Source: Mammaliicoccus sp. Dog046
GTDB taxonomy: Bacteria > Bacillota > Bacilli > Staphylococcales > Staphylococcaceae
Direction of reading: 5' to 3'
DNA: 64,000 nt
Assembly (NCBI RefSeq): GCF_034039665.1
Contig: NZ_CP120131.1
Span: forward strand, 310,001-374,000
In this document: in pieces, positions 1-64,000 of the stretch
Layout: every line of letters starts with the position of its first letter
Position numbering within the stretch: the stretch's first letter is position 1
Translations under genes and position numbers: made by a program
The notes under the pieces: generated by a model
The model's database searches: none
Told to the model about the DNA's origin: nothing
The model's input: only the letters and a program-made list of their open reading frames with translations

Positions 1-1934
1 TTGAATTTATCAGTTGCTGCAATGACGACGAAGATATGCACGTCGAAACCTGTACTTAATTTAAGAGGTTCTTCTAGAATCAACATACTCATGGCAGTTC
101 GATGTACATGTTGTTCACCATCAGCATGAGGTATCGCAATATTCTGATTAATTATCATATACGTATCGTCAAATACATCATTCATACCATCTATATATTG
201 CGCATCAATATAGTTCATATTGAGAAGCGGTTCAGCAGTTAATCGAATGGCGTCTTGAATATGATCGACACTTTTGACGAATTGAATATGGTTTGTTGGT
301 AATAAATCTTGTAAATTCAAATGACTGTTCAATGATAATGTGGAAGCTTTTACGGATGAATAAGCAAATGTATCTTCAAATTGTTCTTTCACTTTTTTGA
401 ACAGTTCGGATTCATCATGTATGGTTGCATAATCTCTAACGATGGATAATACTTTCTCAACTTGTATGTCCGTTTCAAGCGTGTGATTCAGTTGTCCAAA
501 TACATGTTGCCGTAATTCATGTTTCTCTTGAGCGGTTAATATCGTCTTCGTTATGTACAAACGTTTATTTGTCATAACATGCATTGGTGAAAAGACAATA
601 TCGAAATCTAATTCATAATGATTAAAGTCTCTTAATGACAATGCATCTAAAAATATAAGTTCAGGAAAAACACTTCTTAATTCTTGTAACATCAGTTGAG
701 AAATGGATGTACCTTGTGTACAAACGACAACGGCTTTTACTTTTTGGTCGATATCTTCATTCTGCCTACGTAAACTACCCCCAATTAATATTGTTAAGTA
801 AGCGATTTCATTATCGGGTAAAGATTGTCCGAAAAATTCTTCTAACGGTCGTGATGATAATTTCACGAGATGAAATAACTCTTTGTAATCCTCTTTAAGT
901 GAATTCTCTAAGCCATCGACGTCTGATAATTGGTAGCGAATGCGATAGAAAGCAGCTTCCATATGTAGCATCAGCTGATTAATTAAAGATGCTTTATCTG
1001 CAAATGTGATGACTGTGATCTTTTCGAATTGGGTAATCATCGCTTCAAGTGCTTGTTTTAATTCTGGAATATGTTGAATGTCACTTAATTCTGACCACTG
1101 AACACTTGTAGATAATAACTGCAATGTGATAAACAATTTCTCTTGTCTAGGAATATTAGGGTATAGAGAAGTTAAAATCTCTGTAGCTTGATATTCTTTT
1201 GTGTCTGATAAGTCATCATAACCAATAGAGAAAGATGAAACTGTTTTATCATATTTAATCCTTCGCAAAATCAAATAAAGTTTGAAAGGTAAAGTCCGTG
1301 TACTTTGGTCAATAAATTTTCTATCTAAATATTGTTCGATTTTAGTGATTTGGTTATTAATGATGTCTATTTTTGACTCATCAATCTTTAATCCATGTAC
1401 TATTTCATTTTGTGAGATGTGCATTGTAAAGACTTTATCAATTAATCTTGTAAGTAACCTTCGAATCTCAAATTCATTACCTGCCAAAAAATAGCCTTTC
1501 GTTCTGCTATATTGAAGATTTGCATCATAAGGTTCGAGTAACTCTTTTAATTTTTTGATATCAGTAAGAACTGTATTTTTACTAACTTGTAAATCGATAG
1601 AGAAGTGATTTAAAGATAAACCTTCCTCTTCACTAAACAACATCAATAAAATGAGGTGTGCACGTTGATAGGCAGTATATACTTGCTCATTTTGTTGAGT
1701 GGGGGATTCATTTGAAATATTGAGAAAATCTTTAATGGAGTCATCAACAATAAAATAACCTTGGCTTGTACGTTCAATCTCCGGAAAATCTTGCTCTTTA
1801 AACCAGTCATTTAATTTTTGGATTCTGTATCCAAGTTGTCGGCGAGACATGTTGAACATGATTTCTAAATCTTTGCCTTTAACCTTTGGATTTTTAATCA
1901 TTTCGGAAATGATATTAAAGTTTTCTGTTTGGAT
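1..1934 (-). CDS. PRD-domain transcriptional regulator with PTS EIIB/EIIA-like domains (MtlR/BglG type), 3' end cut off by window edge
   Basis: The frame is open from the window edge to the start. In order the protein shows an N-terminal helix-turn-helix (KGKDLEIMFNMSRRQLGYR), a second HTH (LQVSKNTVLTDIKKLKELL), two PTS regulatory domains, an EIIB-like segment with the phospho-cysteine loop CTQGTSISQ, and an EIIA-like segment with the active histidine in IAIPHADGEQ. This is the MtlR/ManR type of activator, whose activity is set by phosphorylation from the sugar phosphotransferase system. The C-terminal end of EIIA is missing, so the PTS it serves may lie outside the window. Start choice is unusual: AAGGAGG lies 8 nt before an ATC codon at 1934, while the only in-frame ATG upstream (1979) has no ribosome site and would make the ribosome site coding. 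Target sugar unknown. Confidence 0.85.
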   Translation of the reverse strand, partial: MQTENFNIISEMIKNPKVKGKDLEIMFNMSRRQLGYRIQKLNDWFKEQDFPEIERTSQGYFIVDDSIKDFLNISNESPTQQNEQVYTAYQRAHLILLMLFSEEEGLSLNHFSIDLQVSKNTVLTDIKKLKELLEPYDANLQYSRTKGYFLAGNEFEIRRLLTRLIDKVFTMHISQNEIVHGLKIDESKIDIINNQITKIEQYLDRKFIDQSTRTLPFKLYLILRRIKYDKTVSSFSIGYDDLSDTKEYQATEILTSLYPNIPRQEKLFITLQLLSTSVQWSELSDIQHIPELKQALEAMITQFEKITVITFADKASLINQLMLHMEAAFYRIRYQLSDVDGLENSLKEDYKELFHLVKLSSRPLEEFFGQSLPDNEIAYLTILIGGSLRRQNEDIDQKVKAVVVCTQGTSISQLMLQELRSVFPELIFLDALSLRDFNHYELDFDIVFSPMHVMTNKRLYITKTILTAQEKHELRQHVFGQLNHTLETDIQVEKVLSIVRDYATIHDESELFKKVKEQFEDTFAYSSVKASTLSLNSHLNLQDLLPTNHIQFVKSVDHIQDAIRLTAEPLLNMNYIDAQYIDGMNDVFDDTYMIINQNIAIPHADGEQHVHRTAMSMLILEEPLKLSTGFDVHIFVVIAATDKF

Positions 1935-2109
1935 TTTAAATCCCTCCTTCGTTGTTAATCTAAACTTAACACAGCACATCAAAGAGTTGTACAAACTTTA
2001 ATCACAATTGTTATGTGTTAGTATGTACACCTTTGTGATTATAGGGTGGGGATGTTGAAATGAAAGGATTTTGAGGAAGGTAGTATGTGTATTGGGGGAG
2101 ATGGTCGAA

Positions 2110-2888
2110 GTCGTAGATTAACTCCTGAATTAAGCGACGATATGAGTGAAGTCGTAGATTAACTTCTGAATTAAGCGACAAGATAGGTAAAGTCGTAGAT
2201 TAACTCCTAAATTAAGCGACGAGTTGGTCGAAGTCGTAGATTAACTCCTGAATTAAGCGACGAGTTGGTTAAAGTCGTAGATTAACTTTGTAATTAAGCG
2301 ACGAGATGACCCAAGTCGTAGATTAACTTTGTAATTAAGCGACGATATGGTTAAAGTTGTAAATTAACTTATGAATTAAGCGACGAGATGGGTAAAGTCG
2401 TAGATTAACTCCTGAATTAAGCGACGAGATAGATGAAGTCGTAGATTAACTCCTGAATTAAGCGACGATATGGTTAAAGTTGTAGATTAACTCCTGAATT
2501 AAGCGACGAGTTGGTGAAAGTCGTAGATTAACTTATGAATTAAGCGACAAGATAGGTGAAGTCGTAGATTAACTTATGAATTAAGCGACGAGAAGGTCGA
2601 AGTCGTGAGTTAATTCCAAAGTTAATCCAAGGGAAGGTTAAAGTCGTGAGTTAATTCCGAAGTTAATCCAAGAGAAGGTTACAGTCGTGAGTTAACGCCG
2701 AAGTTAATCCAAGAAAAGGTCGAAGTCGTGAGTTAATTCCAAAGTTAATCCAAGAGAAAGCCCAAGTCGTGAGTTAATTCCGAAGTTAATCCAAGAGAAA
2801 GCCCAAGTCGTGAGTTAACGCCAAAGTTAATCCAAGAGAAGGTCGAAGTTGTGAGTTAACTCCGGAATTAATCCAAGAGATACCCATT
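2110..2888. repeat. Tandem array of 19 x 41-bp units (12 type A, then 7 type B)
   Basis: Unit starts fall at 2110, 2151, 2192 and so on every 41 bp to 2848, with no insertion or deletion. Type A (first 12) reads GTCGTAGATTAACTCCTGAA then TTAAGCGAC and a GAGATGGTCGAA-like spacer; its ends GTCG and CGAC are inverted. Type B (last 7) reads GTCGTGAGTTAATTCCGAAG then TTAATCCAAGAG. Both types keep TTAA at unit positions 9-12 and 21-24, so they share one scaffold. A G-rich stretch (2045-2105) precedes the array. It fills the gap between the permease at 2962 and the regulator start; apart from this and a terminator I see no gene here. Confidence 0.95.
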
Positions 2889-2915
2889 TTCATCTATATC
2901 AAATATATCTTCTAC

Positions 2916-2952
2916 ACAAAAAAGCAGGAACACATTGAATGTGTTCCTGCTC
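2916..2952 (-). terminator. Rho-independent terminator of the amino acid permease
   Basis: AGCAGGAACACAT and ATGTGTTCCTGCT form a 13-bp stem around TGA; an A-run on the plus strand gives the U-tract for the minus-strand permease gene. Confidence 0.85.
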
Positions 2953-2961
2953 AGCTTTATA

Positions 2962-4596
2962 TTATAGTTGATCTTGTGCTTCTTGAGGTAATTCGTCTTT
3001 CATATTTGAATTAATTCTTTTGGCTTTTTTAAAGTATATGCCTTCGAAGTAGCTTGTTGTTCCTAATTTATAGAAGATAAGTGCAACAATGATAATGACA
3101 ATGAAATCATATGGATAATGAATCCAGTTTAAACCATTAAATTCTTTACTTCCGATAAATGATAGGAATGACAGGATAATTAAATAAGTCACTATCCATA
3201 AGCTTCCACCGATTTGTTTTTTAGTGTTTTTCCAGTTTGTTTTATATTCATAGAAGAAGTAAATTGGTAGTCCTAATATGATAATAAATATAACTTGTGC
3301 AGTTGTTGGCCACATTGCCCAATAGATAGCGAGTGACGCCATCACAAATGAAAATGGTGCTATGAAACCTAACATTTTTGCACGGAATGGTCTGTGCATT
3401 TTAGGCGCCATTTTTCTTAATGATATTACAGTTGTTGGACCTGTTAAGTATGCAACAAGTGTCGCTGTAGAAATAACACTCGCTAATACTGCCCAATCAC
3501 GGAATAACGATACCATGATCATACTGACAATAGCGTTGAACACGATAGCTACACGTGGAATATTGTATTTCTCATTCATTGAACCTAAGAATTTAGGTAT
3601 ATGACCATTTTTCTCCATTGCACGTAACACACGACCTGTGATTGCTACGAATGATACACCTGTACCAAATGGTGAAACAACAGCTTCTAAGTATAATAGA
3701 ATTGCTAACCAGTTTAATCCTAGTATAATTGCTAAGTTTGCAAAAGGTGAGTCGAAGTTAATACCGCTCCATCCACCATTACTTGAAAGCATATCTGCTG
3801 GCATTGATGTGATGAATGTACTTTGTAAAACGATATATAATGCTGCACTTAGTGATAGTGAGATTAAGATACCGCGATAAATATTTTTTTCAGGCTTTTC
3901 TATTTCTGATCCCATGTTGATAATTGTTTGGAATGCGTTAAATGAGAAAATGATACCTGACGCAGTTGTAGCTGCAAATATTGGTGCACTTCCGTATGGC
4001 ATAAATTCACCCATAGAAGAACCATAATTACCTGTATCAAATCCTGAAATGATAAGCATGATAATTGTTATAATAGGTACGCCCAATTTGAAGAAGGAAA
4101 TTAAACTTGTGAATGATGTTAAAAGTTTAACCGACCAATAATTTAAAAGTGAGAATATGATAATAATGATAAACACAGCAAATAATCCGAGATTGCTGAT
4201 TGAACCATTATGCATCAGTTGACTTGTAGGTTTAGCCCAATCCCATGGCCAAGAGCTGATATATTGTACAGCTGATACCGCTTCGATTGGAATAATCGTT
4301 ACAAGTGATACCCAGTTTGCCCAAGCTGCGATGAACCCAAGTAGGGAACCGTGCGTATACTGCGCATAGTTACTCATGCCACCTGATTGAGGGAACATTG
4401 TACCTATTTCTATATAGTTATAAGCAATAGATCCGATAACGATAAATCCGATGATCCAGGAAATAATTGCTGCAGGACCAGCGATAGATGACGCTTCCCA
4501 AGCTCCGAATAACCACCCAGAACCGATTAACGAACCAAGCCCTAACAATACAAGTTGTGTAAGATTGATTTTTTTATTTTGGTTATGACTACTCAT
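2962..4596 (-). CDS. APC-superfamily amino acid permease
   Basis: A 544-residue integral membrane protein with about 12 predicted membrane segments. The N-terminus (TQLVLLGLGSLIGSGWLFG) is the first-helix signature of amino acid/polyamine/organocation permeases, which take up amino acids with protons; EIEKPEKNIYRGI is the conserved loop after the sixth helix region. It resembles the longer AspA/YveA-like acidic amino acid carriers, but the substrate cannot be read from sequence. Four residues upstream another ATG (4608) is possible; I prefer 4596 because GGGAG sits 6 nt before it and overlaps the upstream ATG. It stands alone with its own terminator. Confidence 0.9.
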   Translation of the reverse strand: MSSHNQNKKINLTQLVLLGLGSLIGSGWLFGAWEASSIAGPAAIISWIIGFIVIGSIAYNYIEIGTMFPQSGGMSNYAQYTHGSLLGFIAAWANWVSLVTIIPIEAVSAVQYISSWPWDWAKPTSQLMHNGSISNLGLFAVFIIIIIFSLLNYWSVKLLTSFTSLISFFKLGVPIITIIMLIISGFDTGNYGSSMGEFMPYGSAPIFAATTASGIIFSFNAFQTIINMGSEIEKPEKNIYRGILISLSLSAALYIVLQSTFITSMPADMLSSNGGWSGINFDSPFANLAIILGLNWLAILLYLEAVVSPFGTGVSFVAITGRVLRAMEKNGHIPKFLGSMNEKYNIPRVAIVFNAIVSMIMVSLFRDWAVLASVISTATLVAYLTGPTTVISLRKMAPKMHRPFRAKMLGFIAPFSFVMASLAIYWAMWPTTAQVIFIIILGLPIYFFYEYKTNWKNTKKQIGGSLWIVTYLIILSFLSFIGSKEFNGLNWIHYPYDFIVIIIVALIFYKLGTTSYFEGIYFKKAKRINSNMKDELPQEAQDQL

Positions 4597-4924
4597 GAAA
4601 TCTCCCATTCGTATTTTTTTAGTATTGCAAATAAAGTTTTTTTAAAAGTTAATGCACGGGTAATAATTATACGCTTATGTGTTTATTAGTCAAATAATCA
4701 TAGGGAAAAATCACTATTTTACTTTGGTTATAGAAATGAATAAAATCGCATTATAGGGCGTGACTAAGAGGAACGCAATTGTGCATTTTATCACAAAGAT
4801 AATATATTATAAATTTTTTAATTTCTTATTGTAAGCGTTTCCTAATTATGCTATATTCTATTTATTAATCAACTCATCATATGACCGTATGAATATAAAA
4901 ATTAAATATGAAAGTAGGATAATT
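4597..4924. other. Divergent intergenic region, permease / MFS carrier
   Basis: About 330 bp of AT-rich DNA between divergent genes. It holds the cre site and promoter of the MFS gene (4829-4857) and presumably the permease promoter. I see no gene or further strong signal. Confidence 0.7.
4829..4857 (+). promoter_or_regulatory. Promoter with overlapping CcpA cre site upstream of the sugar-acid MFS gene
   Basis: TTGTAA (4829-4834), a 17-bp spacer and TATATT (4852-4857) form a SigA-type promoter. TTGTAAGCGTTTCCTA (4829-4844) matches the cre consensus WTGNAANCGNWNNCWW fully and covers the -35 box, so CcpA repression in the presence of preferred sugars is expected. Confidence 0.8.
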
Positions 4925-6193
4925 ATGGAACAAAAAAGGACAAATATACGATGGTATTTTGCTATCGCATTCTTTATTATTGGGATTATTGCTTATATGG
5001 ACCGTTCAAACATTTCTATCATTGCAGGACCAATGATGGAAGATTTGAATATGAATAAAGCACAGTTCGGGCTCCTAGCATCATTCTTCTCACTAGGGTA
5101 TGCGTTAATGCAAGTCCCTTCAGGTATCCTTGCTGAAAAGTTTGGACCTAAGAAAATGTTAACCATCGCATTAATTTGGTGGAGTGCATTTACAATCTTG
5201 ACAGGTATAGTTAAGAATCATGGTTTAATGTATTTAGTTAGATTTCTATTTGGTGTAGGTGAAGCACCAATGTATCCATCGAACGCAGTATTTAATAGTT
5301 ACTGGTTTAATAAAAATGAAAAAGGTCGTGCATCTTCAGCGTTATTAGCAGGATCATACTTCGGACCAGTTATCGCGCCGATTGTAACAATTGCTATTAT
5401 GAATGCATTCGGTTGGGAAGCGGTATTCTATATCTTCGGTTTAGTTGGTATTTTATTAGCTGTATTATGGGCGATCATAGCGAAAGATTTGCCAGAACAA
5501 CATAAGATGGTAAATGAAGCGGAGAAAAGATTTATCATGGAAACACGTGATGTTGTACAAACTGGAAAGACAACAGCACCGTGGAAAATATTTTTCAAAC
5601 GTTTCAGTTTTTATGCAATTGCCATACAGTATTTCGTAGTGCAATTCGTAATTACATTATTTTTAATTTGGTTACCTACATATATACATGAAGAACATCA
5701 TGTGGATTATAATAACATGGGATTCATTGCTGGTGCGCCGTGGTTAGCGATGTTCGTGCTGATCATGCTAGGTGGTACTATTTCAGATAAGATTTTATCA
5801 AGTGGTAAATCTAAGTTTGTTGCACGTGGAATTATTGCTATTACAGGTTTTGTTGTATTCTGTATTTCATTATACTTCGCACTAGCAACAGATAATTTAT
5901 ATATCAATATTTTCTGGTTATCAATGTGTTTAGGTGGCGTAGGATTGTCTATGGGTATGAGTTGGGCAACTGCCACTGATTTAGGACGAAACTTCTCAGG
6001 AACAGTTTCAGGATGGATGAACTTATGGGGGAATATAGGGGCACTTTTAAGTCCAATCTTAGCGGGTATACTTGCTGATAAGATAGGTTGGCACTTAACA
6101 TTACAATTAATAATGATCCCAGTAGCACTTGCAATTCTAATGTGGTTCTTTATTAAACCTGACAATCCATTAGTTAAAGATGAAAATGTATAA
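4925..6193 (+). CDS. MFS transporter, anion:cation symporter family (sugar-acid type)
   Basis: A 422-residue 12-helix major facilitator. The N-terminus (YMDRSNISIIAGPMM) and the following FGLLASFFSLGYALMQVPSG, then GVGEAPMYPSN, are typical of the ACS group (GudP, GarP, DgoT, ExuT), which import glucarate, galactarate, galactonate or hexuronates. The longer frame starts at 4889, but the ATG at 4925 has AGGA upstream and gives the family-typical N-terminus. A cre site overlapping its promoter supports a role in using a secondary carbon source. No catabolic gene is adjacent; acid-sugar genes occur at 25-29 kb and 40-48 kb. Substrate unproven. Confidence 0.88.
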   Translation: MEQKRTNIRWYFAIAFFIIGIIAYMDRSNISIIAGPMMEDLNMNKAQFGLLASFFSLGYALMQVPSGILAEKFGPKKMLTIALIWWSAFTILTGIVKNHGLMYLVRFLFGVGEAPMYPSNAVFNSYWFNKNEKGRASSALLAGSYFGPVIAPIVTIAIMNAFGWEAVFYIFGLVGILLAVLWAIIAKDLPEQHKMVNEAEKRFIMETRDVVQTGKTTAPWKIFFKRFSFYAIAIQYFVVQFVITLFLIWLPTYIHEEHHVDYNNMGFIAGAPWLAMFVLIMLGGTISDKILSSGKSKFVARGIIAITGFVVFCISLYFALATDNLYINIFWLSMCLGGVGLSMGMSWATATDLGRNFSGTVSGWMNLWGNIGALLSPILAGILADKIGWHLTLQLIMIPVALAILMWFFIKPDNPLVKDENV

Positions 6194-6246
6194 AATAAAA
6201 GCTTCTTGTGTATCATTTATTTAAAAACACTAAAATCTATATTAGC

Positions 6247-6283
6247 AAGATATCAGTAGCCAGCTACTGATATCTTTTTTTAC
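6247..6283 (+). terminator. Rho-independent terminator of the MFS gene
   Basis: A perfect 13-bp stem, AAGATATCAGTAG with CTACTGATATCTT around CCAG, is followed by a T-run. Confidence 0.9.
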
Positions 6284-6290
6284 TTAATAT

Positions 6291-6304
6291 TTAGGTATGC
6301 CTAA
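6291..6304 (+). promoter_or_regulatory. MntR-like (DtxR family) operator before mntH
   Basis: TTAGGTATGCCTAA is a palindrome with TTAGG/CCTAA arms inside an AT-rich promoter region 60 bp before mntH. It resembles the manganese-repressor boxes (TTAGG...CCTAA) described for staphylococcal Mn uptake genes. Manganese-dependent repression of mntH is inferred. Confidence 0.7.
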
Positions 6305-6363
6305 TAAAAATGTTTACAAATTATATTAATAGGTTTATCCTCTTTGTAAGAGAGGTGTTTGAA

Positions 6364-7683
6364 ATGGGCAAGAGTTTAGAAGAAATTAATCATACAGTCT
6401 CATTTGACGCTGAAGCAAATGCCTTTAGAAAATTTATCATGTATTTAGGACCAGGGTTACTTGTAGCTGTTGGTTATATGGATCCAGGAAATTGGATTAC
6501 TTCAATGTCTGGTGGGGCGCAGTATGGTTATATATTATTATTTGTGATATTGCTTTCTAGTTTGTCAGCAATGTTATTACAAAGTATGTGTGCAAGATTA
6601 GGTATCGCGAGTGGTATGGATCTTGCTCAAGTAACAGAAGAAATATCAAATCATGTTCTAGGCAAAGTAGCATGGCTTCTTGCAGAATTAGCGATTATGG
6701 CAACGGATATTGCTGAAGTTATCGGCAGTGCGATTGCTTTGAATTTATTATTTAATATACCGTTATGGTTAGGTGTCACAATTACAGTACTTGATGTCTT
6801 GCTATTATTAACGATTATAAAATTAGGTTTTAGAAAAATAGAAGCAATAGTAGGAGTTCTTATACTTACGGTATTAATGATATTTATATTTGAAGTGTAC
6901 TTATCATCACCAGAAGCGAGTAGTATATTTGCAGGTTTTATACCTCATTCAGAAATTGTGACGAATAAAGGTGCGCTTTACATTGCACTTGGTATTATAG
7001 GTGCGACAATTATGCCACATAATTTATACTTACATTCATCTATTGTACAATCTCGAAATTATGAAAGAACAGATTCAGGTAAGAAAAGTGCGATAAAATA
7101 TGCAACGATTGATTCAAATATTCAACTATCGATTGCATTTGTTATTAACTGTTTAATCCTTGTATTAGGTGCAGCTAGTTTCTTTGGTAATCATGAACAA
7201 CTAGGACGATTCTTTGATTTATATCATGCTTTACAACAATCACACATTGGCGGTGCAGTTGGTGGAGGAATAATGAGTACATTATTTGCTGTCGCATTGT
7301 TAGCATCAGGTCAAAATTCTACAATTACAGGAACATTATCTGGTCAGATTGTTATGGAAGGCTTTTTGAAAATCAAATTAAGTCCTATAGTACGTCGATT
7401 GTTAACGAGAGGTATAGCTGTGATACCTGTATTTCTATGCTTATGGTTATATGGTTCAAGCGAATCGAAAATTGAAGATATGTTAATTTTGACTCAAGTA
7501 TTCTTAAGTATCGCATTACCATTTAGCATTATACCTTTGATCATTGCAACAAATAATCCTAAAATTATGGGAGAAAGTTTTGTTAATAAACGTTGGGTGA
7601 GCCGTGTTTCATGGTTATTGGCTGTAGTATTAAGTGTACTTAATATTTATTTGATATTCGGTACAATTTCAGAATTTATGTAG
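6364..7683 (+). CDS. mntH: Nramp family divalent metal (Mn2+) transporter
   Basis: A 439-residue membrane protein of the proton-coupled Nramp family, importing Mn2+ and possibly Fe2+. The metal-binding first helix motif is seen as GYMDPGNW and the sixth-helix motif as [13 protein letters not shown], both signature positions (D, N, M, H) intact. Length matches bacterial MntH. The start at 6364 is chosen because GAGAGGTG lies 8 nt upstream; the open frame extends 18 codons further upstream across the operator region. The MntR-like palindrome at 6291-6304 supports the manganese assignment. Confidence 0.95.
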
Positions 7684-7688
7684 TTAGA

Positions 7689-7724
7689 GAGAGTCTGGGA
7701 CAGAGATCCTAGACTCTTTTTTTG
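7689..7724 (+). terminator. Terminator of mntH
   Basis: GAGTCTGGGA pairs with TCCTAGACTC around CAGAGA, followed by seven or more T. Confidence 0.85.
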
Positions 7725-7744
7725 AAATATGAATGTTTTGGGTG

Positions 7745-7887
7745 TCGAGATATCGTGCGATTAGGTATCAAACGCACGAAGACTCAAGGGGTATAGCCGA
7801 GATATCGTGCGATTAGGTATCAAACGCACGAAGACAAAAGGGGTATAGTCGAGATATAGTGCGATTAGGGTCAAAACGCACTATATC
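7745..7887. repeat. Three 52-bp palindromic repeat units (family G)
   Basis: Units start at 7746, 7798 and 7850. Each is an interrupted palindrome: CGTGCG, a 13-nt loop ATTAGGTATCAAA, CGCACG. In the third unit the left arm is AGTGCG and the right arm CGCACT, so a change in one arm is matched in the other and the stem grows to ATATAGTGCG/CGCACTATAT. Lies between convergent mntH and the monooxygenase gene. Another copy is at 29718-29753. Confidence 0.9.
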
Positions 7888-7900
7888 TTTCTTATATCCA

Positions 7901-7933
7901 AAAAAATCCCGAGACGATGTGTCTCGGGATTTT
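7901..7933 (-). terminator. Terminator of the monooxygenase gene (bidirectional)
   Basis: AATCCCGAGAC and GTCTCGGGATT around GATGT, with A-run before and T-run after. Confidence 0.85.
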
Positions 7934-7940
7934 GTGTTAT

Positions 7941-8228
7941 TTAGTTCTGGCTTAAACTTACTTTGATATCTGATGGTCCAGCTAGTAATGGTTTTACATT
8001 TGCAAAGAAACTTTTGAAATGTTCACTTGTATTATGTGCTTCAATTGCTTCTTGGCTTTCCCATACTTCATACATTAAGTACGTATTGTCATTGATTGTG
8101 GATTTGAAATGTTCATATCCAATATTTCCTTCTTCTTTTCTTGAAGATGTTACTAAGTCGTTGATTAATGCTTCGTATTGTTCAACTGCTTGTTCTTGAA
8201 CTTCGAATTTAGCATTGATAATAATCAT
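7941..8228 (-). CDS. Antibiotic biosynthesis monooxygenase (ABM) domain protein
   Basis: A 95-residue single-domain protein of the dimeric ABM fold (YgiN-like quinol monooxygenase relatives). Visible family features are the N-terminal strand MIIINAKFEV, the EEGNIGYEHFKS segment, YLMYEVWESQEAIEAHNTSEHFK, and the C-terminal SLSQN strand. Relatives oxidise quinols or protect against reactive electrophiles without a metal or flavin cofactor. It is 90 bp downstream of the permease that is read in the same direction and may be co-transcribed with it. Function at substrate level unknown. Confidence 0.85.
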   Translation of the reverse strand: MIIINAKFEVQEQAVEQYEALINDLVTSSRKEEGNIGYEHFKSTINDNTYLMYEVWESQEAIEAHNTSEHFKSFFANVKPLLAGPSDIKVSLSQN

Positions 8229-8318
8229 TTAATGGTCGCTTCCTTCTAAACAAATTTAATTTCTATAAATGCATCATGACAGAATGCAAACCAAAAGTAA
8301 ATTTTGAAAGCTTGGAAT

Positions 8319-9698
8319 TTAAAAAGTTTTTAATTTTGAATGTCTTATACCATATGTGAAATAAATAATAATACCTAAAATAAACCAAATAATGAATGCA
8401 ATCCAAGTTGTTTGAGATAAGTTCGTCATAAGGTATAAACAAATCACACAAGAGATTATTGGTAGTACAGGATAAAACGGAACGTTAAAGCCATCCGTTG
8501 GTAGGTTTGGATTTTTTCTTAAGAAAATGACACCTATAGATACTGTACAAAAAGCAAATAACGTACCAATATTAATCAACGATGCCAGTTCCGCAAGTGG
8601 CACGAGACCTGAAACAATACCCATTGAAATTGTAAGGATGATTGTATTTTGAACAGGTGTTTGTTTATGATTTGTTTTTGATAATATTTTTGGTAATAAG
8701 CCATCTCTACTAATCGCAAAGATAAGTCTTGTACCACCATAAGCCATAACGAATATCACAGTGGTCATACCAACAATTGCGCCTAATGATAAGAAACCGG
8801 CAACCCAATTTTGATTGATTGATTGTAATGCGAACGCAACCGGTGCGCCTACACCTTCTAATTGTTGATAAGGAACAACACCCGTAAGTACTGCTGAGAC
8901 GATAATATATAGAAGCGTACATACGCTTAATGCCGCGATAATACCGATCGGCATATTTTTTTGTGGATTTTTAACTTCTTCTGCAGCCGAGGAAACGGCA
9001 TCAAATCCAATATATGCAAAGAATACCATCGAAGCGCCTGTTAATACGCCATTGAAACCAAATGGTAAGAATGGTGTCCAATTATCAGGTTTAACATAAA
9101 AAGCACCAACAAGAATAAAGAGTAGGACTACTAATATTTTGACGACAACCATAATGTTATTGATGCGCGTCGATTCTCTAACACCAATGATGAGTAGTAC
9201 ACCGATCACCGCAATAATTAAAAATGCAGGCAAATCAAAATACTGTCCTTGTTCAGGGTTATATGACCCTGACAATGCTTTCGTGATATGAATATTCATA
9301 CCAGATAATAAATTAACAACATAAGATGACCAGCCACTTGCTACTGCTGCGATGGCCAGACCATATTCAAGTAGTAACGCCCAACCTAATATCCAAGCGA
9401 TACCTTCTCCGAACACGTAGTAACTATATGTGTATGCACTTCCTGCTTGAGGAATTTTTGAAGAAAATTCTGAATAACATAATGCTGCGAGTCCACAGCC
9501 AATTGCTGCAATAATAAATGAAATCATAATACCAGGGCCTGTAATAGTAGAAGAAATTTCTCCAGGTAATATAAAAATACCACTGCCGACTACAGCGCCA
9601 ACGCCGAGCATGGTTAAATCAAATGCGCCAAGTGTTTTTTTAAGTTTTTTATTTGTTTGAAAAGAAAGCCAATCTTTCTTTTTGAAAAATTGATTCAT
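8319..9698 (-). CDS. APC amino acid permease, cationic amino acid transporter type (YfnA-like)
   Basis: A 459-residue 12-helix permease. LGVGAVVGSGIFILPG is the first-helix binding motif, FFAYIGFDAVSSAAEEVKNPQ the helix 6 region and GTLFAFCTVSIGVIFLRK the later helices seen in the CAT/YfnA branch of APC carriers. These take up cationic or branched-chain amino acids in several Firmicutes. The start is supported by GGAGG 7 nt upstream (CCGGAGGTGCAAC before ATG). Specific substrate not determined. Confidence 0.9.
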   Translation of the reverse strand: MNQFFKKKDWLSFQTNKKLKKTLGAFDLTMLGVGAVVGSGIFILPGEISSTITGPGIMISFIIAAIGCGLAALCYSEFSSKIPQAGSAYTYSYYVFGEGIAWILGWALLLEYGLAIAAVASGWSSYVVNLLSGMNIHITKALSGSYNPEQGQYFDLPAFLIIAVIGVLLIIGVRESTRINNIMVVVKILVVLLFILVGAFYVKPDNWTPFLPFGFNGVLTGASMVFFAYIGFDAVSSAAEEVKNPQKNMPIGIIAALSVCTLLYIIVSAVLTGVVPYQQLEGVGAPVAFALQSINQNWVAGFLSLGAIVGMTTVIFVMAYGGTRLIFAISRDGLLPKILSKTNHKQTPVQNTIILTISMGIVSGLVPLAELASLINIGTLFAFCTVSIGVIFLRKNPNLPTDGFNVPFYPVLPIISCVICLYLMTNLSQTTWIAFIIWFILGIIIYFTYGIRHSKLKTF

Positions 9699-9855
9699 GT
9701 TGCACCTCCGGCAGATAATTATACATAGATTTATCTAAAAATTCTATATGTTACAATAACTTTAATCGTGTAATTTTATAGCGATTGAATTATTTTGATT
9801 CACAAATACTAAATTTGTATAAAAAGTAATTATTATTTGCAGATGAAAACACTGC

Positions 9856-9896
9856 CAAACAGACTGTTTGACTCTAAGATGCTTCAAGTCTAAAAT
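9856..9896 (+). promoter_or_regulatory. Promoter with palindromic operator (TetR-like) before the NADP-dependent oxidoreductase
   Basis: TTGACT (9868-9873), 17 bp, TAAAAT (9891-9896) form a good promoter. The perfect palindrome CAAACAGACTGTTTG (9856-9870) overlaps the -35 box. Such 15-bp sites are typical for TetR-family repressors; no such gene is present in the window. Confidence 0.7.
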
Positions 9897-9953
9897 TTAT
9901 TGTCTAGTAGAAGAAGTTTAAAAACATCAATAAAATTTAAGGAGGAAATAATC

Positions 9954-10958
9954 GTGAAGAATGAACAAATCGTATTAGCTAAAAGAACAGAAGGTATTCC
10001 TCAAGATGATGTATTCCGTTATGAAGAAATAGAAGTGAAAGAACCTCAAAAAGATGAAGTACTATTAAAAACAATATATGTTTCAGTAGATCCTTATATG
10101 AGAGGGAGAATGAATGACTCAAAAAGTTACACACAATCATATGAGATAGATAAACCATTTAATGGTCATATCGTAGCGCAAGTCGTTCAATCAAATGTAG
10201 ATGAATTAAGTGAAGGCGATGTAGTGACGGGCGTATTACCTTGGCAAAAATATATCACAATCAATCAGAAATATGTAACAAAAATAGCATCCAATGAAGT
10301 GCCTTTATATTTATACTTAAGTGTATTAGGTATGCCTGGTATGACAGCTTACCAAGGACTATTAAAAATCGGTAAACCACAAGAAGGCGAAACTGTAGTC
10401 GTTTCCGCAGCATCAGGTGCAGTAGGCTCAGTCGTTGGACAAATTGCCAAACTTAAAGGTGCTTACGTAGTAGGTATTGCAGGTGGTTCTGAAAAAGTGA
10501 ACTATTTAACAGAAGAATTAGGTTTTGATAAAGGTATAGATTATAAACAAGATGACTTCGCTGAACAATTAGAGCAAGCCGTTCCGAATGGCATTGATGT
10601 TTATTTTGAAAATGTAGGTGGCGAGCTTTCAGACGAAGTATTTAAACACTTAAATAAATTTGCTCGTATTCCAGTTTGTGGTGCAATTTCTTCATATAAC
10701 TTAAAAGGAGAAGACATAGGACCACGCATTCAACAAACATTAATCAAAAGTCAGGCCCTCATGCAAGGATTTATAGTTGCTCAATTTAACGAAGACGTTA
10801 AAGAAGCAAGTGAACAATTAGCACAATGGGTACAAGAAGGAAAAATCAAATCAGAAGTTACAGTAGACGAAGGATTTGATCAAATTCCAAACGCATTCCG
10901 AAAACTATTCACAGGCGATAACTTCGGTAAGCAAGTAATAAAAGTCGCAGAAATATAA
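9954..10958 (+). CDS. NADP-dependent oxidoreductase, MDR superfamily (CurA/YfmJ-like)
   Basis: A 334-residue zinc-free medium-chain dehydrogenase of the leukotriene B4 12-hydroxydehydrogenase / curcumin reductase group, which reduce carbon-carbon double bonds of unsaturated ketones and aldehydes with NADPH. VDPYMRGRM near residue 45 is diagnostic, and VVSAASGAVGSVVGQIAKLK is the nucleotide-binding fold (AASGAVGS signature). GTG at 9954 is the start, with AAGGAGG 8 nt before it; the in-frame extension to 9900 overlaps the promoter. The operator at its promoter suggests induction by an electrophile or drug. Confidence 0.9.
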   Translation: MKNEQIVLAKRTEGIPQDDVFRYEEIEVKEPQKDEVLLKTIYVSVDPYMRGRMNDSKSYTQSYEIDKPFNGHIVAQVVQSNVDELSEGDVVTGVLPWQKYITINQKYVTKIASNEVPLYLYLSVLGMPGMTAYQGLLKIGKPQEGETVVVSAASGAVGSVVGQIAKLKGAYVVGIAGGSEKVNYLTEELGFDKGIDYKQDDFAEQLEQAVPNGIDVYFENVGGELSDEVFKHLNKFARIPVCGAISSYNLKGEDIGPRIQQTLIKSQALMQGFIVAQFNEDVKEASEQLAQWVQEGKIKSEVTVDEGFDQIPNAFRKLFTGDNFGKQVIKVAEI

Positions 10959-10964
10959 AAGAAA

Positions 10965-11008
10965 AGCATTCATGATTAGGATGAGTCCTAATTGTGAATG
11001 TTTTTTTA
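10965..11008 (+). terminator. Terminator of the oxidoreductase gene
   Basis: GCATTCATGATTAGG pairs with CCTAATTGTGAATG around ATGAGT, followed by seven T. Confidence 0.85.
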
Positions 11009-11049
11009 TGTAAAAAGGTAAACGGTATTTTGACGGTTGCGAGAAGGTT

Positions 11050-11163
11050 GTAAGGGACATAATCCAGAATTCTGTCCGTAAGAGAGTTGTAAGGGACACA
11101 ATCCGGAATTCTGTCCGTAAGAGAGCTGTATGGGAGACAATTCATAATTCTGACATTAAAAAC
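11050..11163. repeat. Three 39-bp palindromic repeat units (family C)
   Basis: GGGAC positions are 11054, 11093 and 11132, exactly 39 bp apart. The unit has GGACA and TGTCC arms around TAATCCAGAATTC. The third unit is degenerate. Same family as the 14-unit array at 22422-22971. Located between convergent genes. Confidence 0.9.
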
Positions 11164-11250
11164 CCCCATCAGAACATCTATAGTGCACTATTAGAATTGA
11201 ATTTTTAGCATTCAACTCTAATGATACACCTCTGTTCTGATGGGGATTCT
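11162..11250 (-). terminator. Two-tier inverted repeat, terminator of lysE-like gene
   Basis: Outer arms CCCCATCAGAAC and GTTCTGATGGGG enclose an inner inverted repeat (TTAGAATTGAA with TTCAACTCTAA). The plus-strand A-run before it gives a U-tract for minus-strand transcripts. It is much larger than the usual terminator. Confidence 0.7.
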
Positions 11251-11251
11251 T

Positions 11252-11872
11252 TTATTTACCCATTCTAAATATACTGATTGCTAATCCTACTAATACGGTA
11301 CCTATTGCGTAATCTAACATTGATTTGATTCGGGCGTTATTAAAGATTTGTCTTATATAGTTAAATAAATAGCTACATAAGAAGAACCAAACGAACACAG
11401 TTAATATGAATAGTGATGACAGGATAATGATTTTCATTGAACCGTCTGATTTAGATATAAATTGAGGTAATATACTAACATAAAATAATATTGCTTTTGG
11501 ATTAAAGAGTGTACTTAAAAATCCTTGTTTGTATGACATTCCAAGGCCGATATTTAATTTTTTATTTTGATCGGTATTAATATTAAACGTCTTCTTAGCA
11601 TTTAAAATGGTTTTAATTCCTAAATAGGCAATATAAATGGAACCTAAAATTTTAATACCGGTAAATACGTAATAAGAAGTCGTTAATATAAAGATTAACC
11701 CGAATGCTGCTAAGGTTGAATATAGTACATGTGCACTTGAAATACCTAATCCGGCCATGATGCCATTTTTAGCATTGCCTTTTAATGTATTGTTGAGAAC
11801 AATGAAAAAATCAGGGCCTGGTACGATGATAATAATTAATGCGATAAATACGAAACTTAACCAATTGTCCAA
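11252..11872 (-). CDS. LysE/RhtB family amino acid exporter
   Basis: A 206-residue protein with six predicted membrane segments. PGPDFFIVLNNTLKGNAKNGIMAG is the N-terminal family signature (PGP near residue 18, then a loop to GISSAH), and KQGFLSTLFNPKAILFYVSILPQF is the conserved central segment (NPKA). Family members export lysine, threonine, homoserine or related amino acids. Length is typical. Single gene, terminated by the long inverted repeat downstream. Substrate not assignable. Confidence 0.9.
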   Translation of the reverse strand: MDNWLSFVFIALIIIIVPGPDFFIVLNNTLKGNAKNGIMAGLGISSAHVLYSTLAAFGLIFILTTSYYVFTGIKILGSIYIAYLGIKTILNAKKTFNINTDQNKKLNIGLGMSYKQGFLSTLFNPKAILFYVSILPQFISKSDGSMKIIILSSLFILTVFVWFFLCSYLFNYIRQIFNNARIKSMLDYAIGTVLVGLAISIFRMGK

Positions 11873-12076
11873 TGCAATCTACTCCTGTCATGAATATTTA
11901 TTCTCACAAATATAACAAATATTCGTTCAGAAAACTATATGAAATTTAAAATGAATTTTAGCATACTATATCATATACAAATGATTTTTATTCAATATCG
12001 GGTTGTCATATCGGAATGCTTCATATACACTCATCATAATGCAATTATCTGAAAATTAAAGGGGTGCATACATCTT

Positions 12077-13285
12077 ATGAAATTACCGAGTATTATCTAT
12101 ACATTATTTATCGCAACATTTTTAGAGCGATTCAGTACCTTTTTAATTATTCCGTTTCTCTCGATATATTTATCAAAACAGTTTCAATATAGTGGATTTG
12201 AAATTGGGGTTATTGTTTCAATGTTTGCAGTATCGTCCTTATTTATGAGTTTTATTGCTGCACCATTTGTCGATAAAATAAATAAAAAAATCATCATCTA
12301 TACTGGATTATTATTAGTAACATTGAGTTTTGTTACTTTTCCTTTCATCAATACATTTCAAGGATTTATTCTATTCACAATTGTAAATAGTGTTGGCAAT
12401 AGTTTCTTATCTCCTACATATAAAGCAATGATTGCTATATTTTCAGATCAGTCTAATAAACATATCGTATTTAATATCCGCTATTATATTATTAACATTT
12501 CTGCAGTATTAGGGCCTTTATTATCTACACAAATCCAACAATTTGGTATTCATTTTATTTGTAACATCATTGTCAGTGCATATGTGCTTAATACAATAAT
12601 ATTCACATTCACCTTCATAAAAAATAACCATAACTTTCAAATTTCTGTTAAACAGAAGCAATCTACAATTAAAGATACGCTTATGATTGCGATGAAAAAT
12701 AAAGCATTTCTATTATTAATGATTGGTCTCATTTTATTCGTATTTGGATATAATGTGATGTCGGGTGTGTTACCACAATATTTTGCGCTAGATCATACGC
12801 AAGTTGAAGCATCAAAACGCTTCGCATTATTGTTATCCATCAATGGTGTCACAGTGTTAACTTGCCAATATTTTATATTTAAATTTAGTAGATGGACGTC
12901 TATCAGAACTTCGATCATTGTAGGTGGTGTACTTATGCCGATTGGATTATTTTTCATGGGTGTCATGGACCATTTACTATATCAAGGCATGGCGATGGTC
13001 TTATTTACATTAGGAGAAATGCTCGTATTTACGATGGTCGATATTCAAATTGATGAATTATCGGAAGAAAATTATAAAGGCAGTTATTATTCATTAGCAG
13101 GCTTACAAAAGTTAGGTGGTTTATTAGCGCCGCTTCTTGGTGGGTTGTTATTAGATCATCTCCATAACAGTATTGAATTGTTTGGTATCTTATCGCTCAT
13201 TTCCTTTGTGAGCATTATATTCTTCGTCATGAGTTATAAAGAAAGTATAAATCATTCACATGTGACACAAGATATGGCACAATAG
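12077..13285 (+). CDS. MFS transporter, putative drug efflux type
   Basis: A 402-residue 12-helix major facilitator. The loop between helices 2 and 3 (AAPFVDKINKKIIIYTG) is the degenerate family motif A. It belongs to the MFS_1 drug-resistance-like group by general organisation (12 helices, short cytoplasmic centre around residue 190), but no substrate signature is visible. AAAGGGGTG lies about 10 nt before the ATG. The DUF2200 gene follows 55 bp downstream on the same strand and could be co-transcribed. Confidence 0.82.
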   Translation: MKLPSIIYTLFIATFLERFSTFLIIPFLSIYLSKQFQYSGFEIGVIVSMFAVSSLFMSFIAAPFVDKINKKIIIYTGLLLVTLSFVTFPFINTFQGFILFTIVNSVGNSFLSPTYKAMIAIFSDQSNKHIVFNIRYYIINISAVLGPLLSTQIQQFGIHFICNIIVSAYVLNTIIFTFTFIKNNHNFQISVKQKQSTIKDTLMIAMKNKAFLLLMIGLILFVFGYNVMSGVLPQYFALDHTQVEASKRFALLLSINGVTVLTCQYFIFKFSRWTSIRTSIIVGGVLMPIGLFFMGVMDHLLYQGMAMVLFTLGEMLVFTMVDIQIDELSEENYKGSYYSLAGLQKLGGLLAPLLGGLLLDHLHNSIELFGILSLISFVSIIFFVMSYKESINHSHVTQDMAQ

Positions 13286-13340
13286 TTGTGTTATGTGGGA
13301 ATAAAGCTGAAATGAAAATATTGTTAAGGGGGAAGTTCAA

Positions 13341-13697
13341 TTGAAAAATGAAAAAGTATATGCGATGCGTGTAGCAAGTGTTTACCCACATTATGTTACA
13401 AAAGCTGAGAAAAAAGGGAAGACTAAAGAAGATGTAGATGAAATTATCACTTGGTTGACGGGTTACGATGAAGAAGCCCTTCAACGTATATTAGAAAGTG
13501 ACACGGATTTCAAGACGTTTTTCGAAGAAGCGCCTAATAAAAATCCTAACAGAAAGCTCATTAAAGGTGTGATTTGTGGCATGAGAGTTGAAGAAATTGA
13601 AGAACCTTTAATGCAAGAAATTAGGTATTTAGACAAGCTTGTTGACGAGCTTGCTAGAGGTAAGAAGAAAGAGAATATCTTTAGAACAGAAAAATAA
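13341..13697 (+). CDS. DUF2200 family protein
   Basis: A 118-residue soluble protein matching the small DUF2200 family: [20 protein letters not shown], then [17 protein letters not shown] and [24 protein letters not shown]. No biochemical role is known to me. The start is TTG with AAGGGGGAA 7 nt upstream. Predicted mostly helical and charged, with no signal or membrane segment. Confidence 0.85.
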
Positions 13698-13717
13698 TAA
13701 CAATTGCATATGTTAGA

Positions 13718-13812
13718 CCACTGGAAGTGCCTTTATAAAGAGGCTGAGATTAAAGTGTATCTTTAAAATTCCTTGAACCTGATCCAGTTCATACTGGCGT
13801 AGGAAAGTGGCG
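13718..13812 (+). promoter_or_regulatory. TPP (THI-box) riboswitch before tenA
   Basis: P1 arms CCACT (13718-13722) and AGTGG (13806-13810) enclose the conserved GAGGCTGAGATTAAAG pyrimidine-sensing segment and TGAACCTGATCCAGTTCATACTG, the pyrophosphate-sensing arm. Nearly the same sequence occurs upstream of the tenI operon at 60364-60458. A terminator follows at 13836, so TPP probably stops transcription. Confidence 0.95.
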
Positions 13813-13835
13813 AAACTTATATTTATCGGATGAGT

Positions 13836-13873
13836 AGACGCTATTTTCTATATGGAAATAGCGTCTTTTTTTT
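13836..13873 (+). terminator. Riboswitch-controlled terminator of the tenA leader
   Basis: AGACGCTATTTTC pairs with GGAAATAGCGTCT, followed by eight T, 20 nt before tenA. Confidence 0.9.
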
Positions 13874-13893
13874 ATAAATAAGGAGGATATATC

Positions 13894-14571
13894 ATGACAT
13901 TTACTGAACAATTATTTCAAAGAGTAGAGCCAATTTGGGAATCATATTTGGGACACCCTTTTATAAAAGGGTTAAGTGACGGTACGTTAGACGAAGAGAA
14001 GTTTAAACATTGGTTAAAGCAAGATTACGTGTATTTAATAGAATACGCACGATTATTTTCAATTGGAGCGGCGAAATCAACAGATTTAAATATGATGATG
14101 ACTTTTGCAGACTTAGCGAATGGTACGCTTCATACGGAAATGGATTTGCATCGCGGTTACGCTAAGCAGTTTTATATTTCAGAAGAGGAATTAGAGCAAA
14201 CTGAACCTGCACAAACGACAGTGGCTTATACAAGTTATATGTTAAATAAAGCTCAGCAAGGTGGCATTGAAAATGTCATTGCAGCGGTATTAACGTGTAC
14301 ATGGAGTTATAACTATATTGGATTAAAACTTGCAGAAGCGGAACGACATACACATCATGCTTTATATGATGAATGGATTCAAATGTATGCTTCGGAAGAA
14401 TTTACGGAATTTAAAGACATGTGCATTGAACTCATGGATAGCGTCACTGAAGGTAAGTCTGAAGAAGAATTGAAAAGGCTTGAAGATATCGTTGTTAAGA
14501 CGAGCTATTATGAATATATGTTCTGGGACATGGCGGAGAATATCGAAACATGGACAACGCCAATTAAATAG
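13894..14571 (+). CDS. tenA: Aminopyrimidine aminohydrolase / thiaminase II
   Basis: A 225-residue helical enzyme that hydrolyses the amino group of aminomethylpyrimidines derived from broken thiamin, yielding HMP. The family features present are FxxWLxQDYxYL (FKHWLKQDYVYLIEYARLF), the catalytic cysteine in AVLTCTWSYNYIG and the C-terminal YYEYMFWDMAE with its glutamate. AAGGAGG precedes the ATG. It sits behind a TPP riboswitch and is followed 15 nt later by a YlmB-like amidase, which together make the base-degraded thiamin salvage route. In many staphylococci tenA is instead followed by thiD-thiM-thiE, which is not so here. Confidence 0.95.
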   Translation: MTFTEQLFQRVEPIWESYLGHPFIKGLSDGTLDEEKFKHWLKQDYVYLIEYARLFSIGAAKSTDLNMMMTFADLANGTLHTEMDLHRGYAKQFYISEEELEQTEPAQTTVAYTSYMLNKAQQGGIENVIAAVLTCTWSYNYIGLKLAEAERHTHHALYDEWIQMYASEEFTEFKDMCIELMDSVTEGKSEEELKRLEDIVVKTSYYEYMFWDMAENIETWTTPIK

Positions 14572-14586
14572 AAGAGAGGTGTAATA

Positions 14587-15822
14587 ATGGAGGAAAGACA
14601 TCAAGCAATCATTAAGCAACTCATACAATATAATACGGAAAGTCCACCAGCACGAAATACGGATCCGTTACAAGATGTAATTGAACAAATGCTACATCGT
14701 TTAGGATTCGACATTGATCGAATACCATTATATGAAAATGACAGTGTTATCAATGCAGTATTGAAAGGTACAAATCCTGATGCACCAAAGTTGGTGTTAA
14801 ATGGTCATGTTGATGTTGCCAATGTAGGAGAAGCGACAGATTGGACAGTACCGCCATTTGAACTCACATCATCGGACGGTTATTTATATGGGCGAGGCGT
14901 CAGTGATATGAAAGGTGGTTTTGCAACACTGTTATATGTTTTAGAACAGTTAAATCATAAAGGTGTAAAACCTAAAGGAGATATTATTGTGCAATCTGTT
15001 GTTGGAGAAGAGGTCGGTGAAGCGGGCACAAAGACAGCATGTGAGCATTTGTTAGTAACGCCTGATTTAGGAATTGTATTAGATACGAGTCATTTAATTG
15101 CACAAGGTCAAGGTGGCGTCATCACTGGATGGGTTACTGTAAAAAGTAAAGAAACAATTCACGATGGTGCACGCCAACAAATGATTCATGCAGGTGGTCA
15201 TTTATTTGGTGCGAGTGCAATAGATAAAATGTACAAAGTCATACATGCATTAAATGAACTTGAAAAACATTGGGCTGTGATGAAGTCATATCCGGGTATG
15301 CCTTATGGTTCAACAACGATAAATCCAGCTGTGATTGAAGGTGGGAGACATCCGGCATTTATAGCAGATGAATGTAAGTTATGGATTACAGTCCATTATT
15401 TGCCTAATGAAAATGATAAAGATATTGTCGATGAAATAGAAACTTATTTGAATCAAATAGCTGAAGCGGATCTATGGTTAAAAGAAAACCCATTACAATT
15501 TGAATGGGGAGGGACATCTATGATAGAAGATAAAGGTGAAATATTCCCGAGCTTTACTTTACCTGAACATCATCCAGGATTTGAAAAGTTAGCCGACGCA
15601 CATAAACATGTGACTAAAGCGCCTTTGAAAAAAGGAGTGAACCCAAGTGTGACTGATGGCGGATGGTTAAGTGATTACGGTATACCTACAATATTATATG
15701 GACCTGGGGAATTAACTGAAGCACATTCAGTAGATGAAAAGATAAAAATAACAGAGCTAGAACAATTTAGTGAAGTGTTATTTAGATTTTTAGAAGATTG
15801 GTATCATCATCCGGTTGTTTAA
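14587..15822 (+). CDS. ylmB: M20 family amidohydrolase, probable formylaminopyrimidine deformylase (YlmB-like)
   Basis: A 411-residue M20 metallo-amidase. Zinc-ligand motifs are present: NGHVDVAN (H and bridging D region), GRGVSDMKGG, the catalytic EE in VVGEEVGE, and a C-terminal histidine in AHSVDEKI. In Bacillus, YlmB removes the formyl group from N-formyl-4-amino-5-aminomethyl-2-methylpyrimidine and feeds TenA. The call rests on family membership, length (YlmB is about 426 residues) and position directly after tenA under a TPP riboswitch. A generic ArgE/DapE-like deacylase is the alternative. The dedicated ThiXYZ uptake system is not in the window. Confidence 0.82.
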   Translation: MEERHQAIIKQLIQYNTESPPARNTDPLQDVIEQMLHRLGFDIDRIPLYENDSVINAVLKGTNPDAPKLVLNGHVDVANVGEATDWTVPPFELTSSDGYLYGRGVSDMKGGFATLLYVLEQLNHKGVKPKGDIIVQSVVGEEVGEAGTKTACEHLLVTPDLGIVLDTSHLIAQGQGGVITGWVTVKSKETIHDGARQQMIHAGGHLFGASAIDKMYKVIHALNELEKHWAVMKSYPGMPYGSTTINPAVIEGGRHPAFIADECKLWITVHYLPNENDKDIVDEIETYLNQIAEADLWLKENPLQFEWGGTSMIEDKGEIFPSFTLPEHHPGFEKLADAHKHVTKAPLKKGVNPSVTDGGWLSDYGIPTILYGPGELTEAHSVDEKIKITELEQFSEVLFRFLEDWYHHPVV

Positions 15823-15830
15823 GGTGACAG

Positions 15831-15862
15831 AATGTTGCAAGTGGAGGCCGACAAGCAACATT
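15831..15862. repeat. Single palindromic repeat copy (family D)
   Basis: AATGTTGC, 16 nt, GCAACATT: an 8-bp perfect inverted repeat in the 127-bp gap between convergent genes. The same element is tandemly repeated at 38241-38568. Confidence 0.9.
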
Positions 15863-15900
15863 GAAGCCAAGATATAAAATTAAATTTAGCCACTACAAAA

Positions 15901-15946
15901 AAACAAACTGAACTTATTCATTTAAGTTCAGTTTGTTTCTTTTTTT
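15901..15946. terminator. Bidirectional terminator
   Basis: AAACAAACTGAACTTA pairs with TAAGTTCAGTTTGTTT around TTCATT, flanked by A- and T-runs; serves the convergent deformylase and VOC genes. Confidence 0.9.
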
Positions 15947-15949
15947 ATC

Positions 15950-16843
15950 CTATTTTCCTTCATATGCATCAACTAAAGTTTGTATGTCGAATTTTTTCAT
16001 TTTAAGAAATGCTTGAGTGACTCTGTCGATTTGTTCTTGAGTCCCTTCTTTCATCATTTTCCCCATTATACTTGGTGTGATTTGCCATGATACGCCGAAT
16101 TGATCTTTGACCCAACCGCACTGTTCTGATTCAGGTACGTGCGATAATTTTTCCCAATAGGCATCAATCTCATCTTGTGTATCGACATTGATTAATAAAG
16201 ATACACCTTCGTTAAAATCAAACTTATGATTATGTGCACTATCCAATGCGACAAAGTATTGATTTTCAAGTTTGAATTCTGCATGCGCTAATGTATCAGG
16301 CTTATCTGGTTCCATTCCTTCTGGATAATAGAACTTACTCACGTCACCACTATCATTGAATACACTTGTGTAATATTCGATGGCTTCTTCAGCGCGACCA
16401 ACGTTGTCGTTGATGAACATAAATGATGGTCTGATGCGTGTATCGAATGGTTGGTCTGTTATAAGGAGCTGCCAAGATACATCGAACTGATCTTGGAGCC
16501 AACCGAACTTTTCACTAAAGTCATATTGGTCTAATGGCATTAATATTTTCCCGTCTGTAGCTAAAGCGTCCCATACTTCTTGTAATAATTGTGCTTCTGA
16601 TGGCTTGAACAATACCGTAAATGAAATGGAAGGATTTTTAACAAAATATGGCCCGGCATTGATTGCCATAAATCGATATCCAAACACATTGAAATCAAAC
16701 TGTTTGGCTTCTCCTGAAGGTGTGTCATTAAGTGTTGTATTTGATCTAATTTCGGATTCAGGGAAGACTTTCAAGTAATGGTCTACAGCTTCCTTGGCAT
16801 TATTATCAAACCATAAATGTGGAATAATTTTTTGACTTGGCAT
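15950..16843 (-). CDS. Two-domain VOC (PhnB / glyoxalase-like) protein
   Basis: A 297-residue protein with two tandem VOC half-units of the PhnB/3-demethylubiquinone-methyltransferase-like group: residues about 1-120 (IIPHLWFDNNAKEAVDHYLKVFP) and about 150-270 (RAEEAIEYYTSVFN). Both repeat the phrase KFGWLQDQFDVSWQ / QCGWVKDQFGVSWQI, typical of this family. The role is not established; relatives are often annotated as methyltransferases without evidence. Start at 16843 has GGAGC upstream. Single gene between terminators. Confidence 0.85.
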   Translation of the reverse strand: MPSQKIIPHLWFDNNAKEAVDHYLKVFPESEIRSNTTLNDTPSGEAKQFDFNVFGYRFMAINAGPYFVKNPSISFTVLFKPSEAQLLQEVWDALATDGKILMPLDQYDFSEKFGWLQDQFDVSWQLLITDQPFDTRIRPSFMFINDNVGRAEEAIEYYTSVFNDSGDVSKFYYPEGMEPDKPDTLAHAEFKLENQYFVALDSAHNHKFDFNEGVSLLINVDTQDEIDAYWEKLSHVPESEQCGWVKDQFGVSWQITPSIMGKMMKEGTQEQIDRVTQAFLKMKKFDIQTLVDAYEGK

Positions 16844-16901
16844 AAACTCAGCTCCTCAACGTTTTACAGTTATAATACCCAATCTGAAAAATATAAACAC
16901 G

Positions 16902-17483
16902 CTATTTACTATTAGCGAAGAAACGTGACCAATTATTTTTAATCAATATATAGACAAGATGTACGATGATTAAACTTGCACACGTATCTGAAAAATAATG
17001 CGCATGTAAAAAGACTCTCGAACACATCATAGAAATAATAAAAATTGCTGCAATCCATTTAACGAACGGTTTGTTATATATAGATAAGAATACAAAGACA
17101 GCAACAAACAAAGTCAGTGTATGTAAACTTGGGAAACTGAAACCATCAATTAAATCAGAGGGTCTAGGTCTTTGAACGATATATTTTAATATTGTCCCTA
17201 TTATTATAGAAGAAACTGAGAATACCGCGTAAAACAAGAAGTGCTTCTTACGATATATGAATAGTCCGGCCAGCATCACGCATATTAGTATGAGCGTATG
17301 TACTGGGGAGAATATATACGAGATAATCGGTAAATAGTTATACAATCTAAAAGTCATAGCTATAGAATGTATCGCAGAATATGCTGCGTGATCTAATGGA
17401 TAAATCCATTTTGTGATAATCGCAATGATTAAAATTAACAAAATGGTAGAGTATGTGAGGATGCGTTTTGAATCTTTTTTCAT
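16902..17483 (-). CDS. PAP2 family membrane phosphatase
   Basis: A 193-residue, six-helix membrane protein of the lipid phosphatase family. The three catalytic motifs are complete: KYIVQRPRPS (KX6RP), SFPSLHTLT (PSGH-type, with L replacing G) and SRVFLHAHYFSDT (SRX5HX3D). Such enzymes dephosphorylate phosphatidate, phosphatidylglycerophosphate or undecaprenyl pyrophosphate outside the membrane. Substrate unknown. AAGGAG lies 10 nt before the ATG. It is read divergently from the LCP cell-wall gene. Confidence 0.9.
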   Translation of the reverse strand: MKKDSKRILTYSTILLILIIAIITKWIYPLDHAAYSAIHSIAMTFRLYNYLPIISYIFSPVHTLILICVMLAGLFIYRKKHFLFYAVFSVSSIIIGTILKYIVQRPRPSDLIDGFSFPSLHTLTLFVAVFVFLSIYNKPFVKWIAAIFIISMMCSRVFLHAHYFSDTCASLIIVHLVYILIKNNWSRFFANSK

Positions 17484-17646
17484 GTTCGATGGTACTCCTT
17501 TTATGTAAGTGATAAACGTTTGGTATTAATTTTAATCCACAAATCAATTTCGAACAATAAGACTTTAGGACTACCTAAAAGTTATTTAAAGTTAAGCTGT
17601 AAAGTGATATCATCTAGTATATAAATAAAAATCTAGGAGTGTAGTA

Positions 17647-18567
17647 ATGAAATTATCTAAAAAAGGAAAAATTATCATCGGTATCGCAATTTTACTGATT
17701 GTTGCAGGTATCTTTGTGGTAGCCAAAGTATCAAGTATAAACAATAAAGTGTACCAGCCGATTAATAATAAACAAGATGAGAAAAAGGTTAAGAAAAAAA
17801 TAAGACAAAACGAACCGATATCCATTGCTATTTTTGGGGTGGATTCCAATAAAGAACGAGAATCTGAGAACATCGGTGAACGAACAGATTCAATTATGTT
17901 AGCTTCAATCAACCCTAAAAAGAAAACTACAAAATTAGTCAGTGTACCGAGAGATATGGCAGTTAATATAACAGGATATTCAAACCATGATAAAGTGGCA
18001 CATGCTTATGCATACGGTGGATCTAAGACGGCGGTAGATACGCTTAAAAATGAATTTAATATTCCAATCGATGGTTATGTCACAGTAGATATGGATGGAT
18101 TTAAGAAAACGATCGATGCATTAGATGGTGTGACAGTAAAAAGTAATGGTACTTTCAAATTCAATAAGGGAACATTTAAAAAAGGTGAAACGATTCATTT
18201 AAGTGGTGATGAAGCGCTAGACTTTGTACGAAGTCGTAAAGAAGAAGGCGCAGGTGATGATGAAGGTAGACAAGAAAGACAGAGAATTGTAATAGAAGCT
18301 ACAGGTAAAAAACTTAAAAATCATTTAAATGTTAGTAACTTTAATGCATTAATGAATGTAGCTGAAGACAATGTGACAACGAGCTTCAATTTAAATGATA
18401 CAAGAAAATTAATTTCTGATTATAAAGACGCGACGACACACTTTGAAAAGATTTCAATAGACGGCGTGAATCAAGTTGAGAATGATGGCATATGGTATTT
18501 TGAAGCGGATGATACAGCGAAACAAAATATTATAAACGCATATAATAAGAATTTAGAGAATGAATAA
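17647..18567 (+). CDS. LytR-CpsA-Psr (LCP) family phosphotransferase
   Basis: A 306-residue protein with a single N-terminal membrane anchor (about residues 9-29) and an extracellular LCP domain. Seen motifs: IAIFGVDSNKERE, RTDSIMLASINPKKKTTKLV, SVPRDMAV and LDFVRSRKE, including the arginine and aspartate residues that bind the polyprenyl pyrophosphate. LCP enzymes attach wall teichoic acids or capsule to peptidoglycan. Staphylococci usually carry three paralogues; which one this corresponds to is not decided. The start has AGGAG 7 nt upstream. A kinase gene follows 65 bp later. Confidence 0.92.
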   Translation: MKLSKKGKIIIGIAILLIVAGIFVVAKVSSINNKVYQPINNKQDEKKVKKKIRQNEPISIAIFGVDSNKERESENIGERTDSIMLASINPKKKTTKLVSVPRDMAVNITGYSNHDKVAHAYAYGGSKTAVDTLKNEFNIPIDGYVTVDMDGFKKTIDALDGVTVKSNGTFKFNKGTFKKGETIHLSGDEALDFVRSRKEEGAGDDEGRQERQRIVIEATGKKLKNHLNVSNFNALMNVAEDNVTTSFNLNDTRKLISDYKDATTHFEKISIDGVNQVENDGIWYFEADDTAKQNIINAYNKNLENE

Positions 18568-18632
18568 GTTTGCTTTGAGGTATTTTAATTAATGTGTTCT
18601 ATCCTTTACAATAAAGTAGAGGAGGGATAACG

Positions 18633-19496
18633 ATGAATCAAGAATGGTTAAATCAATTACCGATTCAAAATATCAAAAAATGTATACTAGTTCGTGGTGG
18701 AGATGTGAATGAAGCTTTTCGAATAGAAACTAAGGATGATATCTATTTCTTACTCGTTCAACATCAACGTAGTGAAGATTTTTATGATGCAGAAGTTGCT
18801 GGATTAGAAGCATTTCAAGAAGCGGGTGTACGTGCACCAATCGTTAAAGGACGTGGAGAAATCAACAGTGATGCATATTTGATATTGAGTTATCTTGAAG
18901 AAGGACGTTCAGGAAGTCAACGTGAACTTGGCAAACTTGTTGCGAAATTGCACAGTCATCATGAGCCATCAGGTAAATTTGGATTTCATTTACCTTATCA
19001 CGGCAGTGCGATAACTTTTGAAAATGGATGGCAAGAGACGTGGACAAATATCTTCGTTGAACAACGATTAGATCAATTGCGAAATGAAATCGTTAAACAA
19101 CATCTTTGGACAGAAGAGGAACAACGCAAGTTTGAACAAGTACGTGAAATCATTGTAGATACTTTGGAAAATCATAATAGTAAACCGTCATTATTACATG
19201 GAGATTTATGGGCAGGTAATTATATGTTCTTAGACAATGGAGAACCTGTATTGTTTGATCCTTCACCGTTATATGGAGATCGAGAATTTGATCTCGGTGC
19301 TACGCGCGTATTTGGAGGGTTTACAAAAGATTTTTATGATGCTTATAATGAATCATTACCATTAAGTAAAGGTGCAGAATTCCGAATTCAATTTTATGAA
19401 CTATATCTATTGATGGTTCATCTTGTGAAATTTGGCGAAATGTATGCTGGAAGTGTCAATCGAACGATGAATGACATACTCGAAGCGCATATTTAA
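18633..19496 (+). CDS. Fructosamine kinase family protein
   Basis: A 287-residue protein of the fructosamine-3-kinase / aminoglycoside phosphotransferase fold. The catalytic loop LLHGDLWAGNYMF and the metal-binding LFDPSPLYGDREFDLG are intact, as is the N-terminal substrate-cradle RGGDVNEAFRIET. Bacterial members phosphorylate ribulosamines or fructosamines on glycated proteins, a protein-repair step. GGAGGG precedes the ATG at good distance. A CynX-like carrier follows 34 bp downstream on the same strand. Confidence 0.9.
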   Translation: MNQEWLNQLPIQNIKKCILVRGGDVNEAFRIETKDDIYFLLVQHQRSEDFYDAEVAGLEAFQEAGVRAPIVKGRGEINSDAYLILSYLEEGRSGSQRELGKLVAKLHSHHEPSGKFGFHLPYHGSAITFENGWQETWTNIFVEQRLDQLRNEIVKQHLWTEEEQRKFEQVREIIVDTLENHNSKPSLLHGDLWAGNYMFLDNGEPVLFDPSPLYGDREFDLGATRVFGGFTKDFYDAYNESLPLSKGAEFRIQFYELYLLMVHLVKFGEMYAGSVNRTMNDILEAHI

Positions 19497-19530
19497 TGAT
19501 AAGAAATTGAATTTAGGAGAATGACTGCAA

Positions 19531-20709
19531 ATGAATGACGTTAACAAAATGAATAAACAGAGCTGGATTTTGTTTATTGGTATTTTACTAATTGGGGCAA
19601 GTTTAAGAGCGCCAATTACTTCAGTAGGTATTGCATTACCTTCAATTAAAGAATCACTACTTTTATCGAATACATCCGTCAGTTTGATTACAATTATTCC
19701 ATTGTTATCATTCGCGGCTGTATCTTTATTTGCAGCGAAAATCAGCCACAGATATGGTCTGGAGCGTACAGTGTTTGGCGCATTAATGATTATATTAATC
19801 GGTATTGCGTTAAGAGCAATTACTGACGTATCGTGGCTATACATAGGAACGATATTAATCGGTGTCGGCATTGCGTTCGGTAATGTATTGACGCCAGGTA
19901 TTATTAAAATGAATTTCCCGTTACGTATAGGTGTGATGACAGGGTATTATACTGTTGTTATGAATATATTCGGTAGTTTGTCATCATATGTAACTGCACC
20001 ATTAGTAAAACAATTTAATTATCAGTTTGCGATTAGTTTAATTGGTGTTGTTACGTTGATTGGCATTATCGTGTGGTCATTACAATTGAAGAAACATAAG
20101 GCAGTTAAACAGGTGGCTTCAACTGATACTATAAATGTTTGGAAATCTCCATTAGCATGGCAAATCACATTGTTAATGGGTGGACAGTCTCTGATGTTCT
20201 ATTCGCTCATTAACTGGTTGCCAGAATTTTTATTAAGTGAAGGTGTGCCAATTCATGAAGCGGGCCTTTACTTATCAATATTACAATTAGCAATAATTCC
20301 ACTGACATTTGTGACGCCAATATTTGCTGAGAAGATGAAGAACCAAGTCGCACTAACATTTGGCACAGGTTTGTTATTTATGGTCGGTATATTAGTGCTT
20401 ATGTTTATGACACGTTCTGCAATCATTGGCATTATACTGATTGGTATTGCGAGCGGATTGGCGTTTGGCTTAGTGAATACTTTCTTTGGTTTAAGAACAG
20501 AGCATGCACATACAGCAGCAAAATTATCTGGAATGTCGCAAGCTGTAGGTTATTTATTCGCTGCGATTGGACCGTTAGGATTTGGGATTTTACATGATGT
20601 GACACATAGTTGGTATGCATCATTTAGCATATTATTAGTGACTGCTGGACTCATTATGTTCTTTGGATCACAAGCAGGAAGAAATCGAACAATCGAACAA
20701 ACGTTGTAA
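19531..20709 (+). CDS. MFS transporter, CynX/NimT family
   Basis: A 392-residue 12-helix major facilitator. GASLRAPITSVGIALPSIKESL in the first helix and loop is the signature of the CynX/YycB/NimT group (cyanate or 2-nitroimidazole carriers in characterised cases). The centre carries the usual cytoplasmic loop (LQLKKHKAVKQ). Two starts are possible (19531 or six codons later); the first has AGGAG 11 nt upstream. Likely co-transcribed with the fructosamine kinase gene. Substrate unknown. Confidence 0.85.
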   Translation: MNDVNKMNKQSWILFIGILLIGASLRAPITSVGIALPSIKESLLLSNTSVSLITIIPLLSFAAVSLFAAKISHRYGLERTVFGALMIILIGIALRAITDVSWLYIGTILIGVGIAFGNVLTPGIIKMNFPLRIGVMTGYYTVVMNIFGSLSSYVTAPLVKQFNYQFAISLIGVVTLIGIIVWSLQLKKHKAVKQVASTDTINVWKSPLAWQITLLMGGQSLMFYSLINWLPEFLLSEGVPIHEAGLYLSILQLAIIPLTFVTPIFAEKMKNQVALTFGTGLLFMVGILVLMFMTRSAIIGIILIGIASGLAFGLVNTFFGLRTEHAHTAAKLSGMSQAVGYLFAAIGPLGFGILHDVTHSWYASFSILLVTAGLIMFFGSQAGRNRTIEQTL

Positions 20710-20759
20710 ATGCAATATTTACATCATTGTGAACATAATACAAATATAATTACAAAAAG

Positions 20760-20810
20760 TAGAAACCGCTTTCTAAAAATGCTTTATTTTCTGACACTTT
20801 ATAGTATAAT
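20760..20810 (+). promoter_or_regulatory. Putative cre-like palindrome and -10 box before amino acid permease
   Basis: TAGAAACCGCTTTCTA (20760-20775) matches the cre consensus with one mismatch and is a palindrome (TAGAAA/TTTCTA). TATAAT at 20805-20810 is a clear -10 box, but the -35 is weak. Possible CcpA control. Confidence 0.45.
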
Positions 20811-20874
20811 TGTGCCATGAAGTTTGAACTTAAAAATATGTTTGAAGAATTGAAACAAGGAGTGACACGATAAG

Positions 20875-22257
20875 ATGGAAGACAATCATTTAAAAAGGGG
20901 TCTTAGTTCTCGCCAAGTTCAGATGATCGCACTTGGAGGAACAATTGGTGTTGGTCTGTTTATGGGTGCTTCAAGTACAATTAAATGGACAGGACCATCA
21001 GCAATATTTGCTTATTTAGTAGCAGGGTTATTTTTATACTTAGTGATGAGAGCAATGGGAGAGTTGGTTTATTTATATCCAACAACAGGTTCATTTGCGA
21101 ACTATGCAAGTGATTATCTACATCCAGTTGCAGGTTACGTTACAGCTTGGAGTAATATCTTCCAGTGGATTGTCGTAGGGATGAGTGAAGTAATTGCAGT
21201 AGGACAATATATGCAATATTGGTGGCCGGACTTACCAACATGGATACCGGGAGTCATCGTTGTAGTCACATTAGCAGCTGCCAATTTAACATCTGTTAAA
21301 GCATTTGGAGAATTTGAATTCTGGTTTGCAATGATTAAAGTTGTCACAATCATCTTAATGATTGTAGCTGGATTTGGATTAATCTTCTTCGGTTTAGGAA
21401 ATGGTGGAAATGCAATCGGTTTAAGTAATTTAACTGAACACGGTGGTTTCTTCCCTAAAGGAATTGTAGGTTTCTTCTTTGCACTATCATTAGTTGTCGG
21501 TTCATATCAAGGGGTAGAATTAATTGGTATTACAGCAGGAGAAACAAAAGATCCACAGAAAAATATTAAAAATGCAGTTAACGGTGTTATCTGGCGTATA
21601 TTAATCTTTTACATAGGTGCGATATTTGTTATTGTAACAGTTTATCCATGGGATCAATTAGGAAGTGTAGGAAGTCCATTTGTTGCTACATTTGCAAAAG
21701 TAGGTATTACAATCGCGGCTGGATTAATTAACTTTGTAGTTATTACAGCAGCAATGTCTGGATGTAACTCAGGTATATTCAGTTCAAGTCGTATGGTATA
21801 TACGTTAGCTCAAAAAGGACAAATGCCTAAAATCTTTACTAAAGTAATGAAGACAGGCGTACCATTCTTTGCAGTATTAGCAATTTCAATCGGTATCTTT
21901 ATTGGTGTTATCTTAAACATCGTTTTACCAATGGTTATTGATGGTTCTGAAAATATCTTTGTATATGTGTATAGTGCATCAATCTTACCAGGAATGGTTC
22001 CATGGTTCATGATACTATTAAGTCATATCCAATTTAGAAAGAATCATGCAGATGAACTAAAAGATCATCCGTTCAAAATGCCATTTGCACCATTCTCGAA
22101 CTACTTAACATTAGCGTTCTTTACATTAGTGTTAATCGGAATGTTGTTTAATCAAGAAACAAGAGTATCTGTGATTATCGGTATAGTATTCCTAGGTGCC
22201 ATGTCAGGGATATACTTCTTAAGAGGTTATCATAAAGAAGACAAAGGTGAATACTAA
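20875..22257 (+). CDS. AAT-type amino acid permease (AapA/CycA/GabP-like)
   Basis: A 460-residue 12-helix permease. KRGLSSRQVQMIALGGTIG followed by VGLFMGAS is the classical first-helix motif of the amino acid transporter (AAT) group; GVELIGITAGETKDPQKNI is the diagnostic helix 6 loop. Members include D-alanine/D-serine/glycine (CycA, AapA), proline and GABA carriers. The N-terminus resembles AapA/CycA, but specificity cannot be fixed. The ATG at 20875 has AAGGAGTGAC upstream. A terminator follows at 22281. Confidence 0.9.
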   Translation: MEDNHLKRGLSSRQVQMIALGGTIGVGLFMGASSTIKWTGPSAIFAYLVAGLFLYLVMRAMGELVYLYPTTGSFANYASDYLHPVAGYVTAWSNIFQWIVVGMSEVIAVGQYMQYWWPDLPTWIPGVIVVVTLAAANLTSVKAFGEFEFWFAMIKVVTIILMIVAGFGLIFFGLGNGGNAIGLSNLTEHGGFFPKGIVGFFFALSLVVGSYQGVELIGITAGETKDPQKNIKNAVNGVIWRILIFYIGAIFVIVTVYPWDQLGSVGSPFVATFAKVGITIAAGLINFVVITAAMSGCNSGIFSSSRMVYTLAQKGQMPKIFTKVMKTGVPFFAVLAISIGIFIGVILNIVLPMVIDGSENIFVYVYSASILPGMVPWFMILLSHIQFRKNHADELKDHPFKMPFAPFSNYLTLAFFTLVLIGMLFNQETRVSVIIGIVFLGAMSGIYFLRGYHKEDKGEY

Positions 22258-22280
22258 TCACCAATTTATAAAATAAGAAA

Positions 22281-22326
22281 CGCATGACTGAGGACAAATT
22301 GGTGCCTTGGGTCATGCGTTTTTTGA
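22281..22326 (+). terminator. Terminator of the AAT permease gene
   Basis: AAACGCATGAC pairs with GTCATGCGTTT across a 24-nt loop, followed by T6. Confidence 0.8.
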
Positions 22327-22421
22327 TTTGGTGGGGTTTGGTGAGGTGTGAGAGGTTAAGAGGTATGGAGTGATGTGCGTGTAATGAGGTAAGGGCTGAG
22401 TGTTGGTGTTGCGTGGACGCT

Positions 22422-22971
22422 GTAAGGGACATAATTTGGAATTCTGTCCGTAAGAGGAGTGTAAGGGACATAATTTAGAATAGTGTCCGTAAGAGGGTTG
22501 TAAGGGACATAATTTGGAATAGTGTCCGTAAGAGAGTTGTAAGGGACATAATTTAGAATTCTGTCCGTAAGAGTTGTGTAAGGGACACAATTCAGAATAC
22601 TGTCCGTAAGAAGGTTGTAAGGGACATAATCCAGAATACTGTCCGTAAGAAGAGTGTAAGGGACATAATCCAGAATACTGTCCGTAAGAAGGTTGTAAGG
22701 GACATAATCCAGAATACTGTCCGTATGAGAGGTGTAAGGGACATAATTCGGAATAGTGTCCGTATGAGAGGTGTAAGGGACATAATTCGGAATAGTGTCC
22801 GTATGAGAGGTGTAAGGGACATAATCCAGAATTCTGTCCGTAAGAGGGTTGTAAGGGACATAATCCAGAATTCTGTCCGTAAGAAGGTTGTAACGATCAC
22901 AATTCGTAATTTTGGAAGTAAGAGAGCTCTAACTATCACAATTCAGAATTCTGGAAGTAAAAGAGCTGTAA
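22422..22971. repeat. Tandem array of 14 x 39-bp palindromic units (family C)
   Basis: GGGAC positions run 22426, 22465 and onward in exact 39-bp steps to 22933. The unit reads GTAAGGGACATAATCCAGAA then TTCTGTCCGTAAGAGG; GGACA and TGTCC arms flank a 13-nt loop, often with AGAATTCT inside. Some loops carry TTCGGAATAG instead. The last two units lose the GGACA arm (CGATCACAATTC). A G/T-rich stretch (22326-22420) precedes the array. Because 39 is divisible by three it creates long repeat-derived reading frames, which are not genes. Confidence 0.95.
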
Positions 22972-23053
22972 TGAAAATATGCATGTTCACTATCGCAGTC
23001 ATTATGTTTATCGTTCTAGCTAAAAAGGGGAGAGTAATATAAAAAAATACAAA

Positions 23054-23087
23054 AAAAGAACTGATGAGATTACTCATCAGTTCTTTT
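23054..23087 (-). terminator. Terminator of sceD
   Basis: AAAAGAACTGATGAG and CTCATCAGTTCTTTT form a 15-bp stem around ATTA, flanked by A-runs. Confidence 0.92.
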
Positions 23088-23101
23088 GGGTAGTAAACGG
23101 C

Positions 23102-23872
23102 TTACCACCAGTTATTTTGAGAACGGAATGCAACTGCTGCATCTACAGAACCGTAACGTTCTTTAGCATAGTTAACCATACCTTGAGTTTGTGTTTCTAC
23201 TGAACCAGTTCCCCATGATTCTTTAGTTTGACCAAGACCTTGATAACCATTTGGACTTACAGCATTTGGGTTACCGCTTGATTCTGGTAATACGATTGTA
23301 TTCCACATAGCTTCAGTACCACCTGCAGCTAAGAATTGAGCTTTAGTTGATCCGCCAGTGCTAGCTGTTGAAGTTTGTGTAGTTTTAACTTGTTGTGTTT
23401 CTTGTTTAGGCGCAGCTTGTTGAGTAGGTGCTTGTTGTTGAGCTGGCGCTTGTTGAGTTGCTTCTTGTTTTTGAGCAGGTGCTTGTTGAGCAACTTGTTC
23501 TTTAGCAGTATCGTTTGCTACTGGAGCTGGTGTTTGAGCTGGAACGTTTTGTTCAGCTACTGGTTGTTGAGTTGCAGCTGGTGCTTCTTGAGTGCTTGCT
23601 GAATCCGCTGCATTAGTTGCATGGTATTCCCAAGTGAAGTTAGAACCATCTGATTGGAAGTTATACTCAAAACCGTTTAATGTAAAGTTGATGTCATATG
23701 CGCCTTCTTGAATCCCGTGTTGGTTAAGTTCTGGTGCATTTGATTGAGCTAATTGAGCTAATTGCTCTTTGTTTACATTTTGTTCAGCTGCATCTGCTAC
23801 GTGTGTAGATGATGCTACTCCTGTTGCTCCGATTGCTACTGCTAATGATGAAGTTAATAATGCTTTTTTCAT
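23102..23872 (-). CDS. sceD: Secreted SceD/IsaA-type transglycosylase
   Basis: A 256-residue exported protein. Signal peptide: MKKALLTSSLAVAIGATGVA up to a cleavage near ADAAEQ. Then a short N-terminal domain (YDINFTLNGFEYNFQSDG), a linker of about 100 residues rich in Q, A and P with repeated QQAPAQ, and a C-terminal lytic transglycosylase-like domain starting at STKAQFLAAGGTEAMW, with the catalytic glutamate in LPESSGNP, GYQGLGQTKESWG and the terminal FRSQNNWW. It cleaves peptidoglycan at the cell surface. In staphylococci sceD and isaA are WalKR targets. The choice between sceD and isaA rests on the ending and could be wrong. Confidence 0.88.
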   Translation of the reverse strand: MKKALLTSSLAVAIGATGVASSTHVADAAEQNVNKEQLAQLAQSNAPELNQHGIQEGAYDINFTLNGFEYNFQSDGSNFTWEYHATNAADSASTQEAPAATQQPVAEQNVPAQTPAPVANDTAKEQVAQQAPAQKQEATQQAPAQQQAPTQQAAPKQETQQVKTTQTSTASTGGSTKAQFLAAGGTEAMWNTIVLPESSGNPNAVSPNGYQGLGQTKESWGTGSVETQTQGMVNYAKERYGSVDAAVAFRSQNNWW

Positions 23873-24585
23873 AATTTAAAAACCCTCCGAATAATTTTTT
23901 ATTTATTTAGTATCTTTTTTAAGATGATAATTTCTTTGTTAGTTGAATATTCTTCCCTGTAAATTTGGGACAAGACAACAATAACATATATAAGGCCGTT
24001 GTAAATTACAGCTAAATAACAAAACATTACAATGTCAAAAATTCAATGTAATATTTAGTAGAGAACTTCTTTTTTATCTTCACAAAACAATCACAAATGT
24101 ATACTAATTGGTGTTGAAATTTAAAATTAATTAAATGGTTTTTCTTTATAAACGTTGTTTTAACGGTTTTAATTAAGGGTATAAAAATATAACGTATGTT
24201 TTTTAAAATGTAAAATATTAAAAAGCGATATATTTAATAAGGAATTTCTAATTTATTTTGAAACAACAATGTTTTTTATATTTTTGTATTGACATTGTTT
24301 GATATTAAATGTAACAAACGCTTTGAAAGCATGCAGAAGTAAGGTTTGACTTGTTTGTTACAACAATAGACAGAATTGTTAGTTAAATTACTAATTATAT
24401 ATAATATTACGAGGTTTGTAATATTAATGGTGTTATTGTAATATTCTCGTAATATAAAAGTGTATTCTTCTAATAAAATGAAAAAATCGATTATATTTTT
24501 GGATTTGCTTATGTTAAAGAAAAATGAATTTCATGAAACGATCTGAAAAATACAATTATTATAGAAAGAACACGTCATAAAAAAT
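23873..24585. other. Long AT-rich gap upstream of sceD
   Basis: About 710 bp without a credible gene. It holds the sceD promoter region with a WalR-like site (24016-24031) and, further out, a cluster of AATATTAC/GTAATATT motifs (24403-24455) with perfect arms ATATTACGAG (24404-24413) and CTCGTAATAT (24446-24455). A TTGACA at 24289 with a poor -10 points rightward toward the terminator at 24586. An unannotated small RNA is possible but not shown. Confidence 0.6.
24016..24031 (-). promoter_or_regulatory. WalR-like site upstream of sceD
   Basis: On the minus strand TGTAAT-GTTT-TGTTAT resembles the WalR consensus TGTWAH-N5-TGTWAH but with a 4-nt spacer. It lies 144 bp before the sceD start. Tentative. 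Confidence 0.4.
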
Positions 24586-24626
24586 AAAAAACAAGTAACT
24601 CGGCTATGTGACGAGTTACTTGTTTT
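24586..24626 (-). terminator. Terminator of the GntR regulator gene (bidirectional)
   Basis: AAAAACAAGTAACTCG pairs with CGAGTTACTTGTTTTT around GCTATGTGA. Confidence 0.9.
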
Positions 24627-24632
24627 TGTTTC

Positions 24633-25235
24633 TTATGATTTTAAATAATAAAGACTAAATTCTAAATCTTTTAATAAGTGATCTTTCATGAGTTGAATTG
24701 CTTGATCAGCATCTCTTTTTTCTAGCATATCAACAATCACTTGGTGTTCTTCAATCAATCCCGGTCTCTTTTTATTTATAACAGTTTTACTAAAGAGATA
24801 AATATGACTCTTTAATTTACTGTATGTGTCAATGATGAAACTATTTTTAGTAGCGCTCATAATCTTCTGATGAAATTGATCGTTAATTTGTATGATCTCT
24901 TCATCGGTTTGTTTTTCTTCAACGTGAGTATAACTTCTTAACTCATCGATATCCTCTTGTGTAAATACGATACATGCTTTTTGTATGGCATGTGTTTCTA
25001 TTAAAATACGCATTTCGAATATATTTCTATATTCTTCAACTGTTGGAACATATACATAAGAATCTTTAATAAAATATTCGAGTTCTAATTGCTTGATGGC
25101 TTCTCGAATTGGTGTACGGCTCACATTGTATTTTTGTGCCAGCTTACTTTCAGTTATTTTTTCATTTTGAAGTAAATTACCGTTAATAATATCGTTTCTA
25201 ATTCTTTGATATAAAGTTAAATCTTCATTTGCCAT
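24633..25235 (-). CDS. GntR family (FadR/FCD subfamily) transcriptional regulator
   Basis: A 200-residue repressor. Residues about 5-65 form the winged helix (YQRIRNDIINGNLL, KLAQKYNVSRTPIREAIKQL); the remainder is an FCD ligand domain with metal-binding-type residues (EMRILIETHAIQ, INDQFHQKIM, EEHQVIVDML). Such proteins sense organic or sugar acids. It is divergent from the hydroxyacid dehydrogenase, DUF1537 kinase and GntP permease genes, and two GTATAC-type palindromes lie between them, so it most likely controls that cluster. ATG at 25235 is preferred over the GTG three codons earlier, because GAGGTGA is then 8 nt upstream. Confidence 0.9.
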   Translation of the reverse strand: MANEDLTLYQRIRNDIINGNLLQNEKITESKLAQKYNVSRTPIREAIKQLELEYFIKDSYVYVPTVEEYRNIFEMRILIETHAIQKACIVFTQEDIDELRSYTHVEEKQTDEEIIQINDQFHQKIMSATKNSFIIDTYSKLKSHIYLFSKTVINKKRPGLIEEHQVIVDMLEKRDADQAIQLMKDHLLKDLEFSLYYLKS

Positions 25236-25284
25236 TGTTGTCACCTCATTTCTTATATCTTACTATAAAAAAATTTGAAATAAA

Positions 25285-25333
25285 ATGTATACATTTACTT
25301 ATATTTGGTATACAATACGTGTAAACGTTTACA
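25285..25333 (+). promoter_or_regulatory. GntR operators and perfect cre site before the acid-sugar cluster
   Basis: ATGTATACAT (25285-25294) and TTGGTATACAA (25305-25315) are palindromic sites of the GTATAC type bound by FCD-GntR repressors. TGTAAACGTTTACA (25320-25333) is a fully palindromic cre site matching TGWNANCGNTNWCA, 15 bp before the dehydrogenase start. Dual control by the local GntR protein and CcpA is inferred. Confidence 0.78.
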
Positions 25334-25347
25334 GAAAGGAAGTTTAA

Positions 25348-26229
25348 ATGATGAAGATTGGATTTATAGGATTAGGCATTATGGGAAAGCCTATGGTAAA
25401 GAATTTATTAAGTGCGGATAAAGAAGTCTATGTTAATGACTTAAATAAAGAAGCAGAATTAGAAGTTGTTCAATTAGGTGCAAAAGCAGTATCAATAGAA
25501 GAAATGACAAGAGAAGTGGATTACATGATTACAATGTTGCCTAATGGCGCAATCGTTAAATCAGTTCTTTATAGTGGGGAACATGCAATTCTTAATCAAA
25601 CGGACTTGAAAGTGAAGTTGGTCATTGATATGAGTTCATTAACACCGAATGAATCAGTGGAAATTAATAAAGTAATGGGCGAGCGAGGTATTAAATATGT
25701 TGATGCACCTGTAAGTGGTGGAGAACCATTAGCGATTACTGGTGAATTAGCTGTCATGTTAGGTTGTGACGAATCAAGCTTAGATGAGATTAAAACAGTG
25801 TTGGCGCCAATTTCAGCTTCAGTAGTAAGAGTAGGAGATGTTGGTGCAGGCAGTGTCGTTAAATTAGCCAATCAAATTATTGTGAATACTAATATTGCTG
25901 CATTATCAGAAGCTGTTGTATTAGCGAAGAAATTTGATATTGATCTTAATGAAATGCATCAAGCCATTCAATCAGGGTTAGCGGGCTCAGCAGTAATGGA
26001 AGCGAAATTCCCTAAAATGATTGAAGAAGACTATCAACCAGGTGGTACATTGAATATTAATTTGAAAGATTTAAAGAATGTCGTATCGACTGCAGATACA
26101 GTTGGCTTAACATTGCCAGTTGTAAGTCAAATTAAAGAAATATATAAATCTGAAGTTGCAAATGGGAATGGCTTAAATGATCATTCTGGTATTATTCAGT
26201 ATTTCGAAAAAATTAATAATTTGGGGTGA
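25348..26229 (+). CDS. 3-hydroxyacid dehydrogenase family protein (GarR / LtnD-DenD like)
   Basis: A 293-residue NAD(P)-dependent beta-hydroxyacid dehydrogenase. MKIGFIGLGIMGKPMVKNLL is the Rossmann/family signature, DAPVSGGEPLA the substrate-binding segment and GSVVKLANQIIVN carries the catalytic lysine. Family members include tartronate semialdehyde reductase and the L-threonate or D-erythronate 2-dehydrogenases. Since the next gene is a DUF1537 kinase and the third a GntP permease, oxidation of a four-carbon acid sugar to a 3-oxo-tetronate is the best guess. GGAAG lies before the ATG. Confidence 0.85.
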   Translation: MMKIGFIGLGIMGKPMVKNLLSADKEVYVNDLNKEAELEVVQLGAKAVSIEEMTREVDYMITMLPNGAIVKSVLYSGEHAILNQTDLKVKLVIDMSSLTPNESVEINKVMGERGIKYVDAPVSGGEPLAITGELAVMLGCDESSLDEIKTVLAPISASVVRVGDVGAGSVVKLANQIIVNTNIAALSEAVVLAKKFDIDLNEMHQAIQSGLAGSAVMEAKFPKMIEEDYQPGGTLNINLKDLKNVVSTADTVGLTLPVVSQIKEIYKSEVANGNGLNDHSGIIQYFEKINNLG

Positions 26230-26236
26230 TGAAAAG

Positions 26237-27604
26237 GTGTTAACACAAACGCATATAAATGAAAAAAAGAACGATTCAATAGATAAACGTTTAAACGAAC
26301 TACAATATAAGATTATTGTTCTAGATGATGATCCAACAGGTACACAAACAGTTAAAGATTTACCAGTGTATACAGAATGGACGGAAGAATGGATTGAAGA
26401 TGGTTTTCTTCAATCTAACAACATGTTTTATATTCTTACCAATTCTAGAGCTTTAAATGAAGAAGAGACAAAAATTTTACACCATGAAGTAAGCGCTAAC
26501 ATACAAAGCGTATCGAAAAAATTGAATCATCCTTATTTAATTATTAGTAGAGGAGATTCGACATTACGTGGTCACTTTTACTTAGAACCTAAAGTACTTA
26601 GTGAGTCAGCAGACCAAGTATTTGATGCAGTATTTTATATTCCAGCATTCTTTGAAGGGCATCGTTATACATTTAATGGTGTGCATTACTTAAAAGAAAA
26701 TGAAGCATATATACCTGTATCTGAAAGTGAATTTGCGAATGATACAACGTTTGGCTTCAATTCTAAATCAATGAAAGCTTTTATTAATGAAAAAAGTAAA
26801 AACACAATTAATATAGAAGATATTTATCATATTTCATTAGATTTATTAAGAAAGAGAGACAAAACAGCAATCCATGCATTGTTTAATGAGTTATCTCATT
26901 TTGATCAAGTAGTTGTAGATGCGGTTAATGATGAAGATATGGATTTCTTCGTATCGTGTTTAACGTCTTATTTATTAGAGCACGACAAACGATTTATTTT
27001 TAGAACGGCGGCATCTTTTGTAAAAGCGATTTGTGAAACACCTGGAGAAATGATTAATTTAAGATCATATGAAGAAAATCAGCATGGTGGCATGATTGTT
27101 GTTGGTTCTCATGTGAAGAAATCGTCGGAACAGCTTGAGTATTTATTGAATCATACTCAGATTAAAGGAATTGAATTTGATGTGAAAGAAGTGATTAAAC
27201 CATCACTTCCGCTATATATCATTGAAATGACAGAAAAAGTTGAGAGCTACATTGAGAATGGTCAAGATGTTGTTATATATACATCTCGAGATGTGATTAG
27301 AACAGAAGATTTACAAAACAATTTAAGCATTTCAACAACCATCTCAAATAGTTTAGTGACAATCGTTTCTCATTTAAAGATTCAACCTAAATTTATTATC
27401 GCGAAAGGCGGTATAACGTCTAGTGATGTAGCAACGAAAGGGTTACAAATTAAAAAAGCAACAGTCGTTGGTCAAATTACACAAGGTGTGCCTGTGTGGT
27501 TAACAGGTAAAGAAGCGAAGTACCATCACATGCCATATGTGATATTTCCTGGCAATGTAGGTGAAGCATCAACATTAAGCGAAGTTTATGAATTAAATAA
27601 ATAA
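26237..27604 (+). CDS. DUF1537 family acid-sugar kinase (OtnK-like)
   Basis: A 455-residue kinase of the four-carbon acid sugar kinase family, known to include 3-oxo-tetronate 4-kinase (OtnK) and D-threonate kinase (DtnK). Seen motifs: IIVLDDDPTGTQTV (N-terminal substrate domain), ISRGDSTLRGHFYLEP, and in the C-terminal nucleotide domain GSHVKKSSEQL, AKGGITSSDVATKGL and FPGNVGE. Start: GTG at 26237 with GGGG about 10 nt upstream; the longer frame begins inside the preceding gene. It follows the dehydrogenase by 7 bp. A second, divergent DUF1537 kinase lies at 40919. The OtnC decarboxylase and OtnI isomerase expected downstream are not here. Confidence 0.88.
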   Translation: MLTQTHINEKKNDSIDKRLNELQYKIIVLDDDPTGTQTVKDLPVYTEWTEEWIEDGFLQSNNMFYILTNSRALNEEETKILHHEVSANIQSVSKKLNHPYLIISRGDSTLRGHFYLEPKVLSESADQVFDAVFYIPAFFEGHRYTFNGVHYLKENEAYIPVSESEFANDTTFGFNSKSMKAFINEKSKNTINIEDIYHISLDLLRKRDKTAIHALFNELSHFDQVVVDAVNDEDMDFFVSCLTSYLLEHDKRFIFRTAASFVKAICETPGEMINLRSYEENQHGGMIVVGSHVKKSSEQLEYLLNHTQIKGIEFDVKEVIKPSLPLYIIEMTEKVESYIENGQDVVIYTSRDVIRTEDLQNNLSISTTISNSLVTIVSHLKIQPKFIIAKGGITSSDVATKGLQIKKATVVGQITQGVPVWLTGKEAKYHHMPYVIFPGNVGEASTLSEVYELNK

Positions 27605-27630
27605 TATATAAATAGAGATGAGGGATGATT

Positions 27631-28992
27631 ATGTTTGGAGAATATTGGCCACTAGTGAGTGTCGTTATAGGGGTGCTTATATTACTTATACTGATTATGT
27701 ACTTAAAATTAAATACCTTTATTGCTTTAATAATGACGTCGATGATTACGGGAATCATCTTAGGTATGCCACTAGATAAGATTGTAGAAACAGTTGAAAA
27801 GGGAATGGGCGATACGTTAGGTCATATTGCGATTATCTTTGGATTGGGCTCGATTTTAGGAAAGTTATTATCTGATGGTGGTGGCGCAACAAGAATTGCT
27901 GACACATTGATCAATACATTTGGTAAAAAATATGTGACATGGGCAATGATTATTGCATCATTTATTATAGGGATTTCATTATTTTTAGAAGTCGCATTTG
28001 TATTATTAATTCCTTTAGTATTTACTTTAGCTAAAAGAATGAAAATATCGAATTTACAGGTTGGGATTCCAATGGGGACTTCAATTGCTGTGACACACGG
28101 ATTTTTACCGCCACATCCTGGACCAGTTGCGATTTCTGAAGCGGTAAATGCGAATATTGGACAAGTATTACTTTATGGGTTAATTATTGGAATACCGTTA
28201 GCAATTATTGTTGGTGGTACATTCCCTAAAATTGCGCGTGTTCTAGCACCTAGCGCATTTGAAAAAGAAGGTAATACAGCAAGTATTGGAAAGATGGCAA
28301 CAATCGATCCTAATAAATTACCAGGATTCGGCATAAGTTTGTTAACGGCTTTATTGCCAGTTATATTAATGCTGTTTGCAACAGTAGTACAATTGATTAC
28401 TGGACATGATCAAGGACCTACAAATTGGTTTGAATCTATTGTATTTTTACTAGGTTCATCAGTAAGTGCAATGCTTATAGCTGTGTTATTTGCCATTTAC
28501 TCTATGGGTATTAAACAATCTAAGAATATGACAGAAATTACGAAGACTTTTGAGGAAGCTATTGGGCCAATCGCAATGTTACTGCTTATTATTGGTGGCG
28601 GTGGAACGTTTAAACAAGTATTAATAGATGGTGGAGTTGGAGATACAATTTCAACAATCTTCCACGGTACAAATATGTCACCAATTTTCTTAGCATGGTT
28701 AGCAGCTGCATTATTAAGAGTTGCTTTAGGATCTACTACAGTTGCAGCAATTTCTTCAGTTGGTATCGTCTTACCATTACTGACATCGTCTGATGTTAAT
28801 ATTTCATTAGTCGTATTAGCGATTGGGGCAGGTAGTATATTCTGTTCACATGTGAATGATGCAGGTTTCTGGATGTTTAAAGAATATTTTGGACTAACAA
28901 TTAAAGAGACATTTTTAACATGGACATTGTTAGAATCTATCTTATCAGTACTCGGTCTAGTGTTTATTTTATTAGCTAATATGATGTTATAA
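27631..28992 (+). CDS. GntP family gluconate/acid-sugar permease
   Basis: A 453-residue protein with 12 to 14 membrane segments. TSIAVTHGFLPPHPGPVAIS, the HVNDAGFWMFKEYFG motif and the C-terminal region are diagnostic for GntP-type proton symporters, which carry gluconate, glycerate, or threonate/erythronate in similar clusters. The ATG at 27631 is chosen over 27625 because GAGGG lies 6 nt before it. It is the third gene of the GntR-controlled cluster and presumably imports the acid used by the dehydrogenase and kinase. Confidence 0.92.
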   Translation: MFGEYWPLVSVVIGVLILLILIMYLKLNTFIALIMTSMITGIILGMPLDKIVETVEKGMGDTLGHIAIIFGLGSILGKLLSDGGGATRIADTLINTFGKKYVTWAMIIASFIIGISLFLEVAFVLLIPLVFTLAKRMKISNLQVGIPMGTSIAVTHGFLPPHPGPVAISEAVNANIGQVLLYGLIIGIPLAIIVGGTFPKIARVLAPSAFEKEGNTASIGKMATIDPNKLPGFGISLLTALLPVILMLFATVVQLITGHDQGPTNWFESIVFLLGSSVSAMLIAVLFAIYSMGIKQSKNMTEITKTFEEAIGPIAMLLLIIGGGGTFKQVLIDGGVGDTISTIFHGTNMSPIFLAWLAAALLRVALGSTTVAAISSVGIVLPLLTSSDVNISLVVLAIGAGSIFCSHVNDAGFWMFKEYFGLTIKETFLTWTLLESILSVLGLVFILLANMML

Positions 28993-29068
28993 ATCAGCTG
29001 ATCTTAATGTACAAATTCATCATTTACAGGTATGATGAAATCGAAATTAAACATTAAGGAGCATGCTT

Positions 29069-29683
29069 ATGTGGGTAGATATTACACAATCATTAACAAA
29101 CCGAATTGCTAATTGGCCTGGAGACGAGGCGTTTCATTTTAAATTGGCTGAAACAAAAGATGATAACGGAGTAGTCAATATAGGTAGTATTTCGACAACA
29201 ACACATATCGGTACGCACATGGATGCACCGTTTCATTTTGATAATGAAGGAATAACGATAGATCAAATCGATGTGAACCGATTAATTGGAAAAGCAACAC
29301 TCGTTGAATGTATAGGCGAAGATATCATTACAAAAGAAATGTTAATGGACAAGGCGATTAAAGGAACAATTATTATGATAAAAACGCAAGAGCGGGCGAA
29401 CCCAGAAAGATTCCCAGAAGAAGTTCCTGCCTTAACCGAAGATGCAATCAACTATTTAGCGTCAATTGATATTAAAGTATTTGGAATTGATGTACCCTCT
29501 GTTGATAAAATAGCATCGACAACATTAGATAATCACCATACATTTCAAAAATGCGATATAATCAATATCGAAAATTTATTACTAGAAGATGTATCAGAAG
29601 GATATTATGACTTCATCGGCTTACCCCTAAAAGTCGTTGGAGCAGATGGATGTCCGATAAGAGCTGTTATATCTAGGATTTAA
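29069..29683 (+). CDS. Cyclase-family metallohydrolase (arylformamidase-like)
   Basis: A 204-residue protein of the cyclase/kynurenine formamidase (KynB) family. The metal-binding HXGTHXDXPXHF motif is present as HIGTHMDAPFHF, and GIDVPSVDK and the late HTFQ histidine region follow. Such enzymes hydrolyse N-formylkynurenine, or amide or lactone bonds in other substrates. No other tryptophan-degradation gene is in the window, so KynB activity is not assured. ATG 29069 has AAGGAG 7 nt upstream. It may have its own promoter in the 76-bp gap after the permease. Confidence 0.85.
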   Translation: MWVDITQSLTNRIANWPGDEAFHFKLAETKDDNGVVNIGSISTTTHIGTHMDAPFHFDNEGITIDQIDVNRLIGKATLVECIGEDIITKEMLMDKAIKGTIIMIKTQERANPERFPEEVPALTEDAINYLASIDIKVFGIDVPSVDKIASTTLDNHHTFQKCDIINIENLLLEDVSEGYYDFIGLPLKVVGADGCPIRAVISRI

Positions 29684-29717
29684 AAATGATTTGAAGAGAA
29701 GTTTATTTATTGATAGA

Positions 29718-29753
29718 AGATATCGTGCGATGAGGTATGAAACGCACGAAGAC
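29718..29753. repeat. Single palindromic repeat copy (family G)
   Basis: CGTGCG (29724-29729), a 13-nt loop and CGCACG (29743-29748), matching the 52-bp units at 7745-7887. Located between convergent genes. Confidence 0.88.
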
Positions 29754-29784
29754 TTTGGATATCTCTAATCCCAACATTAAAGAA

Positions 29785-29949
29785 AGAGGCTGGGACATAA
29801 TATATGTCTCAGCCGTTTTTAGTATCTTGGCAGTAGATGACTGAGTTGAAAATGCGCTTATATCAAGCTTTTTTCAACTCTAGTCATCCTTGCCGGGGCG
29901 GGACTACGAAATCTTTTTTTATAAATTAGATTTCTGTCCCGCTCCCTTT
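29785..29949. repeat. Staphylococcal structured intergenic element, full length
   Basis: Starts with a terminator-like hairpin (GGCTGGGACATAA ... GTCTCAGCC, then T5), then CTTGGCAGTAGATGACT and a nested stem (GAGTTGAAAA with TTTTTTCAACTC; ATGACT with AGTCAT), TTGCCGGGGCGGGACTACGAAAT, and ends with TTCTGTCCCGCTCC. Similar elements are scattered in staphylococcal genomes, as I recall. It likely terminates both flanking convergent genes. A shortened copy is at 48236-48306. Confidence 0.75.
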
Positions 29950-29955
29950 CTTCTA

Positions 29956-30351
29956 TTAAATAGAATCTGTATGTTGTTTCTCAACCAATATCCATTTAGA
30001 TAATATAAATGTGACGGGTATAGTTATAATAAGACCGACAAACGGAGCAAAGGTTTCATTAATATGTAGCCATTGTACAAAAACATATAATAACAATGTT
30101 TGTAATCCCATATTGACGACTTGTGTAAGTGGAAACTGTATAAATTTTTTAATCGTTGGTTGTACATGGTACACAAAATAACAATTTAAATAAAATGAAA
30201 TAATAAAACTCACAACAAACCCAGTTAAATGACTGACGAGGTAATTAATATCTAATATTTTTAACATGAGCAGATAAACCCAGTAGTAGTTCACTGTATT
30301 TATACCGCCCACAATGATAAATCGGAAAATTTCACCGTACTTTTTGTACAT
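29956..30351 (-). CDS. GtrA family membrane protein
   Basis: A 131-residue protein with four predicted membrane segments. FIIVGGINTVNYYWVYLLML, then SHLTGFVVSFIISFYLNCYFVY and the final helix pair fit the GtrA-like family, thought to act as flippases or modulators in polyprenyl-linked sugar transfer to the cell surface. No glycosyltransferase is adjacent, so the pathway is unknown. Start with GGAGA upstream. Confidence 0.85.
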   Translation of the reverse strand: MYKKYGEIFRFIIVGGINTVNYYWVYLLMLKILDINYLVSHLTGFVVSFIISFYLNCYFVYHVQPTIKKFIQFPLTQVVNMGLQTLLLYVFVQWLHINETFAPFVGLIITIPVTFILSKWILVEKQHTDSI

Positions 30352-30474
30352 ATTTGTTTCTCCTTAATCGTGTTCTATTCTAGTGTGTCTGAATTTTAAA
30401 ATGTTTTGATATTATTGTATACCCATAATGAGAAACGTACAAAGATAATGTGATTCTTTTTCAAAAATAAAAAA

Positions 30475-30516
30475 GCATTTGGATGCATAAATGTTTTATG
30501 CCCAAATGCTTTGTAT
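30475..30516 (-). terminator. Terminator of azoR
   Basis: AGCATTTGG and CCAAATGCT flank an inner inverted ATGCATAAA/TTTTATGC segment, with an A-run on the plus strand serving as U-tract for the minus-strand gene. Confidence 0.85.
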
Positions 30517-30526
30517 TGATTAACTA

Positions 30527-31162
30527 TTAGAAAGTTTGTCCTAATGATTTAGCGCGAGCTATACCATCAGCTTTGATTTCTTCTGCTTTTTCTGGTGAAG
30601 CATTATGACCTTCAACGATTAATCCGTCGAAATCAGTAATACCATAGAAGCCCATCATTTGACCAATGTAACGGTGTCCCATTTCTAATTCTGCTGCTGG
30701 ACCTTCACTGTAGTATCCGCCACGTGCTTGGATATGAAGTGCTTTTTTGTCTGGTAATAAACCAACTGGACCTTCTGCAGTATATTTGAATGTTTTACCT
30801 GCTACTGATACTGAATCTAAGTATGCTTTCATAACTGGAGGGAATGAGAAGTTCCAGAATGGAGTTACGAATACATATTTGTCAGCTTGAATGAATTGAT
30901 CACTTAATTCATTAAGACGTTGTACTTTACCTTGTTCGCCTTCTGATAATTCTTCAAATCCTTGACCTGATTGTAATTTACCCCAACCAGCAAATACATC
31001 TGCATCAATTTGTGGAATATATGAATTATATAAATCGATATGAACGACTTCATCGTTTGGATTTGTTGCTTTATAGCTTTCGATAAAAGCTTGAGCTGTT
31101 GCCATTGAGAATGATACTGTTTCATCATGTGGATGAGCTGTAATAAATAATACTTGTGACAT
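30527..31162 (-). CDS. azoR: FMN-dependent NADH-azoreductase
   Basis: A 211-residue flavodoxin-like quinone/azo reductase. [18 protein letters not shown] holds the FMN phosphate loop, [20 protein letters not shown] the NAD(P)H/flavin region and GGYYSEGPA the later active-site loop of AzoR. These enzymes reduce azo dyes and quinones by two electrons and protect against thiol stress. GGAAGGAA lies 9 nt before the ATG. Single gene with its own terminator. Confidence 0.92.
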
Positions 31163-31281
31163 ATTAAAAATTCCTTCCTGTTATAAAAATTAAACTAACT
31201 ATAATTATTATACTAAGTATTTTTTATAAATCAATAGGAATGCTTATGAAAAAAGTGAGATATTACACTTGAGCATCACGC

Positions 31282-32091
31282 TTAAACGAGACTTTTTCGG
31301 ATTTTACTAGAAATCATATCGATCAGTGCGACCATGACAACTAAGCCAATCAGTATAATGCCTACACGATCCCATGTTCTTGTTTGAAGTGCAAATATGA
31401 GTGGTGTACCAATACCGCCTGCACCAATAAGACCTAGAATAGAAGCGGATCTTAAATTGAGTTCGAAACGATATAACACTAACGATAAATATGACGGTAA
31501 TATTTGTGGCACAACAGCAAACATTAAAGTCTTAATAGAGTTTGCACCACTGGCCACGAGTGATTCAGTAGGGCTAAGGTCGAGATTCTCTAAATCTTCA
31601 GCAAATAATTTACCCATCATACCAATAGAATGTATACCGAGTGCAAGTACACCTGAAAATGATCCAGGTCCAACAGCTTTTATAAAAATAATAGCCATCA
31701 CAATTTCAGGGAAAACTCTAATGACACTCAATACAAATTTACTGACACTTGAAACTGGCTTGTTTTTTACCATATTTTTAGCAGCGATAAAAGCAAATGG
31801 AATACAAATGATTGCTGATAAAAACGTACTAATCACAGCGATAGCAAATGTTTCGAGTAAACCTCGTAATAAGTCTTCACCTTCAGGAATATAAACATAT
31901 GACCAGTCTGGGTGTATCAGTCCATCGATAATTGAACGGAGTATTGTACCTGATTGTGATTTGATCTCAAAAGCAGGAATACCAACGAATGCCCAAATTA
32001 ATAAAATGACAATGATGATTGAGATTATCCAGCGACGAATGAGGTGTTTCTGTTGATAAGGTTGTTGAATTTCAAATTGTGTTTGTGTCAT
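31282..32091 (-). CDS. phnE: Phosphonate-type ABC transporter permease (second)
   Basis: A 269-residue inner-membrane permease with six helices and the EAA-type loop GANSIKTLMFAVVPQILPSYLS. RSASILGLIGAGGIGTPL is the PhnE signature, shared with the preceding paralogue (RAAAVLGLVGAGGIGLYY). It overlaps the upstream phnE by 4 bp (ATGA), so the two are translationally coupled and probably form a heterodimeric channel. Last gene of the phnD-phnC-phnE-phnE operon. No carbon-phosphorus lyase genes are present, so the substrate may be phosphite, phosphate or a phosphonate ester. Confidence 0.9.
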   Translation of the reverse strand: MTQTQFEIQQPYQQKHLIRRWIISIIIVILLIWAFVGIPAFEIKSQSGTILRSIIDGLIHPDWSYVYIPEGEDLLRGLLETFAIAVISTFLSAIICIPFAFIAAKNMVKNKPVSSVSKFVLSVIRVFPEIVMAIIFIKAVGPGSFSGVLALGIHSIGMMGKLFAEDLENLDLSPTESLVASGANSIKTLMFAVVPQILPSYLSLVLYRFELNLRSASILGLIGAGGIGTPLIFALQTRTWDRVGIILIGLVVMVALIDMISSKIRKSLV

Positions 32092-32885
32092 GTCAGACGT
32101 TCCCTCACTTTCGTACTTAATAAGTCAATCAACACAACGATAACAAGCGTTACCAGTATGATTGTTAATGTTTTCGGATATTGGAATAAACCTAATGTTT
32201 GATCATAATATAAACCAATGCCGCCCGCGCCAACTAAACCTAACACGGCCGCAGCACGTATATTAATTTCAAATGCATATAACACGTAAGACATGTATGG
32301 TGCAATCGCTTGAGGAATAACAGCATATGTTATCCATTTTATTTTGTTAGCACCAACAGCGGTCATGGATTCTAATGGCCCATCGTCTATACTTTCCAAT
32401 GATTCATACATCAATTTGGAAATGATACTAATAGATAGAATAATAATCGCCAAAATACCAGGAATTTGTCCGATGCCGAAAATAGCAACAAATACTGCCG
32501 CTAATAATAAATCCGGTACAGTTCTGACGATATTTAAGATGAAACGACAAGGTATAGAAATCAAGCTTGATTTAATTACGTTATTAGCACAAACGATTGA
32601 AATGGGTATTGAAAGAATAGCACCGATAAAAGTACCAACAATAGCCATTCTGATCGTATCGAGCATCGGTTGTGTAATGCTTGAAAGATAACTTAAATCT
32701 GGCGGAAACATACTCTTAAACAGTTCGATCATTTGAGGCAAACCATACATTAAGTCTGCCAAACTAAATTTAGTATATAAAAAGCTCCAAATAACTAGTG
32801 CAATCACGATAATAACCGCAACGACTTGTTTAATTGATGAGCGACGTTGCATATAAGGGGCGAGATGATCTTGTTCATTCTCCAT
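32088..32885 (-). CDS. phnE: Phosphonate-type ABC transporter permease (first)
   Basis: A 265-residue permease with the binding-protein-dependent transport domain. GANKIKWITYAVIPQAIAPYMS is the EAA loop that contacts PhnC; RAAAVLGLVGAGGIG the PhnE signature. It starts one base after phnC ends and overlaps the second phnE, as in a tight operon. The paralogous pair is the arrangement seen in S. aureus phn operons. Confidence 0.9.
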   Translation of the reverse strand: MENEQDHLAPYMQRRSSIKQVVAVIIVIALVIWSFLYTKFSLADLMYGLPQMIELFKSMFPPDLSYLSSITQPMLDTIRMAIVGTFIGAILSIPISIVCANNVIKSSLISIPCRFILNIVRTVPDLLLAAVFVAIFGIGQIPGILAIIILSISIISKLMYESLESIDDGPLESMTAVGANKIKWITYAVIPQAIAPYMSYVLYAFEINIRAAAVLGLVGAGGIGLYYDQTLGLFQYPKTLTIILVTLVIVVLIDLLSTKVRERLT

Positions 32886-33659
32886 TTATTGCACCCCTAA
32901 TCTTTCGTCATTTTTAATATGACGACCGTAAATTTCTGAGAAAGTATCATCATCAGCTTCTGATGTTGGGCCGTCAAAGACCAATTCTCCCGCGCGTAAT
33001 CCAATGATACGAGAACCATAAGCGCGTGCTAAATCAACAAAGTGAAGATTGATAATAATTGTAATGCCGAGTTCTTCATTAATTCTCTTTAAATCATCCA
33101 TGACTTGTTTTGTCGTTAAAGGGTCTAATGACGCAACCGGTTCGTCAGCTAATATAATAGAAGATTCTTGGCATAATGCACGTGCAATCGATATACGTTG
33201 CTGTTGCCCACCAGATAATTCATCAGAGCGACTATAAGCTTTCTCTAATATATTGACTCTATCTAATGCTTCTAAAGCTTTACGTTTATCTTCTTTAGGA
33301 AATAAACCTAATACCATCTTCCAAGTAGGGTGATAACCAACGCGACCACTTAGTACATTCCGAATGACAGACGATCGTTTTACTAAATTGAAATGCTGAA
33401 AAATCATACCAATATTTCGTCTCATATGTAATAAATCTTTGCCGGAAGCTTTTGAAATGGATTTTCCATCAATGGATATGTCACCTTCAGTAATATCGTG
33501 TAGTCGATTTATAGAGCGTAATAATGTAGATTTTCCGGCACCGGATAATCCTACAATGACCGCAAAATCACCTTTCTCAATATTTAAATTAATATTATCG
33601 AGCCCTTTATGACCATTTTTATATACCTTCGTTACATTTTTAAATTCGATTTGACTCAT
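32886..33659 (-). CDS. phnC: Phosphonate-type ABC transporter ATP-binding protein
   Basis: A 257-residue ATPase. Walker A GLSGAGKS (about residue 38), Q-loop [14 protein letters not shown], signature [15 protein letters not shown], Walker [14 protein letters not shown] and switch histidine in NLHFVDLA are complete. [20 protein letters not shown] and the phrase HYNLVKR-like [19 protein letters not shown] are typical of PhnC. It energises uptake through the two PhnE subunits. A hairpin in the 82-bp gap after phnD may lower its expression relative to the binding protein. Confidence 0.93.
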
Positions 33660-33741
33660 TTAAATCACCTTCCATTTAAATAAAAGCCCAACTCGCTAAA
33701 TAGGGAGCTGAGCTTTTACATTAGTTTGATCAACTTTAAGA

Positions 33742-34698
33742 TTATTTTTCGTTTTGATTCACTTTTTCACCATATTCACGTACGATATCAAATTGTTTAT
33801 CTTTACTGTCAACGTAACCTTCGTGGCTGTATACTTCACTAATGATTTTGTGACCTTTTTTCGTTTTTGAGATATTTTTAAATGCCGTTTTTAATTTGTC
33901 ACGCCATTTGTCATCCATATCACTACGAACAGAAATTGTATCGTTTGGAATTGGTTCAGTTAATTTCACAACTTCAGTATCTTTAAATACGTTTGGTTGG
34001 TCTTTTTTAACGATGTTACGTGCATCTTGGAATGTAACAGCGACATCTACATCACCATTCAACAATGCGATGATAGCTTGGTCATGTCCTTTAACGTTTG
34101 TAATTTCCATGTCTTTCATTGGATTAACGCCAGCATCTAGTAATTCAGCAACCGGATAAGTGTAACCAGCTGTTGATGATACATCTTGAAGTGCGATTTT
34201 CTTATCTTTCATATCCTTGAGTGATTTAATATCCGAACCTTTTTTCACAAGGAATTGTGCTTTATATTCATTAACTAACTTGTCATTATTTGAGCCATCT
34301 TTATTTACACCATATCGTTGTGCTTGTAATAATACGTCTGCAGCTTTTTGGTCATGTGCCAATGTGTACGCTGTTGGTGGTAAGAAACCAACGTCAACTT
34401 TTTTAGATTTCATTGCTTCAACAATTGTATTGTAATTCGTTGATACTGAAACTTTTACTGGAATATCTAACTCTTTAGAAAGTAATTTTTCTAATGGTTT
34501 TGCTTTTGCTTCAAGTGTATCTGCGTTTTGAGAAGGAACAAATTGAATCGTTAATGATTCAGGTTTGTATTTCTTGTCCTTTCCATCATTTGAAGATTTC
34601 GATTCTATACTTGATTCCCCGTTCCCACATGCTGCTAATACTAAAATCGCGCCTAATAAAAAAATCCATAAGCGGCTTAGATGTTTCTTTTCCCTCAT
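33742..34698 (-). CDS. phnD: Phosphonate/phosphite-type substrate-binding lipoprotein
   Basis: A 318-residue exported lipoprotein: N-terminal LLGAILVLAACGNGE gives the lipobox LAAC, with lipid attachment at Cys24. The mature part is the PhnD fold: LTIQFVPSQNADTLEAKAKP, VDVGFLPPTAYTLAH, DVSSTAGYTYPVAELL and GDVDVAVTFQDAR, matching the conserved binding-site loops (including STAGY). It captures phosphate-, phosphite- or phosphonate-type ligands and delivers them to PhnE. First gene of the operon, read divergently from the secreted protein gene. Confidence 0.92.
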   Translation of the reverse strand: MREKKHLSRLWIFLLGAILVLAACGNGESSIESKSSNDGKDKKYKPESLTIQFVPSQNADTLEAKAKPLEKLLSKELDIPVKVSVSTNYNTIVEAMKSKKVDVGFLPPTAYTLAHDQKAADVLLQAQRYGVNKDGSNNDKLVNEYKAQFLVKKGSDIKSLKDMKDKKIALQDVSSTAGYTYPVAELLDAGVNPMKDMEITNVKGHDQAIIALLNGDVDVAVTFQDARNIVKKDQPNVFKDTEVVKLTEPIPNDTISVRSDMDDKWRDKLKTAFKNISKTKKGHKIISEVYSHEGYVDSKDKQFDIVREYGEKVNQNEK

Positions 34699-34920
34699 AA
34701 TTTTTACGCCTCCGACTATGTATAATAACTATCTACATGTAAAATGTTATCATAAGGAGAAGTCATATTTTATTTGAAATTGGTAAACTATGTAAATGTT
34801 TTGTTATATGTTTAAAGGGCTTACATATTATGTAACGATTATCGTAAGTTTCGGTTAATAAACATAAATGTGCATGTTTTTTGATTAGAATGGATTCATC
34901 AAAGAAAAGGGAGTGGCATA

Positions 34921-36459
34921 ATGTCATATTTTAAAAAAATTGCGCTAGTCGGTTTTGTATCGATAGCTACATTGTCATCGCAATCAGCGTTCGCAAGTGA
35001 AGCACCAGTTATAGGCAGTGATACAGGAAGTGGAAAGGTATTAGTAGATAATACGCATGGACAAACAGCAGGCGCTGCAGATTGGGTGATTGATGGGGCT
35101 TTTTCTGATTATGCAAATTCAATTGCGCAACAAGGTTACCAAGTGTCGGAGTTGAGAGATTCTGCAGGCATCACGGCAGAACAATTAGATGGGACTTCAA
35201 TATTAGTTATACCAGAAGCGAATATTCCATTTAAATCAACAGAACAACAAGCTATTTTAGATTACGTGAAGAATGGTGGAAGTGTGATATTTATATCCGA
35301 TCACTATAATGCAGACCGAAATTATAACAGAATAGATTCTTCAGAGGTGATGAACGGTTATAGACGTGGGGCATATGAAGATATGACTAAAGACATGTCT
35401 GCAGCTGAAAAATCATCAGATAAAATGCAAGGTGTGACAAGTTCAGATTGGTTATCTCAGAACTTTGGCGTGAGATATAGATATAATGCATTAAATAATT
35501 TAAACGCAACGAACATCGTTCAAGGAGAAGAAGGACTTGGTTTAAGTGAAGGTGTACAATCCGTTTCTATGCATGCAGGATCAACAATTGCAGTAACTAA
35601 TCCTAAAATTGCAAAAGGTATTGTCTATGTACCTGATAATCTTTCTTCAGCAGATAAATGGGGACATGCAGTTGATCAAGGTGTTTATAATGGTGGCGGT
35701 AAAGATGAAGGAGCATACATAGCCATATCTAAAGTAGGTAAAGGAAAAGCAGCCTTCATAGGTGATTCTTCGATGGTAGAAGACATTACACCAAAATATA
35801 AACGAGAAGATGATGGAAGTACAAAGAAAACGTATGACGGATTTAAAGAAGAAGACAATGGGAAAATGCTCAATAATTTAACAACGTGGTTAGGTAAAAA
35901 AGAAGATTATACGACTTTTGAAGCATTGAATATTCCATTAGATAAAGCAACACCATTACTAGATTTTGAAAAGCCAGAAAACAGTGTAGAACCACAAGCA
36001 GAACCATGGGCGCAACCGAAAGCAGGTTATGAGTGGTTTAACAGTGATACATTTGCGCCAGGTAGTTATGGTGGCCCAGCAGATTCAGATGGTGGTACAG
36101 ATAACCCAGGAAATAGTAGTGGAACAGCAACTTTAGATTATCCAACTTCAGTCAAAAGTGGTGAAACCTTTAAAGTAACAACAACTTTAAGTGGATATGA
36201 AGCAAATACAACCGTGTCAGATTTAAAATTAGGTATGTATACTGATGGCGGCACGCAAATAGGTAAGATTGGTGTCGGTGATCAAGCAGGTAGCACATTT
36301 GGATATAGTGCACCAACTTCAGTAAAGACTGATGCGAATGGTAAAGGCGTTGTTACTTTTACAGTGCAAGTGAAAGATAGCGTTGCTGGAAGTGCAAATA
36401 TAAGGTTGAAACAAGGTAGCACTAATGTTGTAACTGAAGCAGTAATAGTACAAAGTTAG
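34921..36459 (+). CDS. Secreted protein with GATase-like N-terminal domain and C-terminal Ig-like domain
   Basis: A 512-residue exported protein. Signal peptide MSYFKKIALVGFVSIATLSS to a cleavage near AFAS. Residues about 40-350 form a Rossmann-like domain (KVLVDNTHGQTAGAADWVID, DGTSILVIPEANIPFKSTEQ, GGSVIFISDHYNADRNY, AAFIGDSSMVED) as in DUF4350/glutamine-amidotransferase-like proteins; a Gly/Pro/Ser linker follows (about 385-400) and then a 110-residue beta-rich domain (VKSGETFKVTTTLSGYEANT). No LPXTG or membrane anchor. Homologues in staphylococci are labelled DNA-binding without evidence and, as I recall, lie by phn genes and a 5'-nucleotidase as here. Function unknown. Confidence 0.8.
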   Translation: MSYFKKIALVGFVSIATLSSQSAFASEAPVIGSDTGSGKVLVDNTHGQTAGAADWVIDGAFSDYANSIAQQGYQVSELRDSAGITAEQLDGTSILVIPEANIPFKSTEQQAILDYVKNGGSVIFISDHYNADRNYNRIDSSEVMNGYRRGAYEDMTKDMSAAEKSSDKMQGVTSSDWLSQNFGVRYRYNALNNLNATNIVQGEEGLGLSEGVQSVSMHAGSTIAVTNPKIAKGIVYVPDNLSSADKWGHAVDQGVYNGGGKDEGAYIAISKVGKGKAAFIGDSSMVEDITPKYKREDDGSTKKTYDGFKEEDNGKMLNNLTTWLGKKEDYTTFEALNIPLDKATPLLDFEKPENSVEPQAEPWAQPKAGYEWFNSDTFAPGSYGGPADSDGGTDNPGNSSGTATLDYPTSVKSGETFKVTTTLSGYEANTTVSDLKLGMYTDGGTQIGKIGVGDQAGSTFGYSAPTSVKTDANGKGVVTFTVQVKDSVAGSANIRLKQGSTNVVTEAVIVQS

Positions 36460-36476
36460 TAAGTGGTTTTAAAAAT

Positions 36477-36503
36477 AAGGCTGAGACGAAATGTCTCAGC
36501 CTT
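36477..36503. terminator. Bidirectional terminator
   Basis: AAGGCTGAGAC pairs with GTCTCAGCCTT around GAAAT, between convergent genes only 43 bp apart. Confidence 0.88.
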
Positions 36504-38044
36504 TAATATATAACTTTGAAATCCAAGATGTTTGGAATGTCTTCTACATGATATTTCTGTAGAAATTGAATAATAAGGTCGGCACCATCTGTTTGTATTT
36601 CTTGTATGATTTTAGATGCATCATACATTTCATATCCACCACCGCCAACTGATCTGTAGTTATTTAATATGATTTTATATGTTGCTTCTAGATTTAAAGG
36701 TTGTTCTTTGATGAAAATATCTTTGGCACGGTGTCCAACAGGTTGAGTAATATCAAACGTGTATGACATGCCACCGTACATATCGTAATTATAGTGTTGA
36801 GGCTTAGGTTCTGAGAATGCAGAACTGACCTTTAATGTTTGATCCTCAATTGAAAAATATGAAGCGGATCGTTCGAGTGCCGCCAATAAATCTGAACCTG
36901 ATATTTCTAAAACATTAAATGTATTAGGGTAAGGATAATTGTTGATGACATCTCTCATTGTTACTTCACGACCAAATCCTGTTGCTGAGTCGAACAATGC
37001 TGTGGCTGAAATATCAGCATCACTGACTTCTAATTGAATATAATTCAATAAATTGATTAATGGATGTGGTTGTACTCTTGCTTGAAAAGTATCTTCCACA
37101 TACATAGGTTCAGTGAGGTTCGTAATTTTTTGGTCTAGCCATTGATTGACATCATCGTTGATTTGTAATGATGTTTGATCTGTTTGAATAGTAGGATTTG
37201 TATCGTTCACGAATAATAATTCACTTTGTGAAGACTCAATTTGGTTTGTCGTTTCATTAATGATTAAGGTGATTTTACCGAGACAATCACCCTTTGAACC
37301 AGGTTGAATAATCGCGGTTTGATTGATGACCTCTGCGATTTCACGATGTTGATGACCAGTAATGAGTACATCGATATCTTCCAGTTCGTTCAATAGTGCA
37401 TAACCTTCATTCTCTCCCGTTAATAATTCAGTAGGTTCACCTGTATGTATATCGCGTTCAAACCCGCCGTGATAGCAAACAATGACAACATCAGATTGAG
37501 CTTTTACTTCATCAATACGTTGTTGAGCTGTTTCTTTTGCAGAATGAAAAGTTAAATCCTTAATTGTCTCAGGTTGTTCCCAATTCGGTATGTATTGTGT
37601 CGTTAATCCGATAATACCTAATCGTGTACCGTTTTTATCAATATAAATCACATCATGCCCAGTAAAAGGATGATTGTCTTTCATGATATTTGCAGATAAT
37701 ACCGGAAAGTTAAATGACTGAAGCGTTTGATATAAGTACGGCAGGCCATAATTAAATTCATGGTTACCAATGACGCCAAAATCAAAACCAACACGATTAT
37801 AAATATCGCTTAATACATTGCTTGATTGTAATTGAGTGTAAAGATAAGAAGTAAAAGGAGACCCTTGTAGAAAATCTCCGTTATCCATCACGATGACATG
37901 TTCATGTTGTTGCTTAATATCGCGAATCATTGTTTCTAATTTTAGTAGTCCTTTAGGTAAATCTTGATGTGCTTCTTGATAATCAGTTGGAAATAAATAA
38001 CCATGAATATCACTTGTAGTTAAGATGACAATTTCCTTCATCAC
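36503..38044 (-). CDS. Cytoplasmic 5'-nucleotidase / metallophosphoesterase (YunD-like)
   Basis: A 513-residue two-domain enzyme without signal peptide. Metal-site motifs are in order TTSDIHGYL, DNGDFLQGSP, GNHEFNYGLP, CYHGGF and TGHQHREI; the C-terminal 5'-nucleotidase domain contains the substrate-stacking segment around YDMYGGMSYTFD and NNYRSVGGGGYEM. It removes phosphate from nucleotides or related esters. The neighbouring phn uptake genes make a phosphorus-acquisition role plausible. The start at 38044 has GGAGG upstream. Confidence 0.88.
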   Translation of the reverse strand: MMKEIVILTTSDIHGYLFPTDYQEAHQDLPKGLLKLETMIRDIKQQHEHVIVMDNGDFLQGSPFTSYLYTQLQSSNVLSDIYNRVGFDFGVIGNHEFNYGLPYLYQTLQSFNFPVLSANIMKDNHPFTGHDVIYIDKNGTRLGIIGLTTQYIPNWEQPETIKDLTFHSAKETAQQRIDEVKAQSDVVIVCYHGGFERDIHTGEPTELLTGENEGYALLNELEDIDVLITGHQHREIAEVINQTAIIQPGSKGDCLGKITLIINETTNQIESSQSELLFVNDTNPTIQTDQTSLQINDDVNQWLDQKITNLTEPMYVEDTFQARVQPHPLINLLNYIQLEVSDADISATALFDSATGFGREVTMRDVINNYPYPNTFNVLEISGSDLLAALERSASYFSIEDQTLKVSSAFSEPKPQHYNYDMYGGMSYTFDITQPVGHRAKDIFIKEQPLNLEATYKIILNNYRSVGGGGYEMYDASKIIQEIQTDGADLIIQFLQKYHVEDIPNILDFKVIY

Positions 38045-38160
38045 GAGAACCTCCTATAGTATGCATATCTTTCATTATAACAATTGATTGTCAGAACAAT
38101 ATGAAGGATGGATTAATTAATGGTAAAAGTGATAGATATTAAAGCGTGTCGGCATTTTTA

Positions 38161-38233
38161 TGCGCATGCTTTCCGCGGGCATGTTCTCAGCCTGTAGTCT
38201 TTGAATCATGATTTTCCCGCAAGAGTCAGCGCA
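38161..38233. repeat. Palindromic element of the TTTCCGCGGGC type
   Basis: Terminal arms TGCGC and GCGCA enclose CATGCTTTCCGCGGGCATG, a CTCAGCCTG centre and CATGATTTTCCCGCAAGAGT. The order TTTCCGCGGGC ... AGCCT ... CCCGCA(G/A)GAGTC is the one I recall from repeated intergenic elements of Bacillaceae. It is locally GC-rich. Only one copy is seen in the window. Confidence 0.55.
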
Positions 38234-38240
38234 AAAAAAT

Positions 38241-38568
38241 GTTGAACATTGCAAGTGGAGGTCGACAAGCAACATTGGAACGCTGAACATTGCAAGTGGA
38301 GGTCGACAAGCAACATTGGGGCGTTGAATGTTGCAAGTGAGGGTCGACAAGCAACATTGAAGCGTTGAATGTTGCAAGTGGAGGTCGACAAGCAACATTG
38401 AGCGCTTGAACATTGCAAGTGGAGGTCGACAAGCAACATTGAGGCGGTGAACATTGCAAGTGGAGGCTGACAAGCAACATTGAGCGCTTGAACATTGCAA
38501 GTGGAGGTCGACATGCAACATTGAGGCGGTGAACATTGCAAGTGGAGGTCGACATGCAACATTGAGCA
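38241..38568. repeat. Tandem array of 8 x 41-bp palindromic units (family D)
   Basis: GCAAG positions 38251, 38292, 38333, 38374, 38415, 38456, 38497 and 38538 are exactly 41 bp apart. Unit: TTGCAAGTGGAGGTCGACAA then GCAACATTGAGGCGGTGAACA, with TTGC/GCAA arms 16 nt apart and a GTCGAC palindrome inside. It is open in all minus-strand frames and so mimics Cys-rich repeat proteins; it is not coding. Confidence 0.95.
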
Positions 38569-38570
38569 TG

Positions 38571-38906
38571 GCTAACGAGATAGTTCTGGAAAACAATCAC
38601 GTTAGAAAATCTAACGAGATAGAAAGTAAAAACAATCTCGTTAGCGGGTAAATATCCGCGCAAAAGCCCGAATTAACTACAAAAAATGAGAAAATAAAGT
38701 GCTAACGAGATAGTTCTGGAAAACAATCACGTTAGAAAATCTAACGTGATAGAAAGTAAAAACAATCTCGTTAGCGGGTAAATATCCGCGCAAAAGCCCG
38801 AATTAACTATAAAAAATGAGAAAATAAAGTGCTAACGAGATAGTTCTGGAAAACAATCTCGTTAGAAAATCTAACGAGATAGAAAGTAAAAACAATCCCG
38901 TTATCT
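38571..38906. repeat. 130-bp tandem repeat, two full and one partial copy (family E)
   Basis: Copies start at 38571, 38701 and 38831. Each holds two hairpins, CTAACGAGAT-N14-ATCACGTTAG and CTAACGAGAT-N14-ATCTCGTTAG, then a GGGTAAATATCCGCGCAAAA and CCCGAATTAACTA segment. Copies one and two differ at two positions, indicating recent duplication. It begins 2 bp after the family D array. Confidence 0.93.
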
Positions 38907-38950
38907 TCATTTTTGTTATAAATGTTTATCCACGGTCTGATTAAAGCGAA

Positions 38951-40732
38951 TTATTCTTTTAAATATCGCCAAAGTGTTGTTCGACTTATATTTAATTGTT
39001 GTGCGGTCTTCGTTTGATTTCCGTTATTCTGTTCGAGTACATTCAATATAATTTCTCTTGTATAGTCAAATAATGTTGGTTGTGTCGACTGATTCATGGA
39101 ATGGAAAGTTGATAATTGAACCATGGATACTTTATTAATAATTTCTTCGCGGTTAATAAGATCAGACACTTGTTGTGACGATATATAATGACTGTTTGAG
39201 TTAATAACGAGTTCTTTAATTGCACTTTGGAGTTGATTAAAGTTCCCTGGCCAGTCATATGAAATGAGCGTTTGTAAAGCATTGGGGTCAAATCCAATGA
39301 TTTCTCTTCCGCATTCAATATTCACTTTATTTAAAATACGTGTTGCTAAAATACTTAATTCGCTTTTTCTTTCTCTAATTGAAGGTGCATAAATATTCGC
39401 GAAATCAAGTGTTTGAGATAATATTTGTAACTTTGAAGTATCGTTGGTTGCCTTTGAGTTATAAGTGAAAATAATTTGATTCGTTTGGATTAAATTCATT
39501 TCTTTTATTAATGATGTAAGACGCTCTAAATCTGTATTGTTCAGCTGTTCTATATTTTCAAAAAGAATAGTGTTGTTTAAATGAACTAACGGACCACTAT
39601 CTGGATTAACTAAGTATCGCCAGAGTTTATCGTTCATGAGTTTACAGTCAATAGTAATAAGATAATTCGTATTGAGTTCTTGATTGAGATAAATATGATA
39701 AGCGATATTTCTTTTAGCTGTGCCTGACTCTCCGAACACTAGAAAAGAGTGGTAATAGGGTATTGCCTTTTTTATATCTTCTGAAGTTGTGTCAGATATA
39801 AATTGTTTGAACAGTAATTGCGTAGTGAAAATTTCCGAAATTGTATCGTGATTTTGATATTTAACGCCTAATTTGCTGTTTGGTTGAGGGATACTTTGTT
39901 CATAAATAAAACAGCTAAAGAATATAGATTGATCAATGGTGAATTGTTCAATTTGAATTTTAAATGATAGGTTTTGGTAAGTTACAAAATATTGATTGGA
40001 TTGATTTACCGTTTTCTTTGAACGTAAATATTTAATTAAGAATTGCTCGAAAGAATGAGAGATATTAGTGTAATGAACATTAAATTGATGATCAAAAATG
40101 ACGACTTGCTGATTTTGACTATTAAATGAATGTTCTAGTAAAGATTTTTTATGTTGAATTTTTTTGAGATATTCTACTGTATTGATTGCTTCTGATAAAG
40201 TGAGTTTAATACTTTCAACGCCTGATGTAATGAGAATCGTATTTAATGATTTGCTGAGTGCTAATTGGTTGGTGATGACATCACATAGTATCAGTTCATA
40301 AGATTGAGATGCTAAATCATCTAAAAATTGATTTGCTTCGTTATCATTTGTAATTGTAAGTATTTCAATTCGGTACCCCATAATATCACATATTAGGTGG
40401 GCTTTTTCAGTAATACTTGCGTAACCCACGATTGCAAAATTATCCGTATAATTCTCCGTTAAATGAATAGATTTTAAGATGTCATAAATTGAAATAGATA
40501 CATCAAATACAGGAATATCAATAACTTCTTTAATAAGCTTCGCAGTTCCGCCTCTTGAAATTATGGCATCATATCCATTTTGGTACAGTTGCATAGCTAA
40601 AAGTTTACCTTCTTCTAAATCTGCCGTGAATACATCGAGTGTTATATTCGGAAATTGCTCTCCTACAGCATTCATGGATTGGTTTAATGCTTCATAAGGT
40701 GCAATACCTAATATCTTTATTTGGTTAGACAT
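38951..40732 (-). CDS. PrpR-type sigma-54-activator-like regulator with degenerate AAA+ domain
   Basis: A 593-residue regulator. Residues 1-190 are a PrpR N-terminal ligand domain (YDAIISRGGTAKLIKEVIDIPVFDVSISIYDI); a PAS-like segment follows (QQVVIFDHQFNVHYTN); then an AAA+ domain and a C-terminal Fis-type HTH (NGNQTKTAQQLNISRTTLWR). The AAA+ domain is damaged: Walker A is GESGTAKR instead of GESGTGKE, Walker B is ILFENIE instead of LFLDEI, and the GAFTGA sigma-54 contact loop is absent with a deletion there. IRERKSEL and DWPGNFNQL remain. It is divergent from the DUF1537-PdxA2 operon and probably activates it without sigma-54. ATG at 40732 has GGGGTG upstream; the longer frame starts at 40801. 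Confidence 0.85.
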   Translation of the reverse strand: MSNQIKILGIAPYEALNQSMNAVGEQFPNITLDVFTADLEEGKLLAMQLYQNGYDAIISRGGTAKLIKEVIDIPVFDVSISIYDILKSIHLTENYTDNFAIVGYASITEKAHLICDIMGYRIEILTITNDNEANQFLDDLASQSYELILCDVITNQLALSKSLNTILITSGVESIKLTLSEAINTVEYLKKIQHKKSLLEHSFNSQNQQVVIFDHQFNVHYTNISHSFEQFLIKYLRSKKTVNQSNQYFVTYQNLSFKIQIEQFTIDQSIFFSCFIYEQSIPQPNSKLGVKYQNHDTISEIFTTQLLFKQFISDTTSEDIKKAIPYYHSFLVFGESGTAKRNIAYHIYLNQELNTNYLITIDCKLMNDKLWRYLVNPDSGPLVHLNNTILFENIEQLNNTDLERLTSLIKEMNLIQTNQIIFTYNSKATNDTSKLQILSQTLDFANIYAPSIRERKSELSILATRILNKVNIECGREIIGFDPNALQTLISYDWPGNFNQLQSAIKELVINSNSHYISSQQVSDLINREEIINKVSMVQLSTFHSMNQSTQPTLFDYTREIILNVLEQNNGNQTKTAQQLNISRTTLWRYLKE

Positions 40733-40918
40733 GCACATCACCCCTTTTTGAAAACGCTTTATCGTTCTATATATGAACGATTCTATCACATGGAAAATCA
40801 ATAAACTATGAATTATTTGAAAATTGTTTAAATTTGAAACGATTATTTTAATTTTTAAGATATAAACCTGAAAAAGTAACTTTTATAATTAACACATGAC
40901 ATTAAAGGCGGTGAAATA
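40733..40918. promoter_or_regulatory. Divergent promoter region of the second acid-sugar operon
   Basis: TATAAT at 40884-40889 is a likely -10 box for the kinase operon; no good -35 is found at 17 bp, as expected for an activator-dependent SigA promoter. No GG-N10-GC sigma-54 promoter is visible. TGAAAACGCTTTAT (40749-40762) is a half-matching cre-like sequence. Confidence 0.5.
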
Positions 40919-42148
40919 ATGTTGAAGTTGTTAGTTATAGCAGATGATTTTACAGGTGCATTAGACACAGGTGTTCAATTTTCTAAACAAGGTGCCAAGA
41001 CTTTAGTATCAACTGAAGTGAATATTGATTATCAGAAGATATCTGACAGCGTTGAAGTGTTGGTAATAGATACTGAAAGTAGACATTTAGAATTTGAAGT
41101 AGCCTATAACATAATTAAAGATATTGTATTAAACGCAAAAAAAGAAAATATACCTTACATTTATAAAAAAGTAGATTCAGCTTTACGCGGAAATATTAGT
41201 GCTGAAATTAAAGCATTGGTGGACTATGGTAATCAAGAAGTTGTACCGTTCTTACCGTCATATCCAGAAATGAATCGTGTATTAGTGGATGGTCATTTGT
41301 ACATTGATCAAGTTTTAGTATCTGAGAGTGTATTTGCTGAAGATCCATACGAACCAGTCACAGAAAGTAATGTGATGAAACGGTTAAAGGAAGAAGCGCA
41401 TATTGAAGCTACATTGGTTAATGAGGAAGGACTCCCAATCGAGAAAAATGAAGTTTATGTTTTTGATGCGCGATCAAATGCAACATTAGACAAACATATG
41501 AAATGGCTAAATGATTCAGAGTCATTAAATATTTCAGTTGGTTGTGCAGGATTTGCAAACGTATTAGGGCAGCATTTGTTTCCTGATGGACGAAATAAAA
41601 ATGAAGTCTTAGATAATCCCATAGTAGTGATATGTGGAAGTATCAATCCTATAACTCAAAAACAAGTCGAATATGTTGAACAGTTAGGATATCCAAGAAT
41701 TTCATTATCAGGTAAGCAATTATTAGATATCAATCATTGGGATAGTAACAAGGGGCAAGAAGAAATAAATGCATATTTAGAATTAATAAATACCAATAAA
41801 TTGATCGCTTTCGAGACATTTAGTGATCAAACAAGTAAAGAAATCGTTAATTATCGCAAACAATATCAATTAGAAGAAAGAGAAAGTCGTTTTAGAATCG
41901 GTGCGTCACTAGGTAAATTAACAGAGTTATTATGGATGAATCATCATCAAAATACCTTCTTATTTACTGGAGGAGATACGCTATATCAGTCAATGAAGAT
42001 GCTAAATATTTCCGAAATAGAACCGATGACTGAAATCAGCTCTGGCGTTGTATTATCAACAATGGAATGGAACAAGCAACAAAGGAAAGTCATCACAAAA
42101 TCAGGTGGTTTTGGAAAAGAAACTTTGTTTACTGAATTTATCGTATAG
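40919..42148 (+). CDS. DUF1537 family four-carbon acid sugar kinase (DtnK-like)
   Basis: A 409-residue kinase. LLVIADDFTGALDTGVQFSK is the N-terminal DUF1537 signature, YKKVDSALRGNISAEI the substrate loop, VVICGSINPITQKQ starts the nucleotide domain, and FLFTGGDTLYQSM with the late KSGGFG complete it. In the D-threonate route DtnK makes D-threonate 4-phosphate for PdxA2, which is the third gene here. It shares only family-level similarity with the kinase at 26237. First gene of a seven-gene operon with gaps of 17-56 bp. Confidence 0.88.
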   Translation: MLKLLVIADDFTGALDTGVQFSKQGAKTLVSTEVNIDYQKISDSVEVLVIDTESRHLEFEVAYNIIKDIVLNAKKENIPYIYKKVDSALRGNISAEIKALVDYGNQEVVPFLPSYPEMNRVLVDGHLYIDQVLVSESVFAEDPYEPVTESNVMKRLKEEAHIEATLVNEEGLPIEKNEVYVFDARSNATLDKHMKWLNDSESLNISVGCAGFANVLGQHLFPDGRNKNEVLDNPIVVICGSINPITQKQVEYVEQLGYPRISLSGKQLLDINHWDSNKGQEEINAYLELINTNKLIAFETFSDQTSKEIVNYRKQYQLEERESRFRIGASLGKLTELLWMNHHQNTFLFTGGDTLYQSMKMLNISEIEPMTEISSGVVLSTMEWNKQQRKVITKSGGFGKETLFTEFIV

Positions 42149-42174
42149 AGAAAAAATTTAGGAGGACGGTATAA

Positions 42175-43329
42175 ATGGAGAATTATAATTTAAAAATGCC
42201 AAAGTCAGTACATGCAGGTGACCAAGCATTAGAACAATTAGAAAACATTATTAATAAAAACATCAAGAAAATTGTTATTTTCACTTCTGAAGGACTAATG
42301 AAACTGGGATTAACAACAGTGCCTATAGAAATAATCGAACGATTAGGTATAGATTACACCGTGATTACTGGTATTCCACCTGAACCAAGTTATATAGAAG
42401 CACAAGAAGCGATTGATAAGTTTAAAGAAGAAAATGCTGACTTTATTATTGCACTTGGCGGTGGGAGTATCATGGATGTCGCAAAGTTAGCGTCTCTACT
42501 TGATACAGATGAATACAGCGTTAAAGATTTATTAGATGATCCTTTACTCGCCAATAAACAAGTATCGAGTTTAATGATTCCTTCAACTGCAGGAACTGGC
42601 GCAGAAGCAACGCCGAATGCAATCGTTGGTGTACCAGAAAAAGATATCAAAATAGGTATCGTTAATCCAGAAATGATTCCTGATTATGTCATTTTAGATG
42701 GAAGAATGATTCAAAGTTTACCAACTTCAATTGCAGCTGCAACTGGTGTAGATGCATTGTGCCATGCGATTGAATGCTTCACATCAGAAAAAGCAAATCC
42801 TATAAGTGACACATTTGCATTAGAAGCATTGGATTTGATCATTAATAATATCATTGTTGCATGTAAAAACAATGATGCATTTGAAGAAAAAGGAAAAATG
42901 TTATTAGGTTCATTTTATGCAGGTGTCGCGATAACAGCATCGGGCACTACAGCAGTTCATGCACTTTCTTATCCGTTAGGTGGAAAATATCATATCGCTC
43001 ATGGTGTATCTAATGCCATGTTATTAACACCGGTTATGAAGTTTAATGAACCAGCAATCAAAGACCTATTAGCAATCGCATATGACAGAGTAGTAAAAGA
43101 AGATCAACATTTACAAACAATAGATGAAAAATCAGCCTATATTATTAAAGAACTTGAATCAATTGTAACAGAGCTTAAGATACCTACATCTTTAAAGACA
43201 TTTAATGTTCCTAAAGAAGATTTAGAAGGATTAGTTGAAGCTGGGATGAGTGTGACACGTTTACTTGTGAATAATAAACGTCCATTAACAGCTGAGGATG
43301 CACGCAATATTTATTTAGAAGTACTGTAA
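42175..43329 (+). CDS. Iron-containing alcohol dehydrogenase
   Basis: A 384-residue group III dehydrogenase. FIIALGGGSIMDVAKLASL is the NAD-binding motif, PSTAGTGAEATPNAI the nucleotide-adjacent loop, and the metal ligands lie in ATGVDALCHAIECF and TAVHALSYPLGGKYHIAHG. Relatives oxidise or reduce simple alcohols, hydroxy acids or semialdehydes. AGGAGG precedes the ATG. Within the operon it may interconvert a hydroxy and an oxo acid; the substrate is not predictable. Confidence 0.9.
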   Translation: MENYNLKMPKSVHAGDQALEQLENIINKNIKKIVIFTSEGLMKLGLTTVPIEIIERLGIDYTVITGIPPEPSYIEAQEAIDKFKEENADFIIALGGGSIMDVAKLASLLDTDEYSVKDLLDDPLLANKQVSSLMIPSTAGTGAEATPNAIVGVPEKDIKIGIVNPEMIPDYVILDGRMIQSLPTSIAAATGVDALCHAIECFTSEKANPISDTFALEALDLIINNIIVACKNNDAFEEKGKMLLGSFYAGVAITASGTTAVHALSYPLGGKYHIAHGVSNAMLLTPVMKFNEPAIKDLLAIAYDRVVKEDQHLQTIDEKSAYIIKELESIVTELKIPTSLKTFNVPKEDLEGLVEAGMSVTRLLVNNKRPLTAEDARNIYLEVL

Positions 43330-43356
43330 TTTTCAAACAGAAAGGACAATCAAATT

Positions 43357-44385
43357 ATGAAAAAAATAGGTATTACGATGGGGGATCCAGCAGGAATTGG
43401 CCCGGAAATATCAATCAAAGCTTTTAATGACAGTGCTTTATATGAAAGGTGTCATCCATTATTAGTGGGTGATCAAAGTGTAATAGAACATTATTTAATG
43501 AATCATCCAGAATTATCATTAAAAGTGAATGTCATCGATGATCCTAATGAAGGTAAGTATACATTTGGAACAATAGATTTAATCGATTTAAATCTAGTCG
43601 ATATGCGTTCGTTCCAAGTTGGAGAAGTCTCTGAAGTAGGTGGCAACGCAGCATTTCAATATGTGAAAGAAGTCATTCGTTTAGCTTTAGATAAGAAGAT
43701 TGATGCAACAGTGACGAATCCTTTAAATAAAGAAGCGATGAATTCAGCCGGTCACCATTACGCTGGTCATACTGAAATATATGCGGATTTAACAAATACA
43801 GAGAAATACACAATGATGTTAGCTGATGGAAATTTACGTGTCGTTCATGTATCAACACATGTTTCGTTAAGAGAAGCATGTGATCGTGCCACGAAACAAC
43901 GCGTACTTGATGTCATACACATTGCGAATCAAGCGTGTAAAGATTTAGGTATTGCTGAACCACGAATCGCAGTAGCAGGATTAAATCCACATTGTGGAGA
44001 AAATGGATTGTTTGGTGATGAAGAAATTAATGAAATTAATCCAGCTGTGGAAGCGGCAAAATTAGAAGGAATAGACGTCTACGGTTCTTTACCAGCAGAT
44101 ACTTTATTCTCGAAAGCAAATGGTGGAATGTATGACATCGTAGTTGCGATGTATCACGACCAAGGGCATATCCCATTAAAATTATTAGGTTTTGTTTATG
44201 ATCAGGAAAAACAAAATTGGAAAGCTGTCGAGGGCGTAAACATTACTTTGAACTTACCTATTATTCGAACATCTGTCGATCATGGTACTGCATTTGATCA
44301 AGCAGGACAATGGACGGCTAGTGAAGCAAGTTTAGTTAATGCAATTGATTATGCAATTCGATTAGCTGAAAACACAAATAAATAG
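43357..44385 (+). CDS. pdxA2: 4-phospho-D-threonate 3-dehydrogenase (PdxA2-like)
   Basis: A 342-residue PdxA-family enzyme: MGDPAGIGPEISIKAF, TNPLNKEAMNSAGHHYAGHTEIYAD (metal histidine), AGLNPHCGENG and AMYHDQGHIPLKLLGF (second metal histidines). Classic PdxA acts in vitamin B6 synthesis by the DXP route, which staphylococci do not use; PdxA2 instead oxidises and decarboxylates 4-phospho-D-threonate to DHAP. Pairing with a DUF1537 kinase two genes upstream supports the catabolic role. Confidence 0.88.
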   Translation: MKKIGITMGDPAGIGPEISIKAFNDSALYERCHPLLVGDQSVIEHYLMNHPELSLKVNVIDDPNEGKYTFGTIDLIDLNLVDMRSFQVGEVSEVGGNAAFQYVKEVIRLALDKKIDATVTNPLNKEAMNSAGHHYAGHTEIYADLTNTEKYTMMLADGNLRVVHVSTHVSLREACDRATKQRVLDVIHIANQACKDLGIAEPRIAVAGLNPHCGENGLFGDEEINEINPAVEAAKLEGIDVYGSLPADTLFSKANGGMYDIVVAMYHDQGHIPLKLLGFVYDQEKQNWKAVEGVNITLNLPIIRTSVDHGTAFDQAGQWTASEASLVNAIDYAIRLAENTNK

Positions 44386-44402
44386 TAGGAAGGTGAAATA
44401 GA

Positions 44403-45566
44403 ATGTCCAAATTAAAAGTAGTTCGTCATTCTGAACCAAATGGAACGATGTATCGTGATGATTTCTTAAATATCGATTTCGGATTGATTCCTACGGGAGG
44501 TAATCAAACTGCACATGCACCAACACTTATCGAAACAAATGATGGTGGCATGTTATGTGCATGGTTTGCTGGAAGCTTTGAAGGAAGTGGCGATATCTCT
44601 GTTGTTGTTTCGAAATTAGATGCCAGTTCTGAAACGTGGTCAACGCCCGTGAAAGTTTCACAAGGAGAAGATAGAAGTGAACAAAATCCTGCATTTTTCA
44701 GAGCAACAAACGATGAAATATGGTTGATTTATACATCTCAAGTATCTCGTCAAGAAGGAAAAGATAATATGCAATTCACATCAATCGTCATGGTGCAAAA
44801 ATCTATGGACGAAGGTCAAACATGGACGGATGCTGAAGTGCTGTTTGAAAGCGAGGGTACTTTTTCTAGACAAGCGATTCAAGTGCTTAGTAACGGACGA
44901 TGGATATTTAGTACATGGTTATGTGAAGATGCAGCTGATGGATTAACCAATGATCCAACTGAGTTTCAAATATCTGATGATAAAGGCGAATCATGGAAAG
45001 CAGTTCGAATGCCTGATAGCAGTGGACGTGTCCATGCAAATGTTATAGAAGTTGAAGCGGGACATTTAATTGCTTTTATGCGTAGTCGTTTTGCAGATTA
45101 TATATATAGAAGTGAGTCATTTGATTTCGGTGATACATGGACAATTCCTGAGGCGACTATTCTTCCGAACAACAATTCAAGTATCAGTGCAATTAAATTA
45201 CATTCAGGAGAAATTGCATTAAGTTATAACTTGAATTCAGCACCACAAGCATCATTTGGCAATATTGCATGGCCAGGTTTAAGAAATCCAGTTGCAGTGT
45301 CAGTGAGTGAAGATTTTGGAAAAACATGGCCAATTGGTCGAATCTTTGAACAAGCTGAGGGATATTTCGGAACCGAGAATAAAACAAATAACGCTCAATA
45401 TGAGTACCCAACATTGTATCAAGATAAAAATAAACGACTGCATCTTGTTTATGCATACAAAAATCGATTATGTGTAAAATATGTACGATTTAGTTTGGAA
45501 GATTTATATGGAACGAAGAGAGAATCAATCGGTCTTTATAATCCAACGTCTGGTGAAGGCGTATAA
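44403..45566 (+). CDS. Cytoplasmic Asp-box (BNR) sialidase-like protein
   Basis: A 387-residue beta-propeller with at least four Asp boxes (SXDXGXXW type): KSMDEGQTWTDAE, SDDKGESWKAV, ESFDFGDTWTIP and SEDFGKTWPIG. APTLIETNDGGMLCAWFAGS near the N-terminus and RNPVAVSVSED near the C-terminus match the BNR_2 sialidase-fold group. No signal peptide or anchor is present, so it acts inside the cell. Its position before an N-acetylneuraminate-lyase-superfamily aldolase is suggestive, but the operon as a whole looks like acid-sugar catabolism. It could be a glycosidase, lyase or lactonase; activity unproven. Confidence 0.8.
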   Translation: MSKLKVVRHSEPNGTMYRDDFLNIDFGLIPTGGNQTAHAPTLIETNDGGMLCAWFAGSFEGSGDISVVVSKLDASSETWSTPVKVSQGEDRSEQNPAFFRATNDEIWLIYTSQVSRQEGKDNMQFTSIVMVQKSMDEGQTWTDAEVLFESEGTFSRQAIQVLSNGRWIFSTWLCEDAADGLTNDPTEFQISDDKGESWKAVRMPDSSGRVHANVIEVEAGHLIAFMRSRFADYIYRSESFDFGDTWTIPEATILPNNNSSISAIKLHSGEIALSYNLNSAPQASFGNIAWPGLRNPVAVSVSEDFGKTWPIGRIFEQAEGYFGTENKTNNAQYEYPTLYQDKNKRLHLVYAYKNRLCVKYVRFSLEDLYGTKRESIGLYNPTSGEGV

Positions 45567-45622
45567 CGTTATAAATAAGTAATATTGATTTAACAAAAGA
45601 GGAAAATTAAGGAGAGATATCA

Positions 45623-46531
45623 ATGAAACCAATAGAATTAAAAGGGATTATAAGTCCAATTTTGACGCCAATGTTTGATGATGGAAGTATCAATTTAGAT
45701 GAACTTAGATTACAAGTGGACCGTATGATTGCACATGGAATTCATGGCATATTTGCATTTGGTACAAATGGAGAAGGATATATTTTATCTGCCTCAGAGA
45801 AAAGGTCAGTATTAGAAACAGTAGTAGATCAAGTGAATGGTCGAGTGCCCGTATATGCTGGAACTGGTGCAATTTCAACACTAGAGACAATTGAACAAAG
45901 TACGATGGCCAAAGAGGTAGGTGCAGACGTTCTATCTATTATTACACCAAGTTTTGCAGCCGCTAGCCAAGAAGAATTATATATTCATTTCAAAGCAGTT
46001 GCTGAATCAGTAGATATGCCAATTGTTTTATACAACATACCTGCACGAACAGGAAATTCAATTGCACCGGAAACAGTTGCAAAGTTATCTAAAATTAAAA
46101 ATATTGTTGGTGTTAAAGATTCTAGTGGTAACTTCTCCAATATTCTTGCTTATATTGAAGCTGGTAAAGAGAAAGATAATGGTGAATTTTATACTTTATC
46201 AGGGAATGATCAATTAATCACTTGGACATTAATGGCTGGAGGAACAGGTGGGATTGCAGGTTGTGCCAATGTATATCCTAAAACGATGGCCTCTATTTAC
46301 GATTTGTTTATTTCGGGAGATATAGAAGGTGCGCGTAAAACAAACGAAAGTATTCAAACATTCCGATCTTGTTTTAAATACGGAAATCCAAATACAATCG
46401 TTAAAACAGCAACAGCTTTATTGGGACATAATGTTGGGCCTTGTCGAGCACCATTTAATCAAGTACCACAAGCAGGCATTGATGCCTTGAAATCAGTACT
46501 AAACGATAATCAATCCAAAAATATGCATTAA
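45623..46531 (+). CDS. DapA/NanA superfamily aldolase (dihydrodipicolinate synthase family)
   Basis: A 302-residue (beta/alpha)8 class I aldolase. FAFGTNGEGYILSASEKRSV, AGTGAISTLETIEQS, the YNIPARTGNSI tyrosine motif and the Schiff-base lysine in IVGVKDSSGNFSNI are all seen. Members include DapA, N-acetylneuraminate lyase and 2-keto-3-deoxy acid aldolases or dehydratases. Since it sits between a sialidase-like protein and a carrier, splitting of a keto-deoxy acid into pyruvate and an aldehyde is likely. Lysine-pathway DapA is improbable in this context. Confidence 0.88.
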   Translation: MKPIELKGIISPILTPMFDDGSINLDELRLQVDRMIAHGIHGIFAFGTNGEGYILSASEKRSVLETVVDQVNGRVPVYAGTGAISTLETIEQSTMAKEVGADVLSIITPSFAAASQEELYIHFKAVAESVDMPIVLYNIPARTGNSIAPETVAKLSKIKNIVGVKDSSGNFSNILAYIEAGKEKDNGEFYTLSGNDQLITWTLMAGGTGGIAGCANVYPKTMASIYDLFISGDIEGARKTNESIQTFRSCFKYGNPNTIVKTATALLGHNVGPCRAPFNQVPQAGIDALKSVLNDNQSKNMH

Positions 46532-46570
46532 TTCGCTGGGGTTTAAGGGATTAAAAGTGGAGGGGATAGT

Positions 46571-47857
46571 ATGACTGTAGAAATGATTATTACATTAGCA
46601 ATTACAGTAGTCATGATTGTACTAATAATGATAGATAAAATACCTTTCGGTGCAGCGCCACTATTTGCGTGTTTACTGTTAGTTATATTTGGAATTACGG
46701 ATATTAAAGGGGCATTTGCAGGATTTTCGAATTCAACTGTTATCATGTTAGCAGAATTTATGGCAATTATAGCGGCGTTACAGAAGACGAATTTTATTAC
46801 AGCATTTAAAAATGCGATGTTTTCAATGGCAGATAAAGGTGGGTTTAAATCTTATTTGCTCATTATCTTGATTGTTATGTTGGGATGTAGTCTATTTGGT
46901 ACAGGGTCAACAGCATATTATGTGTTAACAATAGGTTTGTTATCTACGTTACCTTATACAAAGAAATTACCACCATCAAAAGTGATTATGACAGCTGGAT
47001 TTGCAGCTAATCATCCACTCATACCATTCAATACTGCGTTACAATATGGTATTGTCATAGCTGTTTTAAACTCAGTAGGTGAATCAATTAATGTTTCGGT
47101 ATTTAAGTTTGCGATTGTAAATTTATTTTTAACGATTGGTTTTCTGGTAAATTGTATTATTCAATATAAATTCTTACCAGATCATCCAATTGCAGATACA
47201 AGTACAAAGGATATTAAATTACAAGAAAATGAAAGCGTTTCCGATAAGATGCCGAAATGGAAAGAATACATCACATACGGTGCGTTTGCCTTCGCTGTAG
47301 TAGGAATGTTGTTACAAAGTAAAATTGGTGATGCAGGGTATGCGATGGCAGGGCTATCAGTAGCAGTGATACTTATGTTTGGTATTTTGAGCTTTACAGA
47401 AATTAGAGATGCATTAAGTGCACCAATTATTTTACTTACTGCAGGTGTGATAGGCGTTGCTAATGCACTGGGAAGTACAGGATTAACGAAATTAGTAGGG
47501 ACATCTGTTGCAGATTTGCTAGGTAATAATGTAAATGCATTTGTAATGATATTGGTGTTCTGTATTTTGACAAGTTTATTAGCGACGTTGACTGGTTCAA
47601 CAATAGGGACCGTATATGTCATAGCACCTTTAGCAATAACAATTTGTACAGGTTTAGGATTAGATCCAACAGCAGCTGTTTGCGCGATTGTCATTTCGGG
47701 ATGGTGTGGTCATTTCTTACCAATTGATGGTATGCCAGCGATGGTATTAGGATATGGTAAATATACTGCCGCCCAATTTTGGAAATTCACTATTCCTCAA
47801 TATTTTATAAGACTTGTATTTTTAACAGCAGGTGCGCTATTAATGTTCCCTGTGTAA
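46571..47857 (+). CDS. SLC13/ion-transporter superfamily carboxylate carrier
   Basis: A 428-residue membrane protein with about 11-12 segments. IPFGAAPLFACLLLVIFGIT, the re-entrant-type loops LFGTGSTAYYVLTIG and LATLTGSTIGTVYVIAP, and the pseudo-twofold repeat fit the DASS/IT superfamily that imports di- or tricarboxylates and other organic anions. It is the likely uptake system for the operon substrate. GGAGGGGA lies before the ATG. Confidence 0.82.
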   Translation: MTVEMIITLAITVVMIVLIMIDKIPFGAAPLFACLLLVIFGITDIKGAFAGFSNSTVIMLAEFMAIIAALQKTNFITAFKNAMFSMADKGGFKSYLLIILIVMLGCSLFGTGSTAYYVLTIGLLSTLPYTKKLPPSKVIMTAGFAANHPLIPFNTALQYGIVIAVLNSVGESINVSVFKFAIVNLFLTIGFLVNCIIQYKFLPDHPIADTSTKDIKLQENESVSDKMPKWKEYITYGAFAFAVVGMLLQSKIGDAGYAMAGLSVAVILMFGILSFTEIRDALSAPIILLTAGVIGVANALGSTGLTKLVGTSVADLLGNNVNAFVMILVFCILTSLLATLTGSTIGTVYVIAPLAITICTGLGLDPTAAVCAIVISGWCGHFLPIDGMPAMVLGYGKYTAAQFWKFTIPQYFIRLVFLTAGALLMFPV

Positions 47858-47878
47858 CAGATGACTGGAGATGAAAGT

Positions 47879-48226
47879 ATGAGCAATCAATTTGAACTTG
47901 AGCATATTGGAATTAATACTGAAAACGAAAATGAAGCTTTAGCACTTGCTTCACAATTAAGCTTTATTTTTAATTTAGAATCAAGGCATGGTCAGAAATC
48001 AGAATTTGCAGGAAAATATTTTGAATGTATGAAAGCACCTTATTTAGGTAAGCATGGGCATATAGCAATGAAGACAGAAGATTTAGAAGCGGCGGTTGAA
48101 GAGTTGAAAGAAAAGGGAATTAAATTTAATTCAAGCACTGCTGCTTACGATGATCAAGAGAAATTAAAAAATATATATTTAGAAGAAGAATATGGAGGAT
48201 TTGCGATTCATATTTTGCAAAAATAA
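47879..48226 (+). CDS. VOC-fold small protein at the end of the acid-sugar operon
   Basis: A 115-residue single-domain protein. LEHIGINTENENEALALASQ, FEC-containing KYFECMKAPYLGKHGHIAMKTEDLEAAVEEL and GGFAIHILQK show the paired beta-alpha-beta-beta-beta pattern of vicinal oxygen chelate proteins. It resembles small VOC proteins found next to keto-deoxy-acid aldolase genes, possibly isomerases or epimerases of the pathway; this is inference. ATG 47879 is chosen with GGAG 8 nt upstream, rather than 47861. Confidence 0.72.
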   Translation: MSNQFELEHIGINTENENEALALASQLSFIFNLESRHGQKSEFAGKYFECMKAPYLGKHGHIAMKTEDLEAAVEELKEKGIKFNSSTAAYDDQEKLKNIYLEEEYGGFAIHILQK

Positions 48227-48235
48227 TTATTATAA

Positions 48236-48306
48236 GTGGCTGGGACATAATGTAATGTCTCAGTCACTTTTAATATCTTGGCAGTAAATTTCTGTCCCGC
48301 TCCCTT
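48236..48306. repeat. Shortened staphylococcal intergenic element
   Basis: GTGGCTGGGACATAATGTAA, TGTCTCAGTCAC and the CTTGGCAGTA segment are joined directly to TTTCTGTCCCGCTCCC. Compared with 29785-29949, the central roughly 100 bp (nested stem and GGGGCGGGACT) is missing. It also acts as terminator of the operon. Confidence 0.75.
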
Positions 48307-48405
48307 ATTTTTATAACGACATATATTCTTTTATGATGTGATTTATATTTTAAATAATGGTAAAATTTCATTAACACAATACGATAAAAAAATGGAGTGA
48401 TAACA

Positions 48406-48837
48406 ATGTCTAACAATACAAATTTAGAAGATATAAAGAAAAGTGTAGTACTTAATGCAAATGTTGAAACTGTGTGGGATGCTGTAGCTACATCTAAAGG
48501 AATTGCTGCATGGTGGATGAATAACGACTTTGTACCATCTGTAGGCGAAGCATTCACATTATATACTGAAGGTTATGGAGAATCACCTTGCAAAGTGACA
48601 AATATAATTCCTAATGAAGAAGTGAGATTTATATGGGGTAAAGATTGGACTGCTTCATTTAAATTACGAAAAATTGATGGCCATACAACAGAATTCACAC
48701 TCATTCATTCGGGGTGGGACGATGAAAAAGAAACCGAATTTGGTCAGCCACATAGTGAGGTTCGAGGATTTATGGATCAAGGATGGGATAAAATTATAAA
48801 CGAAAGCTTAGTGTCATACGTAGAGAAACAAGGTTAG
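48406..48837 (+). CDS. SRPBCC / AHSA1-domain protein
   Basis: A 143-residue START-like protein. IKKSVVLNANVETVWDAVAT, SKGIAAWWMNNDFVPSVG and the C-terminal FMDQGWDKIINESLVSYVEK fit the AHSA1 (Aha1 C-terminal-like) branch. Such proteins bind hydrophobic ligands; many are stress-linked but uncharacterised. ATG 48406 has GGAG 8 nt upstream and is preferred over the GTG at 48397. Confidence 0.88.
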   Translation: MSNNTNLEDIKKSVVLNANVETVWDAVATSKGIAAWWMNNDFVPSVGEAFTLYTEGYGESPCKVTNIIPNEEVRFIWGKDWTASFKLRKIDGHTTEFTLIHSGWDDEKETEFGQPHSEVRGFMDQGWDKIINESLVSYVEKQG

Positions 48838-48875
48838 AAGATTTAGCTCTTGCAGATGATTCTGAAGTTTAAAAG

Positions 48876-48917
48876 AAGCGCATTAACAGGTTTCAATTCA
48901 ACTGTTAATGCGCTTTA
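48876..48917. terminator. Bidirectional terminator
   Basis: AAGCGCATTAACAG pairs with CTGTTAATGCGCTT around GTTTCAATTCAA, between convergent genes. Confidence 0.88.
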
Positions 48918-48922
48918 TTTAT

Positions 48923-49216
48923 TTAAATATCTACTTTATAAAAATGTTCGACGACTGGAAATGGCTCATAATAATGGTGTAATAATTGTTTCCATTCATG
49001 ATACTCACTAGATTCTCGGAAACCTACTGTATGGTCCTCTAGCGTTTCCCACTCGATTAATAATAAATACTGTCCTTCTTCTTCAATGCATTTGTTTAAT
49101 GAGTGCTTAATGTACCCTTTCATTGAACGAATAATTTTAGATGCTTCTTTAAAAGACTTTTCAAAATCATTTTCTTTGTTCTTTTTAACATGTAGCATGG
49201 CACTTTCGAGTATCAT
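48923..49216 (-). CDS. ABM-domain monooxygenase-like protein
   Basis: A 97-residue protein with the antibiotic-biosynthesis-monooxygenase fold: MILESAMLHVKK, RSMKGYIKHSLNKCIEEEGQ and YLLLIEWETLEDHTVGFRES. Similar in size and order to the protein at 7941 but clearly divergent from it. Probably a small dimeric enzyme acting on quinones or similar electrophiles; substrate unknown. Confidence 0.82.
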   Translation of the reverse strand: MILESAMLHVKKNKENDFEKSFKEASKIIRSMKGYIKHSLNKCIEEEGQYLLLIEWETLEDHTVGFRESSEYHEWKQLLHHYYEPFPVVEHFYKVDI

Positions 49217-49397
49217 ATTCGCACGTCCTTATTTTATATTTGAATGTTATTTTACATTAATAATGTTATATCTGCATTATTTTACTTTTTATAACTAATT
49301 GGAATGCCAAAATAGATTTTGATACGTTGGTATAAAGTGATAATATTGAAATTAACATAAGATGATTGATTTTAGTAATGAAGAAGAGGGGATTTAT

Positions 49398-50201
49398 ATG
49401 TGTGATTTAAGCCATGAACTGGCTAATCCGATTGCGATATTTGATACGGGTATAGGGAGTTATGCGATTGTTGAGCATGTTAAAGAGCAATTTCCGAAAC
49501 AAGATTTAATTTACTTAGCTGATCGGAATCAATTTCCATATGGTAGTAAGTCGAAACCGGAACTAATGAACGTGATTCGTCAAACAATTGCTTATTTGGA
49601 AACGTGGAATCCGAGTTTAATTGTTGTCGCATCAAATGCACCAACGATTACTGTGCTAGAAGAAGTAGCAAAAGAATTTGATACAGAAGTAATAGGTGTC
49701 TATCCTCCTATTGAAGATGCGATAGAAGCGTCTACTTCTAAAAAAGTAGGTGTATTAGGTGTACAATCATTAATTGAAAGTGATGAATTAACGACATACA
49801 TCAATCAAACATCTAAAGGCGCATCTGTATATAAATTTGATGTATCTATATTAGTAGAGCTTGTTGAAAGCGGAGAATTTCTTACAGATAAATATCGAAC
49901 TTTAATGACTACGAAAAAAGTCATTGATGACATATTAGAAACTCATGAAGAAATTGATGTGTTCACATTATCATCTACACACTTACCTTGGTTATATAGT
50001 TATTTTAAAACGCTCTATCCAAATATTATGTTTATAAATCCAGCACAAACTGTTATTGATAATATAGGGAAAAAAGCAACTAAAGGAAATGGGATAATAA
50101 AAACTTTAGTGACAACAAATGATAACTATACAATAGAAGAGTTTCAAACAATGCTTGAAAGACTCAACGTACAGTTAGATATAGAAGAAATTAAAATATA
50201 A
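49398..50201 (+). CDS. Glutamate racemase homologue lacking both catalytic cysteines
   Basis: A 267-residue member of the aspartate/glutamate racemase superfamily. IAIFDTGIGSYAIVEHVKEQ, LADRNQFPYGSKS and GVYPPIEDAIEASTSKKVGVLG follow MurI closely. But the first active-site motif, normally ACNTAS, is ASNAPT, and the second, normally GCTHYP, is SSTHLP: both acid/base cysteines are serine. Racemisation is therefore unlikely; a binding, regulatory or different enzymatic role is possible. ATG at 49398 has GAGGGG upstream; the longer frame starts at 49362. Not seen as a frameshifted or decayed gene, so the replacement looks maintained. Confidence 0.85.
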   Translation: MCDLSHELANPIAIFDTGIGSYAIVEHVKEQFPKQDLIYLADRNQFPYGSKSKPELMNVIRQTIAYLETWNPSLIVVASNAPTITVLEEVAKEFDTEVIGVYPPIEDAIEASTSKKVGVLGVQSLIESDELTTYINQTSKGASVYKFDVSILVELVESGEFLTDKYRTLMTTKKVIDDILETHEEIDVFTLSSTHLPWLYSYFKTLYPNIMFINPAQTVIDNIGKKATKGNGIIKTLVTTNDNYTIEEFQTMLERLNVQLDIEEIKI

Positions 50202-50210
50202 ACGACTCAT

Positions 50211-50247
50211 CCCTCAAAATCTAAACAAGATTTTGAGGGATTTTTTG
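50211..50247 (+). terminator. Terminator of the racemase homologue gene
   Basis: CCCTCAAAATC pairs with GATTTTGAGGG around TAAACAA, followed by T6. Confidence 0.9.
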
Positions 50248-50263
50248 ATATTTCAATAGGAAT

Positions 50264-50583
50264 GATTGCAAGAGTGGGGAAACGTGCAACGATTGAGGTG
50301 AAATGATTGCAAGACTCACGAAACGTGCAACGATTGAGGTGAAATGATTGCAAGACTTGGGAAACGTGCAACGATTGAGGTGAAATGATTGCAAGACTGG
50401 GGAAACGTGCAACGATTGAGGTGAAATGATTGCAAGACTCGAGAAACGTGCAACGATCGGGGTGGAATGATTGCAAGACTCGGGAAACGTGCAACGATCG
50501 GGGCAAAATGATTGCAAGACTCACGAAACGTGCAACGATCGGGGCAAAATGATTGCAAGACTCACGAAATGTGCAACGAAAAA
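50264..50583. repeat. Tandem array of 8 x 41-bp palindromic units (family F)
   Basis: GATTGC positions 50264, 50305, 50346, 50387, 50428, 50469, 50510 and 50551 are exactly 41 bp apart. Unit: TTGCAAGACTCACGAAACGT then GCAACGATTGAGGTGAAATGA. The TTGC/GCAA arms are 16 nt apart, the same geometry and period as family D. A C-rich stretch (about 50620-50725: TCCTCCTCCGCCACCCTC) follows. Confidence 0.95.
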
Positions 50584-50833
50584 GGGTCCTATTTATCAAG
50601 ACTAGGCAAACGTGATAAATAGAGCCACTCCTTTGCTCAAATACCTAACACATTGATACTTCAATCTTTTGATATCCTCCTCCGCCACCCTCAGAACTCA
50701 CCCCATATCTCATCCCGCATAGGCCATTAGTATGAATTTGTTAGAAAAGTAGCAAAATTCAAAAATTAAAACATTGTATTTAATTTTTTGTGATAAAATT
50801 TTAAATAATAGATATAAGGGAGGGTGATTTACT

Positions 50834-52624
50834 TTGAAAGTATTTGCGAAACTTGGATGGTTTATTAAGCAGGAACGCAAGAGTTATATTATAGGTCTAT
50901 TCATATTATTCATCGTTGCGTTAATTGATTTATTACCACCACAAATTATTGGGAAAGTCATTGATGGTATTACTTTTAATACTTTAACGGGGAAACAGTT
51001 GATCATCTTCATGGTTATTCTGTTTTTAGCCGCTATTCTTACATACGCATTTAGATATTTTTGGAGAATTATGATCTTTGGTGCAAGTATGAGATTAGGG
51101 AAGATTTTAAGAGAACGACTCTATCATAAATATACATCGATGAGTCCATCGTTCTTCCAACAGCGTCGTACGGGTGATTTAATGGCGCATGCGACGAATG
51201 ATATTAGAGCAGTACAGAATACAGCAGGTGGCGGTGTGCTGACAATTGCGGATTCTTTAATGTCTGGCGGCGCGGTATTAATTACGATGGCGGTAACGGT
51301 TGATTGGCGATTAACGTTAATTGTGATGGTGCCTTTACCAATCATGATTATCTTAACGAGTTATTACGGTAAACTGCTGAACCGTGGCTTTAAAAAAGCA
51401 CAAGCAGCATTTAGTCAATTAAATGATAAAGCGCAAGAAAGCATCGCGGGAATTAAAGTTACTAAAACGTTTGGTTATGAAAAAGACGATCAAGCAGACT
51501 TTAAACAGCTAAGTGATGAAGTAGTTAATAAAAATTTAAAAGTATCTAAAATAGATGCTTTATTTGATCCAACGATTATGTCAGTGATTGGACTAAGTTA
51601 TTTCTTAGCTATTTTCTTTGGTGCGAGAATGGTCATCAATGAAGAAATTACAATTGGACAATTGGTCACATTTACAACTTATTTAGGGATGATGGTTTGG
51701 CCATTACTGGCATTAGGTTTATTCTTCAATATTGTTCAACGTGGACATGCTTCTTATGAGCGTATTAATGAAATTACACACGTTGAAAGTGGTATTGATA
51801 CAGAATTTGAAACGAGAGAGATGCCTGAAGGAGATATTCAATTTAATATTGAAACGTTCCATTTTCCGGATGATGAAAATATAGCATTGCATCATCTTGA
51901 TTTCACGATTAAAAAAGGAACAACTGTAGGTATTGTTGGTCGAACGGGTTCAGGTAAAAGTGCGCTCATCAGATTATTACTTCGTGAATTTGATACAGAA
52001 AAAGCACATGAAATTAAATATGGAAATGAATCATTACGACATTTTGATATTCGTAGTTTGAGAGCGCAATTTGGTTATGTACCACAAGATCACTTTTTAT
52101 TCTCAACTTCTATACGTCAAAATATCGCATTCAGTAATCCGACATTACCAGATGAAGACGTGTATCATGCGAGTGAGATTAGTTATATTCATAACGATAT
52201 CCTCAATTTTCCTGAAGGTTATGAAACAGTCGTTGGAGAAAGAGGTGTTTCGTTATCTGGTGGACAGAAGCAAAGAATTTCTATTGCACGTGCATTAATC
52301 ATGAATCCACCAGTATTGATTTTAGACGATTCGTTATCAGCAGTGGATGCTGAAACTGAAGAACATATACTAGAAAATATGCAGCGTGAAAGACAAGGAA
52401 AGACGAATATTATCACTGCACATCGAATGAGCGCAGTAAGTCATGCAGATATGATTTTAGTTATGGATAACGGTACGGTCATTGAACAAGGGGATCACCA
52501 AGCACTTATGGAAAGAAAAGGTTGGTACTATGAAACATACCAAGCTCAGGCTTTACAAGAAGAACTGACGAGCAATCTTGATGAATTGACGAAAGGAGAT
52601 GACCATCATGAACATCAATCATAA
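50834..52624 (+). CDS. Heterodimeric ABC exporter subunit with degenerate catalytic site
   Basis: A 596-residue half-transporter: six membrane helices (residues about 15-300) and an ATPase domain. Walker A is VGRTGSGKSAL, signature [15 protein letters not shown], and Walker B LILDDSLSAVD, where the catalytic glutamate is aspartate. That is the hallmark of one half of asymmetric exporters such as BmrC/BmrD or TM287/288, which expel drugs or lipids. TTG at 50834 is the start, with GGAGGG 9 nt upstream. The partner gene overlaps its end by 17 bp. Confidence 0.9.
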   Translation: MKVFAKLGWFIKQERKSYIIGLFILFIVALIDLLPPQIIGKVIDGITFNTLTGKQLIIFMVILFLAAILTYAFRYFWRIMIFGASMRLGKILRERLYHKYTSMSPSFFQQRRTGDLMAHATNDIRAVQNTAGGGVLTIADSLMSGGAVLITMAVTVDWRLTLIVMVPLPIMIILTSYYGKLLNRGFKKAQAAFSQLNDKAQESIAGIKVTKTFGYEKDDQADFKQLSDEVVNKNLKVSKIDALFDPTIMSVIGLSYFLAIFFGARMVINEEITIGQLVTFTTYLGMMVWPLLALGLFFNIVQRGHASYERINEITHVESGIDTEFETREMPEGDIQFNIETFHFPDDENIALHHLDFTIKKGTTVGIVGRTGSGKSALIRLLLREFDTEKAHEIKYGNESLRHFDIRSLRAQFGYVPQDHFLFSTSIRQNIAFSNPTLPDEDVYHASEISYIHNDILNFPEGYETVVGERGVSLSGGQKQRISIARALIMNPPVLILDDSLSAVDAETEEHILENMQRERQGKTNIITAHRMSAVSHADMILVMDNGTVIEQGDHQALMERKGWYYETYQAQALQEELTSNLDELTKGDDHHEHQS

Positions 52625-54371
52625 TTTAACTGCTAAAGATCAATTTCAAGTGTTGATGAGGCTCATTAAATATACATTTCCTTTCAAAGGTATTATAGCG
52701 TTGGCTTTTCTAATGTTGGCTTTAACAACTGTAGCGAGTATGGCGACACCATTTATCGTGAAAGTGTTTATTGATACGTATTTGACGCCTCAAGTATTTC
52801 CAAAGTCGGATATCACACTCATGATTGTCGCTTTCTTCATTATTCAAATTATTGGTGCAGTCACTTCATATTGGAATGTATATTTATTTCAATACTTAGC
52901 TTTTAAAGTAATTCAACAATTAAGAATTGATGCCTTTGAACAAATCGGACAGTTAGGCATGGAATATTTCGATAAAGAGCCGGGTGGCAGTGTTGTTTCA
53001 AGACTTACAAATGATACAGAAGCAATCGTAGAGATGTTTATAGGTGTGTTTTCATCAGTGTTAATGGCGATTTTCATGGTTATATCAAGTTATATTATGA
53101 TGTTTATCTTAAACTTGAAATTAGCATTGATGGCACTCGTGTTTGTTCCAATTATTATATTAGTATTAGCGTTATATCGAAAATATTCGGCGATTTATTT
53201 TTCTCAAGCGAGACAACGTTTATCTGATTTAAATGCTAAGCTTGCTGAATCTATTGAAGGTATGCGTATTATTCAAGTATTTAACCAAGAGAAAAGACTA
53301 CAAAAAGAATTTAAAGAAATTAATGACGAACATTATGCGTTTAATTTAAAAACTGTAAAAATCGATGGCCTATTATTGAGACCTGCAATTAGTATGATTT
53401 CTATTTTTGCGGTGATTATGATTTTGAGTTATTTTGGTGTACTGAGCTTTTCTGGAGGCGTAACTGCAGGTGTTGTATTTGCATTTGTCCAGTATATGGA
53501 ACGATTCTTTGAACCTATCAATCAAGTGAGTCAAAACTTAAACGTACTACAACAAGCACTTGTTTCAGCCAGTCGGGTATTTAAGTTGATAGATAACGAT
53601 ATGTTGGAACCCCAGCAAGACGCACAACCAGATCATCGCATCACAGAAGGAAAAGTAGAATTTAAAAATGTAACGTTTAGTTATGATGGAAAAAATGATG
53701 TGTTGAAAAATATTACATTTACCGCGAATCCAGGTGAAACAGTTGCCCTTGTTGGACATACAGGATCTGGGAAGAGTTCAATTATCAATTTATTTATGAG
53801 ATTTTACGAATTTAATCAAGGCGAAATTAATATTGATGGACATTCTATTAAATCTATACCTAAAAGTGAATTGAAAGGTCATATTGGATTAGTATTACAA
53901 GATGCATTTATTTTTTATGGCACGATTACATCGAATATAAAATTGTATCATCCGACGATGACTTTTGATAAAGTTCGAGAAGCGGCAGAGTTTGTAAGTG
54001 CAGATCAATTTATCAATAAACTACCAGATAAATATAATCATCATGTAATTGAAAAAGGAAGTGCATTTTCTAGTGGTGAGCGACAATTATTAGCTTTTGC
54101 GAGAACGATAGCGAGCGATCCTAAAATACTGATACTCGATGAAGCAACAGCGAATATCGATTCGGAGACAGAAACACAAATTCAAAATTCACTAGAAAAA
54201 ATGCGAAAAGGTAGAACGACGCTAGCGATTGCACATAGATTATCGACAATTCAAGATGCTGATCAAATCCTCGTGCTTAATCAAGGTGAGATTGTAGAAC
54301 GTGGTACACATGATGAATTGATTAAATTAAAAGGCATCTATCATAAGATGTACGTTTTACAAAATGGGTAA
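52608..54371 (+). CDS. Heterodimeric ABC exporter subunit, catalytic half
   Basis: A 587-residue half-transporter with six helices and an ATPase domain: Walker A LVGHTGSGKSSI, signature FSSGERQLLAFARTI (changed from LSGGQ), Walker B LILDEATANID with the catalytic glutamate, and switch AIAHRLSTI. The altered signature here and the altered Walker B in the partner complement one another, giving one consensus and one degenerate ATP site. ATG at 52608 is preferred over 52599 because AAAGGAG is 9 nt before it and abuts the earlier ATG. Substrate unknown, multidrug export likely. Confidence 0.9.
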   Translation: MNINHNLTAKDQFQVLMRLIKYTFPFKGIIALAFLMLALTTVASMATPFIVKVFIDTYLTPQVFPKSDITLMIVAFFIIQIIGAVTSYWNVYLFQYLAFKVIQQLRIDAFEQIGQLGMEYFDKEPGGSVVSRLTNDTEAIVEMFIGVFSSVLMAIFMVISSYIMMFILNLKLALMALVFVPIIILVLALYRKYSAIYFSQARQRLSDLNAKLAESIEGMRIIQVFNQEKRLQKEFKEINDEHYAFNLKTVKIDGLLLRPAISMISIFAVIMILSYFGVLSFSGGVTAGVVFAFVQYMERFFEPINQVSQNLNVLQQALVSASRVFKLIDNDMLEPQQDAQPDHRITEGKVEFKNVTFSYDGKNDVLKNITFTANPGETVALVGHTGSGKSSIINLFMRFYEFNQGEINIDGHSIKSIPKSELKGHIGLVLQDAFIFYGTITSNIKLYHPTMTFDKVREAAEFVSADQFINKLPDKYNHHVIEKGSAFSSGERQLLAFARTIASDPKILILDEATANIDSETETQIQNSLEKMRKGRTTLAIAHRLSTIQDADQILVLNQGEIVERGTHDELIKLKGIYHKMYVLQNG

Positions 54372-54500
54372 GTGAAATTTTAGATTAAATGCTTATCATT
54401 CTTACAGTGAAGAAAGCGTTTAATGTGTTATACTATATCACGAATAGTAGGTATTATTTTGGAGTGATAATTCATGAATAGAACGAACGGAGTGAATAGG

Positions 54501-56456
54501 ATGTCTCAATACAATAACCAAAATTTAAAAGAAAAATATTTAAATTTATTAGCTGAAAAGTTTGATCAAGAAGAAAAAGTAGCGACTGAAATTATAAATT
54601 TAGAATCTATATTAGATTTACCGAAAGGCACAGAGCACTTTGTCAGTGATTTACATGGTGAATATCATGCATTTCAACACGTATTACGTAATGGTTCGGG
54701 TAATGTTAGAGCGAAAATCAATGACATCTTCAAAGAAACACATTCTGAAGAGGAAATTAGTGAACTGGCAGCGTTAGTATATTATCCAGAAGAAAAATTA
54801 AAATTAATAAAAAATAACTTTGAAACGAAAGCAGAATTAAATGAATGGTATATGACGACGATACTTCAAATGGTTCATTTAATTTCATATGCTTCAAGTA
54901 AGTACACGCGTTCAAAACTGCGCAAAGCTTTGCCAAAACAATTTGTATATATTATTGAAGAGTTATTGTATAAAAGTAATGTCTATAATAATAAAACAAC
55001 ATATTATGAAACGATTATTCAAAAGGTCATTTCGCTTGGACAATCTGATAAATTAATTATCGGTTTAGCTTATACGATTCAACGTCTTGTTGTTGACCAC
55101 TTACATGTAGTGGGTGATATTTATGACCGTGGTCCTGAACCAGATAAGATTATGGAAACATTAATTAATTATCATTCTGTAGATATTCAATGGGGAAATC
55201 ATGATGTACTTTGGATTGGTGCGTATGCAGGATCAAAAGTATGTTTAGCTAATATACTTCGAATATGTGCAAGATATGACAACTTAGATATTATCGAAGA
55301 TGCCTATGGTATTAACTTACGTCCACTTGTAAACTTAGCAGAACGATATTATGGAGATAATCCTGCTTTTTATCCGAAAGAACATGCTGAGAAACAATTG
55401 TCTGAAGAAGAAAAGCTACAAATCACGAAAATTCATCAAGCTATAGCAATCATCCAATTTAAGTTGGAAAGTCCAATTATTAAACGTAGACCGTCATTCG
55501 ATATGGATGAACGTTTAGTGTTAGAAAAAGTAGACTACGATAATCAAGAAATAACGGTATACGGTCATACTTATAAATTAGAAAACACATGTTTTGAAAC
55601 AATCAATCGAGAAAACCCAGCTCAATTAAATGACGAAGAAGAAGAAGTAATCAATAAATTGTTGCTTTCAATTCAAGAATCTGAGAAATTGAAACGCCAT
55701 ATGAACTTTTTGATGAAAAAAGGTAATTTATATTTAAAATATAATGGAAACTTATTGATACATGGATGTATACCAGTTGATGAACAAGGAAAAATGGAAG
55801 AGATGGAAATCGACGGTAAGATGTACAACGGTAGAGAATTGCTAGATCAGTTTGAGCATCACATTAGATTGTCGTTTGGTCAGAAAGAACAATCAGATGA
55901 TTTATCTACAGACTTAATATGGTATTTATGGACAGGTAAATATTCGTCGTTATTTGGAAAACGAGCTATGACAACATTTGAACGTTACTTTATAACAGAT
56001 AAAGCGTCACATAAAGAAGAAAAAAATCCATACTATTATTTAAGAGAAGATAGTGACATGTGTCGTAAGATGCTAGAAGAGTTTGATTTAGATCCTGAAC
56101 AAGGACGAATCATCAATGGTCATACACCAGTAAAAGAAATCGATGGAGAAAATCCAATTAAAGCAAACGGTAAGATGATCGTTATCGATGGTGGATTTTC
56201 AAAAGCGTATCAATCAACAACCGGAATTGCAGGTTATACATTACTTTATAATTCATTCGGCATGCAGTTAGTTGCACATAAACACTTCGGTACAAAAGAA
56301 AATGTCTTGATGAATGGTGCAGATGAACTTTCCGTACGACGTGTTGTTGATGAAGAGCTGGAAAGAAAAAAAGTTCGTGATACGAATATAGGAGCAAAAC
56401 TACAAGAAGAAATTAAGATGTTACAAGAATTGATGTCATATCGATATATTGATTAA
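54501..56456 (+). CDS. fbp: Class III fructose-1,6-bisphosphatase
   Basis: A 651-residue gluconeogenic enzyme of the Firmicute-specific class [56 protein letters not shown] and [11 protein letters not shown] carry the metal-site residues of the calcineurin-like fold; [11 protein letters not shown] and [17 protein letters not shown] close it. Sequence follows the S. aureus enzyme almost throughout. Two starts are possible, each with GGAGTGA upstream: 54474 and 54501. The second aligns with the S. aureus N-terminus and is chosen. Confidence 0.95.
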
Positions 56457-56465
56457 TAAATAAAA

Positions 56466-56512
56466 GGAAGCCTACCACTCAACTGTATGATTTGAGTGGT
56501 AGGCTTTTTATT
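56466..56512 (+). terminator. Terminator of fbp
   Basis: AAGCCTACCACTCAA pairs with TTGAGTGGTAGGCTT around CTGTATGAT. Confidence 0.92.
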
Positions 56513-56542
56513 TTATAGGGTGAGGTGGAGAAGTTGGCTTAA

Positions 56543-56624
56543 GTCGTGAGTTAACTAAGGAGTTAATCCAAGAGAAGGATCAAGTCGTAGATTAACTCTT
56601 GAATTAAGCGACGAGTTCACTTCA
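56543..56624. repeat. Two 41-bp repeat units (one type B, one type A)
   Basis: GTCGTGAG at 56543 (type B) and GTCGTAG at 56584 (type A) are 41 bp apart, in the opposite order to the large array at 2110. GGGTGAGGTGG lies to the left and CATCCCACCACCC to the right. Between convergent fbp and thiF. Confidence 0.92.
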
Positions 56625-56643
56625 TTCACATCCCACCACCCAT

Positions 56644-57642
56644 TTATTTAATGCTTTTGCTTAATTCTTGATAAAGTTGTTCTGCTTGTTGCTGTGAATT
56701 GGCGCCGTGTACGTTCATTCTTCCATCTTTGAATAAGGTCATGTTTATATTGTCATGGCGCAAAAATTTCACGTAATCATTTTCTTTTATAATATTTCCT
56801 GGGAAGTAATGTGCGAATTGAAATGTTTGTGGTTTGAATCGAAATAAATATGTGTCTCCACACAAGCTTTCTATGGATGGCTGATTCAATTTATTTAAAG
56901 ATTCATAGTGATTATTCACGCATACTTCGCATTGATGATTTTTTAATTGATCTATTTTCGTCATTTTTGCAGTTATTTCAAAGGTATCTAAGGTAATGAG
57001 TTTTTGAGAAAAGCCTTCTCCTGATACGTGACGTAATAACTCAGATACTTGATAACTAGCGACTTGCTGTATAACAGGAGGCAAGACGCCATTGATGGCA
57101 CAACTTTCACCGGTACTTGGAACGGTAGAAAGTATGCATTTCAAACATGGTCCATTAAAATCAATGCCATACACAGTACCTTTACTTCCGACTGCTGCAC
57201 CATAAATCCATGGAATTTGGCTTTTGTGGCTTGCTTCGTTTATTAAAAAACGCATATCGAATTGATCCATACCATCTATAATGATATCTGGTTGAATATC
57301 TTCAATAATATCTAAAATGTTTGTAGAAGTGATTTCTTCATTAATTGAATTGAGTTGTACGTTATGATTGATGCGTTTTATTTTGTCTTTCAAGGCATAT
57401 ACTTTTGGCAACATATTTTGTGCATCATGTTCATCGTATAGTGCTTGTCGATGAAGGTTCGATAATTCTACAATATCCATGTCGATAATCGTGAGGTGTT
57501 CAGCACCCATTCGTGCCAATAATTCAGCAACATGACTACCTAATGCACCTGCACCAAATATTAATATATTAGTATGTTGTAATTGATTTTGTCCGTTTTC
57601 CCCGAAACGATGGTATTTCATTTGTCTATCATAACGTTGCAT
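56644..57642 (-). CDS. thiF: Thiamin/molybdopterin E1-like adenylyltransferase (ThiF/MoeB)
   Basis: A 332-residue E1-like protein. ILIFGAGALGSHVAELLARMG is the nucleotide fold, DMDIVELSNLHRQALYDEHD the ATP/Mg loop, and DGMDQFDMRFLINEA follows as in ThiF/MoeB/HesA. It adenylates the C-terminal glycine of ThiS. A CEVC pair near residue 240 is one half of the zinc site. The C-terminal 80 residues form an extra small domain. The gene overlaps thiG by one base and is last in the riboswitch-led thiazole operon, which supports ThiF over MoeB. Confidence 0.88.
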   Translation of the reverse strand: MQRYDRQMKYHRFGENGQNQLQHTNILIFGAGALGSHVAELLARMGAEHLTIIDMDIVELSNLHRQALYDEHDAQNMLPKVYALKDKIKRINHNVQLNSINEEITSTNILDIIEDIQPDIIIDGMDQFDMRFLINEASHKSQIPWIYGAAVGSKGTVYGIDFNGPCLKCILSTVPSTGESCAINGVLPPVIQQVASYQVSELLRHVSGEGFSQKLITLDTFEITAKMTKIDQLKNHQCEVCVNNHYESLNKLNQPSIESLCGDTYLFRFKPQTFQFAHYFPGNIIKENDYVKFLRHDNINMTLFKDGRMNVHGANSQQQAEQLYQELSKSIK

Positions 57643-58409
57643 TATAGAAAACCTAATCCTTCAGTCGGACTAGATGCTTGAGCAGTATATTTAACAGGTA
57701 TTCTGCCAGCTTCGTAACTTAACTGACCAGCTTCAATGCCTAATTTCATTGCTTTAGCCATTTTTACAGGATCTTTAGCGTTTGAAATAGCAGTATTTAA
57801 TAGGATAGCGTCGGCGCCGAGTTCCATTGCAAAGCATGCATCTTTAGGTGAACCGATACCTGCATCAACAATGACTGGAATATTAGATTGTTCAATGATA
57901 TATCTTAAATTAAGTGGATTATTAATACCACGCCCCGTTCCGATAGGTGATGCGAGTGGCATAATTGCATGGACGCCTAATGATTCTAAACGTTTCGCTA
58001 AAACAACATCACACGAAATATATGGACAGACAATGTATCCTTTATCCAGTAGTAATTCACAAGCTTTGTATGTTTCGATTGGGTCTGGCAATAATGTCTT
58101 ATCATCACCGATAACTTCTACTTTAATCATATTACATACACCAGCATGATTCGCAATTTCAGCGATACGGACAGCTTCTTCAGCAGTATGTGCACCTGCA
58201 GTATTTGGAAAAGTAACAAACTGAGATAAGTCTACATTTGCTAATGGGTTTGGTAAAGATTTGTCATATAAATTCATACGTCTTACCGCGAATGTCAGTA
58301 CTTCTGTACCTGAAGCTTCTATTGCGTCAGTTTGTGTTTGTTCATTTTCAAATTTACCTGTTCCTAATAATAATCTTGAGTTTAAAGTATATGGTCCTAT
58401 TTTTAACAT
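57642..58409 (-). CDS. thiG: Thiazole synthase
   Basis: A 255-residue TIM-barrel enzyme that joins deoxyxylulose phosphate, dehydroglycine and ThiS-thiocarboxylate into the thiazole. [20 protein letters not shown] is the N-terminus with the substrate-binding segment, [53 protein letters not shown] and [12 protein letters not shown] are conserved. The ATG at 58409 has GGAGG 8 nt upstream, located in the end of thiS; thiS stops one base before. Confidence 0.95.
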
Positions 58410-58410
58410 T

Positions 58411-58611
58411 TTATCCGCCTCCAACAAATTCTAATAATTCTAATCGATCTGATTCTCTTACGACAACCTCATTAAATTGTTCTTGCTTAACAAGTGTGTC
58501 GTTCCATTCCACAATAATTCTTTCTTGATCCAATTCTAGAGATTCAAGTATTTGTGACAAAGTTAATGTGTCATCAAAATTAAATTCATCTCCATTAATG
58601 ATGCATTTCAT
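58411..58611 (-). CDS. thiS: Sulfur carrier protein ThiS
   Basis: A 66-residue ubiquitin-like protein ending in VGGG; the terminal glycine is adenylated by ThiF and then carries sulfur to Thi[21 protein letters not shown] and [20 protein letters not shown] fit the family. One glycine more than the usual GG ending. Overlaps thiO by 17 bp and abuts thiG. Confidence 0.93.
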
Positions 58612-59713
58612 AATATGAACTCCTTTCAGTTTTAAAATGGTTCAACAACGAAGGACGTTGTTGATTACGTATCCAATCCGATACAAGCTCACCAATGATA
58701 GGTGATAGTAATATGCCATTACGATAATGACCAGTTACAAGAAATAGTCCGTTATCTATTTCATCCATAATTGGCCATTCGTTAAGTGTAAAAGGTCGAA
58801 TGCCTGACCACTTATGAATCACTTTACTATTTACTAAAGAAGGGATATAAGTTGTTGCTTCATTGAATAGCCAGTCTTCACCTTTAGCAGTTGTACCTAC
58901 AGAGAAGTCATCTTTATAACTTGTTGCGCCCACTAAAAATCTGTTGTGATACTTCGGAACAATGTAGCAACCATTAGTCATAAAGAGTGTTTGTTTTAAA
59001 TCTAACTGAGGTTGCTCTAACAATAATACTTCACCCTTAATTCCGGTGATTTCTGTTGAAATATTATAGTCTTGTAACAATTGATCGCTCCATGCACCAG
59101 CGGCAACAATGACTTTTTTAGCAGTTAATGTACCTTTAGATGTTTGAACCCGATAAATATCTTGAACCCGTTCTAATGATGAAACTTCAGTTTGGTAGAA
59201 ACGGTGTATGTCTTTCTGTTCAATCGATTTCAATAATGCCTTCGTATATTGAGATGCATTGATTTGACCATCTCTTGGAATATAAATGGCATGATTATGA
59301 TAAGTAATATTGCTGTTAGACAATTGTGCTAATGATTGTTTATCTAATCGGACTACATCTTTATCGTGAGTATTTAAAAAGTTCCATTGCATGTTTAAAT
59401 TGTCAGTGTCATCTTGAGCAGCGGCCATCTTAATAAGACCTTCTGACTGATAATGAATGTCTATACCAGTTTCTTCATATAATTCATGACTCAATGTCTT
59501 AAATTTCCTACGAGATTGCAGTGCGAGTTGGAATAAATCGGTATTCTCAGTGAATTCATTTTGAGCGCCGAGCATGCCACCCGCTTTATAAGAAGCATGT
59601 AGCCCAGGAACGTCACGATCAATCACAGCGATAGATAAATCATCATGTTCATGAAGGTCGCGCGCAATGGACATGCCAATTACGCCAGACCCGACGATTA
59701 GAACATCATACAT
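58595..59713 (-). CDS. thiO: Glycine oxidase ThiO
   Basis: A 372-residue FAD-dependent amine oxidase. DVLIVGSGVIGMSIARDL is the FAD-binding fold (GXGXXG), HASYKAGGMLGAQNE the flavin-adjacent loop, KVIVAAGAWSD and WSGIRPFTLNEWPIM, VTGHYRNGILLSP the C-terminal conserved segments. It converts glycine to the dehydroglycine used by ThiG, with hydrogen peroxide release. Overlaps tenI by 8 bp and thiS by 17 bp. Confidence 0.93.
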   Translation of the reverse strand: MYDVLIVGSGVIGMSIARDLHEHDDLSIAVIDRDVPGLHASYKAGGMLGAQNEFTENTDLFQLALQSRRKFKTLSHELYEETGIDIHYQSEGLIKMAAAQDDTDNLNMQWNFLNTHDKDVVRLDKQSLAQLSNSNITYHNHAIYIPRDGQINASQYTKALLKSIEQKDIHRFYQTEVSSLERVQDIYRVQTSKGTLTAKKVIVAAGAWSDQLLQDYNISTEITGIKGEVLLLEQPQLDLKQTLFMTNGCYIVPKYHNRFLVGATSYKDDFSVGTTAKGEDWLFNEATTYIPSLVNSKVIHKWSGIRPFTLNEWPIMDEIDNGLFLVTGHYRNGILLSPIIGELVSDWIRNQQRPSLLNHFKTERSSYYEMHH

Positions 59714-60290
59714 AAGCTTGCCACACCTTTCTTAAAGACTTGATTTCTTGTATATTAGCTTTTCTAAAAAATGAAATTGCACAAATACCTTTGAATCCCG
59801 GAGGTAAATGTTTGATTGTATGAACATGAATTCCCCCGATAGCATAAATGGGAATATGATGTGCGACTGCTCGTTTGATTTCTTCATTTGATCTAGGGCG
59901 CTTACCATCTTTTGAAGCTGTTTCAAAAACATGACCGAAACATACGAAATCTAATCCATGCTTTTGAGCGCGTTGTATACTTTCGCTTGAATGTGTCGAC
60001 ATACTTACAGAAATATGTGGATGTGACTGTTTAAAAGAAAAGGCGTGTTCATCATTTTCACGAAAGTGTATAAATGTTAAATCATATTTTTTAAGCAATG
60101 TAATATCGCTATGCACCATTAATTTATCTTTAGGGAATCCATGATGAATTAAGTAGTCTACCGAGATACATAGTGATTCATGATCCATAGGAACACGTAA
60201 TAACAATAAGTCTATGGATTCGGAAATTTCGATATAATGATTTAAATCTATTTCTGTTAATACTTGATACGGTGTAATGGCAATAAACAT
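59706..60290 (-). CDS. tenI: Thiazole tautomerase TenI (ThiE-like fold)
   Basis: A 194-residue TIM-barrel related to thiamin phosphate synthase. VSMSTHSSESIQRAQKHGLD, FVCFGHVFETASK and IYAIGGIHVHTIKHLPPGFKG are shared with TenI, which aromatises the thiazole product of ThiG. ThiE needs a second set of phosphate-binding residues, and the gene position before thiO-thiS-thiG argues for TenI. First gene after the TPP riboswitch; GGAG lies 8 nt before the ATG. Confidence 0.88.
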   Translation of the reverse strand: MFIAITPYQVLTEIDLNHYIEISESIDLLLLRVPMDHESLCISVDYLIHHGFPKDKLMVHSDITLLKKYDLTFIHFRENDEHAFSFKQSHPHISVSMSTHSSESIQRAQKHGLDFVCFGHVFETASKDGKRPRSNEEIKRAVAHHIPIYAIGGIHVHTIKHLPPGFKGICAISFFRKANIQEIKSLRKVWQAYV

Positions 60291-60312
60291 CTAATTCACT
60301 CCAAATAAAAAA

Positions 60313-60342
60313 GCGCTATTTTTCTATATAGAAAAATAGCGC
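60313..60342 (-). terminator. Riboswitch-controlled terminator of the tenI operon
   Basis: GCGCTATTTTTC pairs with GAAAAATAGCGC around TATATA; the plus-strand A-run (60305-60312) gives the U-tract for minus-strand transcripts. Confidence 0.9.
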
Positions 60343-60363
60343 AAAAATTAGCTTCTTTAGATA

Positions 60364-60458
60364 CGCCACTTTCCTACGCCAGTATGAACTGGATCAGGTT
60401 CAGGGAATCCCAAAGTCACTACTTTAGTCTCAGCCTCTAATTAAGGCACTTCCAGTGG
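60364..60458 (-). promoter_or_regulatory. TPP (THI-box) riboswitch before the tenI-thiO-thiS-thiG-thiF operon
   Basis: On the minus strand CCACT and AGTGG close P1; GAGGCTGAGACTAAAG and TGAACCTGATCCAGTTCATACTG are the ligand-binding segments. About the same over most of its length as the plus-strand copy at 13718, pointing to duplication of the control element. Confidence 0.95.
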
Positions 60459-60547
60459 TTCATATTTAATTATTAACTTTATTGTACATATATTAATCAG
60501 AATGTTCAAATAGAAAAATAAATTTATCGCGTTCAGTGATAATTTGC

Positions 60548-60572
60548 GTTTACCCTTTGTAGAAAAGGGAAT
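60548..60572 (+). promoter_or_regulatory. SigB-type promoter
   Basis: GTTTAC (60548-60553), 13 bp, GGGAAT (60567-60572) matches the SigB pattern GTTTAA-N12-15-GGGWAW. It lies 76 bp before a two-gene operon that encodes a general-stress-type protein. Confidence 0.72.
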
Positions 60573-60647
60573 TATGAAAATAACAAATTACACTCAAAGT
60601 GTATTCTGATTTTCTAGAAATTTTATAACAAAAGGGTGGGATGAGAA

Positions 60648-61043
60648 ATGGCTACACTAATTTTTTTAATTTCGTTAATCATCATTGCGACGTTATATTA
60701 CTTTTTAAGAAGAAAATATATCGCCGATTTTAAAAGCAGAAGAAAGGTTCGGAAGCGAGAACAGCGACTGAAAGAATTAATTAATAGTGCTTTTAAGATA
60801 GAACGACTAGAATTAATTGAAGAAAGGCAAAGTGATGTAAAGTTAAAATACAACAAAAGAGCAATCGCCGTTAATCCCGATCACATTATTAAAGTAGATA
60901 ATACAGAAGATGAACGCATTGAAATAAAATATGAATTACCAAATGAAATTACAAAAGAAGAAGTATTTGATTTTATAATTGAAAATAGTAATTTCTATAT
61001 TACTAATGAAAGATATAACAAACTCAATACGAAACAAGCATAA
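60648..61043 (+). CDS. Small membrane-anchored protein of unknown function
   Basis: A 131-residue protein not recognised as a named family. One N-terminal membrane helix (ATLIFLISLIIIATLYYFL), a strongly basic stretch (RRKYIADFKSRRKVRKREQR) and a charged, soluble C-terminal region of about 85 residues with mixed beta and helix (IAVNPDHIIKVDN, EIKYELPNEITKEEVFDF). The N-in orientation, by the positive-inside rule, would put the C-terminus in the cytoplasm or leave the basic part at the membrane. It lies 18 bp before a general-stress gene and behind a SigB-type promoter. Confidence 0.75.
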   Translation: MATLIFLISLIIIATLYYFLRRKYIADFKSRRKVRKREQRLKELINSAFKIERLELIEERQSDVKLKYNKRAIAVNPDHIIKVDNTEDERIEIKYELPNEITKEEVFDFIIENSNFYITNERYNKLNTKQA

Positions 61044-61061
61044 GTGGATGGAGGTCATAGT

Positions 61062-61391
61062 ATGATACCTGTAGTTAAAGCATATACAAATGAGAAAGAC
61101 TTAGAAGCGGATATTAACACATTAAAAGACCAAGGGATTAGTCAAAAAGATATTTATATATTAACAGAAAACGAAGCACATACAGAACGTATTGTAGAAG
61201 AAACAGAATATAAAAATATTAATTATAATCGAAAAAGTATTGGCGGTTTTGAGTATAAAGAGGACGAATTGTTACGGAAGTTAGAAGTACTCAATGTCGC
61301 TAAACCAGAAGCAGAACGATATGTAGAAGATATTAAACAAGGAAAAGTAATATTGATTGTAACTGATCAAAGAATCAAAGGGGTGTTATAA
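61062..61391 (+). CDS. General stress protein 17M-like (YflT domain) protein
   Basis: A 109-residue protein. MIPVVKAYTNEKDLEADINT, LKDQGISQKDIYILTENEAH and the C-terminal KQGKVILIVTD match the YflT/GSP17M domain found in SigB-controlled stress proteins of Bacillus and staphylococci. Biochemical role unknown. ATG 61062 has GGAGG 7 nt upstream; 61044 would start inside that ribosome site. Second gene after the SigB-type promoter. Confidence 0.85.
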   Translation: MIPVVKAYTNEKDLEADINTLKDQGISQKDIYILTENEAHTERIVEETEYKNINYNRKSIGGFEYKEDELLRKLEVLNVAKPEAERYVEDIKQGKVILIVTDQRIKGVL

Positions 61392-61392
61392 C

Positions 61393-61426
61393 AAAAAATC
61401 CGAGGCTGAATGCCTCGGATTTTTTG
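61393..61426. terminator. Bidirectional terminator
   Basis: AAATCCGAGGC pairs with GCCTCGGATTT around TGAAT with A- and T-runs, between convergent genes. Confidence 0.9.
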
Positions 61427-61430
61427 TTTA

Positions 61431-61985
61431 TTAAACTTTTAAAATACTACGAAATCCTCTAGCAGCATAATAAGAATCGGCGCCATTATGGTACGTGAAT
61501 ACAGTATCGTAACGGAAGTCACAGAATAATGCGCCACCTAAGTTACGTATTTTTTCTGGTGTTGCTACCCAACTAGATGACTTTTTATCGAATTCACCTA
61601 ATGTTTGTAAATGTCTATATTGTTCCTCAGTAAGCATAGAAACGTTCATTTCGTTTGCCATATCCATCGCACTGTTAGCAGGTTTATGTTTTTTTCTAGC
61701 ATCTAATGCAGCTCTGTCATAACAAACACTGCGTCGACCTTTAGGGCTTTCTTTAGAACAATCTACAAAAATATATTGTCCATCTTCGAAACCGATGACA
61801 TCAGGTTCACCTTCAGTCTTTTCCATTTCATTAAGTGACCAAAGTTTATCTTGGTTTAAATTAAGTTGATCTTCAACTGCAGACCATTCAATATTTTCAT
61901 GTCGTTCTGGAAATTTTTCAAAACGTTTTTTTAAAGTTTCAAAAAGCGCAGTTTGTTCGTCTTGTGTAATTTTTGGTGATGTCAT
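61431..61985 (-). CDS. DUF4256 family protein
   Basis: A 184-residue soluble protein matching DUF4256: EGEPDVIGFEDGQYIFVDCS, ESPKGRRSVCYDRAALDARK, AMDMANEMNVSMLTEEQYR and the C-terminal GALFCDFRYDTVFTYHNGAD followed by SYYAARGFRS. Function unknown. Length is typical. GGGG lies before the ATG. Read convergently to the stress operon. Confidence 0.88.
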   Translation of the reverse strand: MTSPKITQDEQTALFETLKKRFEKFPERHENIEWSAVEDQLNLNQDKLWSLNEMEKTEGEPDVIGFEDGQYIFVDCSKESPKGRRSVCYDRAALDARKKHKPANSAMDMANEMNVSMLTEEQYRHLQTLGEFDKKSSSWVATPEKIRNLGGALFCDFRYDTVFTYHNGADSYYAARGFRSILKV

Positions 61986-62067
61986 TGCAATTCCCCTTTA
62001 TACTTTTCTTTTATTTTAGCAAATTCTAATTTTATTAAAAGTAATATGAGGCGTGAGGTGAGGGGGA

Positions 62068-62231
62068 GTCGTAGATTAACTTCCGAGTTAAGCGACAAGA
62101 TACCCAAAGTCGTAGATTAACTTTCGAATTAAGCGACGAGATCGCCTAAGTCGTAGATTAACTTCTGAATTAAGCGACGAGATGACTGAAGTCGTAGATT
62201 AACTTCTGAATTAAGCGACGATCTCTAAAAT
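62068..62231. repeat. Four 41-bp repeat units (type A)
   Basis: GTCGTAG at 62068, 62109, 62150 and 62191, exactly 41 bp apart, in a divergent promoter region upstream of the cold-shock gene. GTGAGGTGAGGGGG lies directly left and TTCACCCTCCCCACT directly right. The rest of this 475-bp gap is the cspA promoter and leader. Confidence 0.93.
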
Positions 62232-62306
62232 TCACCCTCCCCACTAGTATTTTTAACGTCATTTACGATATAAAATTAAAATAAAAGTGTTAATTTAACA
62301 TAATGC

Positions 62307-62335
62307 TTTACAATTCTTAACAGATAGCGTATAGT
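62307..62335 (+). promoter_or_regulatory. Promoter and long leader of the cold-shock gene
   Basis: TTTACA (62307-62312), 17 bp, TATAGT (62330-62335). Transcription from here leaves a leader of about 120 nt before the ATG, as known for cold-shock mRNAs whose leaders sense temperature. Confidence 0.7.
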
Positions 62336-62462
62336 AGTCATCAAGTGATATTTCGACATTAAATTAATTGGTAGTTTTATTCATTGTTAATAAAGTCCAT
62401 TTAAGTTTGAAGATTGATTATTGCAAATATATCGTGCAAAAGCACACAGGAGGACTTTTATT

Positions 62463-62663
62463 ATGAATAAAGGTACAGTAAAATGGTTTAACGCAGAAAA
62501 AGGTTATGGTTTCATCGAAGGAGAAAATGGTAGCGACGTATTCGTACATTTCTCATCAATCCAAACTGAAGGTTACAAATCATTAGACGAAGGCGCTTCA
62601 GTTACTTTCGACATCGAAGAAGGTCAACGTGGACCTCAAGCAGTTAACGTTGTTAAAAACTAA
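62463..62663 (+). CDS. cspA: Cold-shock protein (CspA family)
   Basis: A 66-residue five-stranded OB-fold nucleic-acid chaperone. [18 protein letters not shown] begins the fold with RNP1 (KGYGFIEG); RNP2 is VFVHFS, and [12 protein letters not shown] ends it. It melts RNA secondary structure in the cytoplasm. ATG 62463 follows AGGAGG by 9 nt; the open frame extends 14 codons upstream into the leader but is not the start. Confidence 0.95.
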
Positions 62664-62677
62664 TATTAGTTTAGTTA

Positions 62678-62710
62678 AACTGGGACATAATATAATGTCT
62701 CAGTTTTTTT
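62678..62710 (+). terminator. Terminator of cspA
   Basis: AAACTGGGACAT and ATGTCTCAGTTT around AATATA, followed by T-run. Confidence 0.88.
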
Positions 62711-62811
62711 ATGCTTATTTTTAATTGATTGACTATTCTGAATTTAATTATTCGCTTTATCTGCGATGTAATGGTTAAATAAATATAACAAGTGATAAGG
62801 AGGTTATATTT

Positions 62812-63321
62812 ATGCCAGAAGTTCAACATTTAACATTTGGAAACAAAGATGCAGAACATACTGTGGAAGCATTTATTAATTTCGCGTGTCCGTATTGTTT
62901 AAATTATTTTAAAGCAGCTGATGCAATTTTAAATGATTATATCGAAGATGGTCGTGTGCATTATGTTATTAAACATTTCGATAAAACAAAAGAACGTTTG
63001 TTAAAAGGGACAGTAGCCAATCTTTATTTAGATTACAATGATCCTGATGAAACATTGAAAATCATTCGTCACTTATTCGAGACGCAAGATGAATGGACTT
63101 TGAATTTTGAAACGATTGAACGAAAAATGGAAAATGAATTAGCATTATCTCCTCAAAAAAATGCAGGTGATCGATCGATAGCCATTCATCAAGAAACTTT
63201 TGAAAGAGACATTAAAGGTGTTCCAGTTATTTTTATTGATGGTAAAGCGTTTGATTTCGACTCTACTGAAGATGATCTTCAAACGATTCAGCAAAAATTA
63301 ATTACTGCTTTAGATAAATAA
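62812..63321 (+). CDS. DsbA-family thioredoxin-like oxidoreductase
   Basis: A 169-residue cytoplasmic protein: AFINFACPYCLNYFKAADA carries the CPYC active site; GVPVIFIDGKAF carries the cis-proline loop. In between lies the helical insertion typical of DsbA/DsbG-like folds. No signal peptide. Probably a thiol-disulfide oxidoreductase of the DsbA-like group used in redox stress. AAGGAGG precedes the ATG. Confidence 0.88.
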   Translation: MPEVQHLTFGNKDAEHTVEAFINFACPYCLNYFKAADAILNDYIEDGRVHYVIKHFDKTKERLLKGTVANLYLDYNDPDETLKIIRHLFETQDEWTLNFETIERKMENELALSPQKNAGDRSIAIHQETFERDIKGVPVIFIDGKAFDFDSTEDDLQTIQQKLITALDK

Positions 63322-63338
63322 ATCGCAATCATTTGTAG

Positions 63339-63386
63339 AGTGAAATGGTGTAATCCGTGTGATACACCGTCACTCTCATTTTTTTG
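63339..63386 (+). terminator. Terminator of the DsbA-like gene
   Basis: GAGTGA/TCACTC and GGTGTA/TACACC stacked arms, followed by T7. Confidence 0.8.
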
Positions 63387-63475
63387 TGCACTATTTACAG
63401 AAAATTTCAAGTTGACTGAATTTTTTAAAAGATATAGAATTGAAGATATTTTTAAATTTAGAGAGAAGGTATATT

Positions 63476-64000
63476 GTGTCGAATCAGTCATACAAACGTG
63501 ATATGAAACAACGTCATATTATGTTACTTAGTTTTGGTGGAGTAATTGGGACAGGATTGTTTTTAAGTTCGGGTTATACTTTGCAACAAGCAGGTCCTTT
63601 AGGAACGATGATATCTTATGTGATTGGTGCGATTCTTGTATATCTCGTCATGTTATGTCTAGGGCAATTAGCAATTGAACATCCTGTAACAGGAGGGTTT
63701 CATGTATATGCTTCGAAATATATTCATCCAGCTATTGGATATATCGTTGCGTGGTTTTATTGGCTAACATGGACAGTCGCACTCGGTTCAGAGTTTACTG
63801 CGGTAGGTATATTAATGCAAAAATGGTTGCCAGATGTACCTGTATACATATTTTCTATTGTGTCTATTGTACTCGTGCTCGTATTTAATATTGTATCAAC
63901 GAAGTTTTATGCTGAAGTTGAATTTTATTTTTCATTGGTGAAAGTGCTAGCGATTGTTATTTTTATTGCGTTAGGTATACTCACGCTAGTAGGTATCGTT
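63476..64000 (+). CDS. AAT-type amino acid permease, 3' end cut off by window edge
   Basis: The first 175 residues of an APC permease. [20 protein letters not shown] then [12 protein letters not shown] is the first-helix motif in the LysP/RocE-like branch; [17 protein letters not shown] is the conserved loop after helix 2. GTG at 63476 has AGAAGG 6 nt upstream. Five or six membrane helices are present before the edge. Likely a lysine, arginine or similar carrier; not decidable from the fragment. Confidence 0.87.

Follow-up and report, generated by a model that had tools for sequence, protein, structure and literature searches.

A conserved gene module of Mammaliicoccus and other bacteria predicted to degrade a seven-carbon ketodeoxy sugar diacid, possibly the pectin sugar Dha

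D-threonate is reportedly converted by a kinase, DtnK, and by PdxA2, in a pathway said to have been described by Zhang et al. in 2016. Sialic acid (nan) catabolism combines a carrier, a sialidase-fold protein, an anomerase, a lyase of the DHDPS superfamily and a kinase, and the locus studied here follows the same logic. In the Bacteroides system for the pectin rhamnogalacturonan II (RG-II), BT_1020 (GH142/GH143) probably acts on the same substrate as the present locus, 3-deoxy-D-lyxo-2-heptulosarate (Dha), which occurs in side chain D of RG-II. The five core genes of the locus are those of the nagE-glnS region (GR 6) in ExPEC/AIEC E. coli and of a cluster on pSymB of S. meliloti, where no pathway or substrate was assigned (PMC12928451; Thiaville et al. 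2016). GR 6 also shares the SLC13 carrier (53% identical) but has YhcH and TerC in place of the VOC protein.

The window, the whole stretch of 64,000 nt that was analyzed, comprises positions 310,001 to 374,000 of the forward strand of NZ_CP120131.1 from Mammaliicoccus sp. Dog046, a staphylococcus-like host. Seven co-directional ORFs lie between 40919 and 48226, separated by gaps of 26, 27, 17, 56, 39 and 3 nt (Table 1). The initial annotation had described a seven-gene catabolic operon, and this was confirmed by the orientation of the ORFs, the short gaps, the divergent PrpR-type regulator and the strong terminator.

Table 1. Features of the operon region, in window positions, with predicted functions and the matches on which they rest.
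Feature	Position	Strand	Basis
Divergent regulator	38951..40801	-	PrpR_N sensor domain (Pfam, 3.4e-44), degenerate AAA domain, AAA_lid_14, HTH_8 (Fis-type HTH)
DUF1537 kinase, predicted D-threonate kinase (DtnK-like)	40919..42148	+	SBD_N/NBD_C; NF047819 206 bits, under cut-off
Fe-dependent alcohol dehydrogenase (Fe-ADH), predicted C4 aldehyde-acid reductase	42175..43329	+	Fe-ADH; top NCBIfam model lactaldehyde reductase
PdxA2, predicted D-threonate-4-phosphate dehydrogenase (decarboxylating)	43357..44385	+	PF04166 1e-107; 6e85 best solved relative
Cytosolic sialidase-fold Asp-box propeller, predicted conjugate-cleaving	44403..45566	+	BNR_2 3.5e-55; sialidase fold
DapA-type pyruvate aldolase	45623..46531	+	PF00701 1.5e-71; DHDPS family; residue pattern
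SLC13/CitMHS-like carrier	46571..47857	+	CitMHS 1.4e-22; DASS
VOC-fold metalloprotein, predicted YhcH anomerase stand-in	47861..48226	+	VOC/glyoxalase models; YhcH exclusion; conserved residues
Intrinsic terminator hairpin	48235..48272 (about)	+	Fold -25.2 kcal/mol, z -8.0; 3' of last gene

The genes present, the way they form an operon, how far they are conserved, the folds and residues of their products and the replacement patterns are the basis for reading the operon as a complete catabolic route for a C7 2-keto-3-deoxy dicarboxylic sugar acid, most likely Dha, free or as a small conjugate; we put the probability of this reading at roughly 0.5. The SLC13-like carrier would import the diacid, probably as a Ca2+ chelate, the propeller would release the acid from its conjugate in the cytosol, and the VOC protein, whose place YhcH takes in sister clusters, would open the ring. 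The aldolase would then cut between C3 and C4 to give pyruvate and OHC-CHOH-CHOH-COOH, and the Fe-ADH, proposed as the link that joins aldolase to kinase, would reduce this C4 aldehyde, threuronate, to D-threonate. Phosphorylation to D-threonate-4-phosphate by the kinase and conversion to DHAP and CO2 by PdxA2 would complete the route. The last two steps are predicted by analogy with known families; we infer the five earlier steps and the identity of the substrate. The enzyme families are known and the pathway is probably new.

Related loci longer than 15 kb were collected by way of the propeller, giving 61. The kinase, Fe-ADH, PdxA2 and DapA-type aldolase were each present in 58-60 of these long propeller-found loci, and a PrpR-type regulator was common to 49. 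Together with the propeller these four genes form a conserved module found in Bacilli, Clostridia and Proteobacteria. Because the set recurs in dozens of unrelated genomes with its genes kept together in shuffled orders, it lies far beyond chance. We regard the operon as horizontally acquired. The view that the genes act as one functional unit was borne out, and this survey of other genomes, which might have placed the middle genes in unrelated pathways, did not do so.

The aldolase had been called NanA/DapA-type, of which the DapA half stood (218 bits with DapA models) and the NanA half did not (133-151 bits), a small correction. Like DHDPS, it has the fold, the Schiff-base lysine, the tyrosine, the carboxylate arginine and the chemistry of pyruvate and a C4 aldehyde-acid. 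The window protein keeps Lys165, Tyr137, Thr48 and Arg142, and among 73 operon aldolases at least 93% have, as in DHDPS, the lysine and arginine that correspond to Lys165 and Arg142. It differs from DHDPS in that the Thr44-Tyr107-Tyr133 triad is incomplete, with Phe111 at the Tyr107 position, and in having Asn at the Thr45 position; it would also work in the direction of cleavage, on a dihydroxy compound. Three further DHDPS-family genes were found in the window genome. A pyruvate aldolase can yield a C4 acid only from a 1,7-diacid; this and the retained carboxylate arginine were counted in favor of the route.

The expected end of the route, from D-threonate to DHAP, resembles the D-threonate pathway in its kinase and PdxA2 families. 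As in that pathway, an adjacent PdxA2 paralogue is present; it is of the D-threonate-4-P dehydrogenase type (PRK03743/PRK03371), and its closest solved structure, 6e85, is a D-threonate 4-phosphate dehydrogenase. The best NCBIfam model for the kinase was that of D-threonate kinase (NF047819), with a score of 206 bits, under its cut-off of 450 bits, which counts against the Dha route. The operon differs from the D-threonate pathway in adding the aldolase, Fe-ADH, propeller, VOC protein and SLC13 carrier, and D-threonate would here arise within the route instead of being taken up. The initial proposal, in which the cell imports an acid of more than four carbons, the aldolase splits it and kinase and PdxA2 process the C4 fragment, is probably right.

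The reaction of the propeller is the least certain step. Its N-terminus (MSKLKVVRHSEPNG) agrees with the earlier statement that a signal peptide is absent. In the predicted structure (pLDDT 90) it is a six-bladed propeller of the sialidase fold, matching solved sialidases with Z scores as high as 36.7 across ~310-330 residues. Its active site is rebuilt. Arg227 of the GH33 three-arginine cluster is kept, the FRIP arginine position is His38 in all aligned propellers, and the third arginine is probably Arg294, where the alignment is insecure. Of the nucleophile pair Tyr335 is kept and the glutamate is replaced by His211; Glu60 occupies the position of the acid/base aspartate. These exchanges would suit a lactonase, or a ring-opening or hydrating enzyme, acting on an internal anhydro or lactone form within an otherwise identical route. 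Intramolecular trans-sialidases and NanC are among the closest solved sequences, and the small-acid carriers found across clusters (SLC13, TRAP, SSS and 2HCT) suggest a monomeric substrate. Since Tyr335 and Arg227 belong to the ketosidase machinery and are invariant, and YhcH and the VOC protein are already candidates for ring opening, we regard a non-glycosidic propeller as rather unlikely, though a serious candidate. Cleavage of a conjugate is preferred; the presence of the propeller in every cluster, for which a free small acid gives no ready reason, counts against the route. If the prediction is true, COG4692 propellers, now annotated as exo-alpha-sialidases, gain a function.

The breakdown of Dha yields exactly D-threonate, and on these stereochemical grounds it is the natural compound to match the route; among natural compounds of the 2-keto-3-deoxy-heptarate type, it is the one that we know of. 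In one cluster (L089) a BT_1020/GH143-like gene lies directly 3' of the propeller gene. We take Dha hydrolase activity to be assigned to GH143, presumably the N-terminal domain of BT_1020; the name beta-L-arabinobiosidase carried by structure 5mqr counts against this reading. The operon propeller has no sequence similarity to BT_1020, and the window operon has no gene of that type. Among Lachnospirales, the GH143-like family co-occurred with operon-type DapA (5/9 versus 9/286, p = 1.3e-5, in few lineages) and with PdxA (7/9 versus 49/286). The association was seen with these two only: one genome was shared with the propeller (of 9 and 7), and 2 of 50 cluster-bearing genomes had GH143-like genes, no enrichment over background. 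Most BT_1020-like genes in Lachnospirales had unrelated neighbors (ATP synthase, GH130, GH125). In L120 a DapA adjoins a BT_1020-like gene, but as this DapA has no such arginine it was not counted as support. The stereochemical fit between Dha and D-threonate had been recognized before the BT_1020/GH143 link turned up.

The genomic evidence for the order of steps (aldolase, reductase, kinase, PdxA2) fits equally well with another C7 acid, either a stereoisomer or an esterified or conjugated 2-keto-3-deoxy-heptarate not derived from RG-II. The cytosolic esterases of some clusters, which the Dha route leaves unaccounted for, and the one 2HCT/CitS-type carrier would suit some such organic acid. 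Against it stand the BT_1020/GH143 links and the standing of Dha as, to our knowledge, the natural compound of this type, and we consider it unlikely. The hosts of the clusters, bacteria of plants, gut, rumen and soil, were counted in favor of Dha.

Plain use of D-threonate, with unrelated passenger genes, would explain the kinase and PdxA2 families; it is very improbable, as the aldolase, Fe-ADH and propeller that accompany this pair in nearly all related loci, in any gene order, would be left unexplained. An intracellular operon for sialic acids (Neu5Ac, KDN) or Kdo, built on a genuine sialidase and a lyase of the NanA type, would agree with the sialidase fold, the YhcH of sister clusters and the aldolase superfamily. 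This was rejected as still less probable: the arginine triad and Tyr/Glu pair of the propeller are broken, the aldolase has a DapA-type arginine and scores higher as DapA than as NanA, and cleavage would give C6 or C5 sugars and no C4 acid, so that kinase and PdxA2 would have nothing to do. Profile models found no NanA lyase with NanE and NanK in the operon, and NagA was likewise absent. The NanA and sialic-acid flavor of the initial annotation was accordingly dropped; its unit and C4 finish were kept, and the role of Fe-ADH, Dha as substrate and the order of steps were added. Salvage of vitamin B6 from 4-hydroxythreonine, reported for some DUF1537/PdxA2 pairs and within the reach of PdxA2, which can perform the PdxA reaction (PMC9997740), is extremely unlikely, as the presence of a dedicated carrier, an aldolase and a reductase speaks for carbon use, and profile models found no other B6 gene among the seven.

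YhcH acts as an anomerase on cyclic ketodeoxy acids (PMC8141875), and YhcH and VOC genes replace each other across the clusters (p = 4e-6). The small protein of the window belongs to the VOC superfamily, with conserved His15, Glu55, His67 and Glu110, and lacks the YhcH/YjgK/YiaL DUF386 sequence signature. We propose from these patterns that it may replace YhcH, in function only; if so, a VOC family gains a function. Ca2+/TerC exporters occurred solely beside the SLC13 carrier type (20/39 versus 0/26); no P-type Ca2+ ATPase was found in the window genome, which counts against the Ca2+ part of the route.

The module is widespread, yet no substrate assignment was found in the literature searched, which yielded only PMC12928451 for a Dha pathway or this gene combination. 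Carriers include rhizobia, Agrobacterium, Pantoea, gut Clostridia, enterococci, streptococci and E. coli. With the Klebsiella propeller gene as query, blastn matched 1043 of 5426 complete E. coli genomes (about a fifth); with the Brenneria gene, E. coli gave no match. More tentatively, at somewhat less than even odds, a Dha pathway modeled on sialic acid use may have spread by gene transfer through rhizobia, gut Firmicutes and this fifth of E. coli. In it the acid would enter as a Ca2+ chelate and meet in the cytosol a sialidase-fold enzyme whose active site is new; a VOC protein would serve as a novel type of anomerase, followed by a DapA-type lyase and an ending through D-threonate. If true, the route shows how a pectin sugar that is among the rarest is used by bacteria, and it is directly testable in a harmless strain, E. 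coli Nissle 1917, whose cluster carries an annotated D-threonate kinase (dtnK) and D-threonate-4-P dehydrogenase.

The main points of the initial annotation were borne out. All seven genes lie on the + strand with gaps of 3-56 nt, and the family calls stand: DUF1537 kinase, Fe-ADH, PdxA, BNR_2 propeller, DHDPS family, CitMHS/DASS carrier and VOC. A strong terminator hairpin was found 3' of the last gene. The enzyme order aldolase, Fe-ADH, kinase, PdxA2 is well supported, with a probability of about 0.8. The families were already known; the combined pathway appears to be without prior assignment.

The aldolase had been called NanA/DapA-type, of which the DapA part holds, while NanA models fit less well than DapA models. 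Because the genome has three other DHDPS-family genes, this enzyme need not serve lysine synthesis. Operon aldolases keep Lys165, Tyr137, Thr48 and Arg142, the last being the DHDPS arginine that binds the carboxylate of aspartate semialdehyde, and have Phe and Asn at the Tyr107 and Thr45 positions of DHDPS. With a pyruvate aldolase of this family, only a 1,7-diacid can give a C4 acid. That C4 product must be an aldehyde-acid, which accounts for the Fe-ADH (top-scoring model, lactaldehyde reductase); its reduction gives a tetronate. Both the kinase and PdxA2 belong to the D-threonate type, and D-threonate demands a diacid whose C5 hydroxyl points left and whose C6 hydroxyl points right (Fischer projection, C1 at top); working back, this is the D-lyxo stereochemistry of 3-deoxy-D-lyxo-2-heptulosarate (Dha), from side chain D of pectin rhamnogalacturonan II (RG-II). 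The aldolase would split Dha into pyruvate and D-threuronate, which the Fe-ADH would reduce to D-threonate; the kinase would form D-threonate-4-P, and PdxA2 would convert this to DHAP and CO2. Dha as the substrate is moderately supported.

Dha was deduced from stereochemistry ahead of the finding, in the related locus L089, of a relative of the Bacteroides RG-II protein BT_1020, encoded directly behind the propeller gene and lacking a signal peptide (PF24067, E 4e-72; 376 bits to residues 19-583 of 5mqr). BT_1020 comprises GH142 and GH143, and GH143 was reportedly recognized as a Dha hydrolase by Ndeh et al. in 2017. GH137-139, GH142 and GH143 have been tied to RG-II debranching (PMC7922503). 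A reverse search found operon-type DapA (380 bits or more) in 14 of 295 Lachnospirales genomes, including all 7 with the propeller. Strong PF24067 matches were present in 9 of the 295. Operon-type DapA occurred in 5/9 PF24067-bearing versus 9/286 other genomes (p = 1.3e-5; 1.5e-4 without the L089 genome) and PdxA in 7/9 versus 49/286 (p = 1.7e-4), values that overstate the association because the genomes belong to few lineages; Fisher tests throughout ignore phylogeny and are descriptive. Relatives of the kinase, PdxA and DapA cluster together in three genomes (G199, G220 and G314), of which the first two also have Fe-ADH and a SUMF1-BNR_2-MORN fusion between PdxA and DapA in place of the propeller. 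Among cluster-bearing genomes generally, PF24067 was not enriched (2/50).

The VOC gene and YhcH (DUF386) replace one another: 17 clusters had YhcH only, 32 VOC only, 15 neither and one both (p = 4e-6), the YhcH of that one lying 7 kb off on the opposite strand. Swaps were seen within Enterococcus and within Streptococcus. In E. coli, YhcH acts as a metalloprotein anomerase, providing the aldolase with Neu5Ac and KDN in their open form (PMC8141875). The VOC proteins keep His15, Glu55, His67 and Glu110, in sequence the pattern of a metal site. Given this and the mutual exclusion, VOC probably serves as a substitute anomerase, and this would imply a cyclic ketodeoxy substrate.

The AlphaFold2 model of the propeller (pLDDT 90) matched sialidases throughout (Z up to 36.7, 13-21% identity). 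Compared with a true sialidase of a related bacterium (L004), the propeller has His38 in place of the FRIP arginine, Glu60 in place of the acid/base Asp and His211 in place of the Glu partner of the nucleophile, and it retains Tyr335 and Arg227; a second comparison also gave the Glu-to-His exchange and Arg227. All five residues stay the same across members ranging from Staphylococcaceae to Rhizobium. We tentatively prefer a ketosidase that cleaves a small Dha conjugate, with the opening of a ring or lactone a close rival. An ordinary exo-sialidase is ruled out by the invariant exchanges at His38, Glu60 and His211. Some clusters also encode cytosolic esterases, a hint that some of the substrate enters in esterified form.

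Of the 39 clusters with the SLC13 carrier, 20 also contain SERCA-type Ca2+ ATPases, Ca/Na antiporters or TerC; the 26 clusters that use TRAP, SSS, ABC or other carriers have none of these. Since unrelated exporter families pair with one carrier type, this suggests import of the substrate as a chelate of Ca2+ or another divalent metal, a mode of uptake known for certain CitMHS carriers. In the Mammaliicoccus genome nothing matched the P-type ATPase C-terminal family, so this part of the picture is missing from the window.

A propeller profile scan of genome contigs collected 80 loci. In the 61 longer than 15 kb (plasmid loci included), Fe-ADH was present in 60, DapA and PdxA in 59 each, kinase in 58, the regulator in 49, SLC13 in 37 and VOC in 31, counts conditional on the propeller by which all were picked. 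Gene order differs widely yet the set is kept, so function probably holds it together; annotated proteobacterial clusters contain the same set. Across 108 genomes of the family, the propeller gene is confined to this one, barring a remote true sialidase in another, and the nearest relatives are from Enterococcus (79% identity); horizontal transfer is the natural reading. Three Enterococcus loci (L012, L018, L021) have the identical order kinase, Fe-ADH, PdxA2, propeller, DapA, SLC13, VOC. The propeller gene, annotated in E. coli as a sialidase, occurs in 1043 of 5426 complete E. coli genomes (19%), as part of a cluster to which no function has been assigned. In Nissle 1917 (L146) the order between glnS and nagE is DeoR regulator, D-threonate-4-P dehydrogenase, dtnK, Fe-ADH, DapA family, TerC, propeller, YhcH, SLC13. 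This region has been reported in ExPEC and AIEC strains, with a similar S. meliloti cluster and no pathway given (PMC12928451).

Features around the operon and in related loci (window positions, or locus:positions)
Feature	Position	Remark
PrpR_N-type regulator gene	38951-40801	divergent from operon
Second DUF1537 cluster	24633-29683	14 kb upstream of operon
Intergenic tandem arrays, 39-41 bp units	2098-2880, 22421-22971, 38241-38566, 50261-50579, 62067-62221	
130-bp tandem repeat, 2.6 copies, 97% matches	38571-38903	between 41-bp array and regulator gene
SUMF1/FGE-like + BNR_2 + MORN fusions	L143:6339-8717, L142:9396-11915	Lachnospirales clusters; adjoin PdxA, in propeller's place
Large cytosolic feruloyl-esterase/PHB-depolymerase-type esterases	L011:3718-5559, L045:4999-6780, L079:1444-6606	related clusters

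The sigma-54-activator domain of the regulator is degenerate (Walker A GESGTAKRN) and lacks the GAFTGA motif, so judging by its sequence the protein probably acts without sigma-54. The second DUF1537 cluster encodes a GntR regulator, an HIBADH/LtnD-like dehydrogenase, a kinase, a GntP-type permease and a cyclase-family protein, and resembles a separate route for a four-carbon acid. Two of the 39-41 bp arrays flank the operon.
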